A stretch of 64,000 nucleotides of DNA. It comes from Rhizobium sp. NFR03 (GTDB lineage Bacteria; Pseudomonadota; Alphaproteobacteria; Rhizobiales; Rhizobiaceae). Positions 1-64,000 of the stretch are shown piece by piece. Both the position numbers and the translations under genes were made by a program. The DNA is taken from assembly GCF_900111275.1 (NCBI RefSeq), contig NZ_FOGR01000001.1, positions 868,001 through 932,000 on the forward strand, given 5' to 3'. Below the pieces are notes generated by a model. It searched no databases and was not told the DNA's origin. It was given only the letters and a program-made list of their open reading frames with translations. How positions within the stretch are numbered: the first letter of the stretch is position 1; every line of letters begins with the position of its first letter.

Positions 1-1122
1 ATCGTCGATATGTTCCGTCCCCAGGCTCAGGCCAAGGGCCTCGCCTTCGAGCATGTAAGGGCGCCCGGCCTGCCGACGCATGTCCGCACAGACGAGAAGC
101 GCCTGCGCCAGATCCTCGTCAATCTTCTTTCCAACGCCGTCAAATTTACCGATCGCGGCGTCGTGCGCTTCGAGGTGGCTTATCGCAGTCAGGTTGCGAC
201 CTTTACCGTAACCGACACCGGTCGCGGCATCTCCGAGGCCGACCGCCCCCGCATTTTCGAGCCGTTCCAGCGCGGCGAGGCCGAAACGATCCGCCCCATG
301 CCGGGCCTTGGCTTGGGCCTCACGATCACGCGGCTTCTGACCGAAACGCTGGGCGGCGAAATTCAGGTCACGAGCGAGCGAGACAAGGGCTCGACCTTCC
401 GCGTGCGGCTGATGCTGTCGGCTGTTGCCCGCCCTGCGGCCGTTCCCACACCACAGCGAGACGTCACCGGCTATGCCGGTCCGCGCCGCACCATCGTCGT
501 CGTGGACGACAACGAGGATCACCGCGAACTCATGCGCGAGGTACTGATCCCGCTCGACTTCGTCGTTCTCACAGCCATCGGCGGCGCCGAGTGCCTGACG
601 CTCATCGAGGGCATCGAGCCCGATCTCTTTCTGGTCGATATCTCCATGCCCGGCATGAGCGGCTGGCAGCTGGTCTCGCGCCTGCGCGAGCACGGGCAGA
701 CCGCGCCCATCATCATGCTGTCGGCCAACATAGGGGACGGCAGTCTGGCCAGCCAGCACACCGGCCACAACGATACGCTCGCCAAGCCTTTCGTCATCCG
801 GCAGCTTAGGGACAAGATTGCCGTCAATCTCGGCCTTGAGTGGACGCATGACGACCCCGCACAGCCGGCCGAGCCCGCAGCACCCCGGCCCGTCCTTGTC
901 CCCGACGCATCGCATATCGAGGAACTGATCCGGCTCGGCGAAATCGGCTATATCAGGGGCATCGAGGCAAAACTTACCGAGCTTGCGCGCGACGCCGCCT
1001 ACCAGCCCTTTGCCGACGCGGCCCGCGCCTACGTGCAGGCATTCGACATGGCAGGCTACGCCACCTTCCTCGAAACCGCCGCCGTGCGAAGCGATCCGCC
1101 GCCCGAAGGAGACCACCGGTGA
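1..1122 (+). CDS. Hybrid sensor histidine kinase/response regulator, 3' part
   Basis: The frame is open at the first base, so the 5' part, presumably including sensor and phospho-histidine domains, lies outside the window. What remains is a GHKL ATPase domain with an N-box (LLSNAVKFTD), a G1 box (DTGRGIS) and a glycine-rich G2 loop (GLGLGLTI). A receiver domain follows, with its acidic pocket (VVDDNED), phospho-acceptor Asp in LVDISMPGMSGW and the conserved Lys in KPF. A helical tail of about 90 residues ends the protein. The stop overlaps the GTG start of the next response regulator by 4 bases, so the two are co-translated and probably form one phosphorelay. The signal sensed cannot be read from this fragment. 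Confidence 0.9.
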   Translation: MVDMFRPQAQAKGLAFEHVRAPGLPTHVRTDEKRLRQILVNLLSNAVKFTDRGVVRFEVAYRSQVATFTVTDTGRGISEADRPRIFEPFQRGEAETIRPMPGLGLGLTITRLLTETLGGEIQVTSERDKGSTFRVRLMLSAVARPAAVPTPQRDVTGYAGPRRTIVVVDDNEDHRELMREVLIPLDFVVLTAIGGAECLTLIEGIEPDLFLVDISMPGMSGWQLVSRLREHGQTAPIIMLSANIGDGSLASQHTGHNDTLAKPFVIRQLRDKIAVNLGLEWTHDDPAQPAEPAAPRPVLVPDASHIEELIRLGEIGYIRGIEAKLTELARDAAYQPFADAARAYVQAFDMAGYATFLETAAVRSDPPPEGDHR

Positions 1123-2033
1123 GTGACGCCCCCCGCCCCCGCGACATCGTCCTGATCGTCGATGACAGCCCGGAAACCCTCGGCTTCCTCACCGACGCGC
1201 TGGAGCAATCCGGCTTTTCGGTCCTGATCGCCACATCCGGCCCGGCCGCATTGAAGGTGGTCGACAAGATCACGCCGGACATCGTGCTCATGGACGCCGT
1301 CATGCCGGATATGGACGGTTTCGACACTTGCCGGCGGCTCAAGGCCCTTGCCGACATCGCCCCCGTGCCCGTGATCTTCATGACCGGGTTGACCGAGACG
1401 GAGCACATCGTCCACGCGCTCGAATCCGGCGGGGTGGACTACCTCTCAAAACCGATCAATATCGATGAACTGCGCGCGCGCATCCGCGTCCACCTTGGCA
1501 ACGCCCGCTCCACCCAAAGCGCCCGGGTCGCGCTGGATGCTACCGGCCGGCATCTGCTTGCGGTGCGTGGCGATGGCGCGCTGCACTGGTCCACGCCGCA
1601 GGCGACCCGATTGATCGAGGCCGCGATCGGCTCGGAGAACGGGCTCGATGCCGTCTCCGACCAGATCGCCATTTTCCTGCGCGACCGCACCAGTGGCAGG
1701 GACGCACCCCTCGTCATCGAAAGCGCTGGCGTGCCAGTGCTCCAACTCGCCTTTCTCGGCACCATCGGCAGCGACGAATACCTGTTCCGCCTGACCGCCG
1801 TCAGCCAGACCACAGATGAGGAAGCCCTCCGCCGGCATTTCTCGCTGACAATGCGCGAGGCCGAAGTCCTCGTCTGGATCGCAAAGGGCAAATCCAATCG
1901 CGACATCGCCGAAATCCTCGGCCTCTCCGCCCGCACCGTCAACAAGCACCTTGAGCAGATCTATGTAAAGCTGGGCGTCGAGAACCGGGCATCGGCTGCG
2001 GTGAAGGCGACGAATGCGTTGATCACGTCGTAA
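1119..2033 (+). CDS. Response regulator, receiver plus LuxR-type HTH
   Basis: A 304-residue regulator starting at GTG inside the stop of the upstream hybrid kinase. The receiver (about 8-125) has the acidic pair in IVDDS, phospho-acceptor D59 in LMDAVMPDMDG and K111 in LSKP. A middle segment of about 110 residues has no recognised motif. The C-terminus (about 238-300) is a LuxR/FixJ helix-turn-helix with the usual core (LTMREAEVLVWIAKGKSN, then ARTVNKHLEQIYVKLGV). It is most likely a DNA-binding output of the adjacent kinase. Target genes are not evident. Confidence 0.9.
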   Translation: MSDAPRPRDIVLIVDDSPETLGFLTDALEQSGFSVLIATSGPAALKVVDKITPDIVLMDAVMPDMDGFDTCRRLKALADIAPVPVIFMTGLTETEHIVHALESGGVDYLSKPINIDELRARIRVHLGNARSTQSARVALDATGRHLLAVRGDGALHWSTPQATRLIEAAIGSENGLDAVSDQIAIFLRDRTSGRDAPLVIESAGVPVLQLAFLGTIGSDEYLFRLTAVSQTTDEEALRRHFSLTMREAEVLVWIAKGKSNRDIAEILGLSARTVNKHLEQIYVKLGVENRASAAVKATNALITS

Positions 2034-2064
2034 GGTCCCTCACTCCGCCGTGAAGGAGACAGCT

Positions 2065-2451
2065 ATGGTGACGCTTCAGATCGATGCCTTCCCCTCCCAG
2101 GACGAGATCGCGGCATTGTGGATCGCAGCATGGAACGAAAGCCCAACGCGGGATTTCTCGAACGTGCTCCAGCGCAGCCTCGCGCACGTCTGCGCTTACG
2201 ATAGTGAGGAACTTGTCGGCTTCGTCAACATAGCATGGGATGGCGGTATCCACGCCTTCCTGCTCGACACCTGCGTCCACCCGCGGCTTCAGCGCCGAGG
2301 CATAGCACGACGCATGGTCACGACAGCGCGAGACCTTGCGTCCGGGAGAGGCGCACAGTGGCTTCACGTCGATTTCGAACCGCACCTGACGTCCTTCTAC
2401 AGCGCATGCGGCTTCACGCCGACATCTGCCGGTATCGTCCGACTGTCTTGA
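2065..2451 (+). CDS. GNAT-family N-acetyltransferase
   Basis: A 128-residue GNAT protein. The acetyl-CoA pyrophosphate-binding motif A is visible as VHPRLQRRGIARRMV, followed by the typical C-terminal FYSACGF segment. The ATG at 2065 is preceded by AAGGAG six bases upstream and is preferred to an in-frame GTG at 2050 that itself overlaps the ribosome-binding site. Substrate is unknown; the small size and sequence resemble uncharacterised COG0456-type acetyltransferases. It sits between the two-component pair and an insertion-sequence remnant. Confidence 0.85.
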   Translation: MVTLQIDAFPSQDEIAALWIAAWNESPTRDFSNVLQRSLAHVCAYDSEELVGFVNIAWDGGIHAFLLDTCVHPRLQRRGIARRMVTTARDLASGRGAQWLHVDFEPHLTSFYSACGFTPTSAGIVRLS

Positions 2452-2498
2452 ACGAAACACAGTCCGAGCCGCCATACCCTCTAGAGTATCCGTTTTGA

Positions 2499-3083
2499 TC
2501 AAGCGAGTTTTGGTGCCCATTTCGATTTTTCCGCAGTAAGGCATTTGCGAGGACAATGAGCTTTCGCATGACGGCTGTTATGGCGACTTTCGGTGGCTTT
2601 CCGGCTTTAACGAGGTCTTCGTACTTCGTCTTGAGGTCCGGGTTGAAGCGGCATGCGACAAGGGCTGGCATATAGAGCGCATGGCGGACGATGGGCCTTC
2701 CGCCAGCAATGAAAGCGCGTCCGGTCCATCGTCCTGACTGGCGGCTTATGGGAGCTAGTCCGCATAATGCGGCTGCAGCCTTCTCATCCAGTTCGCCCAG
2801 TTCGGGCATCTCGATGAGGAGCGTGAAGGCTGTGATCTGCGAGACGCCAGGAATCGAAACGAGGATATCGAACCTGACTTTGAGGGAAACATCTGCACGG
2901 ATCAGCGCCATGATGGCCTCGTCCACAGCCTTCATCTGGCGCTCGATCCTGTGCGCCGATCCATCGGACAATGGCGGCAAAACCCTTGCGGTCATTGGCA
3001 ACCTTCAAGGTTCTTCCGTCCGGCAGGCTGTGCAGATCGATATGGTCTTTCGAGATGTCTGCGCCGATGGTAATATCCGTCAT
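2499..3083 (-). pseudogene. IS110-family transposase remnant (internal deletion and frameshift)
   Basis: The first 43 or so codons encode an IS110-type N-terminus (GADISKD carries the first Asp of the DEDD site). The frame then breaks near the text VRWIGAQDR, and a second frame continues with HRIERQMK and the C-terminal transposase_20 domain (SIPGVSQITAFTLLIEMPELG, CGLAPISRQSGRW, IAGGRPIVRHALYMPAL). Intact relatives are over 300 residues, so about 100 residues carrying most of the catalytic DEDD domain are missing. Near the end one A is missing around 2519-2522: restoring it gives a typical C-terminus KWAPKLA followed by TGA at 2499-2501. The gene cannot make an active transposase. Confidence 0.85.
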
Positions 3084-3297
3084 CTTTTCTCATCTCCCAT
3101 GCTTGTCATCCGAGCCTTGAAACTCGGGTATCCGTTCAGGACGATTGGAAAAGATGGGGACGATCAAACTCTAACTCGGCCCGGTATTCGTCAGAATGGC
3201 GGCCTCGCATTTCACGATCCGTCCCCCATCGCCGGAAGAGAATGGCCGTCCTCTCCGGCGCTTCTTTATCTCACGAAGAAGCACGGAAATCATAAGA

Positions 3298-3401
3298 CAA
3301 GCATTTCCGGTGAACACGGGTTCACCGGAAATGCTTTATCCTCTTGTTTTCTCCGCATTGTCCGACGCCGAAGCGATCCCGCTTCGGCTGGAAATGCTCT
3401 A
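3298..3401 (-). repeat. RIME1-like rhizobial intergenic palindromic element
   Basis: Two palindromes are separated by a short A-rich linker. The right one is a perfect 17-base inverted repeat (AAGCATTTCCGGTGAAC, loop ACGG, then its complement) at about 3298-3335. The left one, about 3350-3400, pairs CCGAAGCG with CGCTTCGG and is flanked by GAGCATTTCC-type ends. Read on the minus strand the order and length match what I remember of RIME1 (about 108 bp, two palindromes) in Sinorhizobium, Rhizobium and Agrobacterium. It lies between the transposase remnant and the 3' end of the liv operon. No gene is visible in 3084-3469. Confidence 0.7.
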
Positions 3402-3432
3402 AAACGGAAAAGCCCGGCACAGGGCCGGGCTC
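3401..3432 (-). terminator. Rho-independent terminator of the liv operon
   Basis: On the minus strand AGCCCGGC and GCCGGGCT form an 8-base-pair GC-rich stem around a short loop, followed by TTTTCCGTTTT. It lies about 40 bases after the stop codon of the substrate-binding protein gene and so probably ends the operon. Confidence 0.8.
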
Positions 3433-3469
3433 TCCTCGTCTCGAACATGACGGCCGAAGCCGTTATGTC

Positions 3470-4588
3470 TTACATCTGCGGGAAGTAGCTGTACTTGCCG
3501 TCCGGGCCCTTCTTCCACTCGTACATGACGTAGCCGGGAAGCTTCGGGTCGCCCTTTTCGTCGAAGGACATGTCGCCGAGAACGGTCTTGAACGGACCCT
3601 TTTCCTTCATCGCGGTGGCAACGGTTTCAGGATCGATCGAGCCGGCGGCCTTCGCAGCTTCTGCGATCGTCTGCAGAGCGGCATAGGAGTAGAGCGTGTA
3701 GGCTTCCGGGTTGAAGCCGGCGGTCTTGAACTTCTCGACCAGTTCCTTGTTCTCCGGGCGGAGCGTCGGATCGGGGCCGAAGGTGTTGAGCGTGCCGGCA
3801 ACGGCATCGCCAGCGATCGAGGCCAATTCGTTGGAGACGATACCGTCGCCCGAAACGAGTGTTGCCTTGAGGCCCTGGTCTGCCGACTGGCGGATGATCA
3901 GGCCGGCTTCCGTGTGGAGACCACCCCAGTAGATGACGGAAACGCCGGCTTCCTTCATCTTTGCGATGAGGGCCGAGAAGTCCTTGTCGCCGGTGTTGAC
4001 GCCTTCGTACATGACTTCCGTCATGCCGGCAGCGTTCATCGCCTTCTTGGTTTCGTCGGCAAGACCCTGGCCGTAAGGCGTCTTGTCATGAATGACGGCG
4101 ACCTTGGCGTCCTTGAACTTTTCAGCGAGGTAGGCGCCGGCAACGCCGCCCTGCTGGTCGTCACGACCGCAGGTGCGGAACGTGTTCCACAGGCCGCGCT
4201 CGGTGAAGACCGGGTTGGTTGCAGCCGGCGTGATTTCGAGGATGCCGTTTTCTGCGTATACTTCCGACGCGGGGATCGAAACGCCCGAGTTGAAGTGACC
4301 GATGACGTATTTCACGCCGTCAGCGACGAACTTGTTGGCAACCGAAATGCCCTGCTTCGGGTCGGACACGTCGTCGCCGAGAACGATCTTGATCTGCTCG
4401 CCGTTGATGCCGCCGGCAGCATTGATGTCAGCAGCTGCCTGCTCGGCACCCTTCTGGAGCTGTGCGCCGAACGCGGCGTTCGGGCCGGTCAGCGGACCGG
4501 CAACAGCGATCGTGATGTCTGCCCAGGCCTGGCCGCTGAACGCGACCATCGCCGTCAGCGCAACAGCCGACAAAAGTGACTTCTTCAT
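3470..4588 (-). CDS. livK: Branched-chain amino acid ABC transporter, periplasmic substrate-binding protein
   Basis: A 372-residue periplasmic binding protein of the LivJ/LivK/BraC family that captures leucine, isoleucine, valine and related amino acids for the membrane complex encoded upstream. The Sec signal peptide is clear: MKKS, a hydrophobic core, and cleavage after GQAWA. The mature protein starts [18 protein letters not shown] and keeps family landmarks such as [10 protein letters not shown] and the ligand-loop region around [18 protein letters not shown]. The chosen ATG has GGGAG seven bases upstream; a start seven codons earlier would spoil the signal peptide. It is the last gene of the liv operon, followed by a strong terminator, and 110 bases after DUF6867, so it may also have its own promoter. 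Confidence 0.93.
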
Positions 4589-4700
4589 CCTGTAACTCCC
4601 AATTTTCAAGCGGGTCTGTTGCCATAGCCAACGCAGTTCCCACTCTGACTGCGCCGGTGTTCGTTGTGGCCGAGGCGATGCGCCTGCGGCTGTTCCCTTT

Positions 4701-5045
4701 TTATTTATTCTTCCACGAGAAGGGCGATGCCTTCTCGTAAAGCCAGTAGTAGCTGCTGACCATTTGGCGTGTCCGGTAGAAACGGAAGCCAGCGGTAGAA
4801 AACAGCAAAAGAATGATCGTGTCCACGACGTAGTAGTGCAGGCTGAACATCGTGCCGTTGAACAGTGCGTGATGCACGAAACGGATGCCGAGACCGAGCA
4901 ACATGGTGTAGACCACGACGGTCGTATAGGTCTGCCAACCGTCCGCGACGCTCTTGCCTGTGCGCCAGGCGGTCCAGCCGCCGAGCACGCAGGTGATCAG
5001 CATGAACTGAAGGATCGAAGGCTCTTCGTGAAGAATGCCCTGCAT
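4701..5045 (-). CDS. DUF6867 family small membrane protein
   Basis: A 114-residue protein with about three hydrophobic segments ([30 protein letters not shown] and [17 protein letters not shown]) and a basic tail ([25 protein letters not shown]). It matches the DUF6867 family, which I know from liv/bra operons of alphaproteobacteria in this same place between the ATPase and binding-protein genes. Function is unknown. The constant linkage suggests an accessory role in branched-chain amino acid uptake, perhaps with the permeases, but nothing in the sequence shows a mechanism. Confidence 0.85.
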
Positions 5046-5084
5046 GTCAGAAACTCCCGATGGAAGGGATGAAGGAAGCGGCGC

Positions 5085-5807
5085 TCAATGGTGCCCGCCT
5101 TCGAGATAGGCGGCGCGCACTTCCGGATTGGCCAGCAACTCCCGGCCGCCGCCGCTCATCGTCACCTGTCCGTTCACCATGACGTAGCCGCGATGCGACA
5201 GCTTGAGTGCGGCGAACGCGTTCTGCTCGACGAGGAACACGGTCAAGCCTTCCTCCTCGTTCAGCTTCTTGATTGCCGCGAAGATGCCCTTGACGATCAG
5301 CGGTGCGAGACCGAGCGACGGTTCGTCGAGAAGGAGAAGCTTCGGGCGGGCCATCAGCGCGCGGCCGATGGACAGCATCTGCTGCTCGCCACCCGACAGC
5401 GTGCCGCCGCGCTGCGACTGGCGCTCCTTCAGGCGCGGAAACAGCGTGAAGATCTTCTCGATATCCTCGTTGAAATATTTGAGGTTATCGAGGCTCGCAC
5501 CCATCTGCAGGTTTTCGTAAACCGTCATGCGTGGAAAGATGCGACGGCCCTCGGGCGACTGGGCGATGCGCAGCCGGGCGATCTCGTGGGTCGGCATGCG
5601 GGTGATGTCCTGACCATCGAAGATGACCGAGCCGGTGCGCGCCTGCGGGCTGCCGCAGATCGTCATCATCAGCGTCGATTTGCCGGCGCCGTTCGCCCCG
5701 ATCATGCAGACGATCTCGCCGGGCTCCACCATGACATCGACGCCGCCGAGCGCGCGGATGTTGCCGTAGTAGGTCTCGACGTTCTTGACGTGAAGCAGCG
5801 GGCTCAT
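5085..5807 (-). CDS. livF: Branched-chain amino acid ABC transporter, ATP-binding protein LivF
   Basis: A 240-residue cytoplasmic ATPase of the LivF/BraG family, one of two energising subunits of the uptake complex. Walker A is GANGAGKST (37-45), the signature LSGGEQQ begins at about 137, Walker B is LLLLDEPS (about 157-163), and the H-loop region is LVEQNAFAAL. The start overlaps the stop of livG by 4 bases, which suggests coupled translation and equal amounts of the two ATPases. The family's short C-terminus is intact, ending LEGGHH. Confidence 0.93.
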   Translation of the reverse strand: MSPLLHVKNVETYYGNIRALGGVDVMVEPGEIVCMIGANGAGKSTLMMTICGSPQARTGSVIFDGQDITRMPTHEIARLRIAQSPEGRRIFPRMTVYENLQMGASLDNLKYFNEDIEKIFTLFPRLKERQSQRGGTLSGGEQQMLSIGRALMARPKLLLLDEPSLGLAPLIVKGIFAAIKKLNEEEGLTVFLVEQNAFAALKLSHRGYVMVNGQVTMSGGGRELLANPEVRAAYLEGGHH

Positions 5808-6712
5808 GGGCGCTCTCCCGTGCTGCCGGTACCATGCCCGACCGTGGCCGCAACCTCTTCCACTTCCGCGATCACCTCGTCGACCTCATCATCCTCGACG
5901 CCGAGATAGGCCGCGATGACCTTCGGGTCGTTTTGTACGAATTGCGGATTGCCGTCCGAGATCTTCTGTCCGTATTCCAGCACGACGACGTGGTCGGAAA
6001 TCTCCATGACGACCGACATGTCGTGTTCAATCAGCAGGATCGATGTGCCGGTGTCGGTACGGATATCGCGCAGCAGCGTGTTGAGCGCCAGCGACTCACG
6101 CGGGTTGAGACCGGCGGCGGGCTCGTCCAGGCAGAGAAGCTCCGGCTGCGTGCACATGGCGCGCGCGATTTCCAGCCGGCGCTGGGCACCATAGGGAAGA
6201 TCGCCGGCCGGATCATCGGCACGGTCGGTCAGCGATGCCTTGTCGAGCCAGTATTTCGCAAGCTCGATACTGGCCAGCGACGCCTTCTTGTAGGCCGGGA
6301 AGCCGAAGAGGCCGAGAATGGTGTAGCCCGAAGCCCGCATCAGCGCATTGTGCTGGGCGACCAGCAGGTTTTCCAGCACCGTCAGACCCGAGAACAGGCG
6401 AATGTTCTGGAAGGTACGGGCGACCTTTGCCCGCTTGGTGATCTCGAAGTCCGGCAGGCGCTCCAGCAGGAACTCCTTGCCGCCCTTCTGCCGCATCGTG
6501 ATCATGCCCATCGTCGGCTTGTAGAAGCCGGTGATGCAGTTGAACACGGTGGTCTTGCCGGCCCCGTTCGGGCCGATAAGGGCGGTGATCTCGCCGCGCG
6601 TGGCTTCGAACGAGAAGTCGTTGATGGCCATCAGGCCGCCGAAGCGCATGGAGAGATGTTCGACCTTGAGGATTGGATCCTTGGACATTGTCGTCGCCGT
6701 TCCCGTAACCAT
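5804..6712 (-). CDS. livG: Branched-chain amino acid ABC transporter, ATP-binding protein LivG
   Basis: A 302-residue ATPase of the LivG/BraF family that pairs with LivF. Walker A is GPNGAGKTT (47-55), the family-typical variant signature is LPYGAQRRLEIARAM, and Walker B is LLCLDEPAAGLNP with the H-loop LLIEHDMSVVM. A C-terminal acidic tail of about 30 residues (VEDDEVDEVIAEVEEV) is longer than in E. coli LivG. The first ATG overlaps the livM stop by one base; a second ATG eight codons on (MSKDPILKVEHL) would give the usual N-terminus and is an alternative start. Confidence 0.93.
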   Translation of the reverse strand: MVTGTATTMSKDPILKVEHLSMRFGGLMAINDFSFEATRGEITALIGPNGAGKTTVFNCITGFYKPTMGMITMRQKGGKEFLLERLPDFEITKRAKVARTFQNIRLFSGLTVLENLLVAQHNALMRASGYTILGLFGFPAYKKASLASIELAKYWLDKASLTDRADDPAGDLPYGAQRRLEIARAMCTQPELLCLDEPAAGLNPRESLALNTLLRDIRTDTGTSILLIEHDMSVVMEISDHVVVLEYGQKISDGNPQFVQNDPKVIAAYLGVEDDEVDEVIAEVEEVAATVGHGTGSTGERP

Positions 6713-8118
6713 CAGCCGTGCCCTTCCTTGGTAAAGCTTCCCGACACGTTCTTGGCTTTGTGGAGGAAGGCTGACGGTGCGCGGGAACCGACGAAGCCAC
6801 GCGGCTTGAACAGCATCACGACCACCATGGCGAGACCGAAGATGAGCATGCGGTAGAGTTCCGGGGTGAATTCAGGGCCGAAGACGACCTTGAGGAAGTT
6901 CATTTCGCGCAGCAGCTCGGTGCCGCCGACCATGACCACGGCTGCAATCGCGATGCCGGTCAGCGAACCCATGCCGCCGAGAACGACGATGGCGAGGATG
7001 ACGGCGGACTCGATGAACACGAAGCTCTCCGGCGAAACGAAGCCCTGACGGGCTGCGAAGAACGAGCCGGCGAAACCGCCGAACATGGCGCCCGTGGCAA
7101 AGGCTGTGAGCTTGGTCGTGACCGTGTTGATGCCGAGCGAGCGGCAGGCGATCTCGTCTTCACGCAACGCTTCCCAGGCACGACCGATCGGCATGCGGCG
7201 CAGCCGGATGGTGACATAGGCCGTGAGCATGCAAAGAAGCAGGATCACGTAGAACAGGAAGATCTTGTAGTAGGCAGAGGACATCGGCAGGCCAAAGGCC
7301 TTGGCGAAATTCGACGGCGAACCGACATCGAACGACCAGATGCCGAAGATCGATGCCTTTGCGATACCCGAGATCCCGAAGGTGCCCTTGGTGACTTCCG
7401 TCCAGTTGATCAGGACGAGACGGATGATTTCGCCGAAGGCGAGCGTCACGATGGCGAGATAGTCGCCCCGAAGCCGCAAGACGGGGAAGCCGAGGATAAT
7501 GCCCCAGAGCGCTGCAAAAATACCGGCGAGCGGCAGAAGCACCCAGAAGGACAGGCCGAAATGCGTCGACAGAAGCGCGTAGGAATAGGCGCCGACAGCA
7601 TAGAAGGCGACGTAGCCGAGATCGAGCAGGCCTGCGAGGCCGACCACGATGTTCAGACCCCAAGCCAGCATGACGTAGATCAGGATCTGGATGCCGAAAT
7701 TGTCGACCAGCAGCAGGGAACCCTGGACGCCGCGCAGCATGACCGACACCGGCGGATAGATCAGCAGCGCGATCAACGCGATCTTCAGGAAGTGGCGGTG
7801 AAAGAAGCCCTTGTCCTCGGAAACGTCGAGAATGCCGCTCTTAGCCTTCGCGAGCTTGCGCTTGTCCAGCGCCGGCCGGATGAAGGCGACGTTGAGGAAG
7901 CGACCGACGGCGGCGACACCGACGAACACGGCAAGCAGGCCCCAGCGCATACGCCAGACGAGCTCGTTGTTGATGTTCTGGTAGGTCTCCACACCCACGA
8001 ACAGGCAGAAGAGGCCGAGCGAGACGAGGCCCGCGAAGAAGGCTTCCTTGAAGGCGCGCGCCATGAGGCTTGGCTCTTCGTGGGGATCGGCAACAGAGGG
8101 AGAGGAAATGTTCGCCAT
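6712..8118 (-). CDS. livM: Branched-chain amino acid ABC transporter, permease LivM
   Basis: A 468-residue inner-membrane permease of the LivM/BraE family. The conserved core begins near residue 125 with [38 protein letters not shown]-type sequence and includes the permease coupling region ([26 protein letters not shown]). Ahead of it is an extended N-terminus of about 120 residues with two or three extra hydrophobic stretches, the usual form in alphaproteobacteria. It starts four bases after the livH stop and forms the heterodimeric channel with LivH. Confidence 0.93.
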
Positions 8119-8122
8119 GGAC

Positions 8123-9025
8123 TTATACCTTCTCCACTTCGGGCCGGCCGAGAATGCCGGTCGGCTTGAAAATCAGAACGACCGCGAGGATGACGAAGGT
8201 TGCGACGTCCTTGTAGGCGATGGAGAAATAGGCAGACCAGAGGCTTTCGATGAGGCCGATGAGGATGCCCCCGAGAACGGCGCCCGGCAGAGAGCCGATG
8301 CCCCCGAGAACGGCTGCCGTAAAGGCCTTCACGCCGGGAATGAAGCCGTCTGTGAAGACGGAAACACCATAATACATCAGATACATCGTGCCGGCGACGG
8401 CAGCGAGCGCGGCGCCCATGATGAAGGTGATGGAGATCGTGCGGTCCACGTCGATGCCGAGCAGCGCCGCCATCTTGCGGTCCTGCTCGGTGGCCCGCTG
8501 GGCGCGGCCGAGCGGCGTCTTGTTGACGATGTACCAGAAGATCGTGAGCAGCACGGCGGTGACGACGATGATCACGATCTGCTTCAGCGAGATCGAGATG
8601 CCGAGCACCTGGAAGTTGGAGTTTACCAGCGGCGGGATCGGCTTGTTACGCGGACCCTGCACGACCTGGATGAAGTTGGACAGCGCGATCGACATGCCGA
8701 TGGCGGTGATCAGCGGCGCAAGCCGGAAGGACCCGCGCAACGGCCGGTAGGCGATCCGCTCGATCGTCCAGTTCCACAGACCCGCCAGCAGCATGGCCAC
8801 GATCATCATCACCAGAAGGGCGAGGACGACAGGAATGCCGGCAAAGAGAGATGTGAGAAGCAGGAAGACGATGAGGGCCGCAAAACTGCCCAGCATGAAG
8901 ATGTCGCCATGGGCGAAGTTGATCATGCCGATAATGCCGTAGACCATCGTATAACCGATGGCGATCATGCCGTAGATAGATCCGAGAGTCAGCCCGTTGA
9001 CGAGCTGCTGGACGAAATACACCAT
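8123..9025 (-). CDS. livH: Branched-chain amino acid ABC transporter, permease LivH
   Basis: A 300-residue permease of the LivH/BraD family and the first gene of the operon. It opens with the family signature ([25 protein letters not shown], then [14 protein letters not shown]) and has the coupling segment [23 protein letters not shown]. About eight membrane segments are visible. The start ATG has AGGGG about eight bases upstream. The roughly 470-base gap before the divergent cysQ contains its leader, which can fold into competing hairpins. Confidence 0.93.
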
Positions 9026-9037
9026 CTATTTTCCCCT

Positions 9038-9094
9038 GGACCAGATCCCTTGTCGGGTCCGGCCTCTTGTTCTGCAGTCCTTTTAGGACCCGAC
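9038..9094 (-). promoter_or_regulatory. livH leader with two mutually exclusive hairpins
   Basis: On the minus strand GTCGGGTCC (9094-9086) can pair perfectly with GGACCCGAC (9060-9052) to give a 9-base-pair stem. The same GGACC can instead pair with GGTCC (9042-9038), which directly precedes the AGGGG ribosome-binding site of livH. The two folds exclude each other, as in attenuators and translational switches. The rest of the 9026-9497 gap shows no gene; an obvious promoter could not be assigned. Regulation is my inference from base pairing only. Confidence 0.4.
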
Positions 9095-9497
9095 GTTTGC
9101 GGGGATTCCATACTGTTTTCGCTCGAAAAGAAAAGCACAAAAAGGAGGCACCCAACAGATTCTTTTCCGTCGGGAAAATTTTTGGCGGTTTCCTCGGCAA
9201 TCCGCCGGGAGGAAAGCAGATGCCGCTTACATTTTAAGCATATCAGCATATCGCCAAGATCTTTCGGCCAGCGGGCCATGCCGATATCGGCCTGTATTTG
9301 CTTGGCAAACGTGCCCCGCGCGTGACGCGACGGTAAGACAGCCCTTACATCATCCGTCCATGACACCACGAATTGTAACGCACGGTCACAGGGATTTGCC
9401 TGACGAATGAGGCAGAACCCTGTATGGTTGTGGCGACAACGCGGTAGGCGCCGGGACGCAGGCCACCGCAAGGCCGAAAAGGAGCGCGGCAGGCGCG

Positions 9498-10274
9498 ATG
9501 TTGGACGTGTTGGAGAGGGCGGCGATAGAGGCCGGGCGGGCGATCATCGACGTCTATAATGTGGTTGCGGAAGTCCGCTATAAGGAGGATGCGTCTCCGG
9601 TCACGGATGCGGACGAGAGCGCGGAGCGCATCATCCTGCGACATCTTCAGGGTGCTTTTCCCGGCATTCCCGTGGTTGCGGAGGAAGCCGCTTCGGCAGG
9701 CCGCATTCCCGATATCGATGGCCGCAACTTTTTCCTCGTCGATCCGCTGGATGGAACGAAAGAATTCGTCGGCCGAAACCATGATTTCACGGTCAACATC
9801 GCGCTGATCGAACGGGGTACTCCAACGCTCGGCGTCGTCTATGCGCCGGCGCTCGGCATCCTCTATGCCGCGGAGCGCAACAGGGCCCGCAAATCCGTCG
9901 TGTCCGGCCAGACGGATATCGGTGTCCCCACCGTCATCGGCTGTCGCCAGCGCGGCGACCGGATCGTCGCGCTCGCCAGCCGCTCGCACAACAGCGCGGA
10001 GACGATCGCCTATCTCGCGGAACATGGCGTCACCGATTACGAGTCGGTCGGCTCTTCTTTGAAATTCTGCCTTCTCGCCGAAGGTCTCGCCGATATCTAT
10101 CCGCGCCTCAGCCGCACGATGGAATGGGATACGGCAGCCGGCGATGCCGTACTGCGCGCTGCCGGCGGGGAAACCGTGACGATGGATGGCAATCCTCTCT
10201 TCTACGGCAAGCGCAACCAGATCTATGACGTTGACTTCGCCAATCCGCATTTCGTTTCCCGCGGCCGGGCCTGA
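9498..10274 (+). CDS. cysQ: 3'(2'),5'-bisphosphate nucleotidase CysQ
   Basis: A 258-residue member of the inositol monophosphatase-like, lithium-sensitive phosphatase superfamily. It hydrolyses PAP/PAPS by-products of sulfate assimilation in the cytoplasm. The metal-binding motifs are complete: EE in VVAEEAAS (about 65-70), DPLDGTKEF (about 82-90) and the second motif WDTAAGDAVL (about 208-217). DGTKEF rather than DGTxNF is typical of CysQ rather than inositol monophosphatases. It stands alone, divergent from the liv operon; no cys genes are nearby. Confidence 0.9.
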   Translation: MLDVLERAAIEAGRAIIDVYNVVAEVRYKEDASPVTDADESAERIILRHLQGAFPGIPVVAEEAASAGRIPDIDGRNFFLVDPLDGTKEFVGRNHDFTVNIALIERGTPTLGVVYAPALGILYAAERNRARKSVVSGQTDIGVPTVIGCRQRGDRIVALASRSHNSAETIAYLAEHGVTDYESVGSSLKFCLLAEGLADIYPRLSRTMEWDTAAGDAVLRAAGGETVTMDGNPLFYGKRNQIYDVDFANPHFVSRGRA

Positions 10275-10436
10275 GCCATAGGGCGTCCTGCCACGTGACG
10301 TCTCTCACCGCTCATGACGTGACGGCACGGGGAATGAAAACGGAAAAAATCTCGTAGAAACAGTGCCGCACCCCCCTGCGGCTCCCCGCTCTCCAGACGG
10401 CGCGCACACTGCCGGCACCCCCGACAGGAGATGCCG

Positions 10437-11465
10437 ATGAGCGAGATAACCCCGAACCTCGAAATGCCCTTTATCCTGCCGTCGCAGGCGCAGAAGCATG
10501 TGACGCACAACGAGGCTCTGCAGCGGCTGGATGCCGTGACGCAACTCGTGATCGCGGCGCATCTGGCCGATCCACCTGCAAATCCAGGCGAAGGCGCATG
10601 CTTCGAGATTGCGCCGTCGCCCACGGACGAATGGACGGGTAAGGCCGGAAAGCTTGCAATATGGCAGGATGGCACCTGGACCTTCGTCACCCCCCGTCCC
10701 GGCTGGCGCGCCGTCTTCGCAAGCGATGGCCGCCTTTACATCCACGACGGCACGGCGTTTCGCCCCTACGACGCTGTTGCGGGGATCGAGCGGCTGGGCG
10801 TCAACGCGACTGCCGACGAGGTGAACCGGCTCGCGGTGTCGGCGGATGCAACGTTGCTCAGCCATGCCGGGCACGGCCATCAGCTGAAGATCAACAAGGC
10901 TTCCCCCGGCGACACCGCCAGCCTCCTCTTCCAGAGTGGCTGGTCGGGACGTGCGGAAATGGGTCTGAACGGAACGGATAGATTTGCGATCAAGACCAGC
11001 CCGGACGGCGCGGTCTGGCAGGAAGCCTTGAGCATCGATTCGGCTGGCCGTGTTCACCTGCCGCACCGACCCGTCGTTCGCGCAAGCACGGCGGCGGGCA
11101 CGGCAACTCCGGCGGACGGCAGTGAAAGCGGGTTTGCGACGATGCCGGTGTCGCAGGGCGGGTTCGCGCTCGGGACGGACGTTCCCGGCGGAGGCAAGAA
11201 TCTCGTCGTGCCGGCAACCGGACTCTATCTCGTCACCCTCAAAGCTGAGGTCGAGCCGATCGGCGCCTTCGCGCTTGCGGTGCGGTCGGGAACGCAGACG
11301 ATCGTGACGCTACGTGCGTTTTCCGGCCCCTCACCTCGTCATGACGCATCGGCGACCGGTCTCGCAGCCCTGACGGCCGGAGATACTTTGACATTGGCGC
11401 ATACGGGAAGCGCCACCATCACCTTTGGCGAAGACCGGACGGACGTGCTTATCGCGATGCTGTAG
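10437..11465 (+). CDS. DUF2793 domain protein (phage tail/spike-type), orphan
   Basis: A 342-residue protein with an N-terminal DUF2793 domain: MPFILPSQAQKHVTHNEALQRLDAVTQL, then EGACFEIAPSPTDEWTGKAGKLAIWQDGTWTFV and FRPYD. The C-terminal third (from about 220) is glycine- and threonine-rich with a beta-sheet look (NLVVPATGLYLVTLKAEVEP), like a fibre or C1q-type head. DUF2793 occurs in phage and gene-transfer-agent structural proteins of alphaproteobacteria, but no other phage gene is nearby. The second ATG is chosen because AGGAG lies six bases before it and directly abuts the first ATG. The end overlaps the convergent response-regulator gene by 17 bases. Confidence 0.8.
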   Translation: MSEITPNLEMPFILPSQAQKHVTHNEALQRLDAVTQLVIAAHLADPPANPGEGACFEIAPSPTDEWTGKAGKLAIWQDGTWTFVTPRPGWRAVFASDGRLYIHDGTAFRPYDAVAGIERLGVNATADEVNRLAVSADATLLSHAGHGHQLKINKASPGDTASLLFQSGWSGRAEMGLNGTDRFAIKTSPDGAVWQEALSIDSAGRVHLPHRPVVRASTAAGTATPADGSESGFATMPVSQGGFALGTDVPGGGKNLVVPATGLYLVTLKAEVEPIGAFALAVRSGTQTIVTLRAFSGPSPRHDASATGLAALTAGDTLTLAHTGSATITFGEDRTDVLIAML

Positions 11466-11925
11466 AAGGGGCTTCAGCTTCGGCGGGTGTCTCTCCGGCA
11501 TCCGCCGAGCCCGATACGGAGGCCAGCAGCTGGCTCATCGACGTCTCGTTGAACGGCTTGGTGATGCGCGGCCGGTCACGATGACTGCCGGGAAACATTG
11601 CGCTTTCGCCATAACCGCTGACGAAACCGAACGGCGTATCGCGAGAGACGAGGATGTTGGCGAAATCGAAGCTCGTCTCGCTACCGAGATTGACGTCAAG
11701 GAGCGCGAAATCGAACGCGTGCTCCTCCACGAACTGCTTGGCCTGTGCAACATTGGTGGCGATATCGACGGCCTCGACGCCAAGCGTCCGCAGAATATCT
11801 TCTGCTTCCATCGCAATGATGAAATTGTCTTCCAACACGAGGACGCGTTTGATTGACGATAGTGTTTCCAAACGCAGCACCAAGATCCATTCGTTGAGAG
11901 GCTGTTCGGGTTGCCCAGCCCACAA
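11449..11925 (-). CDS. Single-domain response regulator of the FATGUY type
   Basis: A 158-residue protein holding only a receiver domain (about 25-135): VLVLEDN with the acidic pair, phospho-acceptor D77 in ALLDVNLG, and K123 in ITKPF. Residues 98-106 read PFGFVSGYG, a close match to the PFxFATGY motif that defines FATGUY regulators, which act in the general stress response phosphorelay of Sphingomonas and Caulobacter relatives. There is no output domain; a Ser/Glu/Ala-rich tail of about 25 residues follows. The listed start is TTG without a good ribosome-binding site; a second TTG at residue 19 (LETLSSIKR) is equally possible. Confidence 0.85.
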   Translation of the reverse strand: MWAGQPEQPLNEWILVLRLETLSSIKRVLVLEDNFIIAMEAEDILRTLGVEAVDIATNVAQAKQFVEEHAFDFALLDVNLGSETSFDFANILVSRDTPFGFVSGYGESAMFPGSHRDRPRITKPFNETSMSQLLASVSGSADAGETPAEAEAPSTASR

Positions 11926-12112
11926 ATATGATTCGACGTCCCCGAATTCAACACTAGTGCCTAAAGCGCCAGCTCACATTAAAATAAGACATATGGAAGA
12001 CTGCCCGCAGGTAACGGGGAGCGCGATGCTTTACCGTTAAGAGGTTACCCCCGTTGCCTCGTATAGAGCCGCAGAAGCCTTCCAGTGTTTTCGAAATCCC
12101 TTATGCCGGACT

Positions 12113-12138
12113 GGAACTTTTAACCCTTCAGGCGCATT
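12113..12138 (+). promoter_or_regulatory. Possible EcfG/RpoE2-type promoter before the 55-residue gene
   Basis: GGAAC is followed after 17 bases by CATT. This fits the relaxed RpoE2 form GGAAC-N18/19-TT but misses one base of the stricter CGTT -10. It lies about 30 bases before the start codon of a small gene with a strong ribosome-binding site, which is the right distance. Confidence 0.4.
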
Positions 12139-12167
12139 CTGTCGTCGGGGAATAATGGGAGGATATC

Positions 12168-12335
12168 ATGACAGCCAGCGAAATTGAAAGACTGGAACAA
12201 GCAGCGAGAAGCGTATTCGGTCACGACGATGGCGATACGCTGATAACTCAGGAAAAGCAGAGCTTTACGGACCGGCTCCGCGCCTTTTTCCAGAAGCGTA
12301 TGGCGGTTCGCGCAGTTTCTTCGCCAAGCTATTAG
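12168..12335 (+). CDS. Small hypothetical protein, 55 residues
   Basis: A short frame with GGGAGG six bases before its ATG. It encodes MTASEIERLEQAARSVFGHD, then a mixed-charge helix-like segment (FTDRLRAFFQKRMAVRAV) and ends SSPSY. No membrane segment or signal peptide is present and I recognise no family. It stands between the FATGUY regulator and a convergent Crp/Fnr gene, with a candidate stress promoter just upstream. The acidic N-terminal half and basic C-terminal helix suggest a small soluble regulator, but that is a guess. It is not NepR-like: the NepR core is absent. Confidence 0.6.
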   Translation: MTASEIERLEQAARSVFGHDDGDTLITQEKQSFTDRLRAFFQKRMAVRAVSSPSY

Positions 12336-12353
12336 GCCCTCGCTCGGCGTTCA

Positions 12354-13109
12354 TCAAATGAATGGACGCCGGACGACCTCGAGCCCGTCCCAATCGGCAA
12401 CCCGCATCAGCCCGTCGGCATCCAGCACGTCGCACCCGCGATCTGCCCAGCGGATGAGGTTGCGTTCGGCCAGCTTCTTCAGCGTCTTGTTCGTGTGAAC
12501 GATCGAGAGACCCAGCGTATCCGCGACGTGTTGCTGCGTGAGCGGTATCGAGACGCGCTCGCCTCTGAAGAGGTTTGACGCGCCTGCGCGCTGCGACAGG
12601 AACGACAGCAGGTAGGCCGCCCGCTCCAGTGCTGTGCGGCGTCCGATGCTCAACAGATGCTCATCGAGAATCCGCTCTTCCTGGGAAGCGATCCAGGTAA
12701 CGTCGAAAGCCAGATCGGGATGGTTGCGGTAAACCTGCCCAAGGCGCTCGCGCTCGAATACGCAGAGCGTCAGTGCTGACAGCGCCTCCACCGAATGCTT
12801 CATCTCCCCCATCAAGCTGCCCTGCAAGCCGACGAGATCGCCCGGCATGATGTAGTTCAGGATCTGCCTCCGGCCGTCGCCCAGCATCTTGTAGCGAAAA
12901 CCCCACCCGGACAGCACGGTGAACAGGTGCGCACTGTGGCTGCCCTCGACCAGAACCGTGGTTCCCGCATCGACCGAGAGTTCGCCGGTCTTGAAGTGCG
13001 AAACGAAGGCCAGTTCCTCGGGCTGAAATTCGCGGAAAGTCGGCAGATGACGCAGGGGACATTGGTCGCACGGCGTCTGCCGGCTATTGCGCGTTCTCGG
13101 GGGATACAT
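12354..13109 (-). CDS. Crp/Fnr-family transcriptional regulator
   Basis: A 251-residue regulator. An N-terminal CPLRHLPTFREF segment precedes a cyclic-nucleotide-binding-like beta-barrel (about 35-130; GTTVLVEGSHSAHLFTVLSGWGFRYK, then MPGDLVGLQGSL). The C-terminal winged helix has the recognition region LTQQHVADTLGLSIVHTNKTLKKLAERNLI. The N-terminal cysteines are only CDQC, so a full Fnr iron-sulfur cluster is unlikely. The GE...R phosphate-binding motif of true cAMP binders is absent. It resembles the rhizobial Crp/Fnr group of unknown ligand. It is transcribed away from the SDR operon. Confidence 0.9.
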   Translation of the reverse strand: MYPPRTRNSRQTPCDQCPLRHLPTFREFQPEELAFVSHFKTGELSVDAGTTVLVEGSHSAHLFTVLSGWGFRYKMLGDGRRQILNYIMPGDLVGLQGSLMGEMKHSVEALSALTLCVFERERLGQVYRNHPDLAFDVTWIASQEERILDEHLLSIGRRTALERAAYLLSFLSQRAGASNLFRGERVSIPLTQQHVADTLGLSIVHTNKTLKKLAERNLIRWADRGCDVLDADGLMRVADWDGLEVVRRPFI

Positions 13110-13129
13110 TGGGACTCGAATAGGAGACG

Positions 13130-13237
13130 ATGGATGACGAAGCGAAAGAAAAGGCTCGGCTAGGCAGTCTGGCGCTGGAGGACAAGAGGAAGGCAGGCGG
13201 AGCCAGGAGGATGGACTTGAGCCTTCTCCTTACCTAG
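13130..13237 (+). CDS. Possible 35-residue peptide or leader ORF
   Basis: A short frame begins MDDEAKEKARLGSLALEDKRKAGG and ends in a hydrophobic LSLLLT. AGGAG precedes it, but only three bases from the ATG, which is too close; a 9-codon alternative starting four bases later has better spacing. It lies in the gap between the Crp/Fnr gene and the SDR operon. Weak evidence; it may be untranslated leader. Confidence 0.2.
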   Translation: MDDEAKEKARLGSLALEDKRKAGGARRMDLSLLLT

Positions 13238-13308
13238 TTTCGCGCGCGACACTATTAAATTTGCTAACCGCACGCCTCATAATCGGGGCTGCAGAGTTCG
13301 GATCCACC

Positions 13309-14187
13309 ATGACACATGCCGCCCTCGCCGCCAATGCCGTTGCCCTCGTCACCGGAGCAGCCTCCGGCATCGGCCTCGCCGCCGCCCGTCGCTTCGCGTC
13401 TCTCGGCATGAAGGTCGTTCTGGCCGACCGCAAGGGAGACCGGCTGACGGAGGCAGCGCGGTCTGTGGCCGAAGCTTCGCCGCATGGCAGCGAGGGCATT
13501 CTCGCCTGCGCGACGGATGTCTCGGAACTGGAAGCGCTCGAAGCCTTGCAGGAAGACGTGATCGAGCGGTTCGGCAAGGTCCATGTTCTCATGAACAATG
13601 CCGGGATCCAGCCCGGAAGCGCGCTCTTCGGCCCGCTGGAGAACTGGGAGCGCGTGATGGCCGTCAATCTCGGGGGCGTCATCAATGGCACGCGGGTATT
13701 CGGCCCGGGCATGATCGCGCATGGCGAACCCGGCCTGATCATCAATACCGGCTCCAAGCAGGGCATCACCACTCCGCCCGGAGACCCCGCTTACAACGTC
13801 GCGAAAGCCGGCGTCAAAGCCTTCTCGGAAGCGCTCGAGCACGAGTTGCGCAACACGGCCGGCTGCCGGATCGCGTCGCATCTTCTCATCCCCGGATTTG
13901 TCTATACCGGCCTCACTGCCAACGGCCGTACGGAAAAGCCCGATGCTGCATGGACACCGGAGCAGACGGTGGACTTCATGATGGACGGCATCGCGCACGG
14001 CGACTTCTACATCCTCTGCCCGGACAACGACGTCAGCCGGGCGCTGGACGAAAAGCGCATCCTCTGGGCCGCCGGCGATATCGTGGAAAACCGCCCGCCG
14101 CTTTCCCGCTGGCACCCCGACTATGTCGAAGCCTTCCGGACCTACCTGACGAAAGACCGGCCGCGGCAGTCGGGAGACATCGCATGA
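13309..14187 (+). CDS. SDR-family NAD(P)-dependent oxidoreductase
   Basis: A 292-residue classical short-chain dehydrogenase. The cofactor motif is TGAASGIG (about 16-23), followed by NNAG in VLMNNAGIQPGS and the catalytic S...YxxxK pattern, seen as TGSKQG then YNVAKAG. It is about 40 residues longer than the family norm because of a C-terminal extension (CPDNDVSRALDEKRILWAAGDIVENRPPLSRWHPDYVEAF). The ATG at 13309 sits just before the conserved Rossmann start; an in-frame start 16 codons earlier lacks a ribosome-binding site. Its stop overlaps the next start, so it is co-translated with the dioxygenase-esterase fusion and may act on the same compound. Confidence 0.88.
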   Translation: MTHAALAANAVALVTGAASGIGLAAARRFASLGMKVVLADRKGDRLTEAARSVAEASPHGSEGILACATDVSELEALEALQEDVIERFGKVHVLMNNAGIQPGSALFGPLENWERVMAVNLGGVINGTRVFGPGMIAHGEPGLIINTGSKQGITTPPGDPAYNVAKAGVKAFSEALEHELRNTAGCRIASHLLIPGFVYTGLTANGRTEKPDAAWTPEQTVDFMMDGIAHGDFYILCPDNDVSRALDEKRILWAAGDIVENRPPLSRWHPDYVEAFRTYLTKDRPRQSGDIA

Positions 14188-15785
14188 CGGACATTTCAGC
14201 GGGCTCCGCCTTTGACAGCGCGCACGCCACCAGCGGCCTCCATCACATCACGCTGATCACGCGAAAGGTGCAGGCGAATGTCGATTTCTACGCCGGTTTC
14301 CTTGGTTTGCGCCTCGTCAAGCGCACGGCGGGCTTCGAGGATGCAGCTCAGTTGCACCTCCTTTATGGCGATCGTATCGGCACGCCCGGTTCGCTCGTCA
14401 CCTTCCTCGTCTGGGAGGACGGTGGGCCGGGCCGTGTCGGTGAAGGCCAGCCGAGCGAGATTGCCTTTGCCATCGCCCCGGGTTCGATCGGCTTCTGGCT
14501 GCAACGCGCCTTGCGCTACCTCGTCCCCGTTTCCGGTCCGGCACCGGAATTCGGCGAGCCTGTGCTGCGTCTGAAAGATCCGGATGGCGTTATCGTCAAG
14601 CTGGTGGGAACGACGGATATTGCAGGCTCCGAGCCTGCCTACGCCGCCGACATCCCGCCAGAAGATGCGATACGCGCGCTGCGCGGCGCTACCATTCTGA
14701 CCAGCCGACCTGTGGATACAGCAGCCTTCCTCGAACGTCACACGGGCTTCCGCTCGGCCGAGAGAACCGAAACGATCGAACGCCTGCGCTCGGATGCGGG
14801 CGACGTGATCGACGTTCGCGACGCCACGGGCTTCTGGACGTCTGCGCCCGGCACCGGCACCATCGACCACATTGCCGTGCGTGCGCCCGACCGCGCAGCC
14901 GTGAAGGCTTTGCGGGACCGTCTTGGCGCAGAAGACGCCGGCCCGACACCCGCGCATGACCGCACCTATTTCTTCTCCCTCTATGTGCGCGAACCCGGCG
15001 GCAGCCTCATCGAGGTCGCGACCGACGGGCCCGGCATGACGATCGACGAGGACGAACCGACCCTTGGCACCCGGTTGTTCGTGCCCGGACAGGGCGAGGA
15101 CGGCCCGGACGAGGACATCACCGTTCTTCTCCCGCAATTCGGCCTTCCGGGAGAGGAGCGTTTCGCTGCCCGCGATCTGCCCTTTATCCACCGACTGCAC
15201 CAGCCGGCGGAGCCGGACGGCACGACGCTGTTCCTGCTTCATGGCAGCGGCGCGAATGAGCTCAGCCTCCTGCCGCTCGCGCGCAAGGCTGCGCCGCATG
15301 CGCTGCTTGTCGCCCTTCGCGGTCGCAGCCTCGAGGAAGGCGCACCGCGCTTTTACAGGCGCCTCGGCGCCGCGACGTTCGATCAGGCCGATATCGCAAG
15401 CGAAGCAGAGGCTCTCGTCGCCTTCGTTGAGGGTGCGGCGGCCGGTTACGGCATCGACCTCGCGCGCGCCACGTTCCTTGGCTACTCGAACGGTGCGAAC
15501 ATGATCGCCGCGACACTCTTCCTGCAGCCGGGCCTTATCCGTCGCGCTGTGCTTCTGCGGAGCATGATGCCGCTGGAGACCATCCCGCCGGCGGACCTCT
15601 CGGGCACCGACGTGCTGATCGTCTCGGGAGCCGACGACAGCTTCAACGCGTACCGGCCGGCGCAAGTGGAAGCTTTATCGCAGGCAGGCGCGGAGACGAC
15701 CGTCGTCACGCTGGCCGCCGGCCATGAACTTTCGCCCGAGGATGCAGGGACGATCACCGGCTGGCTGGGTGCGCTCCCCCGATAA
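14184..15785 (+). CDS. Fusion of VOC-family ring-cleavage dioxygenase (MhqO-like) and alpha/beta-hydrolase (MhqD-like)
   Basis: A 533-residue two-part enzyme. Residues 15-310 form two glyoxalase/VOC modules with likely metal ligands H21 (GLHHIT), H229 (TIDHIAV) and E277 (SLIEVATD). They resemble hydroquinone-type dioxygenases such as Bacillus MhqO and LinE relatives. Residues 330-533 form a small carboxylesterase: oxyanion HGSGANE, nucleophile S435 in GYSNGA, acid D484/D485 in SGADDSF and H514 in AGHEL. Most bacteria encode these as separate genes. The start ATG overlaps the SDR stop. Together they look like a quinone or aromatic-compound detoxification pair; the substrate is not known. Confidence 0.85.
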   Translation: MTDISAGSAFDSAHATSGLHHITLITRKVQANVDFYAGFLGLRLVKRTAGFEDAAQLHLLYGDRIGTPGSLVTFLVWEDGGPGRVGEGQPSEIAFAIAPGSIGFWLQRALRYLVPVSGPAPEFGEPVLRLKDPDGVIVKLVGTTDIAGSEPAYAADIPPEDAIRALRGATILTSRPVDTAAFLERHTGFRSAERTETIERLRSDAGDVIDVRDATGFWTSAPGTGTIDHIAVRAPDRAAVKALRDRLGAEDAGPTPAHDRTYFFSLYVREPGGSLIEVATDGPGMTIDEDEPTLGTRLFVPGQGEDGPDEDITVLLPQFGLPGEERFAARDLPFIHRLHQPAEPDGTTLFLLHGSGANELSLLPLARKAAPHALLVALRGRSLEEGAPRFYRRLGAATFDQADIASEAEALVAFVEGAAAGYGIDLARATFLGYSNGANMIAATLFLQPGLIRRAVLLRSMMPLETIPPADLSGTDVLIVSGADDSFNAYRPAQVEALSQAGAETTVVTLAAGHELSPEDAGTITGWLGALPR

Positions 15786-15817
15786 CGAGCGCCGGGGGGC
15801 GGGCACGTCGCGTTCGG

Positions 15818-16348
15818 CTATTTACGGAAGTCGATCTTGACCCGCGCGACGGGAAGGATCGTCTTCCACACGACGGCCGTGTTCGACATGGTCTTGCCGT
15901 CGCGCGAGAATGTCAGCGTATCGAAGAACCGGTAGACATCCTGCTTCGGGCCGGGATCGAGATCGACGAGGTAGTTGAATCGCACGACGTTGCCGTCCAC
16001 CCGCACCGTTGTCCCGCCGATAACGTCCTCACGTGTTCCGCTATAGGTCGCGGGGCCGGTTCGCACGAAATGCCAGGTCTTGCGCTCCTTCTGCCCGTCA
16101 TTGTAGCGGATGTCCTCCCGCAGCGTGAGCCCGGTCTTCGTCACCGTGCCGCGCAGTGCGATATCGAGTTCCCGCCGCGTGCCGTTGATGGCGCGAAACG
16201 TGCCCTCTGCCGTCGTTTGCCCCCTGAAGAAGCGCTCCATGACGGTCTCTCGCATACCGCTTGCGCTCTGGGCAAAGGCGCCGCTGGAAACGGACAAGAG
16301 GGATGCGGCAAGACTGGCGGCGAAAAGGGCGGTCGATGCGATCTTCAT
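15818..16348 (-). CDS. DUF3833 family exported protein
   Basis: A 176-residue protein with a Sec signal peptide (MKIASTALFAASLAASLLSVSSGAFAQ, written here in parts: MKIAS, hydrophobic core, AFA|QS). The mature part carries the DUF3833 pattern: a fold with MERFFRGQTTAEGTF, a mid-region with REDIRYNDGQKERKTWHF and an ending SNTAVVWKTILPVARVKIDFRK. The family is periplasmic or lipoprotein-like and of unknown function, with a lipocalin-like look. The ATG has GGAG in GGAGATCATC upstream; the frame stays open far upstream but would bury the signal peptide. Convergent with the dioxygenase fusion gene. Confidence 0.85.
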   Translation of the reverse strand: MKIASTALFAASLAASLLSVSSGAFAQSASGMRETVMERFFRGQTTAEGTFRAINGTRRELDIALRGTVTKTGLTLREDIRYNDGQKERKTWHFVRTGPATYSGTREDVIGGTTVRVDGNVVRFNYLVDLDPGPKQDVYRFFDTLTFSRDGKTMSNTAVVWKTILPVARVKIDFRK

Positions 16349-16622
16349 GATGATCTCCGTTCTGTCATGAGGATGATACGGATCTGCCGGCAAAACGGTT
16401 TCCTTCGCATGGAAAAACAACCCTGTGCACGAAAGCGTCAGCGGCCTTTTGCCGCCACCTTCTGGAAATATCCGGAAAATCGACTTAACCTCCGGCCGAA
16501 CCCGTTTTCGGCGCAAATCAGCCACCATTCTCCTTGAACCCTCAGGCGCCCGATTTCTTTCGACGCTGATCCGCGGCGGCCTCCCAACCTCCGGCCCAGC
16601 GTCACCTCACAGGAACGAACCC

Positions 16623-17801
16623 ATGCCGAAATTCAATCCGCTGGTCGCCCGGCTGTCGCCGCCGCCCGTTCCCTCGGTCGCCGCCTGGGCCAAGAGCTAC
16701 GACGGAAGCCGAGGCCCGCTGCTCGACCTGAGCCAAGCCGTTCCGGGTTATCCGCCGCACCCCGACATGCTGGCATGGCTCGGCGAGGCCGCAGCCTCCA
16801 AGCAGGCGGCGGGCTACGGGCCGATCGAGGGAGAAATCCCCCTGCGCACCGCCTATGGCACGCATGTCGCCGCGCTTTACGGCGCGCCGCTCACCGGCCG
16901 TAACGTTCAGATCACCGCCGGCTGCAATCAGGCCTTCGTCGCAACCGTCATCGCGCTTGCGGGTGCCGGCGACACAATCCTGATGACCAATCCCTATTAC
17001 TTCAATCACGAGACGACGCTGTCGATGCTCGGCATCAACGTCGATATCGTGCCCTGCGATGCCGCAAGCGGCTTCATTCCGGATGTGGCCTCCATCGAAG
17101 CGTCCCTGCATGCAGGCGTAAAGGCGCTCGCTCTGGTCTCGCCGAACAATCCGACGGGTGCCGTCTATCCCGCCGCCCTTCTTGCCGATATTTTCGACCT
17201 CTGCCGCCGCAACGATATCTGGCTGATCCTCGACGAGACCTATCGGGACTTCCTGACCGACACGGCCGAGCCGCCACACGGGATCTTCTCGATTGAAGGC
17301 TGGCAGAACCACTTCGTCAGCCTCTACAGCTTCTCCAAGTCCTACTGCATCCCCGGCCACCGGATCGGCGCGATCACCTGCGGCATGCAGACGGTCCACC
17401 AGATCGCCAAGATCATGGACAACCTGCAGATCTGCCCGCCCCGCGCCGGTCAGATCGCGCTGGTCAAGGCGATCCCGGCCCTTGCCGACTGGCGGGAAGA
17501 GAATCGACTGGAAATCGGCAGGCGGAGCGCTGCGATGCAGGCCGTGATGGCAGGTCTTGAAGGCTGGAAGCTCGAATCCATCGGCGCCTATTTCGCCTAT
17601 GTCCGCCACCCCTACCCCGACATCAGCGCCGAATTCGTTGCGGGCAAGCTTGCCACGCTCGCAGGCGTCGTGTGCCTACCCGGCGATTATTTCGGTGAGA
17701 TCCAAGAGGGCTTTCTCCGCTTCGCCTTCGCAAATGCGGATGTCGAGACCATCGGCCTTCTGCGCCAGCGCCTTGAGGACTTCAAGCTTCCGGGCATTTG
17801 A
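16623..17801 (+). CDS. PLP-dependent aminotransferase, class I/II
   Basis: A 392-residue fold-type I aminotransferase. Visible landmarks are the substrate-side glycine (GYGPIEGEIPLR), N175 in SPNNPTGAVYP, D204 and Y207 in LILDETYRDF, the Schiff-base lysine K239 in YSFSKSY and the nearby Arg in GHRIGAI. The family covers aspartate, aromatic and similar amino-acid transaminases; the substrate cannot be fixed from sequence. The start ATG has GGAA upstream in CAGGAACGAACCC. A long inverted repeat downstream probably terminates it. Confidence 0.9.
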   Translation: MPKFNPLVARLSPPPVPSVAAWAKSYDGSRGPLLDLSQAVPGYPPHPDMLAWLGEAAASKQAAGYGPIEGEIPLRTAYGTHVAALYGAPLTGRNVQITAGCNQAFVATVIALAGAGDTILMTNPYYFNHETTLSMLGINVDIVPCDAASGFIPDVASIEASLHAGVKALALVSPNNPTGAVYPAALLADIFDLCRRNDIWLILDETYRDFLTDTAEPPHGIFSIEGWQNHFVSLYSFSKSYCIPGHRIGAITCGMQTVHQIAKIMDNLQICPPRAGQIALVKAIPALADWREENRLEIGRRSAAMQAVMAGLEGWKLESIGAYFAYVRHPYPDISAEFVAGKLATLAGVVCLPGDYFGEIQEGFLRFAFANADVETIGLLRQRLEDFKLPGI

Positions 17802-17834
17802 CGTCGGGGGGTATTCAACTGTCTGAAACGACGA

Positions 17835-17867
17835 AACCGGATCGCAGCACGACGCTGCGATCCGGTT
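17835..17867. terminator. Bidirectional terminator-like inverted repeat
   Basis: AACCGGATCGCAGC, a 5-base loop ACGAC, then its perfect 14-base complement. It lies between the aminotransferase and the convergent small membrane protein gene. The minus-strand side runs into a T-rich stretch (TTTCGTCGTTT), the plus side does not. Confidence 0.65.
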
Positions 17868-17885
17868 CGGGATGTGAGAAAGCGA

Positions 17886-18041
17886 TTAGATCGCTCCGAA
17901 GACACAGGCTCCAATGAAGGCGAAGGCTGCAACGAGCGTCAGCGTGCGCAGGACGGCATGCAAGCCTGGTAGGGCTGCCGTCGAGACAGCGTTTGAATAT
18001 CGGGCGTGGGGTACGTGCAGGACCTGTTTCGACGTTCGCAT
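17886..18041 (-). CDS. Small single-span membrane protein, 51 residues
   Basis: The frame encodes MRTSKQVLHVPHARYSNAVS, then a hydrophobic helix from about residue 31 (LTLVAAFAFIGACVFGAI) ending at the stop. GGAGG lies five bases before the ATG; another ATG one codon earlier is too close to it. The N-terminus is basic and the C-terminus sits in the membrane, as in small tail-anchored stress proteins. I recognise no family. An exact EcfG-type promoter lies about 165 bases upstream with no other gene between. Confidence 0.65.
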   Translation of the reverse strand: MRTSKQVLHVPHARYSNAVSTAALPGLHAVLRTLTLVAAFAFIGACVFGAI

Positions 18042-18205
18042 CATATCCTCCAGAATAAGCGAGCCGCGTTCACATTTCGCAAGGTCGACCGTGATCGGCT
18101 CTGCGTCTACATTCGTGGATTTCCACCGATTTCATAGACAATTTATTCCAAGCCACCGGGCGTTTTCGGAAATTCCTACTTTTTCTCGGTGGCCCTCGCA
18201 CCCAA

Positions 18206-18230
18206 AACGTTAACATGGGTTCATGGTTCC
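18206..18230 (-). promoter_or_regulatory. EcfG-type general stress promoter (GGAAC-N16-CGTT)
   Basis: On the minus strand GGAAC (18230-18226) and CGTT (18209-18206) are separated by exactly 16 bases, matching the alphaproteobacterial EcfG/sigmaT consensus. It points to the 51-residue membrane protein gene, leaving a long leader of about 160 bases. The remainder of 18042-18421 holds no gene that I can see, only the upstream region of the HWE kinase. Confidence 0.6.
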
Positions 18231-18421
18231 CGCTCGCGCCCCGATTTATCCCGGTGAAGAACGGTCGCCGCTACGCGCGTCTCGGCAGACTGCTGCGGCC
18301 GGAGACATCTCCATCGTCACGCTGCCCGTAGCGTCATGAAAACAGATGACTTTCGCACTGGCTTGCCTATATCTCTCAGCGAGGACGCGAGGAGCGACCG
18401 ACCCCATATTCGAGATGCCCT

Positions 18422-20356
18422 ATGCAGAGTTCTCCCCCGCCAGAAGCCGTCGATGCACCGCCTGTTTCCGGCAGGCACTGGACGACGGTTGCGATATCAA
18501 GGAGCGAGATCGCGGACCTCCTCGAAAGTCGTGACTGGAGCCGGACACCGCTCGGCGCGCGGGAGACGTGGCCGGCTTCCCTGACGAGCCTTGTCCGCAC
18601 CGTCCTGTCGTCGCCCGTGGCCATGACGCTGCTTCTGGGTGCGGACGGCATCATGATCTACAATGCGGGCTACGCGACCATCGCCGGTGGTCGCCATCCG
18701 CAATGCTTCGGCATGTCGGCCATTTCGTGCTGGCCCGAGGTCGCCGATTTCAACCGAACCATCATCGATGGCGTGCTGGCTGGCGCGTGCTTTTCCTATG
18801 CCGACATGGAAATGACGCTGAACCGCAGCGGCGAGCCGGAGCGCGTCTGGTTCGATCTCGACTACAGCCCCGTCTTCGACGATGACGGCGCGATCATCGG
18901 CGTGTTGGCGGTCGTCGTGGAAACCACCAAGGTCGTGGAGGCCGAGCAGGCTCTCTCGCGCAACCGCGAAAAGCTTTCACTCGCATTGCAGGCCTCCGGC
19001 GTCGTCGGCATCTGGGACTGGGATGTCGTTGCCGATCGCGTTTATGCCGACGACAGGTTTGCATCCCTCTACGGCGTAGACCCCGAAGCGGCCGCGACGG
19101 ATGGCGTCCCGATCTCCGGCTTCACCGCCGCCATTCATCCCGAAGATGCGGACCGTGTGTCGGATGCACTGCAAGGAGTCATGAAAACAGGCGAGAAGCT
19201 CTCGATCGAATACCGGCTCGTTCAAGCGGACGGCTCCGTGCGCTGGGTGCTGGCGGAGGGCCAGCCGCTGCTGGAAAACGGCACCTGCATCCGCTTTCCC
19301 GGCATCGCCGTCGATATCACCTCACAGAAGGAGGTGGCGGAAGCCTACGCCCAGTCGGAAACCGGGTTCCGCATCCTTGCCGATACCATGCCGCAGATGG
19401 TGTGGTCGACGCGGCCCGACGGCTTCCACGACTACTACAATGCCCGATGGTACGAGTTCACCGGCGTGCCCCCCGGCTCGACCGACGGAACCGGCTGGAG
19501 CGGCATCTTCCACCCGGAAGATCAGGACCGCGCCTGGGCCGTCTGGCGCCACAGCCTGGAGACCGGAGATCCCTACCAGATCGAATATCGGCTGCGTCAT
19601 CACAGCGGGTCCTATCGCTGGGTGCTAGGCCGCGCTCTGCCTATTCGCGATGCCGACGGGCGGATCACCCGCTGGTACGGCACCTGCACCGACATTCACG
19701 ACGCCAGAATGGCGCAGGCCGAGCGCGAGGTGGTGGCCCACGAGCTCAGCCACCGGATCAAGAACATCTTCTCCGTCCTGAGCGGCATTATCAGCCTGTC
19801 CGCGCGCTCGGAGCCGCAGGCGCGGGGCTTCGCCGAACAATTGCGCAAGCGCATCGATGCCATGGGCCGCGCGCATGATTTCGTCCGTCCGCACAGCGAG
19901 GCCTCGCGCCCGACCATGCCGGACACGACGCTCTTCAACCTTCTCGAACGACTGCTGGAGCCCTATTGGGGCGAAGGCGGAACGGGCGCAATCGGGCTGC
20001 ACGGCGACGATACCGACATTGCCGACAGTGCGGCGACGCCTCTGGCTCTGCTTCTCCACGAACTCGGCACCAACTCGGCCAAATATGGCGCCCTCTCCAC
20101 GGCTGATGGACGGGTTGAGATCACCGGACGCATGGACGGAGAGACCTATTACCTGACCTGGAAGGAAAAGGTTCCGGGCGTCGTCATATCCGCGCCACAG
20201 CGGGATGGCTTCGGATCACGGCTGATGAAGATCAGCACCGAAGGTCAGCTGGAGGGACATCTGGAACGCTTCTGGGAAGCGGACGGCCTTCGTCTCGAAG
20301 TCTCGATACCCCTGAAGGCCCTCACACGCAGCGGACGCCTCGGGCGCAGGTCGTAA
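18422..20356 (+). CDS. HWE-family sensor histidine kinase with three PAS-like domains
   Basis: A 644-residue soluble kinase. Three PAS-like regions lie at about 55-170, 185-300 and 310-430; the latter two end in typical PAC sequences (GIAVDITSQKE, YGTCTDIHDAR). The kinase core has the HWE H-box HELSHRIKN, with H444 the likely phospho-acceptor, the N-box HELGTNSAKYGALS (546 on), and the family-defining W-x-E as WKE (580-582). No membrane span is present, so the input is cytosolic. HWE/HisKA2 kinases often feed PhyR in the general stress response or partner with stand-alone receivers; a receiver gene lies convergent 25 bases downstream. The ATG has only a weak ribosome-binding site. Confidence 0.9.
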   Translation: MQSSPPPEAVDAPPVSGRHWTTVAISRSEIADLLESRDWSRTPLGARETWPASLTSLVRTVLSSPVAMTLLLGADGIMIYNAGYATIAGGRHPQCFGMSAISCWPEVADFNRTIIDGVLAGACFSYADMEMTLNRSGEPERVWFDLDYSPVFDDDGAIIGVLAVVVETTKVVEAEQALSRNREKLSLALQASGVVGIWDWDVVADRVYADDRFASLYGVDPEAAATDGVPISGFTAAIHPEDADRVSDALQGVMKTGEKLSIEYRLVQADGSVRWVLAEGQPLLENGTCIRFPGIAVDITSQKEVAEAYAQSETGFRILADTMPQMVWSTRPDGFHDYYNARWYEFTGVPPGSTDGTGWSGIFHPEDQDRAWAVWRHSLETGDPYQIEYRLRHHSGSYRWVLGRALPIRDADGRITRWYGTCTDIHDARMAQAEREVVAHELSHRIKNIFSVLSGIISLSARSEPQARGFAEQLRKRIDAMGRAHDFVRPHSEASRPTMPDTTLFNLLERLLEPYWGEGGTGAIGLHGDDTDIADSAATPLALLLHELGTNSAKYGALSTADGRVEITGRMDGETYYLTWKEKVPGVVISAPQRDGFGSRLMKISTEGQLEGHLERFWEADGLRLEVSIPLKALTRSGRLGRRS

Positions 20357-20381
20357 TCGATGAAAAAGCGGAGGGCCTGCC

Positions 20382-20780
20382 TCAGGCGAAGACGCGAAGA
20401 CGCGCCGGCGCGCTCGCCTGCCGCGCTTCGCGCAACGCGACCGTGTACTGAACGGCTGCCTTGAGCTCGTCTTCTGCCACCGGCTTCGGCAACACGCCGA
20501 CGGCGCCCGGAAAAGCCTCGCCGACCTGCGAAGGATTGGCGGTCATGAAGAGAACGGTCATGCCATGGCGCTCGGCAAGGATGCGGCCGATATCGCGGCC
20601 GGTAGCGCCGTCGCGCAGGTTCAGATCGACGAGGGCGATATCGGCGAGCGGGCCAAGTTTGATAGCGGAAGCCGTGTCGGCAGCGATACCAACGGGGCGA
20701 TGCCCAAGTTCCTCAACCACGTACTCAATCTCGGTCGCAACGAAAATCTCGTCCTCGACCACCATGATATTGCAACTCAT
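20382..20780 (-). CDS. Single-domain response regulator
   Basis: A 132-residue stand-alone receiver: IMVVEDE acidic pocket, phospho-acceptor D52 in ALVDLNLRDG, and K99 in VLPKPV. There is no output domain. The ATG at 20780 is preferred because it abuts the receiver fold and has GGTGGAAG upstream; an earlier in-frame ATG would add 32 residues without domain character and overlaps a candidate promoter. It is convergent with the HWE kinase, a common pairing, and probably receives phosphate from it. It lacks the PFxFATGY motif found in the other receiver at 11.5 kb. Confidence 0.88.
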   Translation of the reverse strand: MSCNIMVVEDEIFVATEIEYVVEELGHRPVGIAADTASAIKLGPLADIALVDLNLRDGATGRDIGRILAERHGMTVLFMTANPSQVGEAFPGAVGVLPKPVAEDELKAAVQYTVALREARQASAPARLRVFA

Positions 20781-20877
20781 ATCGACACTTCCACCTCGGA
20801 TACAGCAAGGGTCGTTCCACCTTCCGGGCCGAAAAAAACGAACCGGATGCCCCGGGAACAGAACCGTGACGCTCATG

Positions 20878-20902
20878 AATGCAGAAGTCCGATAAAAGTT
20901 CC
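20878..20902 (-). promoter_or_regulatory. Possible EcfG/RpoE2-type promoter before the response regulator
   Basis: On the minus strand GGAAC (20902-20898) and CATT (20881-20878) are 16 bases apart. This fits GGAAC-N18-TT but has CATT rather than CGTT. It lies about 100 bases before the chosen start. Confidence 0.35.
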
Positions 20903-21014
20903 CTTAAGATGATGGCTTGCGTCGGCACCTCAAGAAACAACCCTTCCCGCTCTTTTTTTCGGACCTCGCCTGTGGTGTAACCCGCGCAACGCGATCGACC
21001 GGGAAAGGTGGCGC

Positions 21015-21902
21015 ATGCCCCTCATTGACGACATGCCGGTTCTCAAACGATGGAAGCGTCGTATCCGCAAGCTGCGCAACCGGCTCGCACGCCGCGCCTT
21101 CGCGACCCGCTACGGTCGGGAACTGCTCATCCAGTGCATCAGCCCGCGCGTGCTGACGATGACGGCGGACTGTGGCGATCATGTCATGACGTTCTCGCCG
21201 CACGACTATATCGGCCGCAAGATCTACCGGAAGGGCCAGTTCGAGCGGGATCACGTCATCCGCCTGCTCAAGGTTCTGAGGGAGCGGAATATCGACCTTT
21301 CTGGCGCCCTGCTGGAGGTCGGCGGCAATATCGGCACGCAGACACTCTATTTCGCCCTCGGCAGCGATATTCCGCGCATCGTGACGGTGGAGGCCGATCC
21401 TCGGAATTTCTGTCTCCTCAGCCAGAACATCCGCCAGAACGGTCTGGAAGACCGCATCACGGCGGTCGCCTGCGCGGCGGGTGACGTTGCTGGCACGATC
21501 GATTTCTTCCAGCACCCCGACAACCACGGCAAAAGCAGCACCACGCGGCAGAGCCCGCGCGACCGGCAGATCAGCGTGCCGGTGCGCCCCGTAATGGAGA
21601 TCCTTTCGGACGCCGGCATCCAGGCCGAGGGCGTGTCTCTGATCTTCATGGACATCGAGGGCTATGAGCCGGTCGCCGCCCGCTCGATGATCCCCCTGCT
21701 TGAACGACAGACGCCGTTCTATCTCGAATTCTCGCCGGTCTTCTACGGCCGCGATCAGGCCCGCGCTTTCGCAACGTGGCTCGGCACCTTCTATTCCCGC
21801 TGCATCGTCTTCACCGAGAACGACATGAGCGAAATGGCTCTCGCCGATATACCGTTGGACGAGGATCAGTTCGACCTGCTGCTCCTGCCGGACGCGGTTT
21901 AG
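21015..21902 (+). CDS. FkbM-family methyltransferase
   Basis: A 295-residue class I SAM-dependent methyltransferase of the FkbM type. The SAM site is ALLEVGGNIGTQTLYFA (motif I), the acidic loop IVTVEADPRNFCLLSQNI, and the family's FMDIEGYEP motif near residue 215. An N-terminal basic segment (RWKRRIRKLRNRLARR) of about 30 residues precedes the catalytic fold. FkbM enzymes methylate hydroxyls of glycans or polyketides; the substrate here is unknown. AAAGGTGG precedes the ATG. Its last codons overlap the convergent methyltransferase gene. Confidence 0.88.
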   Translation: MPLIDDMPVLKRWKRRIRKLRNRLARRAFATRYGRELLIQCISPRVLTMTADCGDHVMTFSPHDYIGRKIYRKGQFERDHVIRLLKVLRERNIDLSGALLEVGGNIGTQTLYFALGSDIPRIVTVEADPRNFCLLSQNIRQNGLEDRITAVACAAGDVAGTIDFFQHPDNHGKSSTTRQSPRDRQISVPVRPVMEILSDAGIQAEGVSLIFMDIEGYEPVAARSMIPLLERQTPFYLEFSPVFYGRDQARAFATWLGTFYSRCIVFTENDMSEMALADIPLDEDQFDLLLLPDAV

Positions 21903-22381
21903 CGGCGGCGGTAGAGATAGTAGCGCTCCGGATCGATGCCCTCCGGCACCGGCAGGGGAGCAAGATCGGCATGCGTGAGCGGTAGGCCGCTGGCGACGAC
22001 GCCGCCGGATGCGAGCGCATCGGCAAGCGCTGGCGGCAACCAGCGTTTCGTCTCCGAATCCACCTCGGGATAAGCCGTGCCGATATCGGCATGGGCAAAC
22101 GCAGCCCCCATGCCGGCCATGCTGGTCAGCGTCTCCGAAATTTCACCGAGCACGAGGTCGCGTTGATCGGGCGTCGATCTGGGATGCGAACCCACTGCGC
22201 GATCGAAGGCGATGATGCGGCGGTGGGTGAAGATCTCGCGGATATGATCGTAGGTACGCCCGTTTCCAAGCCCGATCTCCAGCACCGCCCCTTCGGCCGG
22301 AAGCGCCATATCGTACCGGACGTGGTTGAGTATAGTGCGCTGCGCCTGCAGGCGGGCGATGAAGCTGTCCAGACGACTCAT
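21899..22381 (-). CDS. Small class I SAM-dependent methyltransferase
   Basis: A 160-residue protein. The SAM motif is VLEIGLGNGRTYDHIREIF and the acidic end of strand 2 is IIAFDRAVGSHP. It is short, lacking most of the substrate domain of ordinary methyltransferases, but begins and ends normally (GIDPERYYLYRRR). Rhizobial genomes carry this compact form as a stand-alone gene of unknown substrate. The stop overlaps the FkbM gene stop by three bases, tail to tail, and the start is divergent from DUF3095. Confidence 0.8.
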   Translation of the reverse strand: MSRLDSFIARLQAQRTILNHVRYDMALPAEGAVLEIGLGNGRTYDHIREIFTHRRIIAFDRAVGSHPRSTPDQRDLVLGEISETLTSMAGMGAAFAHADIGTAYPEVDSETKRWLPPALADALASGGVVASGLPLTHADLAPLPVPEGIDPERYYLYRRR

Positions 22382-22517
22382 GAAGGCGCTTCCCGTTGCT
22401 TTGAACGCTCTCTATAGGGTGCCGGCAATCCAACAGGCAACATCGCGAGCCAGCCCCACGCAAAAGTCATGCGATGAGGCCCTGTCGGACGCAAAACCCT
22501 GTGCTACCTTGGATCGC

Positions 22518-23675
22518 ATGGCACAGATGCAGAGCGACCGGTTCTTTTCCACCCTCCCCGTTTTCACGGCGTTCGAGGGCGTGGCGGATGCGGAGAACTA
22601 TCGTCCGCTACCCATCGACTGGTGGATCGCCAGCGCCGACATCGTCGATTCCACCGGCGCCATCGACGCCGGTCGGTACAAGGCCGTGAACATGGCCGGC
22701 GCCAGCGTCATCTCCGCGGTTCTCAACGCGGTCGGCCATTTCGACCTTCCCTTCGTCTTCGGCGGCGATGGTGCGCTCGTGGCATTGCCGCCTTCGGCCC
22801 TTGTCGCGACAACCTCCGCGCTGGCCGCCGTGCAGCTCTATGCGCGGGAAGAGCTCGACCTTCACCTGCGGGCAGCCCTCGTTCCGGTCTCCGACATTCG
22901 CGTTGCCGGTCTCGACGTCCGCGTGGCGCGCTTCCAGGTCAGTCAGGACGTGTCCTACGCGATGTTTGCCGGCGGCGGAGGCGCATGGGCGGAGAAGGAG
23001 ATGAAGGCCGGACGCTATCTCGTTGCACCCGCGCCGGCAGGAGCCCGCCCCGACCTTACCGGGCTCTCGTGTCGCTGGAACCCGATTGCCTCCCGTCACG
23101 GTGCCATCGTCTCGATCATCGCCGTGCCCTGCCCCGGCCAGGAGGCCGGTCCGTTTGCAATGCTGGTCGCCGATATCGTTGCGCTTGCTTCCGGCGAGGA
23201 ACGTGAAGGTCATCCGGTGCCGGCAGAGGGCCCGACGCTCGGCCTCAACCGCGAGGGTCTGGAGACGGAAGTGCGCACGGTGGACAAGTCCGGTCGCCTG
23301 CGCCAGCGCGGCCGTATCCTCGTGGAGGCGGCGCTGACCTACGGCCTGGCAAAGCTTGGAATGACGCTCGGCCGCTTCGATCCGAAAATCTATCGTCAGG
23401 ACGTCGCCAGCAATTCGGATTTCCGCAAGTTCGACGACGGCCTGAAGATGACCATCGACATCGAGGCGGCGCGCCTTGCCAGTATAGAGGCACGGCTGGA
23501 CCGCGCGGCATCCGAAGGCGTCTGCCGCTATGGCCTCCACCGGCAGGACGAGGCGCTGATGACCTGCATCGTACCGACAGCGCTCAGCCGCGACCACATG
23601 CACTTCATCGATGGCGCCAATGGCGGCTATGCCATGGCGGCAAGCCAGCTGAAGGCGCCGATGCCGGCGGTGTGA
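22518..23675 (+). CDS. DUF3095 family protein
   Basis: A 385-residue DUF3095 protein. The N-terminal half shows a nucleotidyl-cyclase-like pattern: WWIASADIVDSTGAID, where the Asp of DIVDST resembles a class III metal ligand, then FVFGGDGALVALPP, resembling the second metal loop. The C-terminal half carries GRILVEAALTYGLAKLGMTLGRFDP and FRKFDDGLKMTIDIE. Catalytic function has not been shown to my knowledge. The ATG at 22518 lies just before the conserved start; a second ATG three codons on is possible. It stands apart from the genuine cyclase 2.7 kb downstream. Confidence 0.82.
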   Translation: MAQMQSDRFFSTLPVFTAFEGVADAENYRPLPIDWWIASADIVDSTGAIDAGRYKAVNMAGASVISAVLNAVGHFDLPFVFGGDGALVALPPSALVATTSALAAVQLYAREELDLHLRAALVPVSDIRVAGLDVRVARFQVSQDVSYAMFAGGGGAWAEKEMKAGRYLVAPAPAGARPDLTGLSCRWNPIASRHGAIVSIIAVPCPGQEAGPFAMLVADIVALASGEEREGHPVPAEGPTLGLNREGLETEVRTVDKSGRLRQRGRILVEAALTYGLAKLGMTLGRFDPKIYRQDVASNSDFRKFDDGLKMTIDIEAARLASIEARLDRAASEGVCRYGLHRQDEALMTCIVPTALSRDHMHFIDGANGGYAMAASQLKAPMPAV

Positions 23676-23678
23676 GCC

Positions 23679-25010
23679 TCAGGCTTTGACGATCACTCCG
23701 TCCTGAATGCCACGGCGCGCAAAGACGTTGCGCGTATCGATGACCAGCGGCGCCTGCTGCGCGATCAGCGCATAATCCACATCGTCATGATCGGTGGCGA
23801 CGAGCACGGCATCGAACCCGGCAATTTCGCTGAGAGGCACAGAGCGCCGGCCTTTCAACGACAGGTATTCGCGCGTCCGGGGAATCTCGTCCACATGGGG
23901 ATCGTGGAAGGACGCGCTGCCGCCGCGCTCCTCGATCAGTTCGATCAGCTTCAGAGACGGGCTTTCGCGGATATCCGGCACGTTCTTCTTGTAGGCGAGC
24001 CCGATGATCAGCACGCGCGAGCGGCTGAGCGCTTTGCCGAGGTGAATATCGAGCGCTTCGGCAAGCCGCCCGACGATATGCTTCGGCATGGCAGAATTGA
24101 TCTCGCCCGCAAGCTCGATGAAGCGGGTCGGCATTTCGTATTCCCGGGATTTCCAGGTGAGATAGAACGGATCGATCGGGATGCAGTGCCCGCCGAGACC
24201 GGGACCCGGATAAAAAGGCATGTAGCCGAAAGGCTTCGTCTTCGCCGCGTCGATCACCTCCCATATGTCGATACCCATGGCCTCGAACACTGTTTTCAGC
24301 TCGTTGACCAGCGCGATATTGACCGCGCGGAAGATGTTTTCCGTCAGCTTCACCGCTTCGGCCGTGGCCGTCGTGGAGACAGGCACGACACGCTCCACCA
24401 CCGCCGAATAGAAGGCTTCCATCGCTTCCGCCGCCGCCGCACCGTCCCCGGCAACGATCTTCGGAATGCTGGTGGTCGAAAAATCCCGATTGCCGGGGTC
24501 CTCGCGCTCGGGCGAGAAGCCGAGAAACACCTCGGCGCCGATATCGAGCCCGGTGCCGGCAAGTATCGGGCGCACGACATCCGTCGTGGTGCCGGGATAG
24601 GTCGTGGATTCCAGCACCACGAGCTGCCCCGGCCGCAGTCGAAGCGCAATGTCCTGGCAGGTTTTCACGATATAGGTCAGGTCGGGATCGCGATGCCGCG
24701 TGAGGGGTGTCGGCACGCAGATGACGATGACGTCGCAGGCCGCAAGTCCATCGAAATCGACCGTCGCGGAAAATCGGCCGGCATTCCGCTCGACCGCAAG
24801 CACATCGTCGCCGACTGCCTCGATGTAGGACTTGCCGGCCTCGATAGCGACGATCTTGCCGGGGTCGATGTCGAAGCCGGTGACGGTGAAGCCCTTGCGC
24901 GCAATGGCGATGGCGAGCGGCAGTCCGACATAGCCAAGACCGATGACGCCGGCATGCGCCGTGCGATTGGCGATCCGCGACAGGAGAACCGCGTGGGAGG
25001 ACATGCTCAT
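23679..25010 (-). CDS. Nucleotide-sugar dehydrogenase (UDP-GlcNAc/ManNAc 6-dehydrogenase type)
   Basis: A 443-residue member of the UDP-sugar dehydrogenase family (WbpA/TviB/WecC branch), converting a UDP-hexose or UDP-N-acetylhexosamine to its uronate with two NAD+. The NAD site is GLGYVGLP (24-31) and the catalytic cysteine is C276 in GGHCIPIDPFYL. KLTENIFRAVNIALVNEL and GLAYKKNVPDIRESP are conserved family blocks. The ATG at 25010 directly precedes the dehydrogenase fold; a longer frame upstream has no matching sequence. It would supply an acidic sugar for a surface polysaccharide. The 268 bases upstream (25011-25278) hold no recognisable gene. Confidence 0.9.
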   Translation of the reverse strand: MSMSSHAVLLSRIANRTAHAGVIGLGYVGLPLAIAIARKGFTVTGFDIDPGKIVAIEAGKSYIEAVGDDVLAVERNAGRFSATVDFDGLAACDVIVICVPTPLTRHRDPDLTYIVKTCQDIALRLRPGQLVVLESTTYPGTTTDVVRPILAGTGLDIGAEVFLGFSPEREDPGNRDFSTTSIPKIVAGDGAAAAEAMEAFYSAVVERVVPVSTTATAEAVKLTENIFRAVNIALVNELKTVFEAMGIDIWEVIDAAKTKPFGYMPFYPGPGLGGHCIPIDPFYLTWKSREYEMPTRFIELAGEINSAMPKHIVGRLAEALDIHLGKALSRSRVLIIGLAYKKNVPDIRESPSLKLIELIEERGGSASFHDPHVDEIPRTREYLSLKGRRSVPLSEIAGFDAVLVATDHDDVDYALIAQQAPLVIDTRNVFARRGIQDGVIVKA

Positions 25011-25278
25011 CGGTAGCCTTGCCTGTTGGGCGTGCGGCGCACGCCGGAGCCATGGCAGATGCGGATTTGGCCTGCCGCTGTCAAGGCTGGACAGTGCCGC
25101 AGGCAAGCTCCGCCTGCACGTCGAACGCCGCACTTCGGTCGTCCCTTACAAACTTTTCTGCGTCCCCGTTCTGGTTTCCGCCTTACCGGATGTTTATATC
25201 CAGATGACCATCGCGTCGTGCCGGGGGGTTGATATCGGCCTGTAGCGATCGTTCGCAGCAAACAGCGGGAAGATCGAC

Positions 25279-26619
25279 ATGACCCAGACGCAGCAGGTTT
25301 CCACCCATCTGCTCGATCGCGTGTCCCTGTGGCTCAAGCAGACGGCGCTGAACGGCGCTTCGCTTGAAACGCTGGTAACGGGCTTCTGCGAGCGGCTTGC
25401 CGCCGCTGGTGTGCCGCTTTCCAGGGTCCACCTCAGCTTTGCCATGCTCCATCCGCTTTATGACGCGCTCGGCTTTACCTGGCAGCGCGGCAAAGGCGTC
25501 ACGGTCGAGGGCTTTCGGGCCGGACAGAGCGAAACGGATGCGGAGCGTTTTCTGCGCAGCCCCTATTACTACCTCTACTCCCACGATCTCGACCACCTGC
25601 GACGCCGCATCACGCCGGAAACGCCGATCGAATTCCCGATTTTCGAGGAACTGAAGCGCGACGGCGCGACCGACTATTTCGCATTCGTCCAGTCCTTCAG
25701 CGAAAGCCATGGGCAGGGAATGGTCGGCTCCTGGACCACGGACGCGCCGGAAGGCTTCTCCGACCAGCTGATCGAGGCGATGCTGCGTCTTCAAAGCAGT
25801 CTGGCCGTTGCCGCCAAGATGGCCGTGCTCGGCAAGCTCGCCGATAATATGCTCACCACCTATCTCGGCGAGAACGCCGGCAAGCGCGTGCTCTCCGGCC
25901 AGATCCGGCGGGGCGATGGAGAGACCATCCGCGCCGTGCTCGTCATGGCCGACATGCGCCAGTCCACCGTCCTTGCCGAGCGCGAAGGCCGGCAGGCCTA
26001 TATCGACACGCTCAATCAGTTCTTCGATGCCATCGCGAGCCCCTTCAATCGCGGCGGCGGCGAGATTCTGAGTTTCCTCGGCGACGGCTTCCTTGCCGTC
26101 TATCCCTGCGGGCGCCACCGCGAGCCGTCGCAGGCAGCAGCCCTTGCGGCCATGGAAGCCGTGCGGCAGGCCACTGCCCGCATGGCCGACCTTAACCGCG
26201 AACGCCGCGAAAACGGCCTCAGCGATATCGGCTACGGAATCGGCCTGCACATCGGCAATGTCATGTTCGGCAATGTCGGCCTGCGCGACCGCCTGACCTT
26301 CTCGGCCTTCGGCACCGCCGTCAACGAGGTCTCCCGACTGCAGGGCCTGACCAAGAAGCACTCGACCCACATCGTCGCCAGCCAGGCCTTCACCGCCTAT
26401 GCCGGTGGCGAGTGGGAAACGCTCGGCGAGGAAAAGCTGCGTGGCGTGCGCCAGAAACTCACGGTGCTGGTGCCGAGCGAAAAGCTCCTGAAAATCGATC
26501 AGGCGGAAGCCATCCGCCATCGCACACAGGAGAGCAGCTCGGAGGCCGAGCAGGTCATGCTTCTGTATCGGAACCGTAATACGCCCCAGCGCGACATCTG
26601 GAACAAACTCCTCCAGTAG
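25279..26619 (+). CDS. Class III adenylate/guanylate cyclase domain protein
   Basis: A 446-residue protein: an N-terminal region of about 190 residues of the kind seen in rhizobial soluble cyclases, then a class III cyclase domain (about 210-400). Metal ligands are D225 (MADMRQST) and D269 (FLGDGFLAVYP); transition-state residues N349 and R353 are present in GTAVNEVSRL. The position before the second metal loop, usually a purine-selecting Lys, is S265, so substrate preference is uncertain. GGGAAG precedes the ATG. It is encoded immediately before the peptide-ABC and glycosyltransferase cluster, which ends in a cyclic-nucleotide-binding protein. Confidence 0.88.
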   Translation: MTQTQQVSTHLLDRVSLWLKQTALNGASLETLVTGFCERLAAAGVPLSRVHLSFAMLHPLYDALGFTWQRGKGVTVEGFRAGQSETDAERFLRSPYYYLYSHDLDHLRRRITPETPIEFPIFEELKRDGATDYFAFVQSFSESHGQGMVGSWTTDAPEGFSDQLIEAMLRLQSSLAVAAKMAVLGKLADNMLTTYLGENAGKRVLSGQIRRGDGETIRAVLVMADMRQSTVLAEREGRQAYIDTLNQFFDAIASPFNRGGGEILSFLGDGFLAVYPCGRHREPSQAAALAAMEAVRQATARMADLNRERRENGLSDIGYGIGLHIGNVMFGNVGLRDRLTFSAFGTAVNEVSRLQGLTKKHSTHIVASQAFTAYAGGEWETLGEEKLRGVRQKLTVLVPSEKLLKIDQAEAIRHRTQESSSEAEQVMLLYRNRNTPQRDIWNKLLQ

Positions 26620-26818
26620 AAATTATATCTCCAGCGGGGAAATAATTTCAAAAAAACGATACACGACGACGCTAGACCCGCAGCCGACGCTGGGAAGGCG
26701 TATTGTGGGCTCTGCATTGCGGTCATGGACAGGCCGAAATGCCTACGATAGTCTTTCCCTCAAAGCTCAGGCGCAAAGCCAGCTACCATCCGCACCGGAT
26801 GGAGAGAATAAGTGGGGA

Positions 26819-28762
26819 ATGGCAGGCATGACATCAGGCGGAGACCTGTTGCGGATCGAGGACCTGAGCGTTTCTTTCGCCATGTTCGGTGGCCAGATCG
26901 ATGCGGTTCGAAAGGCCAGCCTTCGCGTCCTGCCAGGCAAGGTCACGGCACTCGTGGGCGAGTCCGGTTCCGGGAAGTCGGTGATCAGTCAGGCCATCAT
27001 GGGCATTCTGCCGAAATCGGCACGGATCGCCGGCAAGATCCTTTTCAAGGATGAAACCGCACCCGGCGGCGTCGTCGATCTTGCGGCCCTTGCGCCCGAA
27101 GGTGCCGACATGCGCGCATTCCGCGGAAACCGGATCGGCATGATCTTCCAGGAACCCATGACATCGCTGTCGCCGCTTCACACGATTGGCGACCAGATCA
27201 GCGAAAGCCTGCGCATCCATCGCAACGTCGACAAGCCGGGGCAGCGTGAACAGACCGAGGAGATGCTGCGTCTCGTCGGCTTTCCGGATCCCAAGCGCGC
27301 CTTCGGCATGTATCCCTTCGAACTCTCCGGCGGCATGCGCCAGCGCGCGATGATCGCCATGGCGCTGATCTGCAAGCCGTCGCTCCTGATTGCCGACGAG
27401 CCGACGACGGCGCTCGACGTCACGATCCAGGCGCAGATCCTGCAATTGCTGAAGGATCTGCAATCGACCTTCAACATGGCCGTGCTGCTCATCACCCACG
27501 ATCTCGGCATCGTTGCCAATATGGCTGACGAGGTCGTGGTGATCTATCATGGCGAGATCATGGAGGCCGGTTCGGTCGAGGACATCTTCCGCGATCCGTC
27601 GCATCCCTACCTCAAGGGGCTGATGGCCGCCGTGCCGCATTTCAACATGAAGCCGGGCGACCGCTTGAAGGCGCTGCGCGAAGTTCCGGTGAATGTCGAA
27701 AGCCTGATCGTGCGGCGCAAGGGCGAAGCCGCACCCGCGCGCCCGCTGCCCCGGGTGGAGGACATGCTTCCGGCGCCGGGGGAAGACGTGCTTCTTTCCG
27801 TTCGACATGTCGGCAAGACGTTTTCCAGCCGCAAAGCCGGTTGGTGGAAAAAGGGCGAGGCCAGCCAGCATCGCGCCGTAGACGATGTCAGCTTCGACAT
27901 CCATCGTGGCGAATGTCTCGGGCTCGTTGGCGAAAGCGGCTGCGGCAAGACCACGCTCAGCAAGATCCTGATGCGGGCGCTCTCACCCGATACCGGCTCG
28001 ATCATGTTGAACTCCGCGGATGGCCCGATCGACATCCGAGAGGCTCATGGCAAGTCTCTGGACAGGCTGCGCACGCGCATGCAGATGATCTTCCAGGACC
28101 CTGTCTCTTCGCTCTCGCCACGCATGACGGTTCAGAATATTCTGAGCGAACCGCTCGAAATTCACCGGCGCGGGGATCCGAAGAGCCGGCAGCAGACCGT
28201 CAAGGCCCTGCTGAAGGCCATCGGCCTGAGCGAGCGGCACATGAACCGCTATCCTCACAGCTTTTCGGGCGGGCAGCGCCAGCGCATCGGGATCGCTCGG
28301 GCTTTGGCACTCGGGCCCGAACTTCTGATCTGCGACGAGCCGGTCTCCGCACTCGACGTGTCCGTGCAGGCGCAGATCCTCAACCTGCTCAAGGACCTGC
28401 AGACGGAGTTGGGCCTCACCTACCTCTTCATCTCTCACAATCTCGCCGTCGTCGATTACATGGCCGACCGCATCGCTGTCATGTGCGCCGGGCGGATCGT
28501 CGAGCTTGCGCCGCGTGAGCAGCTGATGCGCTCGCCGGTACACCCTTACACCAAGGCGCTGCTCGCCGCCGTGCCCTTCCCCGACCTCGACCGGCCGCTC
28601 GACTTTGCAGCGCTCAGTGCCGGTGGGGCCTCAGACAAGAAGCGGTGGAACGCTGCCTTCCGGCCCGAAGAGAGCGAAGCGGGCCTCGCGCCTGCCGATC
28701 TCGGCAATGGTCACTGGGTGCTGGCGAGCCGGAATGCCGACGTGAAGGAGCTTCAGCCGTGA
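26819..28762 (+). CDS. Peptide/oligopeptide ABC transporter, fused double ATP-binding protein
   Basis: A 647-residue fusion of DppD-like and DppF-like ATPases, as in YejF. Half one has Walker A GESGSGKS, signature LSGGMRQRAMIA and Walker B LLIADEPTTALD. Half two has GESGCGKTT, FSGGQRQRIGIA and LLICDEPVSALD. Both halves end in the oligopeptide-binding C-terminal motif (DPSHPYLKGL and SPVHPYTKALL). All catalytic residues look intact. ATGs at 26819 and 26828 are both possible; neither has an ideal ribosome-binding site. The stop overlaps the GTG of the binding-protein gene. The 199 bases upstream show no gene. Confidence 0.9.
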   Translation: MAGMTSGGDLLRIEDLSVSFAMFGGQIDAVRKASLRVLPGKVTALVGESGSGKSVISQAIMGILPKSARIAGKILFKDETAPGGVVDLAALAPEGADMRAFRGNRIGMIFQEPMTSLSPLHTIGDQISESLRIHRNVDKPGQREQTEEMLRLVGFPDPKRAFGMYPFELSGGMRQRAMIAMALICKPSLLIADEPTTALDVTIQAQILQLLKDLQSTFNMAVLLITHDLGIVANMADEVVVIYHGEIMEAGSVEDIFRDPSHPYLKGLMAAVPHFNMKPGDRLKALREVPVNVESLIVRRKGEAAPARPLPRVEDMLPAPGEDVLLSVRHVGKTFSSRKAGWWKKGEASQHRAVDDVSFDIHRGECLGLVGESGCGKTTLSKILMRALSPDTGSIMLNSADGPIDIREAHGKSLDRLRTRMQMIFQDPVSSLSPRMTVQNILSEPLEIHRRGDPKSRQQTVKALLKAIGLSERHMNRYPHSFSGGQRQRIGIARALALGPELLICDEPVSALDVSVQAQILNLLKDLQTELGLTYLFISHNLAVVDYMADRIAVMCAGRIVELAPREQLMRSPVHPYTKALLAAVPFPDLDRPLDFAALSAGGASDKKRWNAAFRPEESEAGLAPADLGNGHWVLASRNADVKELQP

Positions 28763-30681
28763 TCAAACGCCGCACCACGCTCGGCCTCCTCGCGTCCGCC
28801 ATCGCCCTGCCCCGTCTGATGCTGCCGCGCGACGTCATGGCAGCGGGCACGGAGCCCGAGATCCTTCTTGAAAAGATAGCGGCAGGCACCATGCCGCCCA
28901 TGGCCGAGCGGGTTCCGAAGACGCCCCGCGTCGTCAATCTCGCTGCCATGGGCCGCGCGCCGGGAAGCTATGGCAGCTCCATCCGCATCCTGATCGGCAG
29001 CCAGAAGGACATCCGCGTGATGTTCATCAACGGCTATGCCCGTCTGGTCGGCTACGACGAGAAACTGAATTTCCAGCCGGATATTCTGGAGGCCTGCGAC
29101 GTCGAAGGGGATAGGATCTTCACCTTCCATATTCGCGAGGGCCACCGCTGGTCGGACGGAAGCCCGCTAACCTCGGAAGACTTCCGCTATACCTGGGAAG
29201 ACGTGGTCCTCAACGAGGACCTGCGCAAGGGCGGCGTGCAGCAGGAGCTTCTGGCTGAGGGAAAGCCGCCCCGGTTCGAGGTTCTGGACGAGCGCACCGT
29301 GCGATACAGCTGGGACGCGCCCAACCCCGATTTCCTGCCGAACCTTGCGGCGGCACTGCCGCTGATCCTGCTGTTACCGGCCGCTTACATGAAGCAGTTC
29401 CACAAGACGTACCAGACCGAGGAACAGCTGAAGACCTTCATGAAGAAGTACCGGGTCAAGAAGTGGGTGGATCTGCACATCAAGATGTCGCGCCAGAACC
29501 GGCCCGACAATCCGGACCTGCCGACCCTCGACCCGTGGCAGAACACGACGGCATCGCCCGCCGAGCAGTTCATCTTCGACCGCAATCCGTTCTTCCACCG
29601 CGTGGACGAAAACGGGATGCAGCTTCCCTATATCGACCGCGTCGTGCTCAACGTCTCGACACCCGGCATCATCGCGGCAAAGACAGGCGGCGGGGAAGCC
29701 GACCTGCAGGCGCAGAACATCGACTTCACCGACTATGCCTTCATCAAGGATTCCGAAAAGCGGTATCCGGTGAAGGTCAAGCTGTGGAAGCGCACGCAGG
29801 GGTCACGGGTGGCCTTGCTGCCGAACCTCAATTACGGCGATCCCGTCTGGCAGGCCCTGCTGCGCGATGTCCGCGTTCGCCGCGCCCTGTCGCTGGCCAT
29901 AGACCGGCGCGAGATCAACATGGTCGCCTTCTACGGCCTCGGCAAGGAAAGCGCGGATACCGTGCTGCCGGAAAGCCCGCTCTACAAGCCCGAATATGCC
30001 GCCGCCTGGTCCCAGCATGACACCGAGCAGGCTAACCGTCTGCTGGACGAGGCGGGACTGACCCATCGGAACGAGGACGGCATGCGCCTTCTGCCGGATG
30101 GCCGTCTTGCGCAGATCGTGGTGGAATCCGCCGGCGAGAGTTCGCTGGAAACAGATGTTCTCGAACTTGTCACCGATCACTGGGCGAAGATCGGCATCCC
30201 CCTCTTCATCAAGACCTCCCAGCGGGAAGTCTTTCGAAACCGCACCATGGGCGGCGAGATCATGATGTCCATGTGGCTCGGGCTCGACAACGGCGTGCCG
30301 ACGGCCGACATGAACCCCGGTCAGCTGGCACCGAGCAGCGACGTCCAGCTGCAATGGCCGGTCTGGGGCATGCACTATCTTTCGCTCGGGCAGTTCGGTC
30401 ATGCGCCGGAGCTTCCCGAGGCGCAGAAGCTTGTCGATCTCCTGAGAGAGTGGCGGCGCACAGCGGATAATGCCGGCCGCACGCGGATCTGGCACGAGAT
30501 GCTGTCGATCTACACGGATCAGGTCTATTCCATCGGCATGGTGAACGCCACGCTCCAGCCGATCCTTCATACGTCGCGCATGCAGAACGTTCCGGAACAC
30601 GGCCTTTACGGCTTCGATCCGACCTGCTTCTTCGGGGTCTACATGCCGGATACGTTCTGGCTCGGCGACAAGGTGAGCTGA
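28759..30681 (+). CDS. Peptide-type ABC transporter substrate-binding protein (family 5)
   Basis: A 640-residue extracellular solute-binding protein of the DppA/OppA family. The N-terminus MIKRRTTLGLLASAIALPRL contains a twin-arginine pattern, suggesting export by Tat as a folded protein. SBP_bac_5 features are WSDGSPLTSEDFRYTWEDV and VRRALSLAIDRREIN. It is 80-100 residues longer than classical DppA and resembles the long group used for unusual peptides or glycoconjugates. GTG is chosen as start because AAGGAG lies eight bases before it and it overlaps the ATPase stop (GTGA). Confidence 0.9.
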   Translation: MIKRRTTLGLLASAIALPRLMLPRDVMAAGTEPEILLEKIAAGTMPPMAERVPKTPRVVNLAAMGRAPGSYGSSIRILIGSQKDIRVMFINGYARLVGYDEKLNFQPDILEACDVEGDRIFTFHIREGHRWSDGSPLTSEDFRYTWEDVVLNEDLRKGGVQQELLAEGKPPRFEVLDERTVRYSWDAPNPDFLPNLAAALPLILLLPAAYMKQFHKTYQTEEQLKTFMKKYRVKKWVDLHIKMSRQNRPDNPDLPTLDPWQNTTASPAEQFIFDRNPFFHRVDENGMQLPYIDRVVLNVSTPGIIAAKTGGGEADLQAQNIDFTDYAFIKDSEKRYPVKVKLWKRTQGSRVALLPNLNYGDPVWQALLRDVRVRRALSLAIDRREINMVAFYGLGKESADTVLPESPLYKPEYAAAWSQHDTEQANRLLDEAGLTHRNEDGMRLLPDGRLAQIVVESAGESSLETDVLELVTDHWAKIGIPLFIKTSQREVFRNRTMGGEIMMSMWLGLDNGVPTADMNPGQLAPSSDVQLQWPVWGMHYLSLGQFGHAPELPEAQKLVDLLREWRRTADNAGRTRIWHEMLSIYTDQVYSIGMVNATLQPILHTSRMQNVPEHGLYGFDPTCFFGVYMPDTFWLGDKVS

Positions 30682-30684
30682 TCG

Positions 30685-31683
30685 ATGCTGCGATACATTC
30701 TCTGGCGTGTCAGCGCCATGATCCCGACGCTCGTCATTATTTCCGCGCTCGTCTTCACCATCATCGAGCTTCCCCCGGGCGATTACTTCGAGAGCTACAT
30801 CTCGGAGATGCGCGCCCAGGGCGAAGGCGTCGATATGGCGGAAATCGAGGCGCTGCGGGCCGAATACGGCTTCGACAAGCCGCCGGTGATGCGCTACTTC
30901 TACTGGGTCGCAGGCATGCTACAGGGCGATTTCGGTTATTCGTTCGAATACCAGCTGCCGGTCGCCGACGTCGTGGGCGATCGCCTCTGGCTGACCGTGC
31001 TCGTCTCCTTCGTCACCATCCTTTTCACATGGCTCATCGCCTTCCCGATTGGCATCTACTCGGCCACGCATCAGTACAGCTGGGGTGATTACGGGTTGAC
31101 CTTCCTCGGCCTGCTCGGCCTCGCCATTCCCAATTTCATGTTCGCGCTGATCCTGATGTACTTCGCCAATATGTGGTTCGGAACGTCCATCGGGCATTTG
31201 ATGGACCAGAAATATCTGTCGCAGCCCATGAGCTGGGACAAGTTTCTGTCGATCCTCGAGCATCTCTGGATCCCCGTCATCATCATCGGCACAGCCGGAA
31301 CCGCCGGCATGATCCGCCGCCTGCGCGCCAATCTGCTCGATGAACTCCAGAAACAATATGTGGTGACGGCGAAAGCGAAGGGCCTTCATCCCTTGCGCGC
31401 ACTGGTAAAGTACCCGCTCCGCATGGCCCTGAACTTCTTCATCGCCGACATCGGCTCGATCCTGCCGGCCATCATCTCCGGTGCGGAAATCACGGCCATC
31501 GTGCTCTCGCTCGAAACCACCGGCCCGATGCTCATCAAGGCATTGCAAAGCCAGGACATGTATCTCGCCGGTTCGTTCCTGATGTTCCTCGCCTTCCTCA
31601 CCGTCATCGGCGTGCTCGTCTCGGACATCGCGCTGGCGCTGCTCGATCCGCGCATCCGGCTCCAGGGGGGCAGCACGAAGTGA
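30685..31683 (+). CDS. Peptide-type ABC transporter permease (DppB-like)
   Basis: A 332-residue inner-membrane permease with the type-I fold of binding-protein-dependent transport (BPD) systems. The N-terminus MLRYILWRVSAMIPTLVIISALVF is typical of DppB/OppB. The EAA-like coupling loop is YVVTAKAKGLHPLRALVKYPLR, and about six membrane segments are visible. A loop of about 50 residues after the first helix (SYISEMRAQGEGVDMAEIEALRAEYG) is the periplasmic domain usual in this family. It starts three bases after the binding-protein stop and overlaps the next permease by 4 bases. Confidence 0.9.
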   Translation: MLRYILWRVSAMIPTLVIISALVFTIIELPPGDYFESYISEMRAQGEGVDMAEIEALRAEYGFDKPPVMRYFYWVAGMLQGDFGYSFEYQLPVADVVGDRLWLTVLVSFVTILFTWLIAFPIGIYSATHQYSWGDYGLTFLGLLGLAIPNFMFALILMYFANMWFGTSIGHLMDQKYLSQPMSWDKFLSILEHLWIPVIIIGTAGTAGMIRRLRANLLDELQKQYVVTAKAKGLHPLRALVKYPLRMALNFFIADIGSILPAIISGAEITAIVLSLETTGPMLIKALQSQDMYLAGSFLMFLAFLTVIGVLVSDIALALLDPRIRLQGGSTK

Positions 31684-32897
31684 CATCAACGCATCCGCCG
31701 TCCACGACGTCCTCCAATACGCCTCCCGCCTGCCTGCCCGCATCCGGCCAGCCCCTGACGCACTTCGTATCCACAGCGCCCTTCGATCCCATGGCCGTGG
31801 AAACCATGAGCGAGGAGCAGAAGCACGTCTATGAGGCATCCCAGCTTCGATTGATGTGGTGGAAGTTCAAGCGGCACCGGGTCGCCCTGATCTCGCTCGT
31901 CTTCCTCGTGCTGCTCTATGCGATGATCACGGTCGTCGAGTTCCTGGCTCCCTACAATCTGCACACGCGCAACGTGGATTTCATCCATGCGCCGCCGCAA
32001 CAGGTGCATCTGTTCGATGACGGTCAGTTCGTTGGACCGTTCGTCTATGGCCGCACGATGAACCTGGATATGGACACGCTGCGCCGCGTCTATACGGAAG
32101 ATCCCGAGCGCATTGAAAAGCTGCGCTTCTTCTGCAGCGGCGACGCTTACAATTTCTGGGGTCTCGTTCCCGCCTCGCTCCATCTCGTCTGCCCCGCCCA
32201 GGGCGGTGAGTTCTTTATGCTCGGCAGCGATCGGCTCGGTCGCGACGTGCTGTCGCGCATTCTCTACGGCGCGCGAATTTCGCTCACCATCGGCCTGCTC
32301 GGCGTAACGATGAGCTTCATCCTCGGTATCGTTATCGGTGGTCTCGCCGGCTATAAGGGCGGTGTCTTCGACCTTATCGTCCAGCGCGTCATCGAGGTGC
32401 TTCAGTCGATTCCGAGCATTCCGCTGTGGATGGCGCTTGCGGCCATCATGCCGGTGACGTGGAGCCCCCTCGTCATCTATCTCGGCATCACCGCCATCCT
32501 CGGCCTGCTCGACTGGACCGGCCTTGCCCGCGCGGTGCGCTCCAAGCTCCTCGCGCTGCGCGAGGAGGACTATGTGCTCGCAGCCCAGCTGATGGGCGCA
32601 CGGACCAGCCGGATCATCGGCCGCCACCTCGTTCCCGGCTTCATGTCGCACCTGATTGCCAGCGCGACCATGTCGATCCCGGCAATGATTCTCGGCGAAA
32701 CCGCCTTGAGTTTCCTCGGTCTTGGTCTACGTCCACCGATCACCAGCTGGGGCATTCTCCTCACGGAAGCGCGCAGCGTCAGTACCATCGCTTTTTATCC
32801 ATGGTTGCTCTACCCAACCATCCCGGTCATTCTCGTCATCCTGGCCTTTAACTTTCTGGGCGATGGACTTAGAGATGCGGCAGACCCGTACAAGTGA
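31680..32897 (+). CDS. Peptide-type ABC transporter permease (DppC-like)
   Basis: A 405-residue permease. A Pro/Ser/Thr-rich cytoplasmic N-terminus of about 50 residues leads to WWKFKRHRVALISLVFLVLLYA, the first membrane helix of the OppC N-terminal domain. The core has LGSDRLGRDVLSRILYGARISL and the coupling loop EEDYVLAAQLMGARTSRIIGRHLVP. A periplasmic insert of about 100 residues (containing FFCSGDAYNFWGLVP) makes it longer than DppC and close to YejE-type permeases. It starts with GTG overlapping the upstream stop. A 45-base gap separates it from the first glycosyltransferase, so read-through is likely. Confidence 0.9.
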   Translation: MTSTHPPSTTSSNTPPACLPASGQPLTHFVSTAPFDPMAVETMSEEQKHVYEASQLRLMWWKFKRHRVALISLVFLVLLYAMITVVEFLAPYNLHTRNVDFIHAPPQQVHLFDDGQFVGPFVYGRTMNLDMDTLRRVYTEDPERIEKLRFFCSGDAYNFWGLVPASLHLVCPAQGGEFFMLGSDRLGRDVLSRILYGARISLTIGLLGVTMSFILGIVIGGLAGYKGGVFDLIVQRVIEVLQSIPSIPLWMALAAIMPVTWSPLVIYLGITAILGLLDWTGLARAVRSKLLALREEDYVLAAQLMGARTSRIIGRHLVPGFMSHLIASATMSIPAMILGETALSFLGLGLRPPITSWGILLTEARSVSTIAFYPWLLYPTIPVILVILAFNFLGDGLRDAADPYK

Positions 32898-32942
32898 GTA
32901 TTCCATGGTGATGAAGCCTGCCCTGTGCATGGAGCCGCGCCG

Positions 32943-34151
32943 ATGACGCGTCGCATCGAGAATGCCCGCATCCTCATGTACAGCCACGATACGTTCGGTC
33001 TCGGACACCTCAGGCGGTGCCGGGCGATCGCACATGCGCTCGTGGAGGACTATCGCGGCCTGCAGGTCCTGATCATCTCGGGCGCCACCATCGCTGGCGC
33101 CTATGATTACCGGGCCCGCGTGGATTTCGTGAAGATCCCGAGCGTCATCAAGCTGCGCAACGGCGAATACACCTCCATGGACCGGCATATCGATCTGAAC
33201 GAGACGCTGAAAATGCGCCGCTCGATCATCCGGCACACCGCGGAGACCTTCAAGCCCGACATCTTTATCGTCGACAAGGAGCCGATGGGGCTTCGCGGCG
33301 AGGTGGAAGACACGCTCGGCTATCTCAAGCATCAGGGGACGACGCTGGTGCTCGGCCTGCGCGAGGTCATGGATGCACCGCATCTGCTCGACGCCGAATG
33401 GAAGCGCAACGACGTGATGCGCAAGATCGGCCAGTTCTACGACACGGTCTGGGTCTACGGCCCGCCGGATTTCTACGACCCGCTGGTCGGTCTCGACGTC
33501 CCGGCGCAGGTCCGCGCCCGTATGGACTTCGTCGGTTTCCTTCAGCGCAGCGTCTCGCTCGATGTCAGCTCGGAGCACAAGCCGAAAGGCGACTATATCC
33601 TCATCACCACCGGCGGCGGCGGCGACGGCTCCGACCTCATCCACGACGTGGTGGATGCCTACCGCGCAGACCCGACGTTGACGCACCCCTCCTTTGTCGT
33701 GCTCGGCCCCTACATGCCGGCCAAGCAGCGCCACAAGCTGCTATCGAAATGCGCGCTGACCCCGCACCTGACGGTGATCGAGTTCGACAACCGCATGGAA
33801 GAGCTGATCGCCAATGCGAGCGGCGTCGTCGCCATGGGCGGTTACAACACCTATTGCGAAATCCTCTCCTTCGACAAACCAGCCTTGATCGTCCCGCGCG
33901 TCGTCCCGCGCGAGGAACAGTTGATCCGCGCCCGCCGCGCCAGTGAACTCGGGCTCATCGATATGCTGCTGCCGGAGGAAGCCGCCGACCCCAGGCGGCT
34001 GGCCGCTGCCCTCCATGCCCTGCCCCAGCGCGCACCGCCTTCCCATCATGCCAGCAACATGCATCTGGATGGCCTGAGCAATATTTCGCGCATCGTCGGG
34101 AACATGCTAGACGGGCGGGACCGCGACCATCTGAGCGTCGTCAAGGCCTGA
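32943..34151 (+). CDS. MurG-like glycosyltransferase (COG4671 type)
   Basis: A 402-residue predicted GT-B glycosyltransferase. The N-terminal lobe opens MYSHDTFGLGHLRRCRAIAHAL, whose Gly-His-loop is typical of the COG4671 and MurG-like group. The C-terminal lobe has the donor-binding stretch ILITTGGGGDG and the GT28-type SGVVAMGGYNTYCEILSFDKPALIVPRVVPREEQLIRA. No signal peptide or membrane span is present, so it acts in the cytoplasm. The ATG follows GGAG by eight bases. It is the first of three consecutive glycosyltransferase genes. Confidence 0.85.
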   Translation: MTRRIENARILMYSHDTFGLGHLRRCRAIAHALVEDYRGLQVLIISGATIAGAYDYRARVDFVKIPSVIKLRNGEYTSMDRHIDLNETLKMRRSIIRHTAETFKPDIFIVDKEPMGLRGEVEDTLGYLKHQGTTLVLGLREVMDAPHLLDAEWKRNDVMRKIGQFYDTVWVYGPPDFYDPLVGLDVPAQVRARMDFVGFLQRSVSLDVSSEHKPKGDYILITTGGGGDGSDLIHDVVDAYRADPTLTHPSFVVLGPYMPAKQRHKLLSKCALTPHLTVIEFDNRMEELIANASGVVAMGGYNTYCEILSFDKPALIVPRVVPREEQLIRARRASELGLIDMLLPEEAADPRRLAAALHALPQRAPPSHHASNMHLDGLSNISRIVGNMLDGRDRDHLSVVKA

Positions 34152-34157
34152 AACCTC

Positions 34158-35402
34158 ATGCAAAGCCGCAAGATCGTCGTCATTCTGAAGGGTTATCCGC
34201 GCCTGTCGGAAACCTTCATCGCCCAGGAACTGCTCGGTCTGGAACAGTCGGGGCTGGAGCTGTCGCTGATCTCGATGCGCCACCCGACCGACAAGAAGCG
34301 CCACCCCGTTCACGACGAGATCCGCGCGCCGGTTCTCTACCTCCCCGAATATCTGCATCAGGAGCCGCTCCGCGTGCTGCGCGGATTGTGGAAGGCCACC
34401 CGTCGTCCCGGTTTCCGCAAGGCCTTCGCCGCCTTCCGGCGCGATCTTGCCCGGGATATTTCGCGCAACAGGGTTCGCCGCTTCGGGCAGGCAGCCGTTC
34501 TCGCGGCGGAGTGGCCAGCGGGCGGCGATTGGCTGCACGCCCATTTCATCCACACGCCCGCTTCCGTCGCAGCCTATACCAGCCTCCTGACCGGCATCCC
34601 GTGGACATGCTCGGCACATGCCAAGGACATCTGGACCTCTCCCGACTGGGAGCTTGCCGACAAGCTTGCCACCAATCGCTGGACCGTGACCTGCACCGAA
34701 ACCGGGTTCCATCATCTGAGAACGCTTGCCGCAGACAAGACGACCGTGCATCTGAGCTATCACGGGCTCGACCTCGCGCGCTTCGCACCCTTTACGCAGG
34801 AGCGCCGCCGGCGCGACGGAAGCGATGCCACTGACCCCGTCGTCATCCTCAGCGTCGGTCGCGCCGTGGAAAAGAAGGGCTATGATCTTCTGCTAAAGGC
34901 GCTGGCGGACCTGCCTGCTGATCTGGCCTGGCGATTCGTCCATATCGGCGGCGGCACGCTCGCGAAGTCTCTGAAAGACATGGCGACCGGTCTCGGCATC
35001 GCGGATCGAATCGACTGGCTGGGCGCGATGGCGCAAGAGGACGTGCTTGCCCGCTACCGCACCTCCGACATCTTCGCGCTCGCCTGCCGCATCGGCGCGG
35101 ATGGCGACAGAGACGGTCTGCCGAACGTGATCGTGGAGGCTTCCAGCCAACGGCTCGTCTGCCTTTCCACCACGATCTCCGGCGTGCCCGAGCTTCTGTC
35201 CGACGGGGAGAACGGCCTGCTGGTTCCGCCCGAGGATCCGGAAGCGATCACAAAGGCTCTGGAGCGCGCCATTCGCGATCCCGATCTTCGCCAGCGACTC
35301 GGGGATGCCGCCGAACGGCGTGTCCGCCAGGATTTCGACTACCACACCAGCATCACCCAGCTTCGCAATCTCTTTGAAACCGAATGGCGGACAGCCGAAT
35401 GA
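34158..35402 (+). CDS. GT4-family glycosyltransferase
   Basis: A 414-residue retaining GT-B glycosyltransferase. The N-terminus reads IVVILKGYPRLSETFIAQELLGLE, as in colanic-acid and exopolysaccharide glycosyltransferases. The C-terminal donor domain has ILSVGRAVEKKGYDLLLKAL and the E-x7-E region GLPNVIVEASSQRLVCLSTTISGVPELL. It starts six bases after the previous glycosyltransferase and overlaps the next by 4 bases. The acceptor and donor sugars are unknown. Membrane association would be peripheral. Confidence 0.88.
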   Translation: MQSRKIVVILKGYPRLSETFIAQELLGLEQSGLELSLISMRHPTDKKRHPVHDEIRAPVLYLPEYLHQEPLRVLRGLWKATRRPGFRKAFAAFRRDLARDISRNRVRRFGQAAVLAAEWPAGGDWLHAHFIHTPASVAAYTSLLTGIPWTCSAHAKDIWTSPDWELADKLATNRWTVTCTETGFHHLRTLAADKTTVHLSYHGLDLARFAPFTQERRRRDGSDATDPVVILSVGRAVEKKGYDLLLKALADLPADLAWRFVHIGGGTLAKSLKDMATGLGIADRIDWLGAMAQEDVLARYRTSDIFALACRIGADGDRDGLPNVIVEASSQRLVCLSTTISGVPELLSDGENGLLVPPEDPEAITKALERAIRDPDLRQRLGDAAERRVRQDFDYHTSITQLRNLFETEWRTAE

Positions 35403-36544
35403 CCGATCCGGAAACGAAACGCGTTCTCTTCTACGTTCAGCATCTGCTCGGCATCGGCCATCTCACCCGCGCGAGCCGCATCGCCAACGCCCTCGCTGTC
35501 CGCGGTTTCGACGTGACCGTCGTGACCGGCGGCAAGCCCGTGTCCGGCTTTCCCGGCCCTGCCGTCCGCCATATCGCGCTGCCGCCCGTCGTATCGAGCG
35601 ATGAGGGCTTCTCCGCTTTGCAGGACATGGACGGCAACCCTGTCGATGACGCCTTCCGCGACATGCGCCGGGACAGGCTGCTCGCTATCCTCGACGAGAT
35701 CAGGCCGCACGCCATCCTCACGGAGGCCTTTCCGTTCGGCCGGCGTCAGATGCGCTTCGAGCTTCTCCCCTTCCTCGACGCCGCCCGCGCCATGCCCGAG
35801 CCGCCGAAGATCTTCGCCTCCGTGCGCGATATCCTTCAGAAGCGTCCGAAGCCGGAGCGAGACCGGGAGACGGTCGATTATATCGACCGCTATTTCGACC
35901 GCATCCTCATTCATGGCGATCCGACCTTCGCCCGGCTGGAAGAGACATTTCCCCATGCCGACGAGATCGCCGACAAAGTGGTCTATACCGGCCTCGTCGC
36001 CCCGCCGCAGCCAGACGCGCCGACAGACCGTTTCGAGGTCGTCGTCTCCGCCGGCGGCGGCGCTGTCGGCCGGCACGTGCTGCATGCGGTCGTCGGCGCG
36101 ACGGCCATCCTCCGGCCGGAAAAACCCTGGGCGCTGATAACCGGCCCCAACCTTGCTCAGGCCGACCACGACACGATCGTTGCCGGCGTCGTCGGTAACG
36201 TCGAGGTCTTCCGCTTTCGCCCGGACTTCGCGAGCCTTCTCTCCGGCGCAAGCCTCTCGGTGTCGCAGGCAGGCTACAACACGGTCTGCGACATTCTGCG
36301 CGCGCGCTGCCGGGCCATCGTCGTGCCGTTCACCACGGGCGGCGAGACCGAACAGGCAGCCCGCGCCGAACGTCTGGAACGCCTCGGCCTCGTAACAGCA
36401 CTCGACGATGCCGATCTTTCGGCGGAACGGGTGGCCATGGCCATTCGCGCCGGTCTCGATGCCCCCGCCTTCCCCGCAGGCGATCTTTCGATCGATCTCG
36501 AGGGCGCCGACCGGACGGCGGATATCCTCCGCGAGATGCTGTAG
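35399..36544 (+). CDS. MurG-like glycosyltransferase (COG4671 type), second copy
   Basis: A 381-residue GT-B protein related to the first glycosyltransferase of the cluster: FYVQHLLGIGHLTRASRIANAL at the N-terminus, VVVSAGGGAVGRHVL in the donor lobe and the GT28-type LSVSQAGYNTVCDILRARCRAIVVPF. The ATG overlaps the upstream stop (ATGA), which fixes the start. The two COG4671 proteins flanking a GT4 enzyme suggest an ordered assembly of a short glycan, but this is an inference. Confidence 0.85.
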   Translation: MTDPETKRVLFYVQHLLGIGHLTRASRIANALAVRGFDVTVVTGGKPVSGFPGPAVRHIALPPVVSSDEGFSALQDMDGNPVDDAFRDMRRDRLLAILDEIRPHAILTEAFPFGRRQMRFELLPFLDAARAMPEPPKIFASVRDILQKRPKPERDRETVDYIDRYFDRILIHGDPTFARLEETFPHADEIADKVVYTGLVAPPQPDAPTDRFEVVVSAGGGAVGRHVLHAVVGATAILRPEKPWALITGPNLAQADHDTIVAGVVGNVEVFRFRPDFASLLSGASLSVSQAGYNTVCDILRARCRAIVVPFTTGGETEQAARAERLERLGLVTALDDADLSAERVAMAIRAGLDAPAFPAGDLSIDLEGADRTADILREML

Positions 36545-36700
36545 GTCGCCGCGACGCCCGACACGATACGGCAGTCTTTGAGAGGACGCTTTTGCGGTGG
36601 TTTTCCCGCCGTGACTGCTATAGATTCCACCTGAACGGAGGAGACAGACGAGCACCTGGTCCGCCGCGTCGTCTCCGCTTCGTCTCGATGGCAGCCCTTC

Positions 36701-39478
36701 ATGGAAATACGCCTTACCCGTTACATCTGGACCCACACGCGCAAGCAGCAGATGTGGATCCTTCTGGTCGTCGCCGTCTCGATGATCCCGTACTTCCTGT
36801 CGTTCGATCTGCCCAAGCAGATCGTCAACGGGCCGATACAGGGGAAGGGTTTCGAGCAACCGGGCGCGACCGAGCGGTTCTTCGACATCTCCTTCTCCCT
36901 GCCCTGGATCGGCAACGTCACGCTGTTCAACGGCATCGACCTGACGCGTATGGAAACGCTCTATGCGCTGAGCGTCGTCTTCCTCCTGCTCGTCATCATC
37001 AACGGTCTCTTCAAGCTCTACATCAATACCTACAAGGGGCGGCTCGGCGAGCGCCTGTTGCGCCGCATCCGTTTCGAACTCGTGGATCGCATCCTCCGGT
37101 TCCCGCCGACCCAGTTCAAGCGCATGAAGGGGGCGGAAGTCTCCTCCATGGTGAAGGACGAGGTGGAACCGCTCGGCGGCTTCACGGGCGATGCCTTCGT
37201 GTCGCCCGCTCTGCTCGGCGGGCAGGCGCTGACCGCGCTCGCCTTCATCTTCATGCAGAACATGTGGCTCGGCTTCATCGCCGCCTTCATGGTCGGCATT
37301 CAGGCAACGATCATTCCGCGCATGCGCCGCCGCCTTCTGGTGCTCGGCCGCGAACGCCAGATTACCGCGCGCGAGCTTGCGGGCCGCGTCAGCGAGATCG
37401 TGGACGGTATCAGCACCATCCACGCCTACGATACCTCGAACTACGAGCGCGCCGATGTGGCAGCGCGGCTGGGGCGGATCTACAAGATCCGCTACGATCT
37501 ATACCAGTGGAAGTTCATGGTGAAGTTCATCAACAACTTCCTCGCGCAGCTGACGCCTTTCCTGTTCTACTGCATCGGCGGTTACCTTGCCCTGCGCGGC
37601 CAGCTCGACATCGGTCAGCTCGTTGCGGTCATCAGCGCCTACAAGGACCTTCCGGGCCCCCTGAAGGAGCTGATCGACTGGGACCAGCTGCGTCAGGACG
37701 TGCAGGTGAAATATGTTCAGGTGGTCGAGCAGTTCACGGTCGATCCGCTGATCGATCCGAAGATCCAGGCCATCTCCGCCGTTGGCGCAATTGCAGCCGG
37801 CGCGGCCGTTGCCGGCGCTGCGGGAGCAGCCGGTGGCAAGGACGAGAACTGCGCTCCAGCCGGCCCCCTTGCAGCATCCGGCCTCATCCTTGCCGACGAC
37901 AGCGGTGCCCGCCTGCTGGAGCATGTCTCGGTCGAGATCAAGTCGGGCGAGAAGGTGGCGATCATCGGCGGCGCCGCCAGCGGTGGCGACGTTCTGGCCG
38001 AAGCCTTCGGCCGCCTCATCTGGCCGGAGGGCGGCAAGGTCTCGCTTGGCGGCGAAGACCTCCTTCACATGCCGGAATCCGTCGTCGGCCGCAGCATCAC
38101 CTATGCATCGTCCGATACATATTTCTTCTACGGCTCGCTGCGTGACAATCTTCTCTACGGCCTGAAGCACGCACCGCTGGCAGCAGCCACCTACGAGGGC
38201 AGCCTCGCCGCCCATCGCAAGTGGGAGGTGGTGGAAGCCAAGCTCGCCGGAAATCCCGACTATGATGTCAATAGCGACTGGATCGACTATATCGCTGCCG
38301 GCGCGACGCACGCCGAAGATCTCTTTCCTTCGATCCTTGCAGTGCTCGACACGGTGCAACTGTCGAAGGACATTCTCGACCTTGCACTCCGCACCAATAT
38401 CGACCCGGCGGACAGGCCGGACTTTGCGGCCAGCATCGTGGACATGCGCCAGGCCCTGCGCGAGGAGCTCGAAGAAGCCGGCCTCAACGGGCTGATCGCC
38501 TATTTCGAGCCCGGCGAATACAATATGGAAGCGACGGTCGGTGAGAACCTGCTGTTCGGCACGGCGACAGCCCCGAGCGTGGCCGGCCGCGCGATCGCCA
38601 AGAATCCCTATTTCCGCAAGGTCGTCTCGGAAACCGGCATCGATCGCGTGCTTTTCGACATGGGCTACCAGATCGCCGAAAACGCGGTGGAACTCTTCGC
38701 CGACCTGCCGCCGGACCATCCGTTCTTCCAGCAGCTGACCTTCATGACGGCCGACGACATCCCGGCCTACCAGTTGCTGCTGCAGAAATATGCCGGCAAG
38801 GGACTTGAGACGGCGACGGAGGACGATCGCTACCAGATCATCCGCCTGAGCTTCAACTATGTCGAGCCCCGCCACCGCTTCGGTCTTCTGACCGAAGACC
38901 TGATGGCGCAGATCGTCGAGGTCCGCCGTCAGTTCCACGAGAACATGCCGGAAGACCTCCAGCACGACATCGAGCGCTACGATCCGGAAAAATATCTCGC
39001 CTCCGCCAGCCTCATGGACAACGTGCTCTTCGGCCGCATCAGCCATAAGCACACGGACGGCTCGAAGCGTATCCGCGCCATCGTATCTTCCCTTTTGAAC
39101 TCGCAAGGCCTGATCGAGCAGGTGCTGGATATCGGCCTCGACTTCAATCTGGGTGCTGGCGGCAAGCGCCTGACGGCTGTCCAGCGTCAGAAGCTGAACC
39201 TTGCGCGCGCCATCATCCGCCGCTCGGACTACTACGTCTTCAACCGGCCGCTCCCGAGCCTCGATCACCGGCTTCAGGACGAAATCGTCCGCGACGTTAT
39301 GAAACTGCTGACCCGCAACGGCGCCAATCCGGCCATCATCTGGGTCCTGTCGAACAACGGACTGACGAAGCTGTTCGAACGCGTGCTCGTCTTTGATCGC
39401 GGCGCGCTCGTGGAGGATGACACGCACGCCAATCTGGTAAACAATGACGGTGTCTTTAAACAGTTGGTAACCTCGTGA
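36701..39478 (+). CDS. ABC exporter-like protein with degenerate nucleotide-binding domain and large insertion
   Basis: A 925-residue protein. Residues 1-340 are a normal type-I exporter membrane domain (GRLGERLLRRIRFELVDRILRF). An Ala/Gly-rich linker (357-380) follows. The nucleotide-binding domain starts near 388, but every catalytic motif is changed. Walker A is GGAASGGD (423-430, K to G at 429). The signature is LTAVQRQ (824-830) instead of LSGGQRQ. Walker B ends FNR (N848, R849) instead of DE. The H-loop is LSNN. About 330 extra residues lie between the Q-loop region and the signature. Within the domain the motif xx[LV]xx[DE?]NxL[FY]G appears three times (near 478, 611 and 769). ATP hydrolysis is very unlikely. 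It lies 156 bases after the glycosyltransferases. Confidence 0.85.
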   Translation: MEIRLTRYIWTHTRKQQMWILLVVAVSMIPYFLSFDLPKQIVNGPIQGKGFEQPGATERFFDISFSLPWIGNVTLFNGIDLTRMETLYALSVVFLLLVIINGLFKLYINTYKGRLGERLLRRIRFELVDRILRFPPTQFKRMKGAEVSSMVKDEVEPLGGFTGDAFVSPALLGGQALTALAFIFMQNMWLGFIAAFMVGIQATIIPRMRRRLLVLGRERQITARELAGRVSEIVDGISTIHAYDTSNYERADVAARLGRIYKIRYDLYQWKFMVKFINNFLAQLTPFLFYCIGGYLALRGQLDIGQLVAVISAYKDLPGPLKELIDWDQLRQDVQVKYVQVVEQFTVDPLIDPKIQAISAVGAIAAGAAVAGAAGAAGGKDENCAPAGPLAASGLILADDSGARLLEHVSVEIKSGEKVAIIGGAASGGDVLAEAFGRLIWPEGGKVSLGGEDLLHMPESVVGRSITYASSDTYFFYGSLRDNLLYGLKHAPLAAATYEGSLAAHRKWEVVEAKLAGNPDYDVNSDWIDYIAAGATHAEDLFPSILAVLDTVQLSKDILDLALRTNIDPADRPDFAASIVDMRQALREELEEAGLNGLIAYFEPGEYNMEATVGENLLFGTATAPSVAGRAIAKNPYFRKVVSETGIDRVLFDMGYQIAENAVELFADLPPDHPFFQQLTFMTADDIPAYQLLLQKYAGKGLETATEDDRYQIIRLSFNYVEPRHRFGLLTEDLMAQIVEVRRQFHENMPEDLQHDIERYDPEKYLASASLMDNVLFGRISHKHTDGSKRIRAIVSSLLNSQGLIEQVLDIGLDFNLGAGGKRLTAVQRQKLNLARAIIRRSDYYVFNRPLPSLDHRLQDEIVRDVMKLLTRNGANPAIIWVLSNNGLTKLFERVLVFDRGALVEDDTHANLVNNDGVFKQLVTS

Positions 39479-39568
39479 TAGTCGAAGGCACCAAAAGACG
39501 CACAGACACCGATGTATTGCCCGGAACGCACGGGCAGGCAGCGCCGAATATGGGGAGTTGACGAGCTG

Positions 39569-40030
39569 ATGTTGCTGAAGGACGAAGTACAAATGCTGCG
39601 GCGGGTGCCGCTCTTTTCCGGCGTGGAAGCGGGGAAGCTGAAGCTGCTGGCCTTCACCTCGGACCGCGTGAGCTACGGCGTCGGCGAAACGCTCTTCCAT
39701 CAGGGCGATGCCGGCGATGCAGCCTATGTCGTGCTGGATGGCAAGGCAGAGATCCTGGTCGAATCCTCGACCGGCCCGATCCGCGTAGCCGAAGTCGAGC
39801 GCAATTCGATCGTCGGCGAGATCGCCATCCTGTGTGACGTCTCGAGAACGGCAACCGTGAAGACGACCACTGCGGTCGAGGCCCTGCGCATCCGCAAGGA
39901 CCATTTCATCAAGCTCCTCACCGACTTTCCGGAAATCACCATCGAGATCATGCGTGTGCTTGCAGACCGCCTAAGCCACACGACGAGCGAATTGACGGAA
40001 GCCCGCAGCCGCGTGCGCGAACTCGAATAG
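39569..40030 (+). CDS. Single-domain cyclic nucleotide-binding protein
   Basis: A 153-residue protein made of one CNB domain: LRRVPLFSGVEAGKLKLLAF, the barrel GETLFHQGDAGDAAYVVLDGKAEILV, and the phosphate-binding cassette with GEIAILCDVSRTATV, which retains the Glu and Arg that grip the cyclic phosphate. The end is a charged helix (SELTEARSRVRELE) that could be a short coiled coil. No DNA-binding or enzymatic output is attached. ATG at 39569 follows GGGGAG; an earlier in-frame ATG would add 19 unrelated residues. It probably gates a partner, most simply the ABC-like protein 90 bases upstream. Confidence 0.85.
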   Translation: MLLKDEVQMLRRVPLFSGVEAGKLKLLAFTSDRVSYGVGETLFHQGDAGDAAYVVLDGKAEILVESSTGPIRVAEVERNSIVGEIAILCDVSRTATVKTTTAVEALRIRKDHFIKLLTDFPEITIEIMRVLADRLSHTTSELTEARSRVRELE

Positions 40031-40033
40031 GCT

Positions 40034-41782
40034 TTAATCGGAAGGTGTCGGAATCAATGCCGTGATTTCGCCCGTCCGCAGATCGATCCGGAAATCTTTC
40101 GAGGGCAAACCCCGGCGATAGGCCTCGAAAAGCGACAGCATCGCCGCAATGCCACCCTGTGCCGAGCCCTCCGGCCAAGGCTGCGCGAGATAGAGTGCCG
40201 AAAGCCTGTCATAAAACCGCAGGCGCTGCGAAGAGACCGAAGCCAACCCGAGATCGCTTCCCATCCTCAGGCGATACCAGTCGCCAAGGAACGCGATCGC
40301 CGACAATGTCTCCGGGGCGCCCTCGCCGCAAGCGTTCGTCTGATCGCGCGCCACCGGAAGCATGGCAACCGCATCCTCCATCGGAACGACGGGTCGAACG
40401 GCGAGCCGCGCGAGATCGCCGAGCGTGGCCGCACGCAATAATGCGCCGAGCGGCGCTGGCCATTCCCGCTTCAGGTGCCGCCGCCAGGCGAGATGCCCGA
40501 CATGAGCCGAAAGAAAGTCGCCATAGCGGTTCGCCTCGGCCATTCCCCCGGTCCTGACGCCCGTGCGCCGCACTTCAGCGCTGTAAAGCGCTCCGATCGC
40601 TGGATCCATCGGCATATCGCCGAGAGATACCGTCTCGATCTCGGCGGTATCTCCGTGCAACGTCAGGATCTTGTAGGCCGGGGGAAACCCGACGAGCGAG
40701 GGAACGGCGACGTTCACGAAGGCTCCGTCCCCTCGCCGCATCCGCGCCGTGTCGTTGACGTGAAGATGTCCGCTGAAATGCAGCGGGATGCCTGCCGTGA
40801 TGAACGCCCCTCCGACCGCATCCGCCGGAATGCGGCCCGATGTCGCCGTAGGCCCGAGCAGCGCGACTTCCGCCGCCCGCGTTCCATCCAGCGGATCGAG
40901 CGCTGGATAATGGGAGAACGCAATGAGACGCTTGTCGAGACGCCGCGCCCGCGCTCCGACATCGGTCATCCAGTCGATCACATGGCGCTTGTGCACCAGC
41001 ATCGCATTCCAGCCGGCGGACGTGCTGTCGACCCACTCGTCCGAGCCATCGATCGGCACGAACACGTTCGCGTCGATCATCAACAGCCACAGCCCCTCGA
41101 CCGGCTCCACGAGATAGGAGGCCTCCATCAGAGGTCGCTGCGTCGATCCGCTCGATGAGACGGCGGTGAACATGCGTTCCGCGCTCGCGCCCTGCATGCC
41201 GAAGGGTGTTTCCCAATGAAGATAGGATGGCTGCGGAAAATAGCCGTGCTCCGCGACCGGCAACAGCCCGTCGGGATAGCCGGGACAGAACATGTCGGGA
41301 GACACCGTCACTGGAAGATCGTGTGGAATCCCCGGCGGCAGGCAGGCGCCCGAGGTGTTGACCGGATGGCTCGTCACCACCGCGCTCGATCCGTCCGCCG
41401 CCAGAAACCGCTTGGTACGATGTCGGCCGGCGTCGGCGAAGATGTCATGGTTACCAGGCACCGCAAAGAACGACATACCATGCCGCTCGCCATAATCCTT
41501 GAGAATCGCCGCAACGGCTGCGGTGGTCGCGACCTGCCCGTCGTCTGTATAATCGCCGAGGAGAACCACGTAACGGATACCTCGGGAAGCGACATCGTCG
41601 AGCGCCGTGCGGAAGGCCTGAAGGCTCTCGTTGAACACCCGCGTGGACCGCGCTGCCTCCGCCAGAGGCCGAACGGAAAGGCCACAGGTGTGGACCGCGC
41701 CGGGAAAGCCGAAATCGGCAGCGGGGTCGTGAACATGGGCGTCTGCGATCACGGCGATCGGCGGAAATTCCTGGAGAGGCAT
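40034..41782 (-). CDS. Calcineurin-like metallophosphoesterase
   Basis: A 582-residue metallophosphoesterase. Metal motifs are DAHVHD (like DxH), GDYTDDG, GNHD, and the pair SHYP and SGHLHVND. The catalytic fold fills about 1-400; the remaining 180 residues (SAHVGHLAWRRHLKREWPAPL on) have no motif I know. No signal peptide is evident, although the family includes periplasmic forms. Start is uncertain: this ATG lies just before the fold (PPIAVIADAH), while an in-frame ATG 31 codons upstream also lacks a ribosome-binding site. The stop lies three bases from the stop of the convergent cyclic-nucleotide-binding gene. Confidence 0.82.
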   Translation of the reverse strand: MPLQEFPPIAVIADAHVHDPAADFGFPGAVHTCGLSVRPLAEAARSTRVFNESLQAFRTALDDVASRGIRYVVLLGDYTDDGQVATTAAVAAILKDYGERHGMSFFAVPGNHDIFADAGRHRTKRFLAADGSSAVVTSHPVNTSGACLPPGIPHDLPVTVSPDMFCPGYPDGLLPVAEHGYFPQPSYLHWETPFGMQGASAERMFTAVSSSGSTQRPLMEASYLVEPVEGLWLLMIDANVFVPIDGSDEWVDSTSAGWNAMLVHKRHVIDWMTDVGARARRLDKRLIAFSHYPALDPLDGTRAAEVALLGPTATSGRIPADAVGGAFITAGIPLHFSGHLHVNDTARMRRGDGAFVNVAVPSLVGFPPAYKILTLHGDTAEIETVSLGDMPMDPAIGALYSAEVRRTGVRTGGMAEANRYGDFLSAHVGHLAWRRHLKREWPAPLGALLRAATLGDLARLAVRPVVPMEDAVAMLPVARDQTNACGEGAPETLSAIAFLGDWYRLRMGSDLGLASVSSQRLRFYDRLSALYLAQPWPEGSAQGGIAAMLSLFEAYRRGLPSKDFRIDLRTGEITALIPTPSD

Positions 41783-41988
41783 GGCAAAGGCAACGGTTTT
41801 GAAAGCGGGATCAGATAGCGTGCCCTTGTCTGTGACACGAGAAGCGAGAAAAAGCGAATGCCTGTCTCGCTTCATGTGGACAGTTTGGATAACATGGCGA
41901 AAATACGGCCGGACGCAAGAAGCCGGCAGGGTCGATCCTGGCCCACCGATAGCAGAGGGACAGCGTCGGCAAGCCACCGAAAGGGGGC

Positions 41989-42840
41989 GTGTCGAAACTG
42001 AAGCAAAGTGTGAACGACAATCTGTTTCGCGTACGTTTCTGGGGCGTTCGGGGAAGCCTTCCGGTAGCGGGGGCCGAGTTCCAGCGCTATGGCGGCCGGA
42101 CCGTATGCATCGAGATGCAATGCGGCAACGAACGCCTGATCTTCGATGCAGGCTCGGGCCTGATGCCGGCTGGCGTCGCGCTCAAGGCCGAAGGCGTGTC
42201 CGCGTTCAACCTGTTCTTCACCCACTGTCACTACGACCACATCATCGGCCTGCCCTTTTTTCCGCCGCTCTACGACCACTCCGCCGACGTGACGCTCTGG
42301 TCCGGGCATCTTGCAGGGCGGATGTCGACGCGCCAGATGATCGGCGAGTTCATGCGGCCGCCATGGTTTCCGGTCGAGCCCGATATCTGCCGCGCGGCGC
42401 TGGATGCCCGCGACTTTCGCTCCGGCGATCTTCTCACGCCCGTCCGCGGCGTCGAAATTCGCACCGGCAGTCTCAACCATCCGGGCGGCGCCGTCGGTTA
42501 CCGCGTCGAATGGGGCGGGCGCGCCTGCGCCCTGATCACCGATACGGAACATCACCCCGGCACGCTCGACCCGACGGTGCTCGGCCTGATTGAGGGCTGC
42601 GATCTCTTCATCTACGACGCGATGTATGACGACGCCGAAATGGAACGGCATGTCGGCTACGGCCATTCCTCCTGGGAGCATGGCATCCGGCTCGCCAAAG
42701 CAGCCGGCGCAAAACGCGTCGCCTTCATGCACCACGCACCCTTCCGCACCGATGATGCGCTCGATGCGATCGAGAAACAGGCGAAGGGCCTCTTTAGCGG
42801 GGCATTTGCAGCATTCGACGGGCAGATCGTCGATCTCTGA
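41989..42840 (+). CDS. MBL-fold metallo-hydrolase
   Basis: A 283-residue metallo-beta-lactamase-fold protein. The metal motif HCHYDH (H79, H81, D83, H84) is intact, with later ligands in GSLNHPGG, ITDTEH and FMHHAPF. The N-terminus VRFWGVRGSLPVAG is typical of the cAMP-phosphodiesterase/RNase-Z-like subgroup often found with cyclic-nucleotide domains. It could hydrolyse a phosphodiester; the sequence does not say which. GTG is taken as start, with AAGGGGG just upstream. Divergent from the metallophosphoesterase. Confidence 0.85.
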   Translation: MSKLKQSVNDNLFRVRFWGVRGSLPVAGAEFQRYGGRTVCIEMQCGNERLIFDAGSGLMPAGVALKAEGVSAFNLFFTHCHYDHIIGLPFFPPLYDHSADVTLWSGHLAGRMSTRQMIGEFMRPPWFPVEPDICRAALDARDFRSGDLLTPVRGVEIRTGSLNHPGGAVGYRVEWGGRACALITDTEHHPGTLDPTVLGLIEGCDLFIYDAMYDDAEMERHVGYGHSSWEHGIRLAKAAGAKRVAFMHHAPFRTDDALDAIEKQAKGLFSGAFAAFDGQIVDL

Positions 42841-42910
42841 GCAGGAAGCGTCTTCGAGGTTTGTTTTCACCTGGTGTCTGCAGCACGACAGCGCGCACGA
42901 GCGTGGAACA

Positions 42911-43672
42911 CTACTCCTCGGGCGGCGGCATGTCCCCGACCAGATCCGGAAGCCCAACCCACCGGCAGGCGGGGTGTGACCCCGTCGCTTCGAACAGATG
43001 GCCAAGAAACGCCCACACGGCCTCGTCATGGACGAGGTGATGCGTAAGCAGGCCAAGACAACCGTCGGTCTCCAGACAGACGTTCAGCCGCGAGACGATC
43101 TCACGCCGCAAGGTATCTCTATCGCGGCAACCGCGGGTGCCGTGCCAGTCCATCACGTCGACATGCGTGTTGATCATCGGCAGCGCTGCGGGTTTCTCCG
43201 GTCCATAAACCGAGAAAGCCCGGAAACCTAGCCGGGAGAGGCTCGGCAGGAGCGCCGTATCGATCCGGTTCCACGGCGGAACGAGCACGGGCTGGAACCG
43301 GCTGCCATGCAGGGCCGAAAGCTTGCCAAAGCCCAACGAAAGCTCCGCCAGAACGACATCTATCGGACGATCCGCTCCAAGTTCCCGTTTCTTGAATGGC
43401 TCGATCGCATGATTGGCATGCCGCCACCCGTGCACCGTCACGCTCGCAAGCGGTGCATTTTCGAGCCGCTCTACCAGCGCTTCGCCCGTCGGCTCCGGAA
43501 TGACCGCAAGCGCCACGGGAACACCATGGGCGTCCGTCAGGTCCAGCAGTCGGTCGAGCGCCGGCGTCGGGTCGATGGCGTCATCGTCGCGCAGCCAGAA
43601 GCGGGCGATCTTTCCCGCCTCCTGAAAGCGGTCGAGCACGGCGGTGATATCGGTATCTGCCCTCGCGTTCAT
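42911..43672 (-). CDS. Polysaccharide deacetylase-family protein
   Basis: A 253-residue protein with the NodB-like deacetylase fold as found in carbohydrate esterase 4 relatives. The first-strand Asp motif is FWLRDDDA and the zinc-type His motif is VHGWRHANH; VPPWNRID supplies the usual Pro-Pro-x-x-Arg-like segment. No signal peptide, so it may act on a cytoplasmic lipid-linked or nucleotide sugar rather than on wall polymer. The ATG overlaps the stop of the glycosyltransferase upstream, and both genes belong to one minus-strand transcript. Confidence 0.85.
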   Translation of the reverse strand: MNARADTDITAVLDRFQEAGKIARFWLRDDDAIDPTPALDRLLDLTDAHGVPVALAVIPEPTGEALVERLENAPLASVTVHGWRHANHAIEPFKKRELGADRPIDVVLAELSLGFGKLSALHGSRFQPVLVPPWNRIDTALLPSLSRLGFRAFSVYGPEKPAALPMINTHVDVMDWHGTRGCRDRDTLRREIVSRLNVCLETDGCLGLLTHHLVHDEAVWAFLGHLFEATGSHPACRWVGLPDLVGDMPPPEE

Positions 43673-44769
43673 GGCCGTGGCTCCCGCGTCACATGAACAT
43701 GCCGGTCGAGAATGTCGCCGAGCCGGGCGGCGGCGGGCGCAAGCCCGCGTTCCCCCCCTGCAAACAATCGAGCCTCCACGCCCATGGCTTGCCGCCGCGT
43801 CTCATCGCGGAGAAAACCGGCAATGGCCTGCGCGTAGGCCTCCGTATCGCTTGGCGGCGTCAGCACGCCCGTGTGCCCGTTTTCCACCACTTCGGGAACG
43901 CCGGCAATCGCCTGCGCCACCACGGGCAGACCTGCGGCCTGCGCCTCCAGATAGGCAAGCCCGTAAGCCTCGCCGCAGCCGGGCCAGACATAAAGCGCTG
44001 AGGTCGACAGGAGAGCCGCGACCTCTTCCGCAGATCGCTCGCCGCACCACACGACCCGGCCGGGCCCAAGCGGTGCGAACAGAGCTTCCACTTCGGCGCG
44101 CGCTTTTCCGTCGCCGATGATCGACAGCGTGAAGGGGAGATGCAGCAGGCGCGAAAGCGCATCGGCCAGCATCCGGTAGCTGTCCATTTTGTCACCCGGA
44201 CGCATCATCGCCACGGTGACGAGACGACCGGGATGTGGCGCTGGTTCACGGGCGAGGAAGAGCGCGGGATCGATGAACGGCTGCATCCGCTCGACGCACG
44301 CAACCGGCGCACCGTCGAGAATGCCGATCCTGTCGCGCTCGGTCATGCAGATATTGACGGATGCCGACGTCAGCGTTTCGAGAAGAGCCCCCTGCGCCGC
44401 GGCCCATCCGTCCCTGTCGCGACGTGCGGAATAGGAAGCCTCGACCGTAACGTAACCGAGACCATAAGCGCCGGAGAGGGACGGCCCCAGCAGATCGGGC
44501 GCCTTGTAATAGGGGTGATAGCAGAACCAGCAGTCGGGTACGCCATTCGCTTGCCAATCCTGCGAGATGCGTTCACGCTCAACGGCCGCCATCGCCTCGA
44601 TACCGCCAATGTCCTCCGGCGCCCGCAGGAAACTGCGCAACTCGGAGACGAGCGTCACCTGATGCCCGGCCAGCTCCAGCGCCTGCATCATCAGCCTCGA
44701 CATGAGCCGGTCGCCGGAGGGCACCGGATGACGGGGCGATTTGAGGGGGGCGTAGAATGCGATTTTCAT
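43669..44769 (-). CDS. GT4-family glycosyltransferase
   Basis: A 366-residue GT-B glycosyltransferase. The N-terminus KIAFYAPLKSPRHPVPSGDRLMSRLM has the loop of the family; the donor lobe has VTVAMMRPGDKMDSYRML and the E-x7-E region GCGEAYGLAYLEAQAAGLPVVAQ followed by GVPEVV. It is cytoplasmic or peripheral. ATG at 44769 lies immediately before the fold; the longer open frame upstream has no family sequence. Co-translated with the deacetylase gene, so glycan assembly and deacetylation are probably linked. A GGAAT-N16-CGTT element upstream is noted under rejected items. Confidence 0.87.
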   Translation of the reverse strand: MKIAFYAPLKSPRHPVPSGDRLMSRLMMQALELAGHQVTLVSELRSFLRAPEDIGGIEAMAAVERERISQDWQANGVPDCWFCYHPYYKAPDLLGPSLSGAYGLGYVTVEASYSARRDRDGWAAAQGALLETLTSASVNICMTERDRIGILDGAPVACVERMQPFIDPALFLAREPAPHPGRLVTVAMMRPGDKMDSYRMLADALSRLLHLPFTLSIIGDGKARAEVEALFAPLGPGRVVWCGERSAEEVAALLSTSALYVWPGCGEAYGLAYLEAQAAGLPVVAQAIAGVPEVVENGHTGVLTPPSDTEAYAQAIAGFLRDETRRQAMGVEARLFAGGERGLAPAAARLGDILDRHVHVTREPRP

Positions 44770-44975
44770 GCGCCTTGATCTACACCATCCTCGCCTCCGC
44801 CTCCAAACGCTTCTGCTCGAACATGATTCCGGTCGGATCGCTCGGGTCAGTGTGCCTGCTGACGCGGCGATAAAATATTCTTGAACAGGCCGCGATGAGT
44901 ATTCCGTCATCCGCGCGCTACATTTGGCTCATCGTCAATGCGTCGCCTGACGCCGTCATAAAGACAGGAACTTCG

Positions 44976-46271
44976 ATGAAAACGCGTGCTTGCCTCCTTG
45001 CCGGAACCGTCCTGACCGCACTCTTCGCCGCCGGTCCCATCATGGCGCAGTCGACGGGCGACACCTCTCCGATCGACCATGTCGAAGGACAACCGCCCGC
45101 CACCGGCGAGGTGAAGGCCGCGGGCAAGCCGGTCGAGACGGAAGAGGCGAACGCTCCCGACCAGAAACCTGCCTTCGAGAACCAGACGCGCGCGCCGCAG
45201 CCGGACAAGATGCCGACCGTTACCCATCAGGCAGTCGCGGAAGGCCTGCCGCAGCTCTGGTCCATGGAGTTCCTGCCGGACGGCCGCATGCTGGTCGCCG
45301 CCAAGAAGGGCTCCATGCATATCGTCGGTGCCGACGGCAAGCCCAGTACGGCGCTGAAAGGCGTTCCCGCCGTCATCTCGGACGGTCAGGCCGGCCTGCT
45401 GGACGTCGCCATCGCTCCGGACTTCGCCACCTCCAACCGCATCTTCTTCTCGTTTTCCGAGCCCCGCGAAGAGGGCAATGGCACCTCCGTCGCCTCCGCC
45501 CGGCTGGTCACCGACGAGCAGGGCGGCGCGGCGCTGGAAGATGTCACCGTCATCTTCCGCCAGATGCCTGGCTACGACAACACCAAGCACTACGGCTCCC
45601 GCCTCGTCTTCAGCAACAATGGCGAACTCTACGTGACGGTGGGCGAACGCTCCGACCGCGAGACGCGGGTTTTCGCGCAGGACCTGAAGAGCGGCTTCGG
45701 CAAGGTCTTCCGCATCGATACCTCAGGCAAGGCGCTCGCCGACAACCCGTTCGCCGGCAAGGGCGACGCACAGCCGGAAATATGGAGCTACGGCCACCGC
45801 AACCTGCAATCGGCAGCACTCGACGCCAAGGGCCGGCTCTGGACCGTCGAACACGGGCCGAAGGGCGGCGACGAGCTGAACATGCCGAAAGCTGGCCTCA
45901 ACTACGGCTGGCCGGTCATCACCTACGGCATCGACTATAGCGGCTCTGCGATTGGCGACGGCATCACCGCGAAGGACGGCATGGAGCAGCCTGTCTACTA
46001 TTGGGATCCGGTCATCGGCCCCTCCGGCATGGTGTTCTACAGCGGTACCGAGTTTCCGGAATGGGACGGTGCGGCCCTTATCGGTGGCCTCGTTTCCACC
46101 GGCCTTGTCGTGCTGCACATGGATGACGACAAGGTCAGCCATGAGGAGCGCATACCCCTCGATGCCCGTATCCGCGACGTGAAGATCGGCCCCGACGGCG
46201 CGATCTATGCCGTCACTGAAAACCCGAAGGAGGGTACGTCGGCCATCCTGAGGCTCGCGCGGCAGGGCTGA
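44976..46271 (+). CDS. PQQ-dependent sugar dehydrogenase (YliI/Asd-like), exported
   Basis: A 431-residue six-bladed beta-propeller protein of the soluble aldose-sugar dehydrogenase family, oxidising sugars in the periplasm with PQQ. A signal peptide (MKTRACLLAGTVLTALFAAG, cleavage near IMAQS) precedes a low-complexity Pro/Glu/Ala linker of about 60 residues. The propeller has GLPQLWSMEFLPDGRMLV, QAGLLDVAIAPDF, SRLVFSNNGELYVTVGER, GHRNLQSAALDAKGRLWTVEHGPKGGDELN and FYSGTEFPEWDGAALIG. CAGGA precedes the ATG. No pqq synthesis genes are in the window. Confidence 0.9.
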   Translation: MKTRACLLAGTVLTALFAAGPIMAQSTGDTSPIDHVEGQPPATGEVKAAGKPVETEEANAPDQKPAFENQTRAPQPDKMPTVTHQAVAEGLPQLWSMEFLPDGRMLVAAKKGSMHIVGADGKPSTALKGVPAVISDGQAGLLDVAIAPDFATSNRIFFSFSEPREEGNGTSVASARLVTDEQGGAALEDVTVIFRQMPGYDNTKHYGSRLVFSNNGELYVTVGERSDRETRVFAQDLKSGFGKVFRIDTSGKALADNPFAGKGDAQPEIWSYGHRNLQSAALDAKGRLWTVEHGPKGGDELNMPKAGLNYGWPVITYGIDYSGSAIGDGITAKDGMEQPVYYWDPVIGPSGMVFYSGTEFPEWDGAALIGGLVSTGLVVLHMDDDKVSHEERIPLDARIRDVKIGPDGAIYAVTENPKEGTSAILRLARQG

Positions 46272-46300
46272 TCGCGCGCAGCCATTCGGCAACTTTTTCG

Positions 46301-46329
46301 GAGGTGGCGGGTTGATGATCCGCCACCTC
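46301..46329. terminator. Hairpin between sugar dehydrogenase and ku
   Basis: GAGGTGGCGG and CCGCCACCTC form a perfect 10-base-pair stem with a 9-base loop, followed on the plus strand by TTATC. It lies 30 bases after the dehydrogenase stop and may terminate it, though the T-run is poor. Confidence 0.55.
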
Positions 46330-46352
46330 TTATCAAGGACAAGAAACCCGAC

Positions 46353-47144
46353 ATGGCCCGCAACAGCTTCTGGAAAGGCTACCTCCGGCTCTCGCTCGTC
46401 ACCGCCTCGGTTTCGCTAACGCCCGCGACCACCGAGAGCGAAAAGGTCCGCTTCCACGTCCTGAACCGCGCCACGAAAAACCGCGTGGAAAGTCGTTACA
46501 TCGATAGCGTGACCCACAAGAAGGTTGCGGACAAGGACCAGGTCAAGGGCTTCCCCAAAGGCGAGGACGACTATGTCCTGCTCGAAGACGACGAGATCGA
46601 GGGTGTCGGTCTCGAGAGCACACGCACCATCGACATCTCCACCTTCGTACCCCGCGATTCCATCGACTGGATCTGGTACGACAAGCCGCATTTTCTCGTA
46701 CCCGAAGACAAGGTCGGCGCAGAGGCCTTCTGCGTGATCCGCGAGGCGATGACCCGCAAGAACGTCGTCGGCATCGCCCGCCTTGTCCTCTATCGCCGGG
46801 AGCGCGCCGTACTGCTCGTTCCCAACGGCAAGGGCATCGTGTTGTGGACACTGCACTATGGAGAAGACGTTCGCGAGGCCATCGCGGAACTCGACGTGAA
46901 GGCGAAGGGCGACAAGGCGGAGATGACGGCGCTCGCAAAGCTCGTCGAGAAGGACAAGGGGGCGTGGAGCCCGACGCTGGTTCAGGACCCCGTCCAGAAG
47001 AAAATCAAGGCCTTCATCAAGAGCCGCCAGAAGAAGGACGGCAAGCCGGCCACGAAGGCGCGTGCTCCCGTCAAATCCTCTGGCAACGTCATCAACATCA
47101 TGGATGCCCTGAAGAAAAGCCTGCAACAGGAGAAGAGCGGCTAA
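46353..47144 (+). CDS. ku: Ku protein, non-homologous end joining (first copy)
   Basis: A 263-residue prokaryotic Ku homodimer subunit that binds double-strand DNA ends and recruits LigD. The Ku core starts WKGYLRLSLVTASVSLTPATTES and includes FHVLNRATKNRVESRYID, GIARLVLYRRERAVLL and the C-terminal bridging region. A lysine-rich tail (RQKKDGKPATKARAPVKSS) precedes the LigD-contacting helix NVINIMDALKKSLQQ. It is convergent with ligD (25 bases between stops) and so is transcribed separately from the other ku copy. The start has only a weak, distant AAGGA. Confidence 0.93.
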   Translation: MARNSFWKGYLRLSLVTASVSLTPATTESEKVRFHVLNRATKNRVESRYIDSVTHKKVADKDQVKGFPKGEDDYVLLEDDEIEGVGLESTRTIDISTFVPRDSIDWIWYDKPHFLVPEDKVGAEAFCVIREAMTRKNVVGIARLVLYRRERAVLLVPNGKGIVLWTLHYGEDVREAIAELDVKAKGDKAEMTALAKLVEKDKGAWSPTLVQDPVQKKIKAFIKSRQKKDGKPATKARAPVKSSGNVINIMDALKKSLQQEKSG

Positions 47145-47168
47145 GGCCACGCTTCTCCGTGTTCTCCC

Positions 47169-49733
47169 TTAGGCTTTCGGAAGCACCTTTGCGGCGGAGA
47201 AGAACCCGTCCCAAGGGTCTTTCTTCAAAGCGGACAGCCGGGGAGGCATGTTATCGACCGTGAAGTAATCCGGCCCGATGGCCTCCGACAGTTCCGACCA
47301 TTCGAGCGGTGCCGAGACGCCTGCACCCGGCCGCGCGCGCGTTGAGTACGGTGCAACCGCCGTCGCTCCGCGACCGTTCCGAAGATAGTCTATAAAGATC
47401 CGCCCGCGACGCTTGGCCTTGGTCGCCACCGCGAGGTAGCGATCCGGATCCTTCTTCGCCGCATCCGTTGCAAGTGCCTTGGCGAAGGCTTTGACAGCCG
47501 GCCATCCGGCGGAGGGTTTCAAGGGAACCACCACATGCAGGCCCTTGCCGCCGGATGTCTTGACGAAAGCAGCGAGCCCCTTCGCCTCTATCTCTTCCTT
47601 CAAGAGAAGAGCGGCCTCGATGATCTCTGCCCAGCTCACGTCCTCCCCGGGATCGAGGTCCATGGTGATCATGTCGGGCTTTTCCCAGTTCCGCGTCGTC
47701 GCTCCCCAGGGGTGAATCTCGAGCGCTGCGGACTGGACGAGCGCGATGAGGCCGTCAAAATCGGTGATGCGCAACGATGGCTCGCCCGCTTTGTCCTTCG
47801 GGTCCTTGATCTGGTCGATTGCCTTGTTGATCCCGCGCCAGGCATGCTTCTGAAAGAAGCGCTGCTTGCCGTCTATGCCATCCGGGCAGCGCAGCAGCGA
47901 AAGCGGACGGTCCACTACATAGGGCGCCATGAACGACCAGACCTGCGCGTAATATTCGGCCAGTCCCTGCTTCGTCACGCCTTCCCTTGGCCAATAGACC
48001 CTGTCCGGATGCGTCAGGGTGATCGCTGCCTTGGGAAGGGCTGGCGGTTTGCGGCCCTTTTCCGCGGCCGGGCTTTCCTGACGTACCTCGCTTGCCGGCT
48101 TGTCCTCTCGCAGACCGCGAAAAGACGCATGGCGCAAATTGCCATCCGCCGACCAGGCCCGGAACTCGACCTCCGCCACCAGCTTCGGCTCGACATAGTG
48201 CAGGCCGCGCCGCGCGTCCGCCGTCAACTTGTCACGGAACGGATTGTCCGAGCGCTCGATTGCAGAAAGCGCCTCGAACAGCATGTCTGCCGTCGCGTGG
48301 CTGAACCCGGTGCCGACACGGCCGACATGGCGCAATTCGCCATCCTCGTAGACGCCGAGCGCGAGCGCACCGATCGAATGATCCGATGTCGAGGACGGAG
48401 CATAGCCGCCGATCACGAATTCCTGACGCTCGGAGCATTTCGACTTGATCCAGCTGCCGTTGCGGCCCGAAAGATATTTGCCGGATCTTTCCTTGGACAC
48501 CACGCCTTCGAGGCTCAAACGGCAGGCATGCGTCAACACGAGATCGCCATTGTCCTCGAAATGTTCGCTGAAGCGAACAGTGGGGCTGTCGGCGAGGATG
48601 AGCTTCTGCAACAGGTTCTTGCGGTCGATCAGCGCTGCATTTCTCAGGTCGTGCCCGTCGAGATGCAGAATATCAAAGGCGTAATAGATGAACCGGTCGC
48701 TACGCCCGACGCTCAGATCCTCCTGCAAAGCAGAAAAGTCGGATGCGCCATTGTCCTTCTGCACGACGATCTCGCCGTCGATCAGCGCCGTTTCCACCGG
48801 CAGGCCGATGAAAGCCGCTGCCACCTGATCGCCGAACCGATCCGTCCAGTCGAGGCCGCTTCGGGTGAGCAGCCGGACCGTGCCGTTCTCGATGCGCGCC
48901 TGCAGGCGGTAGCCATCGAACTTGATCTCGTGCACCCATCGCTCGCCGGACGGCGCCTTGGGTTTGAGGGTCGCCAGCGCCGGCTCCACGAAATCCGGCA
49001 GCGCCGCCTTCTTCGCGCCCTTCGGCCAGGCATGCGCCTGCCCCTCCGCAGCCGTCGTCACCTTGGCAGGCTTGCCACGTTTTTGCGCAGCAGGCTTCGA
49101 TGTGCTTGCCTTGCCTTTGGCCGTGCTCTTCGAGTTCCAGGTATCGTCGGGGTTATCTGCCACGTCCTTCAGGTCTCGCCCCGATTTCACGGATTCCGGT
49201 CGCTCCTTGAGGATGTCGAAGCTGTCGTCCCGGGCCGCCTCGTCATCGCCCTTGATCAGCAGCCAGTTTTCGCGCGTCTCGCCCGGTCGGCCATGCATGC
49301 GCACCAGATGCCACCGCCCCTGAAGCTTCTCCCCCTCAAGCGTGAACTCCAGATGACCTTTGCGATACGCCTTCGCGAGATCGCCGATCGGCGCCCATGT
49401 GCCGCGATCCCAGACGATCACCGTGCCGCCGCCATATTGACCCTTGGGGATCACCCCTTCAAAATCTCCGTAGGAGAGCGGATGATCCTCGACATGGACC
49501 GCCAGCCGCTTGTCTTCCGGGTTGAGGCTCGGCCCCTTGGTCACGGCCCAGCTTTTCAGCACGCCATCCATTTCCAGCCGGAAATCATAATGCAGCCGCG
49601 TCGCATCGTGCTTCTGGATGACGAAGCTCGCGCCGCTTGCTGCAGCCTTCCGCTTACCGGATCTGGCAGCCTCGCCTTTCGGCTCCGGCGTTGCGTCGAA
49701 ACGTCGCTTGGCGTTGTAGGTGTCGAGGCTCAT
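47169..49733 (-). CDS. ligD: ATP-dependent DNA ligase D (phosphoesterase-ligase-polymerase)
   Basis: An 854-residue multifunctional end-joining ligase. Order is phosphoesterase (about 35-170; HYDFRLEMDGVLKSWAV, KGQYGGGTVIVWDRG), ligase (about 245-545; catalytic K271 in HEIKFDGYR) and polymerase/primase (about 570-854; LTHPDRVYWP, metal residues D692 and D694 in MDLDPGED, KTSGGKGLHVVVPL). The PE-LIG-POL order is that of Pseudomonas and rhizobia, not of Mycobacterium. The linker 165-245 is Lys/Ala/Ser-rich. It starts two bases after the ku stop and is therefore in one operon with it. Confidence 0.95.
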   Translation of the reverse strand: MSLDTYNAKRRFDATPEPKGEAARSGKRKAAASGASFVIQKHDATRLHYDFRLEMDGVLKSWAVTKGPSLNPEDKRLAVHVEDHPLSYGDFEGVIPKGQYGGGTVIVWDRGTWAPIGDLAKAYRKGHLEFTLEGEKLQGRWHLVRMHGRPGETRENWLLIKGDDEAARDDSFDILKERPESVKSGRDLKDVADNPDDTWNSKSTAKGKASTSKPAAQKRGKPAKVTTAAEGQAHAWPKGAKKAALPDFVEPALATLKPKAPSGERWVHEIKFDGYRLQARIENGTVRLLTRSGLDWTDRFGDQVAAAFIGLPVETALIDGEIVVQKDNGASDFSALQEDLSVGRSDRFIYYAFDILHLDGHDLRNAALIDRKNLLQKLILADSPTVRFSEHFEDNGDLVLTHACRLSLEGVVSKERSGKYLSGRNGSWIKSKCSERQEFVIGGYAPSSTSDHSIGALALGVYEDGELRHVGRVGTGFSHATADMLFEALSAIERSDNPFRDKLTADARRGLHYVEPKLVAEVEFRAWSADGNLRHASFRGLREDKPASEVRQESPAAEKGRKPPALPKAAITLTHPDRVYWPREGVTKQGLAEYYAQVWSFMAPYVVDRPLSLLRCPDGIDGKQRFFQKHAWRGINKAIDQIKDPKDKAGEPSLRITDFDGLIALVQSAALEIHPWGATTRNWEKPDMITMDLDPGEDVSWAEIIEAALLLKEEIEAKGLAAFVKTSGGKGLHVVVPLKPSAGWPAVKAFAKALATDAAKKDPDRYLAVATKAKRRGRIFIDYLRNGRGATAVAPYSTRARPGAGVSAPLEWSELSEAIGPDYFTVDNMPPRLSALKKDPWDGFFSAAKVLPKA

Positions 49734-49735
49734 GC

Positions 49736-50575
49736 CTAACTCGCCTTCTTCTGCCGGGAGCCTGAAGCCTTGCCCTTGGCACCGGGTTTTTCCTTCGTGC
49801 CCGAACGCGCAACGCTCTGACGCAGGGCCTCCTTGAGGTCGACAACGTTGTTGTGCTTCGGCGGCGCCTTCTTTTCGATGGTCCGCCCCTCGATCTTCGC
49901 CTTCACCAATTCAGCCAGCGCATCGTTATAGCGATCGGAATAGCTCTCCGGATCGAAACTGCCGGACTTCGTGCCGATAATGTGCCCGGCAAGCTCCAGC
50001 ATTTCATCGTCGAATTCGATCTCGGGAATGGACTTGAACGCGGTCTTCGCCGAGCGAACCTCGTAATCGAAGTTGAGCGTCGTCGCGATCAGCGTGTCGT
50101 CCTGAGGGCGGATGAGAACGGTGCGATTGCGCCGGAAGAGGATGGCGTCCGCAATCGCGGCAACGTTCTCATCGCGCATCGTGCGCGCGATCAGCGCGAG
50201 CGTTTCCTCGTCGTGATCCTCGACAGGCGCGAGATGGTAGGGCTTGTCGAAATAGAGCGTATCCACCGCATCGATGGCGATGAACCGCGTGACCTTCAGC
50301 ACCTTGTCGCTATCGGGCATCAGAGCCGCCAGCTCATCCCCCTCGATCGCGATATAATCGCCATTGTCGAGCGGATAGCCCTTTATCTGGTCGTCGCGTT
50401 CGACCGGCTTGCCGGTTTCGCTGTCCACGAACTGCCGTTCGACCCTATGCCCGGTCTTGCGATTGATGATGTTGAACGAGATCTTATCCGACGAGGAGAT
50501 GGCGGTGTAGAGACCGATCGCGCAGGTGAGATCTCGCAGTTTCAGCTGGCCTTTCCAGCTCGCCCGTCGTGCCAT
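49736..50575 (-). CDS. ku: Ku protein, non-homologous end joining (second copy)
   Basis: A 279-residue Ku protein, clearly diverged from the other copy: WKGQLKLRDLTCAIGLYTAIS, FNIINRKTGHRVERQFVD, AIADAILFRRNRTVLI. The C-terminus has the LigD-binding helix NNVVDLKEALRQSVA and a basic tail (GTKEKPGAKGKASGSRQKK). ATG at 50575 precedes RRASWKGQL; the frame upstream lacks Ku sequence. An exact EcfG-type promoter lies about 45 bases upstream, so this ku-ligD unit is probably induced in the general stress response. Two different Ku proteins with one LigD in one locus allow homo- or heterodimers. Confidence 0.95.
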   Translation of the reverse strand: MARRASWKGQLKLRDLTCAIGLYTAISSSDKISFNIINRKTGHRVERQFVDSETGKPVERDDQIKGYPLDNGDYIAIEGDELAALMPDSDKVLKVTRFIAIDAVDTLYFDKPYHLAPVEDHDEETLALIARTMRDENVAAIADAILFRRNRTVLIRPQDDTLIATTLNFDYEVRSAKTAFKSIPEIEFDDEMLELAGHIIGTKSGSFDPESYSDRYNDALAELVKAKIEGRTIEKKAPPKHNNVVDLKEALRQSVARSGTKEKPGAKGKASGSRQKKAS

Positions 50576-50618
50576 CCGTCGCGTCCTCGCTACTCTGTTC
50601 GCTTCCGTGTGCAAACCA

Positions 50619-50643
50619 AACGGAATGGCCGGGCAGAGGTTCC
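50619..50643 (-). promoter_or_regulatory. EcfG-type promoter of ku-ligD (GGAAC-N16-CGTT)
   Basis: On the minus strand GGAAC (50643-50639) and CGTT (50622-50619) are spaced by exactly 16 bases. The ku ATG follows about 45 bases on. The -35 element is half of the palindrome GTTCCGGCCGGAAC shared with the divergent promoter. Confidence 0.75.
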
Positions 50644-50647
50644 GGCC

Positions 50648-50672
50648 GGAACATTCCAACCCGCATCCAGTT
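50648..50672 (+). promoter_or_regulatory. Probable EcfG-type promoter of the molybdenum hydroxylase operon
   Basis: GGAAC (50648-50652) is followed after 16 bases by AGTT (50669-50672). Only the first base of the -10 differs from CGTT, and it fits GGAAC-N18-TT. It is back to back with the ku-ligD promoter, the two -35 elements forming one palindrome. The start codon is about 70 bases downstream. Confidence 0.55.
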
Positions 50673-50740
50673 GAGTGGCATCTCCAGATTTAGGGCGAAC
50701 CGGATTTAGGCAGGCCGGACGAAACAGGAAAGGGTTTGCT

Positions 50741-51256
50741 ATGCTTCAAGCCGATGCCGAACGAATGGCCATTCCCATCGTGATCACGCTGAATGGGAGG
50801 CAAGAGCAGCTGAACGTCGCTCCATGGGTCACCCTTCTCGACCTGCTGCGCGGGCCGATGGAGCTGCCGGGCACCAAGAAAGGCTGCGACCATGGCCAGT
50901 GCGGCGCCTGCACCGTCCTGATCGACGGACAGCGCGTCAATTCCTGCCTCAAACTCGCCGTCACACTCGATGGGGCCGAGATCACCACGATCGAAGGGCT
51001 TGGACAGCCCGGAAACCTTCACCCGCTGCAGCAGGCCTTCGTCGATCACGACGCCTACCAGTGCGGCTACTGCACGCCCGGACAGATCTGTTCCGCCGCC
51101 GGCCTCATGAGTGAAGGCCACGCGCATTCGCGCGAGGAGATCCGCGAACTGATGAGCGGCAATCTCTGTCGATGCGGAGCCTACACCAACATCGCGGATG
51201 CGATCGAGCAGGTGATGGGCCAGACTTCCAAAGACTTCAAGGAGGCTGCGGAATGA
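50741..51256 (+). CDS. Molybdenum hydroxylase, [2Fe-2S] subunit (PaoA/YagT-like)
   Basis: A 171-residue electron-transfer subunit of the xanthine dehydrogenase/aldehyde oxidoreductase family. The first cluster is bound by the plant-ferredoxin motif GCDHGQCGACTVL with a later C (NSCL). The second is bound by QCGYCTPGQ and LCRCGAY. E. coli PaoA carries a Tat signal for the periplasm; here the N-terminus (MLQADAERMAIPIVITLNG) has none, so the enzyme should be cytoplasmic. The ATG is seven bases after GGAAAGGG. The stop overlaps the next gene's start. Confidence 0.92.
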   Translation: MLQADAERMAIPIVITLNGRQEQLNVAPWVTLLDLLRGPMELPGTKKGCDHGQCGACTVLIDGQRVNSCLKLAVTLDGAEITTIEGLGQPGNLHPLQQAFVDHDAYQCGYCTPGQICSAAGLMSEGHAHSREEIRELMSGNLCRCGAYTNIADAIEQVMGQTSKDFKEAAE

Positions 51257-52269
51257 AACAGTTCTCTTACATCCGCGCCGAAGATGTCGCGGGCGCCGTG
51301 GCAGCCCTTGCCGCAGATCCGCAAGCAAAGCTTCTGGCAGGCGGCACCAATCTGGTCGACCTCATGAAATACGATGTCATGAGCCCCGCTACGGTCATCG
51401 ACATCAACCGCCTGCCATTGAAGGACATCGAGACCCTTGAAGATGGCTCACTCAGGATCGGCGCACTGGTCAGCAACGCGGCCCTCGCTTATGATCCTGT
51501 TATCATCGAGCGCTTTCCTCTGCTGGCGAGCGCCGTCCTTGCGGGCGCGTCCCCCCAGCTGCGCAATGCCGCGACCACCGGAGGTAACCTCCTCCAGCGC
51601 ACACGCTGCTACTATTTCTACGACCCGGCAAGCCCGTGCAACAAGCGCGAGCCGGGGTCCGGCTGCGGCGCGATCGGCGGTGTGAACCGCATCCACGCGA
51701 TCCTCGGCACAAGCGCGTCCTGCATCGCCACGCACCCCTCCGACATGTGCGTTGCCTTGGCGGCGCTCGACGCGGTGGTGGAGGTCGAGGGCCCGGATGG
51801 TCGCCGCGACATTTCCTTCCTCGACTTCCATCGCCTACCCGGCGACGAGCCGCAACATGACAACACGCTCGCACCAAACGAGATGGTCGTCGCCCTACGC
51901 CTGTCGCCGGATCATTTTGCTGCAAACCACAGCTATCTGAAAATCCGCGACCGCCTGTCCTACGCCTTTGCCCTCGTCTCGGTTGCCGCTGCCATCGACA
52001 TGAAGGACGGCGAGATCGTGGATATCAGGGTGGCGCTGGGGGGCGTCGCGCACAAGCCATGGCGCGATCCGCTCGCCGAAGCCGAGTGCGCCGGGAAGCC
52101 TGCCAATGAGGCGACGTTCCGCCAGCTGGCACAGCGGCTTCTTGCCGGCGCCAAGGGTCAGGGCGGCAACGATTTCAAGATCCCGATGGCTGAGCGGACG
52201 ATCATCCGCGCCCTGACGCAGGCCGCCAGCGGCACGCCGCAGGTCCAGTCCGAAAAAGCCATCCGCTAG
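51253..52269 (+). CDS. Molybdenum hydroxylase, FAD-binding subunit (PaoB/YagS-like)
   Basis: A 338-residue FAD subunit. The FAD loops are LLAGGTNLVDLMKYDV and ATTGGNLLQRTRCYYFYD; the second includes cysteines (SPCNKREPGSGCGAI) that bind the extra [4Fe-4S] cluster in the PaoB group. The C-terminal domain has ERTIIRAL. The ATG overlaps the previous stop by 4 bases. It passes electrons from the iron-sulfur subunit to an acceptor that cannot be inferred. Confidence 0.92.
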   Translation: MKQFSYIRAEDVAGAVAALAADPQAKLLAGGTNLVDLMKYDVMSPATVIDINRLPLKDIETLEDGSLRIGALVSNAALAYDPVIIERFPLLASAVLAGASPQLRNAATTGGNLLQRTRCYYFYDPASPCNKREPGSGCGAIGGVNRIHAILGTSASCIATHPSDMCVALAALDAVVEVEGPDGRRDISFLDFHRLPGDEPQHDNTLAPNEMVVALRLSPDHFAANHSYLKIRDRLSYAFALVSVAAAIDMKDGEIVDIRVALGGVAHKPWRDPLAEAECAGKPANEATFRQLAQRLLAGAKGQGGNDFKIPMAERTIIRALTQAASGTPQVQSEKAIR

Positions 52270-52278
52270 GAGACCGTC

Positions 52279-54531
52279 ATGTTCAACCCGTCCAAAATCG
52301 TGGGAGTGCCGGTCTCCCGTATCGATGGCCCGCTGAAGGTCTCCGGCAAGGCACCCTATGCGGCCGAGCACTACGAGCCGGGAATGCTGCACGGCGCGGT
52401 TGTCGTCTCGACCATTGCCAGCGGCAAGATCCGCAGCATCGACACGTCGAAGGCAGAGGCTTTCCCCGGTGTCGTCAAGGTCTATACGCATGAGAACCGC
52501 CCGAGCGCTGCCTGGTGGGACAGCAAGTGGCAGGACAGTGTCGCCCCGCCCGGCAGCCCGTTCCGGCCCCTCGAAAAGCCGCAGATCCAGTACGACGGTC
52601 AGCCGGTCGCACTGGTCATCGCGGAAACCTACGAGGCTGCCCGCGATGCCGCCTCGCTCGTCACCGTGGAATACAAGGCGGAAACGCCGGAGACCAATCT
52701 TCTCAAGGTGTACCCGAATTCCTACGAGCCGAAGAAGAAGCGCTCCGGCATCCAGCCGCCGCCCAAGCCCCGCGGCAAGCCGGAAGAGGCCTTCGCAGGG
52801 GCCGCCTACAGGATCTCGGCGGAATACGTGATGGAGGGCGAGCACCACAATCCGATGGAGCTGTTTGCCACCACCGTGTTCTGGGAGAACGACAAGCAAC
52901 TGACGGTGCATGACAAGACGCAGGGGTCTCAGGCCTCGCGCGACTATATCTGCAACATCTTCGGGCTCGACCCGGATGATGTCGTGGTCAAGAATGCCTA
53001 TGTCGGCGGCGCCTTCGGCCAGGGCCTGCGCCCGAAGCATCAGCTCTTCCTTGCGGTCATGGCGAGTCTCGACCTCAAGCGTTCCGTGAAGGTGGAAATG
53101 TCGCGACAGGAGATGTTCGCGCTGACATGGCGGCCTTCCTCCGTGCAGACAGTGTCGCTGGCTGCCGATGCGGACGGCATGCTGCAATCGGTCATGCACC
53201 ACGCTGTCGAGGCGACATCGCGTTACGAGGACTATCAGGAGACGGTCGTCAACTGGTCGGGCCTTGCCTACAAATGCGACAATGCCAAATTGACCTATGA
53301 GCTCGCCCAGGTCGATATGTCGACGCCCGGCGACATGCGCGCTCCGGGTGCGGCGACGGGCGTTCTGGCGCTCGAATCCGCCATGGACGAGCTTGCATCG
53401 GAAATCGGCATGGACCCGCTGGAGCTGAGGGTGAAGAACTTCATCCACTTCGACCAGAACGACGACAAGCAGCTGACGTCGAAGGCGCTGCATTCCTGCT
53501 ACCGCGAGGGCGCGGCAGCGTTCGGCTGGAACCAGCGGTCGACAGCGCCCCGCTCCATGCGCGACGGGCACGATCTCGTCGGCTGGGGCATGGCGACCGG
53601 CTTCTGGGAAGCCGGCATGGCGCAGGCGGAGGCAAAAGTCCGCTATGCGATCGACGGCAAGGTCACGGTGTCTGCCGCGGCAACCGATATCGGCACCGGC
53701 ACCTACACGATCCTTGCCCAGCTGGGGGCCGAGGCATTCGATGTGCCGATCGAATCCGTCCACGTCGCGATAGCGGATTCGACCTTGCCGACCACAGGCG
53801 TGGAAGGCGGATCCTGGACGGCGGCCTCCACCGGCTCCGCGGTGCAGATCGCGGCGGAAGCGGTCAAGGCCACGCTGCTCGACATGGCGCAGGACATGGA
53901 CGCGTCCCCGCTCGCCGACGCGACGCCGGAGGAGGTCGTGATCCGGGATGGACGGCTGGTGCTGGATGTCAACAGCCAGGTCGGCGTGGCCCTGTCGGAT
54001 ATTCTCGCCTCGAAACAACTGTCCTCCGTCGAGGAGCCCGGCAAGGCCGGGCCGGACATGCTGCAGATGCGCAAGTTTGTGAGCTACACCCACTCCGCAG
54101 TGTTCGTGGAGGTCAAGATTGACGAGCAGCTCGGCGTTATCAGGGTGACACGCGTGGTCAGCGCCATCGGCGCCGGCCGCATCCTCAATCCCAAGACGGC
54201 CCGCAGCCAAATTCTGGGCGGCATCGTCATGGGTATCGGCATGGCGCTGCACGAGGAAGGCATGATCGACCATCGCACCGGCCGCATCATGAACCATAAT
54301 CTCGCCGAATATCACGTGCCTGTTCACGCCGACATTCCCGACCTTGAGGTGATCTTCGTCGAGGAACACGATGACAAGGCAAGTCCGATCGGCGTCAAGG
54401 GCCTTGGCGAAATCGGCATCGTCGGTGTGGCCTCAGCGGTCGCAAATGCGATCTATCATGCGACCGGCACCCGCTTCCGCCACTTCCCCATCACCATCGA
54501 CAAGATCCTCGAAAGCGAGTTGAAGCACTGA
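52279..54531 (+). CDS. Molybdenum hydroxylase, molybdopterin-binding subunit (PaoC/YagR-like)
   Basis: A 750-residue catalytic subunit. RIDGPLKVSGKAPYAAEH begins the hammerhead domain; NAYVGGAFGQGLRPKHQ and MRAPGAATGVLALESAMDELA form cofactor loops; ATDIGTGTYTILAQ and GSWTAASTGSAVQ follow; the catalytic Glu is in KGLGEIGIVGVASA near the end. Homologues oxidise aldehydes or N-heterocycles with molybdopterin cytosine dinucleotide. No XdhC/PaoD-type insertion chaperone is next to it. The stop overlaps the catalase-family start by one base (TGATG). Confidence 0.92.
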   Translation: MFNPSKIVGVPVSRIDGPLKVSGKAPYAAEHYEPGMLHGAVVVSTIASGKIRSIDTSKAEAFPGVVKVYTHENRPSAAWWDSKWQDSVAPPGSPFRPLEKPQIQYDGQPVALVIAETYEAARDAASLVTVEYKAETPETNLLKVYPNSYEPKKKRSGIQPPPKPRGKPEEAFAGAAYRISAEYVMEGEHHNPMELFATTVFWENDKQLTVHDKTQGSQASRDYICNIFGLDPDDVVVKNAYVGGAFGQGLRPKHQLFLAVMASLDLKRSVKVEMSRQEMFALTWRPSSVQTVSLAADADGMLQSVMHHAVEATSRYEDYQETVVNWSGLAYKCDNAKLTYELAQVDMSTPGDMRAPGAATGVLALESAMDELASEIGMDPLELRVKNFIHFDQNDDKQLTSKALHSCYREGAAAFGWNQRSTAPRSMRDGHDLVGWGMATGFWEAGMAQAEAKVRYAIDGKVTVSAAATDIGTGTYTILAQLGAEAFDVPIESVHVAIADSTLPTTGVEGGSWTAASTGSAVQIAAEAVKATLLDMAQDMDASPLADATPEEVVIRDGRLVLDVNSQVGVALSDILASKQLSSVEEPGKAGPDMLQMRKFVSYTHSAVFVEVKIDEQLGVIRVTRVVSAIGAGRILNPKTARSQILGGIVMGIGMALHEEGMIDHRTGRIMNHNLAEYHVPVHADIPDLEVIFVEEHDDKASPIGVKGLGEIGIVGVASAVANAIYHATGTRFRHFPITIDKILESELKH

Positions 54532-55640
54532 TGACCCAGCTTCCCCAAAAGCTTGAACGCTATCGTTCAGACGTCGAGATCATCGAGAAGGACGAGCCGG
54601 AAACGTCCCGTGCGCTGGCCGATACGCTGCTGTCCATCGCCCACACCACATGGCGCAATGGCGGCCACGCCGTGCGCAGCGTGCATGCGAAGAGCCATGG
54701 CCTGCTCGATGGCGAGTTGGACATCCTGCCGGATCTGCCCGCACCTCTGGCCCAAGGCATCTTCGCAAAGTCCGGCCGGCACAAGGCGGTCATTCGCCTC
54801 TCGACGTCGCCGGGCGATATCCTCCACGACAGCGTGTCGACACCGCGCGGCTTCTCTCTGAAGATCCTCGATGTCGATGGAGAGCGCCTGCCGGGCGGAC
54901 TGGAAGGTTCGACCAGCCAGGATTTCCTGATGGTCAATGGCAAGCAGTTCAACTCGCCGAGCGCCAAGGCCTTCCTGAAAAACCTCAAGGGTCTGGCGCT
55001 GACCACGGACCGCATGGAGCGGACGAAGGAAGTGGCATCGAAGGTCTTCCGCGCCGTGGAAAGCGCGCTGGAGACGTTCGGCGCAGAGAGCGCAACGTTG
55101 AAGACGCTCGGCGGCCATCCCGAAACGCATATTCTCGGCGAGAGCTTCTTCACGCAGCTGCCGCATCGCTATGGCGACTATATCGCCAAGTTTGCACTGG
55201 TCCCGGTGAGCGAGAACCTGAAAGCCCTGAAGGATCAGCCGATCAATGCGAACAAGGACGAAGATGCGCTGCGGCACGCGGTCCGCAGCTTCTTCGGCGG
55301 CGAGACGGCAACATGGGAACTGCGCGTGCAGCTCTGTACGGATCTGGAAACCATGCCCGTCGAAGATGCGTCCGCCCTCTGGGACGAAGACGAAAGCCCG
55401 TTCATCCCGGTCGCAAGGCTGACTGTGAGATCGCAGGATGCCTGGACGGACGAAAAGCAGAAGCGCATCGACGACGGCATGTCCTTCCGCCCGTGGAACG
55501 GCATCGTCGAGCACCAGCCGCTCGGCTCCATCATGCGGATGCGCCGCGAAGCCTATGACAAATCCGCAGCCTTCCGCTCGGAGCGCAACCCCGTGCCCGT
55601 GCGCGAACCCGGCGCCCGCTGTCCCATTGCCGCCGAATAA
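54531..55640 (+). CDS. Catalase-family (SrpA-like) heme protein
   Basis: A 369-residue catalase-related protein, smaller than true monofunctional catalases. RSVHAKSHGLLDGELDI holds the distal-His region, followed by GRHKAVIRLSTSPGD, PRGFSLKILDVDGERL and DFLMVNGKQFNSPSA. The C-terminus MRMRREAYDKSAAFRSERNPVP resembles the heme-Tyr region of the group. Such proteins can act as peroxidases or organic hydroperoxide decomposers. Coupled to the hydroxylase operon, it may remove peroxide made by that enzyme. Confidence 0.87.
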   Translation: MTQLPQKLERYRSDVEIIEKDEPETSRALADTLLSIAHTTWRNGGHAVRSVHAKSHGLLDGELDILPDLPAPLAQGIFAKSGRHKAVIRLSTSPGDILHDSVSTPRGFSLKILDVDGERLPGGLEGSTSQDFLMVNGKQFNSPSAKAFLKNLKGLALTTDRMERTKEVASKVFRAVESALETFGAESATLKTLGGHPETHILGESFFTQLPHRYGDYIAKFALVPVSENLKALKDQPINANKDEDALRHAVRSFFGGETATWELRVQLCTDLETMPVEDASALWDEDESPFIPVARLTVRSQDAWTDEKQKRIDDGMSFRPWNGIVEHQPLGSIMRMRREAYDKSAAFRSERNPVPVREPGARCPIAAE

Positions 55641-55703
55641 GGCGGGGATACGAATGCCGCAGCGTTTCCGTGCTGCAGCAGAGACTGGAATAAGGAAATT
55701 TGC

Positions 55704-56465
55704 ATGAATCGCTTCAAAGACAAGGTTGTCATCATCACCGGTGCAGCCTCCGGCATCGGCGCGGCGACAGCGCGCCGCTTCTCCGACGAAGGCGCTTGCG
55801 TCGTTATGGTCGATAAGGATGGAGAGACGCTCACGACGTCCGCGCAGGCCTTTCCGAAAGATCGCACCCTCGTGCAGGTCGCCGATGTCTCCCAATCCAC
55901 GTCCGTAGACGCGCTGGTGGAAACCGCGGTCCATCGCTTCGGGCAGATCGATGTCCTCGTCAACAATGCGGGTACCGCCGAGAGCGGCAAGCCGGAGGAA
56001 ATAACCGACGATGCCTGGCGCAAGGTCATGGCGACGGATGCGGACGGTGTTTTCTACGGCTGCCGCGCCGCAATCCCGCATCTGGAAAAGACCGGCGGCG
56101 TCATCGTCAACACCGCCTCCGTTTCGGGCATGGGCGGTGACTGGGGGATGAGCCCCTACAACGCCGCCAAGGGCGCCGTCGTCAACTTCACCCGCGCGCT
56201 GGCCATGGACCTCGGCAAGCGCGGCATCCGCGTCAACGCAGTCTGCCCCAGCCTCACCCGCACCGGAATGACGCAGGACATGATGGACGACGAGCCCCTG
56301 CTCCAGACGTTCTACGAGCGCATCCCTCTCGGTCGCGTCTGCGAGCCAGAGGAGGTCGCGTCCGTTATCGCCTTCCTCGCCAGCCCGGATGCCAGCTTCA
56401 TCACCGGCGCCAATATCGCGGTTGATGGTGGCGTCTCCGCCTCCAACGGTCAGCCACCTCAATAG
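55704..56465 (+). CDS. SDR-family NAD(P)-dependent oxidoreductase
   Basis: A 253-residue classical SDR: TGAASGIG (about 12-19), VLVNNAGTAES, the catalytic Ser in TASVSGMGG and YNAAKGA, and the C-terminal FITGANIAVDGGVSASNG. It closely fits the 3-oxoacyl-reductase-like size class. AAGGAAATTTGC precedes the ATG. It is 63 bases after the catalase-family gene and before a strong terminator, so it is probably the last gene of the stress-linked hydroxylase operon. Confidence 0.9.
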   Translation: MNRFKDKVVIITGAASGIGAATARRFSDEGACVVMVDKDGETLTTSAQAFPKDRTLVQVADVSQSTSVDALVETAVHRFGQIDVLVNNAGTAESGKPEEITDDAWRKVMATDADGVFYGCRAAIPHLEKTGGVIVNTASVSGMGGDWGMSPYNAAKGAVVNFTRALAMDLGKRGIRVNAVCPSLTRTGMTQDMMDDEPLLQTFYERIPLGRVCEPEEVASVIAFLASPDASFITGANIAVDGGVSASNGQPPQ

Positions 56466-56480
56466 GCTTTCAGACCATGC

Positions 56481-56519
56481 AAAAAAGCCCGCCTGCTGTT
56501 TCAGCAAGCGGGCTTTTTT
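56481..56519. terminator. Bidirectional rho-independent terminator
   Basis: AAAAAAGCCCGC and GCGGGCTTTTTT flank an inner stem TGCTG-TTT-CAGCA. With A and T runs on both sides it can end both the plus-strand hydroxylase-SDR operon and the convergent minus-strand oxidoreductase gene. Confidence 0.93.
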
Positions 56520-56533
56520 GCATCCAAGACCGG

Positions 56534-58819
56534 CTATCGCACGATCCGCACCGGCACCGATTTCGCAGCCGGCACCTTGCTCCGCTCGGCATGTTGCCAA
56601 AGCGGGATCAGCACGTTGCACTCCGGATAATAGGCGCCACAGCATCCGTCCGGAATGTCGTAGGGTACGATCTGCAGACCATCGATCCGGCGCGCGACGC
56701 CGTCATCGGCAACGGTTTCGAGCGCGATTTTCTCGCCTGCCCGCGCTCCGATCCGCGCCATCTCCCGTTTGTTGAGGAACAGCACCATGCGCGTGCCGTC
56801 CACCCCACGGAACCGGTCGTCATAGCCATAGACCGTCGTGTTGAACTGGTCGTTCGAGCGTAGCGTCATCAGTCGCAGTACGTCGGGGCCGTCTCCGGAA
56901 AAGCTTGCCGACAGCGACGTCGGTAGCTTGAACTCGGCCTTTCCACTCTCCGTCTTCCAGATCCTGTCGCGCACCGGCAGGGGCTTCTCCATGCCGCCCG
57001 GCGTGTGCATCCGCTTGTTGAAGTCCTTGAAGAGGTCGGGATAGGTCGCCTCGATCGCATCGCGCACGGTGGCGTAATCGTCCACCCACCGATCCCAGGG
57101 AACCCGCAGGTTCGGTGCGAGAGACGCCTTCGCCAGTTCGGCGACGATGCGGATTTCCGACTGGAGCGTATCGGCGGCCGGCGCATGGAACCCCTTCGAC
57201 CCGTGAAAACAGGACGTACTGTCCTCCATCGTCACGGTCTGAGGTCCGCTCGCCTGCCGGTCTATCTCGGTGCGGCCAAGGCATGGCAGGAGATAGGCGA
57301 CACGGCCATTGAAAAGGTGGCCGCGATTGAGCTTGGTCGCGATCTGCACCGTCAGCCGCATACGCGGCCATGCCTCCTCCATCAGCCCCTGCTCCGGCAC
57401 GGCTCGCAGAAAGTTGCCGCCGAGGCCGATGAAGGCGTCCACCGTTCCCTCGATGATGCCCTTGCAGGCATCCACGGTCGCCAGCCCCTCCTCGAGAGGC
57501 GGCTCGAAGCCATAGAGCTCCCGAAGCTTGTCGAGCGGCACCAGTTCCGGCTTCTCCGAAATCCCGACGGTCCGCTGGCCCTGTACGTTGGAATGACCCC
57601 GCACGGGACAGATGCCCGCGCCGGGACGGCCGAAATTGCCGCGCAACAGGAGGAGATTGACAAGCACCTGCACTGTCTGGACGCCGAGCTTGTGCTGGGT
57701 CAGCCCCATGCCATAAATACCCATGACGCTCTTTGCGCTCATGTAAACGCCGGCTGCTTCCGTGATCGCGGTGCGGCTGAGACCGGATTCCCGCTCCAGC
57801 GCCAGCCAGTCCTGCGCCCTGACATAGGCGATGAAGTCATCGACGCCGGTCGTGTGCTCGGCGAGGAATTCGCGGTCGAGCACGCCTTTGCCGCCGCGCT
57901 GCAGATCCGCATCGTCCGCCTCCAGCAGCGCCTTCGCCATGCCCACGATTACCGCGATATCGCCGCCGGCTTTCACCTGATGGTACTGGCAGGATATCTC
58001 GGTCGCGTTCTGCGTCAGCATCTGCACCGGATCCTGAGGATTGACGAACCGCTCGAGGCCGCGCTCCTTGAGCGGATTGAAGGTGACGATCCGCGCTCCG
58101 CGCTGCACGGCCTCCTGCAACTGATGCAGCATGCGCGGGCTGTTCGAGCCCGGGTTCTGCCCGAAGAAGAACATCGCATCCGCAGCCTCGAAATCGTCCA
58201 GCCGCACGGTGCCGACCGGTTGGCCGATGCTTTCCAGCAGACCGACGGACGTCGATTCATGGCACATATTCGAACTATCCGGCAGGTTGTTATTGCCGTA
58301 AAGCCGGGCCAGCAGGGCATACATATAGGACGTCTCGAGCGAGGCGCGGCCCGATGCGTAAAACACGGTTCGCTTGGGGTCCTCCGCCTGGATCGCCTTC
58401 ATCTCCGCGCCGATGGCGGCATAGGCGTCTTCCCAGCTGGTTTCGACATAGCGATCGGTCGCGGCATCGTAGCGCATCGGATGCGTCAGGCGACCGGTGG
58501 ATTCGAGCTTGAAATCGTCCCAGCTCTTCATTTCCGTCAACGTATGGCGTGCAAACAGCTCCGGCGTCGCACGGTCGGCCGTCAGCTCCCAGAATGTCGC
58601 CTTCGCACCATTCTCGCAAAACTCCGCCGGATGAGGCTTTGCAGGCTTTGCCCAGGCACAGCTGACACAGGCAAACCCATCCGGCTTGTTCTGTTTGGAA
58701 AGCCCCGGCAGGATGGAAACCGGCCGCTTGCTCTGCCGCGCCTGGCGCATCAGCGACTTGACCGACCCCCATCCGCCGGCAGGCGCGGCGTAGGTCGTGA
58801 TCTTGGGCACGTTGGACAT
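56534..58819 (-). CDS. FdhF/YdeP-family molybdopterin oxidoreductase
   Basis: A 761-residue cytoplasmic protein related to formate dehydrogenase H. The iron-sulfur cysteines are FACVSCAWAKP...AEFCENGAK near the N-terminus. Later landmarks are NMCHESTSVGL, FFGQNPGSNSPRML, GGDIAVIVGMAKALLE, PVRGHSNVQGQRTVG and SNDQFNTTVYGYDDRFRGV. E. coli YdeP is linked to acid and stress resistance; the substrate is unknown. ATG at 58819 is eight or nine bases after GGAG. An exact EcfG-type promoter lies just upstream, which supports a stress role. Confidence 0.92.
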   Translation of the reverse strand: MSNVPKITTYAAPAGGWGSVKSLMRQARQSKRPVSILPGLSKQNKPDGFACVSCAWAKPAKPHPAEFCENGAKATFWELTADRATPELFARHTLTEMKSWDDFKLESTGRLTHPMRYDAATDRYVETSWEDAYAAIGAEMKAIQAEDPKRTVFYASGRASLETSYMYALLARLYGNNNLPDSSNMCHESTSVGLLESIGQPVGTVRLDDFEAADAMFFFGQNPGSNSPRMLHQLQEAVQRGARIVTFNPLKERGLERFVNPQDPVQMLTQNATEISCQYHQVKAGGDIAVIVGMAKALLEADDADLQRGGKGVLDREFLAEHTTGVDDFIAYVRAQDWLALERESGLSRTAITEAAGVYMSAKSVMGIYGMGLTQHKLGVQTVQVLVNLLLLRGNFGRPGAGICPVRGHSNVQGQRTVGISEKPELVPLDKLRELYGFEPPLEEGLATVDACKGIIEGTVDAFIGLGGNFLRAVPEQGLMEEAWPRMRLTVQIATKLNRGHLFNGRVAYLLPCLGRTEIDRQASGPQTVTMEDSTSCFHGSKGFHAPAADTLQSEIRIVAELAKASLAPNLRVPWDRWVDDYATVRDAIEATYPDLFKDFNKRMHTPGGMEKPLPVRDRIWKTESGKAEFKLPTSLSASFSGDGPDVLRLMTLRSNDQFNTTVYGYDDRFRGVDGTRMVLFLNKREMARIGARAGEKIALETVADDGVARRIDGLQIVPYDIPDGCCGAYYPECNVLIPLWQHAERSKVPAAKSVPVRIVR

Positions 58820-58849
58820 ATCGGAAGCTCCAGAGACGGTAGCAACAGG

Positions 58850-58874
58850 AACGACCTCAGGCCACACCGGTTCC
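58850..58874 (-). promoter_or_regulatory. EcfG-type promoter of the FdhF/YdeP gene (GGAAC-N16-CGTT)
   Basis: On the minus strand GGAAC (58874-58870) and CGTT (58853-58850) are exactly 16 bases apart. The start codon lies about 30 bases downstream with GGAG between them. The rest of the 58820-59060 gap contains no recognisable gene. Confidence 0.75.
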
Positions 58875-59060
58875 GCTTCAACATCAACTTACCCCCCGAG
58901 CCGAAACGGAAAGCAGACAAAGCTTTTCAAGCACCGGGAAACATGACCATTTTCAGGTTTTTCCGTCGTTTTTACCACTTGCCATTGCGGGCTTGCGCAA
59001 CATATCGCCAAAACAGGCTTTCGACACGATGGACTTACTGAACACAGGAGAGACGCGGCG

Positions 59061-60101
59061 ATTTCAGGACGGCTCCAGACCCCGCCTCACATTCACTGTC
59101 GCCTGACGCCGGCGATCCTCTTCAGGAGCGCGGTCCTTCCCGGGTGTGTTTTCCTTTCCGGTTGTTCCGGCAAACAGTCGGCACTCGATCCCGCCGGCGT
59201 CGAGGCAACATCTGTCCATCATCTCTTCATCGTCATGGTCGTCGGCGGCGCCATCATCTGGGCGCTGGTGGTCGGGCTGTTGCTGTATGCGGGTCACGCC
59301 CGGCGGGAGCCGATCACGGCCCGCAAGGCGAGCTGGCTTATCCTTGGCGGTGGCGTCGCATTCCCTGTAATTGTCTTGTTCTGCCTGCTCGCCTATGCCG
59401 TCTGGCTGATGCCGCAGATCCGGCCCTTCATGCCCGCGCTGATGGACAACAAGCCGCAGATCGAGGCGACCGGCGAGCAATTCTGGTGGCGCCTGCGCTA
59501 TCTGGACGACGGCGGCAATACGGCTTTCGAGACCGCGAACGAATTGCGGCTCCCGGTCGGCGAACGGACGACGTTCCGGCTGAAGGCGGCTGATGTCATA
59601 CACTCCTTCTGGATCCCGTCGCTCGGCGGCAAGATGGACATGATCCCCGGTCGCGACAACGTGCTCTCGCTGGAGCCGACGAAGACGGGTGTTTATCGCG
59701 CCCCCTGCGCCGAATTCTGTGGCACGTCGCATGCCCTCATGGCCTTCTCCGTGATCGTCATGGAGCGCCCGGATTTCGACGCGTGGCGCCAGTCGCGCAT
59801 CGAGGCGGCGGCTATGCCCCAACCGGCCCATCCCGGCCGAGACCTCTTCTTCCGTCACGGTTGCGCTGCCTGCCATACCATCGCGGGCACGCCGGCCATC
59901 GGCCGCATCGGGCCGGACCTCACCCGCATTGGCGAACGCCAGACCATTGCGGCGGGCACGCTGGCAAACACCAAAGACAACATTGCCCGCTTCATCCGCG
60001 AGCCCGATGCCATCAAGCCCGGCGTCGAGATGCCGGCTTTCGGCATGCTGCCCGATGGTGACATCGAAGCCATAGCCGCCTGGCTCGGAGGCCTGAAATG
60101 A
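59061..60101 (+). CDS. coxB: Cytochrome c oxidase subunit II with fused cytochrome c (caa3 type), unusual start
   Basis: The C-terminal part is clear: two membrane helices, a CuA domain with VIHSFWIPS and CAEFCGTSHALM (two Cys, His, Met ligands), then a cytochrome c domain with HGCAACHTI. The first canonical start is ATG 59235, but this lies inside helix 1. Upstream in frame is a lipobox (FLSGCSGKQSALDPAG, Cys codon at 59163), as in bacterial subunit II lipoproteins. No ATG, GTG or TTG is in frame upstream. The coordinate given is an ATT ten bases after AGGAG; CTG at 59103 is another possibility. The stop overlaps the next gene's start. Confidence 0.85.
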   Translation: MSGRLQTPPHIHCRLTPAILFRSAVLPGCVFLSGCSGKQSALDPAGVEATSVHHLFIVMVVGGAIIWALVVGLLLYAGHARREPITARKASWLILGGGVAFPVIVLFCLLAYAVWLMPQIRPFMPALMDNKPQIEATGEQFWWRLRYLDDGGNTAFETANELRLPVGERTTFRLKAADVIHSFWIPSLGGKMDMIPGRDNVLSLEPTKTGVYRAPCAEFCGTSHALMAFSVIVMERPDFDAWRQSRIEAAAMPQPAHPGRDLFFRHGCAACHTIAGTPAIGRIGPDLTRIGERQTIAAGTLANTKDNIARFIREPDAIKPGVEMPAFGMLPDGDIEAIAAWLGGLK

Positions 60102-62629
60102 GCGCGAACGTTCCCTTGGCCCCCGCACCGGAAGCACCGCCGGAGATCCGTGCCGCGCAGGAGGAACGTCTGCGCAAGGTGTGGACGACGCCATCGGGCT
60201 GGCGCTACTGGACCTCGGTCAACAATACGGAGATCGGCCTCTGGTACGGCGCGGCGGCTTTCATCTTCATGCTCTTTGCGGGCCTTCTCGGCCTCATGGT
60301 GCGCGTGCAGCTCGCCGTGCCCGAGAACACCTTCATCTCCGCCGATCTGTTCAATCAGGCGTTCACGCTGCACGGGACCATCATGATGTTCCTGTTTGCG
60401 GTGCCGATCTTCGAGGCCGTGGCGATCTACCTGCTGCCCTCGATGCTCGGCACGCGGGAACTGCCCTTCCCGCGCCTCTCGGCCTTCGGCTTCTGGAGTT
60501 TTGCGCTCGGCGGCGTCTTCGTCTGCGGCTCGATCTTCTTCAACGCCGCGCCCAATACGGGCTGGTTCATGTACCCGCCGCTCGCCACCGACAAGGAATA
60601 TTCCGGCATTGGCGCCGATATCTGGCTGCTCGGCCTCTCCTTTATCGAGGTCGCCTCCATTGCCGCCGCCGTCGAGCTGATCGTCGGGATCATGAAATGC
60701 CGGGCGCCCGGCATGCGCATCAATCTCATGCCGCTCTTTGCCTGGTACCTGTTGATCGTCGCCGGTATGATCCTCTTCGCATTTCCGCCGCTGATCGCCG
60801 GCGACATCCTGTTCGAGATGGAGCGGATGTTCGACTGGCCTTTCTTCGATGCGGCGCGTGGCGGAGATCCCCTGCTCTGGCAGCACCTGTTCTGGATCTT
60901 CGGCCATCCCGAGGTCTACATCATCTTCCTGCCCGCCATCGCCATCATGGCCATGGTCGTGCCCACCTTCTCGCAGCGCCCCATCGTTGGTTACTCCTGG
61001 ATCGTGCTGGCGGCCGTCGGCACCGGGTTCCTGAGCTTCGGGCTCTGGGTCCACCATATGTTCGCGACCGGCCTGCCGCAGATGTCGCTCGCCTTCTTCT
61101 CGGCGGCATCCGAGGCGGTCGCCATTCCCACGGGCGTGCAGATCTTCGTCTTCATCGCCACCATGCTGGCCGGGCGGGTCATCTTCTCCGTGCCGATGCT
61201 GTTCGGCGCGGGTGGGCTTGCCATCTTCATCATCGGAGGCCTGACCGGCGTCATGGTGGCGCTGGTGCCCTTCGATTGGCAGGCGCACGATACCTACTTC
61301 ATCGTCGCCCACCTCCACTACGTCCTGATCGGCGGCATGCTCTTCCCGGTCGTTGCCGGCATCTACTATTATTATCCCCTGCTGGACGGAAAAAAGCTTT
61401 CCGACAGGCTCGGCAAAATCGCCTTCTGGTTGATGTTCACCGGCTTCAACACCGCCTTCTTCCCCATGCATTTCGCGGGTCTGCGCGGCATGCCCCGCCG
61501 CGTCTTCACCTACCCGGCGGATGTCGGCTGGGACTGGTTCAATATGATCTCGACCATCGGCGCCTTCATCTTCGCAGCCGGTGTCGGGCTCGTGGTGATC
61601 GACGTCGTCAGGCCGAAGAAGAAGCAGCCGCGCTGCCCCGAGAACCCCTGGAATGCCGGTACGCTGGAGTTTATCGGCTCGCCTGACGAGAAATGGGGTG
61701 TGCGCTCCGTTCCCGTCATCCACAGCCGCTACCCCGTCTGGGACCAGAAGGATCTGGTCGAAAACATCAGCGCCGGCCGCTACTTCCTGCCCGACAGCCA
61801 AAGCGGGCAGCGCGAAACGCTGGTGACGACCGTACTCGATGCGCGTCCCGTCCAGTGCCTGCGCGTCGGTGGCACATCCGTCGTGACCATCGTGGCCGCG
61901 CTCTCGCTCGGCGGTGTCTTCATCGCCCTCACCTTCCACTGGTGGCTGGTCACCATCGCCTGCGCCGTGATAACCCTCGGCGCCATCCTCTACTGGCTGT
62001 GGACAGGCACGGCGACCATTCCGGAATCCGACGACTATGATGTCGGCATGGGCGTCCGCCTGCCGGTCTATGCCTCCGGCCCGGACTCCGTCGGCTGGTG
62101 GGCGATGTTCATCACCATGGTCGGCGACGGCACCGCCTATGCCAGCCTGATTTTCGGCTATTTCTTCTACTGGACGATCCATGACGACTTCACCGGCGGC
62201 CATGCCGGCCCCGGCGTGTTCTGGCCGATGGTGGCGCTGACGCTCTTCGTCATCGCCTGGGGCGCAATGCTTGCGGCCCGCAGCCTGAACGCCCACGACA
62301 GGCCGCGCCTGACACAAGCAGCACTCGGCGTAGCCGCGCTTCTGTCGCTCGGCGGATGCGCGGCCGGGCTCGCCGGTCCCTTTGCCTACGAGATGGACCC
62401 GACGCTCTACGTCTATCCCGCCATCGTCTGGGTCGTCGCCATCTGGACGGTCGTCCACGGCGCCGTCGGCATCATCATGCAGCTCTACTGTCTTGCCCGC
62501 AGCCTGACCGGCCGCATGACGGCGCGCTATGACATGGATATCGACAATGTCGTGCTCTACTGGCACTTCATGGTCATCACCGCCGTGACGTCCTTCGGCG
62601 TCCTCGGCCTGTTTCCGCTGGTGAGGTGA
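60098..62629 (+). CDS. Cytochrome c oxidase subunit I-III fusion
   Basis: An 843-residue fused protein. Residues 1-560 or so are subunit I: heme ligand in HGTIMMFLF, active-site WQHLFWIFGHPEVYIIFLP with the His-Tyr pair, HHMFATGLP for CuB, and DTYFIVAHLHYVLIGG with the heme a3 and a ligands. Residues about 640-843 are subunit III-like (WWAMFITMVGDGTAYASLIFGYFF, MDIDNVVLYWHFMVITAV). Most rhizobial aa3 oxidases encode the two separately. The ATG overlaps the subunit II stop by 4 bases. Confidence 0.93.
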   Translation: MSANVPLAPAPEAPPEIRAAQEERLRKVWTTPSGWRYWTSVNNTEIGLWYGAAAFIFMLFAGLLGLMVRVQLAVPENTFISADLFNQAFTLHGTIMMFLFAVPIFEAVAIYLLPSMLGTRELPFPRLSAFGFWSFALGGVFVCGSIFFNAAPNTGWFMYPPLATDKEYSGIGADIWLLGLSFIEVASIAAAVELIVGIMKCRAPGMRINLMPLFAWYLLIVAGMILFAFPPLIAGDILFEMERMFDWPFFDAARGGDPLLWQHLFWIFGHPEVYIIFLPAIAIMAMVVPTFSQRPIVGYSWIVLAAVGTGFLSFGLWVHHMFATGLPQMSLAFFSAASEAVAIPTGVQIFVFIATMLAGRVIFSVPMLFGAGGLAIFIIGGLTGVMVALVPFDWQAHDTYFIVAHLHYVLIGGMLFPVVAGIYYYYPLLDGKKLSDRLGKIAFWLMFTGFNTAFFPMHFAGLRGMPRRVFTYPADVGWDWFNMISTIGAFIFAAGVGLVVIDVVRPKKKQPRCPENPWNAGTLEFIGSPDEKWGVRSVPVIHSRYPVWDQKDLVENISAGRYFLPDSQSGQRETLVTTVLDARPVQCLRVGGTSVVTIVAALSLGGVFIALTFHWWLVTIACAVITLGAILYWLWTGTATIPESDDYDVGMGVRLPVYASGPDSVGWWAMFITMVGDGTAYASLIFGYFFYWTIHDDFTGGHAGPGVFWPMVALTLFVIAWGAMLAARSLNAHDRPRLTQAALGVAALLSLGGCAAGLAGPFAYEMDPTLYVYPAIVWVVAIWTVVHGAVGIIMQLYCLARSLTGRMTARYDMDIDNVVLYWHFMVITAVTSFGVLGLFPLVR

Positions 62630-62632
62630 GAC

Positions 62633-63010
62633 ATGCGGTGGATCAAGGAAATCGAGACCTTCTGGACGCTGTTCACAGCGCCAACGGTCTGGGCGCTTCA
62701 TTTCCTCGTCTGCTATGTCGCCGTTGCCGTTTACTGCGCCAAGCAGGGCGCGCTCGCCATGTCCTTCGAGACGATGCGCTGGCTGCTCGGCGGCATCACG
62801 GTCGCTGCACTCGCCGTCATCGTGCTATCGGCCTGGCTTGCGTGGCGGCAATGGGGTTTCGGCACAGAGGTGCCGCCCCACGATGCCCCGACACAGGACG
62901 ACCGGCGCAAGTTCCAGGGCTTTGCCACTCTGTTGCTGTCGGGCCTCAGCTTCGTCTCCGTCCTCTACGTCACGGTTCCGCTTTTCTTCATCGGAGCCTG
63001 CCAGTCATGA
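62633..63010 (+). CDS. Small membrane protein of the oxidase operon
   Basis: A 125-residue protein with three hydrophobic segments: TVWALHFLVCYVAVAVYC, WLLGGITVAALAVIVLSAWLAW and FATLLLSGLSFVSVLYVTVPLFFI. Amphipathic charged sections (HDAPTQDDRRKFQ) lie between them. I do not recognise a named family; similar small genes are common between subunit I and CtaG in caa3-type operons and may be assembly factors or a subunit IV. It begins three bases after the fusion stop and overlaps the CtaG gene. Confidence 0.75.
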   Translation: MRWIKEIETFWTLFTAPTVWALHFLVCYVAVAVYCAKQGALAMSFETMRWLLGGITVAALAVIVLSAWLAWRQWGFGTEVPPHDAPTQDDRRKFQGFATLLLSGLSFVSVLYVTVPLFFIGACQS

Positions 63011-63654
63011 TCCTCGCCCGTAAGGTAGCCCTTCTCTCCGGTTTCGCCGTCCTCGCCGCCATAACAGCCGGGGTCGTCGCCAGCTGGAACGAATCCTCCT
63101 TTGCCGCCCATATGATCCTGCATATGGCCATCGTCGCTATCGCTGCCCCTTTTCTCTCCATCGCACTGTCCGGGACCCGGCTCGATCCGCTGCGCCGCAT
63201 GCCCTGGATGACGCCTCTGCTGGCCTCGCTTCTCGAACTCGTCATCGTCTGGTTCTGGCACGTGCCGGCGGTACGCGCTCTGGTCGAGGCGAGCCCGGCC
63301 CTCGGTCTTCTGGAGCAGGGAATGTTTCTCGCGGGCGGCCTTATCCTCTGGCTTGCCTGCCTCGGCGGTGCTGCCGACGGGCGCATGGGACGGCAACTTG
63401 CCGGCACGCTGGGGCTGCTCTTCACCTCCATGCACATGACGCTTCTGGGAGTGCTCCTCGCGCTCAGCCCCCGACCGCTTTATGGCGAGGGCGACGTCAC
63501 CTGCTTCGGCATACCACTTGGCGCTACCATCGATCAGCAGGCCGGCGGGGTCGTCATGCTCGCCGTCGGCGCCGTCTCCTATCTCATCGGCGGCGTCGCC
63601 CTGCTCGCCGGCATCCTCAACCGTGACCAACAGACGGGAGAGGCCAGATGCTGA
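63007..63654 (+). CDS. ctaG: Cytochrome c oxidase assembly protein, caa3 CtaG family
   Basis: A 215-residue polytopic membrane protein with about six helices. HMILHMAIVAIAAPFLSIALSG and WFWHVPAVRALVEASPALGLLEQGMFLAGG contain the His and Glu residues conserved in caa3-CtaG. FTSMHMTLLGVLLALSPRPLYG and DQQAGGVVMLAVGAVSYLIGG follow. This family (Bacillus CtaG) is unrelated to the Cox11-type CtaG and is linked to CuA or CuB site assembly. The ATG overlaps the upstream stop by 4 bases. Confidence 0.88.
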   Translation: MILARKVALLSGFAVLAAITAGVVASWNESSFAAHMILHMAIVAIAAPFLSIALSGTRLDPLRRMPWMTPLLASLLELVIVWFWHVPAVRALVEASPALGLLEQGMFLAGGLILWLACLGGAADGRMGRQLAGTLGLLFTSMHMTLLGVLLALSPRPLYGEGDVTCFGIPLGATIDQQAGGVVMLAVGAVSYLIGGVALLAGILNRDQQTGEARC

Positions 63655-64000
63655 TCCGCTGGCGCCACGTCGTCGCCACGCTGGTGGCCCTTCCGCTCCT
63701 CGGCTTCTTCATCGGCTGGCTCGGCATCATCCCGCTCGGCGCAAGCGGCGGGCACTGGGCGGTCACCGACTGGTTCCTGCATTGGGTCATGCGCAACTCG
63801 ACACGCACCGCGGCTCTGCGCGTGGAAACGCCACCGCCGCTCGACGATCCCGCCCGCCTGCCGCTGGCGGCCGGTCAGTTCGAGATGGGCTGCGCCCGCT
63901 GCCATGGATCACCCGCGCAGGGCCGCTCGGCCGCAACACTGGCCATGCTGCCGCCGCCTCCGGATCTCGGGCGCGTGGTGCCGACCTGGACCGATGCCGA
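63648..64000 (+). CDS. Membrane-anchored cytochrome c, partial
   Basis: The reading frame starts MLIRWRHVVATLVALPLLGFF, an N-terminal membrane anchor, and runs beyond the window end. A heme c motif CARCH is present near residue 90 (FEMGCARCHGSPAQGRSA), followed by MLPPPPDL. The ATG overlaps the CtaG stop region by seven bases. It is most likely the electron donor of the oxidase or a cytochrome of the same operon. The methionine ligand and C-terminus lie outside the window. Confidence 0.85.
   Translation, partial: MLIRWRHVVATLVALPLLGFFIGWLGIIPLGASGGHWAVTDWFLHWVMRNSTRTAALRVETPPPLDDPARLPLAAGQFEMGCARCHGSPAQGRSAATLAMLPPPPDLGRVVPTWTDA

Follow-up and report, generated by a model that had tools for sequence, protein, structure and literature searches.

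An ABC-exporter-like protein family of Alphaproteobacteria with degenerate ATPase motifs and a cyclic-nucleotide-binding partner

Introduction

ABC exporters are textbook ATP-driven pumps. Some of them, such as TmrAB, TAP and CFTR, have one degenerate site and keep one working composite site, and the degenerate halves of heterodimeric exporters usually lose the residues of one site only. The protein described here resembles these systems in having lost catalytic residues, and shares with MsbA and other ABCB-type (type IV) exporters the common fold of an ABC_membrane transmembrane domain (TMD) and an NBD. It differs from TmrAB, TAP and CFTR in that both sites would be dead, if it forms a homodimer as we assume, and from MsbA-type exporters in that it keeps none of the six catalytic residues and carries an insertion of ~290-300 residues.

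An ABC exporter that depends on a cyclic-nucleotide-binding (CNB) domain is HetC of Nostoc PCC 7120; its CNB is N-terminal and binds ppGpp, not cAMP, and the protein requires the ATPase residue Glu970 and carries a C39 peptidase (PMC10986499). Like our family, HetC combines an exporter with a CNB domain. The differences are that HetC has an active ATPase whereas ours is dead by sequence, that HetC carries a C39 peptidase whereas Pfam finds no C39 domain in our protein, and that the CNB is N-terminal in HetC but separate or C-terminal in our family. In Sinorhizobium meliloti, MsbA2 (SMb21191) is an exporter whose gene lies on pSymB and is linked to genes for glycosyltransferases (PMC3687685, PMC12239276), and to that extent resembles the counterpart of our gene in that species. 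SMb21188 of the MsbA2 operon is located at 938,297 and the counterpart, whose frame is likewise open (strain 2011, pSymB), at 841,727-844,435; since the positions differ, MsbA2 is another gene. A search for literature on the family itself, mostly among open-licence papers, found none.

Results

An open reading frame with degenerate ATPase motifs

The window, the whole stretch of 64,000 nucleotides of Rhizobium sp. NFR03 that was analysed, contains a gene with these features (catalytic residues were placed by aligning the protein to its relatives and to canonical exporters of the same genome):

36701..39478, + strand: pseudo-ABC exporter, 925 aa, with TMD, degenerate NBD and threefold-repeat insertion
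36701..37705, + strand: transmembrane domain, residues 1-335
37967..37990, + strand: degenerate Walker A (GGAASGGD, residues 423-430), with Gly429 for Lys and Asp430 for Ser/Thr
38096..38170, + strand: degenerate Q-loop, with Ser471 for Gln, together with repeat copy 1 (LRDNLLYG at 480)
39170..39184, + strand: degenerate signature LTAVQ, residues 824-828
39230..39250, + strand: degenerate Walker B, residues 844-850 YYVFNRP (DE to Asn848-Arg849)
39335..39355, + strand: degenerate H-loop (IIWVLSN, residues 879-885), with Ser884 for His

The frame starts with ATG. It is open over 925 codons, as an earlier note on this DNA had stated. Pfam matched ABC_membrane (PF00664) to residues 80-312 (E 3.5e-22) and ABC_tran (PF00005) to residues 406-503 (E 5.2e-7), and NBD elements are seen in the predicted structure, which, like all our models, is single-chain. 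The best NCBIfam match was MsbA (TIGR02203), with 144.3 bits against a cut-off of 602; NF008381, with 78 bits, did not reach its cut-off of 867.

The note had claimed that the ATPase motifs were lost, with Gly for the Walker A Lys, LTAVQ for the signature LSGGQ, NR for the Walker B DE and no H-loop His. The alignment bears out each of these replacements, and adds to the list the Q-loop Gln (now Ser471) and the Mg2+-site Ser/Thr (now Asp430). The relatives make the case stronger: Asn848 is found in 97% and Arg849 in 81% of 105 rhizobial rows. Judged by alignment, all ATPase residues tested are thus absent from the window protein, and their replacements are conserved in its clade.

Distribution of the family and of the catalytic residues

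Members of the family were found in 132 of 385 alphaproteobacterial genomes. In a sample of 398 genomes of the phylum, the insert was present in 31; all 31 belong to the same class or are nearer kin, and this search within the phylum found no insert-bearing genome beyond Alphaproteobacteria.

We counted motifs in 226 proteins after removing redundancy. The Walker A Lys is present in 66, the Walker B Glu in 63 and the H-loop His in 35; overall 123 proteins keep none of the six catalytic residues, 33 keep one, 31 two, 26 three, 12 four and a single distant alphaproteobacterial relative (L227) five, the best retention. The earlier note had regarded homologues with intact Walker A/B as evidence against its reading: single motifs do occur in distant relatives, but the complete set of six in none of the 226. 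Some distant members retain the Walker A Lys, the Walker B Glu or the His, so that ATP binding may persist in the wider family. On a FastTree phylogeny of the TMD only, we counted at least 19 changes at K429, 21 at E849 and 16 at H884. The tree included 90 of 230 rows, thinned at <62% identity, and 6 of 10 outgroup ORFs (three on the opposite strand and one repeated protein were dropped); L187 and three outgroup rows form long branches. The relatives form a graded series, with motifs almost intact at one end and entirely lost at the other, on which the change can be tested directly.

The replacements could also reflect a rebuilt site, with the acidic residue moved from Walker B to Walker A, at which ATP is bound but not hydrolysed and has a structural or sensory role. 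Among the 230 rows, of which four are redundant (the window repeated and the truncated copies L114, L115 and L171), position 430 is acidic in 195, the Walker B Asp is replaced by Asn in 170, and both occur together in 157; where 430 is Ser/Thr, 848 is Asp in 10 of 16 rows. These rows are not phylogenetically independent, close species being over-represented. The pattern would suit a rebuilt site, but it fits equally well a salt bridge filling an empty one, and in our first set of relatives the Walker A Lys is kept in 0 of 106 rows and residue 849 is mostly Arg. We consider ATP binding of this kind quite improbable.

Selection and constraint on the membrane domain

The loss of every catalytic motif is what a decaying pseudogene, or an annotation artefact, would display. 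The dN/dS between the window gene and 8 relatives was nevertheless 0.01-0.31 wherever computable, including the NBD and the insert, and all 109 relative loci L009-L117 have an ORF of 870 aa or more. The substitutions and the CNB partner are conserved as well. On dN/dS and conservation we rejected decay, whose probability we regard as negligible; purifying selection agrees with the earlier claim that the gene is maintained.

The note had also described the membrane domain as normal. This holds for its fold, but not for its conservation relative to the NBD, which is inverted: the TMD is more conserved than the NBD in the family, while canonical exporters of the same genome show the reverse. Identity is higher in the NBD than in the TMD for only 175 of 4005 family pairs, compared to 10 of 10 pairs of canonical exporters of the genome. 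TMD-only relatives also exist in nature, and in five cases no NBD was found beside them over the whole locus sequence covered. Where looked at, they sit in or near copper genes, and so may do something else.

Foldseek gave probability 1.00 to P-gp, TmrAB, PCAT1 and MsbA, and TAP was also among the fold matches. The whole-chain TM-scores were low (query-normalised, 0.20-0.37 among the matches listed), as expected from the insertion and from other conformations. The presence of TmrAB-like heterodimeric exporters among the best structural matches, together with the signature Gln and D-loop Asp retained in most family rows, would be compatible with a dead half of a heterodimer whose separately encoded active half hydrolyses ATP. 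Against this, the window protein has lost six of six catalytic residues, TMD-only relatives exist, the TMD/NBD constraint is inverted, and no canonical exporter was found in the flanks of 150 loci, although a partner may be encoded elsewhere. A heterodimer thus appears improbable.

A conserved insertion with a threefold repeat

Between the Q-loop and the signature lies the insertion that the earlier note had reported, with a net size of ~290-300 residues instead of ~330. The spacing between the two motifs is 352 residues here, compared to 55-60 in seven canonical exporter rows of the same genome, two pairs of which look like one protein each. The features are:

38159..39049, + strand: inserted repeat module, residues 487-783, with its own predicted fold (pLDDT 92.3)
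38495..38566, + strand: repeat copy 2, strand-helix-strand (VGENLLFG at 613)
38969..39040, + strand: repeat copy 3, strand-helix-strand (LMDNVLFG at 771)

The three copies of the motif are those of the note, which had placed them at 478, 611 and 769; they start about 2 residues later, at 480, 613 and 771. The pattern [DE]NxL[FY]G occurs 3 times in the protein, against a mean of 0.003 per protein in 20,000 shuffles, only 1 of which yielded two or more copies. Profile comparison with hhalign gave P 1.1e-7 for R1-R2, 1.8e-7 for R1-R3 and 4.7e-15 for R2-R3, whereas P was never better than 0.005 in non-overlapping comparisons with unrelated blocks taken from that alignment (three from the TMD, the NBD N-part and the NBD C-part), and was intermediate (6e-5 to 4e-4) for sub-blocks of the insertion in which repeat helices are included. 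By shuffles and profiles alike, the threefold repeat is real. These comparisons identify the insertion as two extra, conserved copies of the segment from the Q-loop to the helical domain.

The note had further considered that true motifs might lie elsewhere in the insertion. A Pfam scan of 87 inserts found no family, ATPase or other, at useful scores, with scattered weak matches only (one of them MCM, E 0.059). The insertion matched no PDB sequence, and its predicted fold no PDB structure at E 0.001 or better. Neither misaligned motifs nor a second NBD hidden in the insertion find support in these comparisons.

The downstream CNB protein

The gene that follows encodes a small CNB protein, which the earlier note had not linked to the adjoining ABC gene:

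39512..40030, + strand: CNB protein, 172 aa, starting 33 bp after the ABC stop, with an intact phosphate-binding cassette, VGEIAILCDVSRTATVK

Its sole Pfam match is cNMP_binding (E 0.01). A CNB is located downstream, or fused or nearby, in 209 of 212 evaluable relatives, besides the window. Among 225 non-redundant relatives, it is directly downstream in 184, fused in 13 and nearby in 1, and 11 more were found on re-check; 13 had too little flank to be counted, and three (L252, L254 and L187) have no CNB within reach. Fused domains are at the C-terminus of the ABC protein, as in the two named proteins of Azospirillum lipoferum and Ruegeria.

The window CNB has the Glu and Arg of the phosphate-binding cassette (GEIAILCDVSRTA), which we take to be ligand-binding residues; the Arg is at position 112 of the protein. 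In 185 CNB domain sequences, excluding the 11 found on re-check, the Glu is kept in 178 (with Asp in 5 more), and 182 have the Arg. The Thr-Ala that follows the Arg is missing from the five most divergent fused CNBs, and Asp replaces the Glu in three of these five. By sequence, then, the partnership of ABC protein and CNB is nearly constant and the ligand cassette intact, and the domain looks able to bind a cyclic nucleotide. Since the sensor is paired with or fused to the exporter in most relatives, the exporter may open on a signal instead of being driven by ATP. The ppGpp ligand of the HetC CNB (PMC10986499) counts against assuming a cyclic nucleotide here.

CRP/FNR-type proteins have a similar CNB domain with an intact cassette, but as transcription factors they carry a C-terminal DNA-binding domain, and Pfam found none in the 172 aa of the window protein. 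The S. meliloti counterpart is annotated as "Crp/Fnr family transcriptional regulator", a label that is probably wrong.

Glycosyltransferase and cyclase genes at the locus

The genes upstream form a co-directional run:

25279..26619, + strand: class III adenylate/guanylate cyclase of 446 aa, with which the run begins
26705..28762, + strand: peptide-type ABC importer ATPase (OppDF-like), a recurrent neighbour
28645..30681, + strand: OppA-like substrate-binding protein, a recurrent neighbour (true start probably nearer 28759, guessed from the overlap)
30685..31683, + strand: OppB-like permease
31680..32897, + strand: OppC-like permease
32925..34151, + strand: glycosyltransferase with a family 28 C-domain, present at 99 of 150 loci
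34158..35402, + strand: group 1 glycosyltransferase (GT4-like), present at 104 of 150 loci
35384..36544, + strand: second glycosyltransferase of family-28 type, present at 70 of 150 loci, of which 68 belong to L009-L118

Both class III cyclase and glycosyltransferase genes recur at the locus, as judged by profile matches. Glycosyltransferase clusters were counted in 104, 99, 70 and 64 of 150 loci, and were absent from the 10.8-11.5 kb seen of four mapped fused-CNB loci (L186, L194, L244 and L251). The glycan link is therefore not universal among loci, which counts against a glycan substrate.

This linkage suggests another role, in which a non-transporting TMD would assemble the glycosyltransferases at the membrane as a scaffold or receptor and relay a cyclic-nucleotide signal to them. 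The repeat module, large and conserved, could be a protein-interaction surface, and NBD catalysis is dispensable. The exporter fold is kept, however, and the TMD is the best conserved part, which would be unexpected in a mere anchor; the four mapped fused-CNB loci also show no such clusters in the stretch seen. We regard a scaffold as unlikely.

Cyclase genes are found at the window locus and at its S. meliloti and R. etli counterparts, and cyclase-profile matches in 37 of 254 loci at any distance within the flank. Pfam upheld the cyclase in 9 of 10 tested proteins, and in L244, with plain, Fer2-linked and CHASE2-linked architectures; the exception, the weaker of two overlapping ORFs in L193, was not a cyclase. 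The 5.4 Mb of the strain's own genome contain just 6 PF00211 matches. At what are presumably the positions of the purine-specifying Lys and Asp, the window cyclase carries Ser and Thr, so that its product is uncertain.

A possible mechanism

Our preferred reading, to which we give a probability of about 45%, is that the protein is an ATP-independent gate or flippase of ABC fold that probably handles a surface glycan and is under the control of a cyclic nucleotide acting via the CNB. The catalytically dead exporter would work together with the CNB protein encoded directly downstream, and its substrate would be a glycan or glycolipid that the glycosyltransferases encoded next to it produce. The former NBD and the repeat module would serve as a docking platform for the CNB, which, on binding a cyclic nucleotide from a local cyclase, would shift the TMD between states; either synthesis or the substrate's own gradient would drive its movement. 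The gate, scaffold or flippase under another signal that the earlier note had proposed fits these data, with the CNB as the likely input, although sequence does not separate the three. More tentatively, ATP may have been abandoned altogether, with the CNB replacing it as the controlling ligand, the helical subdomain triplicated to receive the CNB, and the TMD-only relatives showing that the membrane part can work without any NBD; we see this as possible, if somewhat doubtful.

If the preferred reading is true, an exporter fold can become a signal-controlled gate or scaffold. What makes the family significant is that it is widespread and conserved, that the full ATPase set is absent from every member examined, and that the membrane part is nevertheless kept most strictly. 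CNB-only proteins, annotated here as transcriptional regulators, would gain a likely non-transcriptional role, and cyclic-nucleotide signalling in rhizobia would be tied to an uncharacterised surface-glycan locus.

Regarding gene names, we found no informative paper on redA/redB, used in the R. etli record. The gene SMb20813, which PMC10945364 gives as the msbA homologue, may be the S. meliloti counterpart of the window gene.

Degenerate ATPase motifs in a maintained exporter gene

The protein under study (pseudo-ABC) is encoded by a frame that, as had been claimed, is intact:

36701-39478, + strand: pseudo-ABC ORF, 925 codons

Pfam identified an exporter membrane domain (TMD; PF00664, residues 80-312, E 3.5e-22) and a weak nucleotide-binding domain (NBD; PF00005, residues 406-503, E 5.2e-7). 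Among the best 25 of 101 NCBIfam rows no model reached its cut-off, the best match being MsbA (144 bits vs 602). The earlier note had reported losses in Walker A, signature, Walker B and H-loop; alignment upheld every one, with Ser884 at the H-loop His, and added those of the Q-loop Gln (Ser471) and the Mg2+-site Ser/Thr (Asp430). Signature Gln828 and D-loop Asp855 are still present. An antisense ORF of 801 aa (37499-39904, - strand) overlapping the gene is probably a G+C-rich shadow ORF.

The gene does appear to be maintained, as proposed: dN/dS against eight relatives stayed within 0.01-0.31 for the TMD, the NBD lobes and the insert alike, apart from one saturated value, and Asn848, which replaces the Walker B Asp, is conserved in 97% of 105 rhizobial rows (Arg849, 81%; commonest letter at 430, 79%). 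Judged from these sequences, the motif loss is not decay. Position 430 is acidic in 195/230 rows, and in 157/230 it is so together with Asn848, which looks like the transfer of a charge from the Walker B site to Walker A across the family. Mean identity was 0.51 for the NBD and 0.16 for the TMD among five canonical exporters of this genome (NBD higher in 10/10 pairs) vs 0.35 and 0.50 among 90 family representatives (NBD higher in only 175/4005 pairs); the two sets, paralogues and family members, are unlike in kind, the sign nonetheless opposite.

Distribution of the family and repeated motif loss

A genome-contig scan yielded at least 581 tblastn-confirmed candidate stretches, of which the best 80 were kept. 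Family members were found in 29/61 near genomes, own genome counted (single-sequence query, E 1e-60), and, by profile search, in 132/385 class genomes (E 1e-60) and 27/398 phylum genomes (E 1e-80). The insert alone was found in 31/398 phylum genomes, all from the same class or nearer. A match was present in 312 plasmid records; in 262 of them one stretch alone accounts for 80% or more of the query, and several of the remainder match the TMD only. A far relative (L187:3473-6025) has the insertion and a very divergent TMD, with no cyclic-nucleotide-binding (CNB) gene within ~5 kb, and other genomes of its group also give insert matches.

The Walker A Lys was kept in none of the 106 rows of the first relative set, and no protein among 226 non-redundant ones kept the full catalytic set of six, K429, S/T430, Q471, D848, E849 and H884: 123 kept none, 33 one, 31 two, 26 three, 12 four and one five. 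The 230-row set, redundant rows included, gave the same outcome. Closest to intact is L227, whose sole missing catalytic residue is the Q-loop Gln. Since a TMD tree of 96 rows requires at least 19 (Lys), 21 (Glu) and 16 (His) state changes, catalytic residues were lost or changed repeatedly.

A threefold repeat in the NBD

The stretch from Q-loop to signature spans 352 residues, vs 55-60 in the canonical exporters of the same genome; the insertion thus stands, its net size being ~290-300 residues rather than the ~330 first estimated. The threefold recurrence of a motif was also borne out, with copies starting at 480, 613 and 771. When a profile made for each copy from the family alignment was compared with the other two, all three pairs matched (P 1.1e-7, 1.8e-7 and 4.7e-15); unrelated non-overlapping control blocks gave P 0.005 or worse, and insertion sub-blocks were intermediate. 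Each aligned copy covers the post-Q-loop segment and the helices after it, so two extra copies of this helical-subdomain segment are present. When the full-length protein was modelled with AlphaFold2 (pLDDT 82.6, pTM 0.76), every copy had a predicted strand-helix-strand unit. Residues 487-783, modelled alone at pLDDT 92.3, matched neither a PDB sequence nor, at E ≤0.001, a PDB fold, and a Pfam scan of 87 family inserts gave no family at useful scores.

Gene neighbourhood and the CNB partner

Ten genes run in the same direction here, with pseudo-ABC in ninth place and a CNB gene last:

25279-26619, + strand: class III cyclase, first gene
26705-32897, + strand: four Opp-type importer genes
32925-36544, + strand: three glycosyltransferases, just before pseudo-ABC
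39512-40030, + strand: CNB-only protein (Pfam), 172 aa, starting 33 bp past the ABC stop

The run is matched gene for gene and in order in S. meliloti and R. etli, except that S. meliloti carries two more: a polysaccharide lyase gene following the cyclase and, on the opposite strand ahead of the ABC gene, one for a methyltransferase. The R. etli record names the cyclase cyaAa and uses redA and redB for the genes at the first two glycosyltransferase positions. In S. meliloti, pseudo-ABC is open over 922 codons in the record of strain 2011 (L119:19671-22437) and split between two frames in the pSymB record of strain 1021 (L265:21667-24434), either a strain difference or a record error.

Among 225 non-redundant relatives, a CNB homologue was directly downstream in 184, fused C-terminally in 13 and nearby in one. 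A re-check found it in 11 of the 14 first scored without it, the exceptions being L252, L254 and L187; CNB is thus present in 209/212 evaluable relatives, 13/225 having too short a flank. Since just four cNMP_binding matches pass the cut-off in the 5.4 Mb of this genome, the pairing is far above chance. One of the four (G000:C15:880720-880977) is a second such protein of the window (12354-13109, - strand). Pfam recognized the fused domain in five of eight proteins scanned (L179, L191, L194, L186 and L116, not L193, L187 or the TMD-only L175), and fused forms without the Walker A Lys occur in the named records Azospirillum lipoferum 4B and Ruegeria sp. THAF33. The cassette is intact, with Glu in 178 (Asp in five more) and Arg in 182 of 185 CNB domains.

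Neighbour clusters in 150 loci of >7 kb were CNB 132, the glycosyltransferases GT4 104, GT28a 99, GT28b 70 and GT4b 64, and the Opp-type OppDF 73, OppA 56 and OppC 50. None of the glycosyltransferase clusters occurs in four mapped fused-CNB loci (L186, L194, L244 and L251). Cyclase profiles matched in 37/254 loci (S. meliloti counted twice, any distance allowed), and of ten proteins checked against Pfam nine proved to be cyclases, some of them carrying Fer2 or CHASE2; in L244 a confirmed cyclase adjoins the fused form. The count may be low because 10-kb flanks are too short if the cyclase of other rhizobia lies ~11 kb upstream, as in the window. The window cyclase retains the metal-binding Asp residues and the Asn and Arg; the pair specifying the purine is Ser/Thr in place of Lys and Asp, and its product may be other than cAMP.

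A calcineurin-like phosphoesterase (40034-41977, - strand) and an MBL-fold hydrolase (41989-42837, + strand) adjoin the CNB gene and could be nucleotide hydrolases; the latter scored below cut-off for the cyclic nucleotide-degrading phosphodiesterase NF041851 (41 vs 400 bits).

TMD-only relatives

Four proteins of 399-413 aa (31-35% identity) and part of a 489-aa annotated Phaeobacter protein match the TMD alone:

TMD-only homologues, in the coordinates of each fetched locus
L175: 5540-6781
L176: 5868-7094
L177: 5531-6730
L178: 5501-6700
L267: 7797-9266, Phaeobacter plasmid typed as conjugative

No NBD of family or canonical kind was found in these five loci, adjacent gaps included (tblastn E 0.01), which suggests that this TMD lineage can do without an NBD, provided that no other locus supplies it. 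Copper genes (multicopper oxidase, CopB) surround the TMD-only genes of L175, L177 and L267.

A possible ATP-independent gate

We favour a model in which pseudo-ABC is a gate or flippase that works independently of ATP, probably on a glycan product, and is governed by a CNB ligand through the NBD-derived platform; we put this at slightly below even odds (about 0.45). Observed are the loss of motifs, the repeat, the pairing or fusion with a CNB whose cassette is intact, the neighbouring genes and the TMD-only relatives. In the model the protein would act as a homodimer; the CNB, presumably binding a cyclic nucleotide, would dock on that platform and control the TMD gate, and the substrate would be moved without ATP.

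ABC exporters with degenerate NBDs are already known. In the open-licence papers searched we found no report of a degenerate NBD combined with CNB, nor of this repeat. HetC, an exporter under CNB control, is a precedent for such regulation and also a caution, since its CNB binds ppGpp and it depends on its ATPase (PMC10986499). Degenerate NBDs and a CNB-dependent exporter being known singly, what appears new is their combination and the repeat.

Elsewhere in the window, a DUF3095 protein (E 8.9e-134; 22326-23675, + strand) is encoded a little upstream of the cyclase gene, and Ku and LigD end-joining genes lie at 46353-49733.
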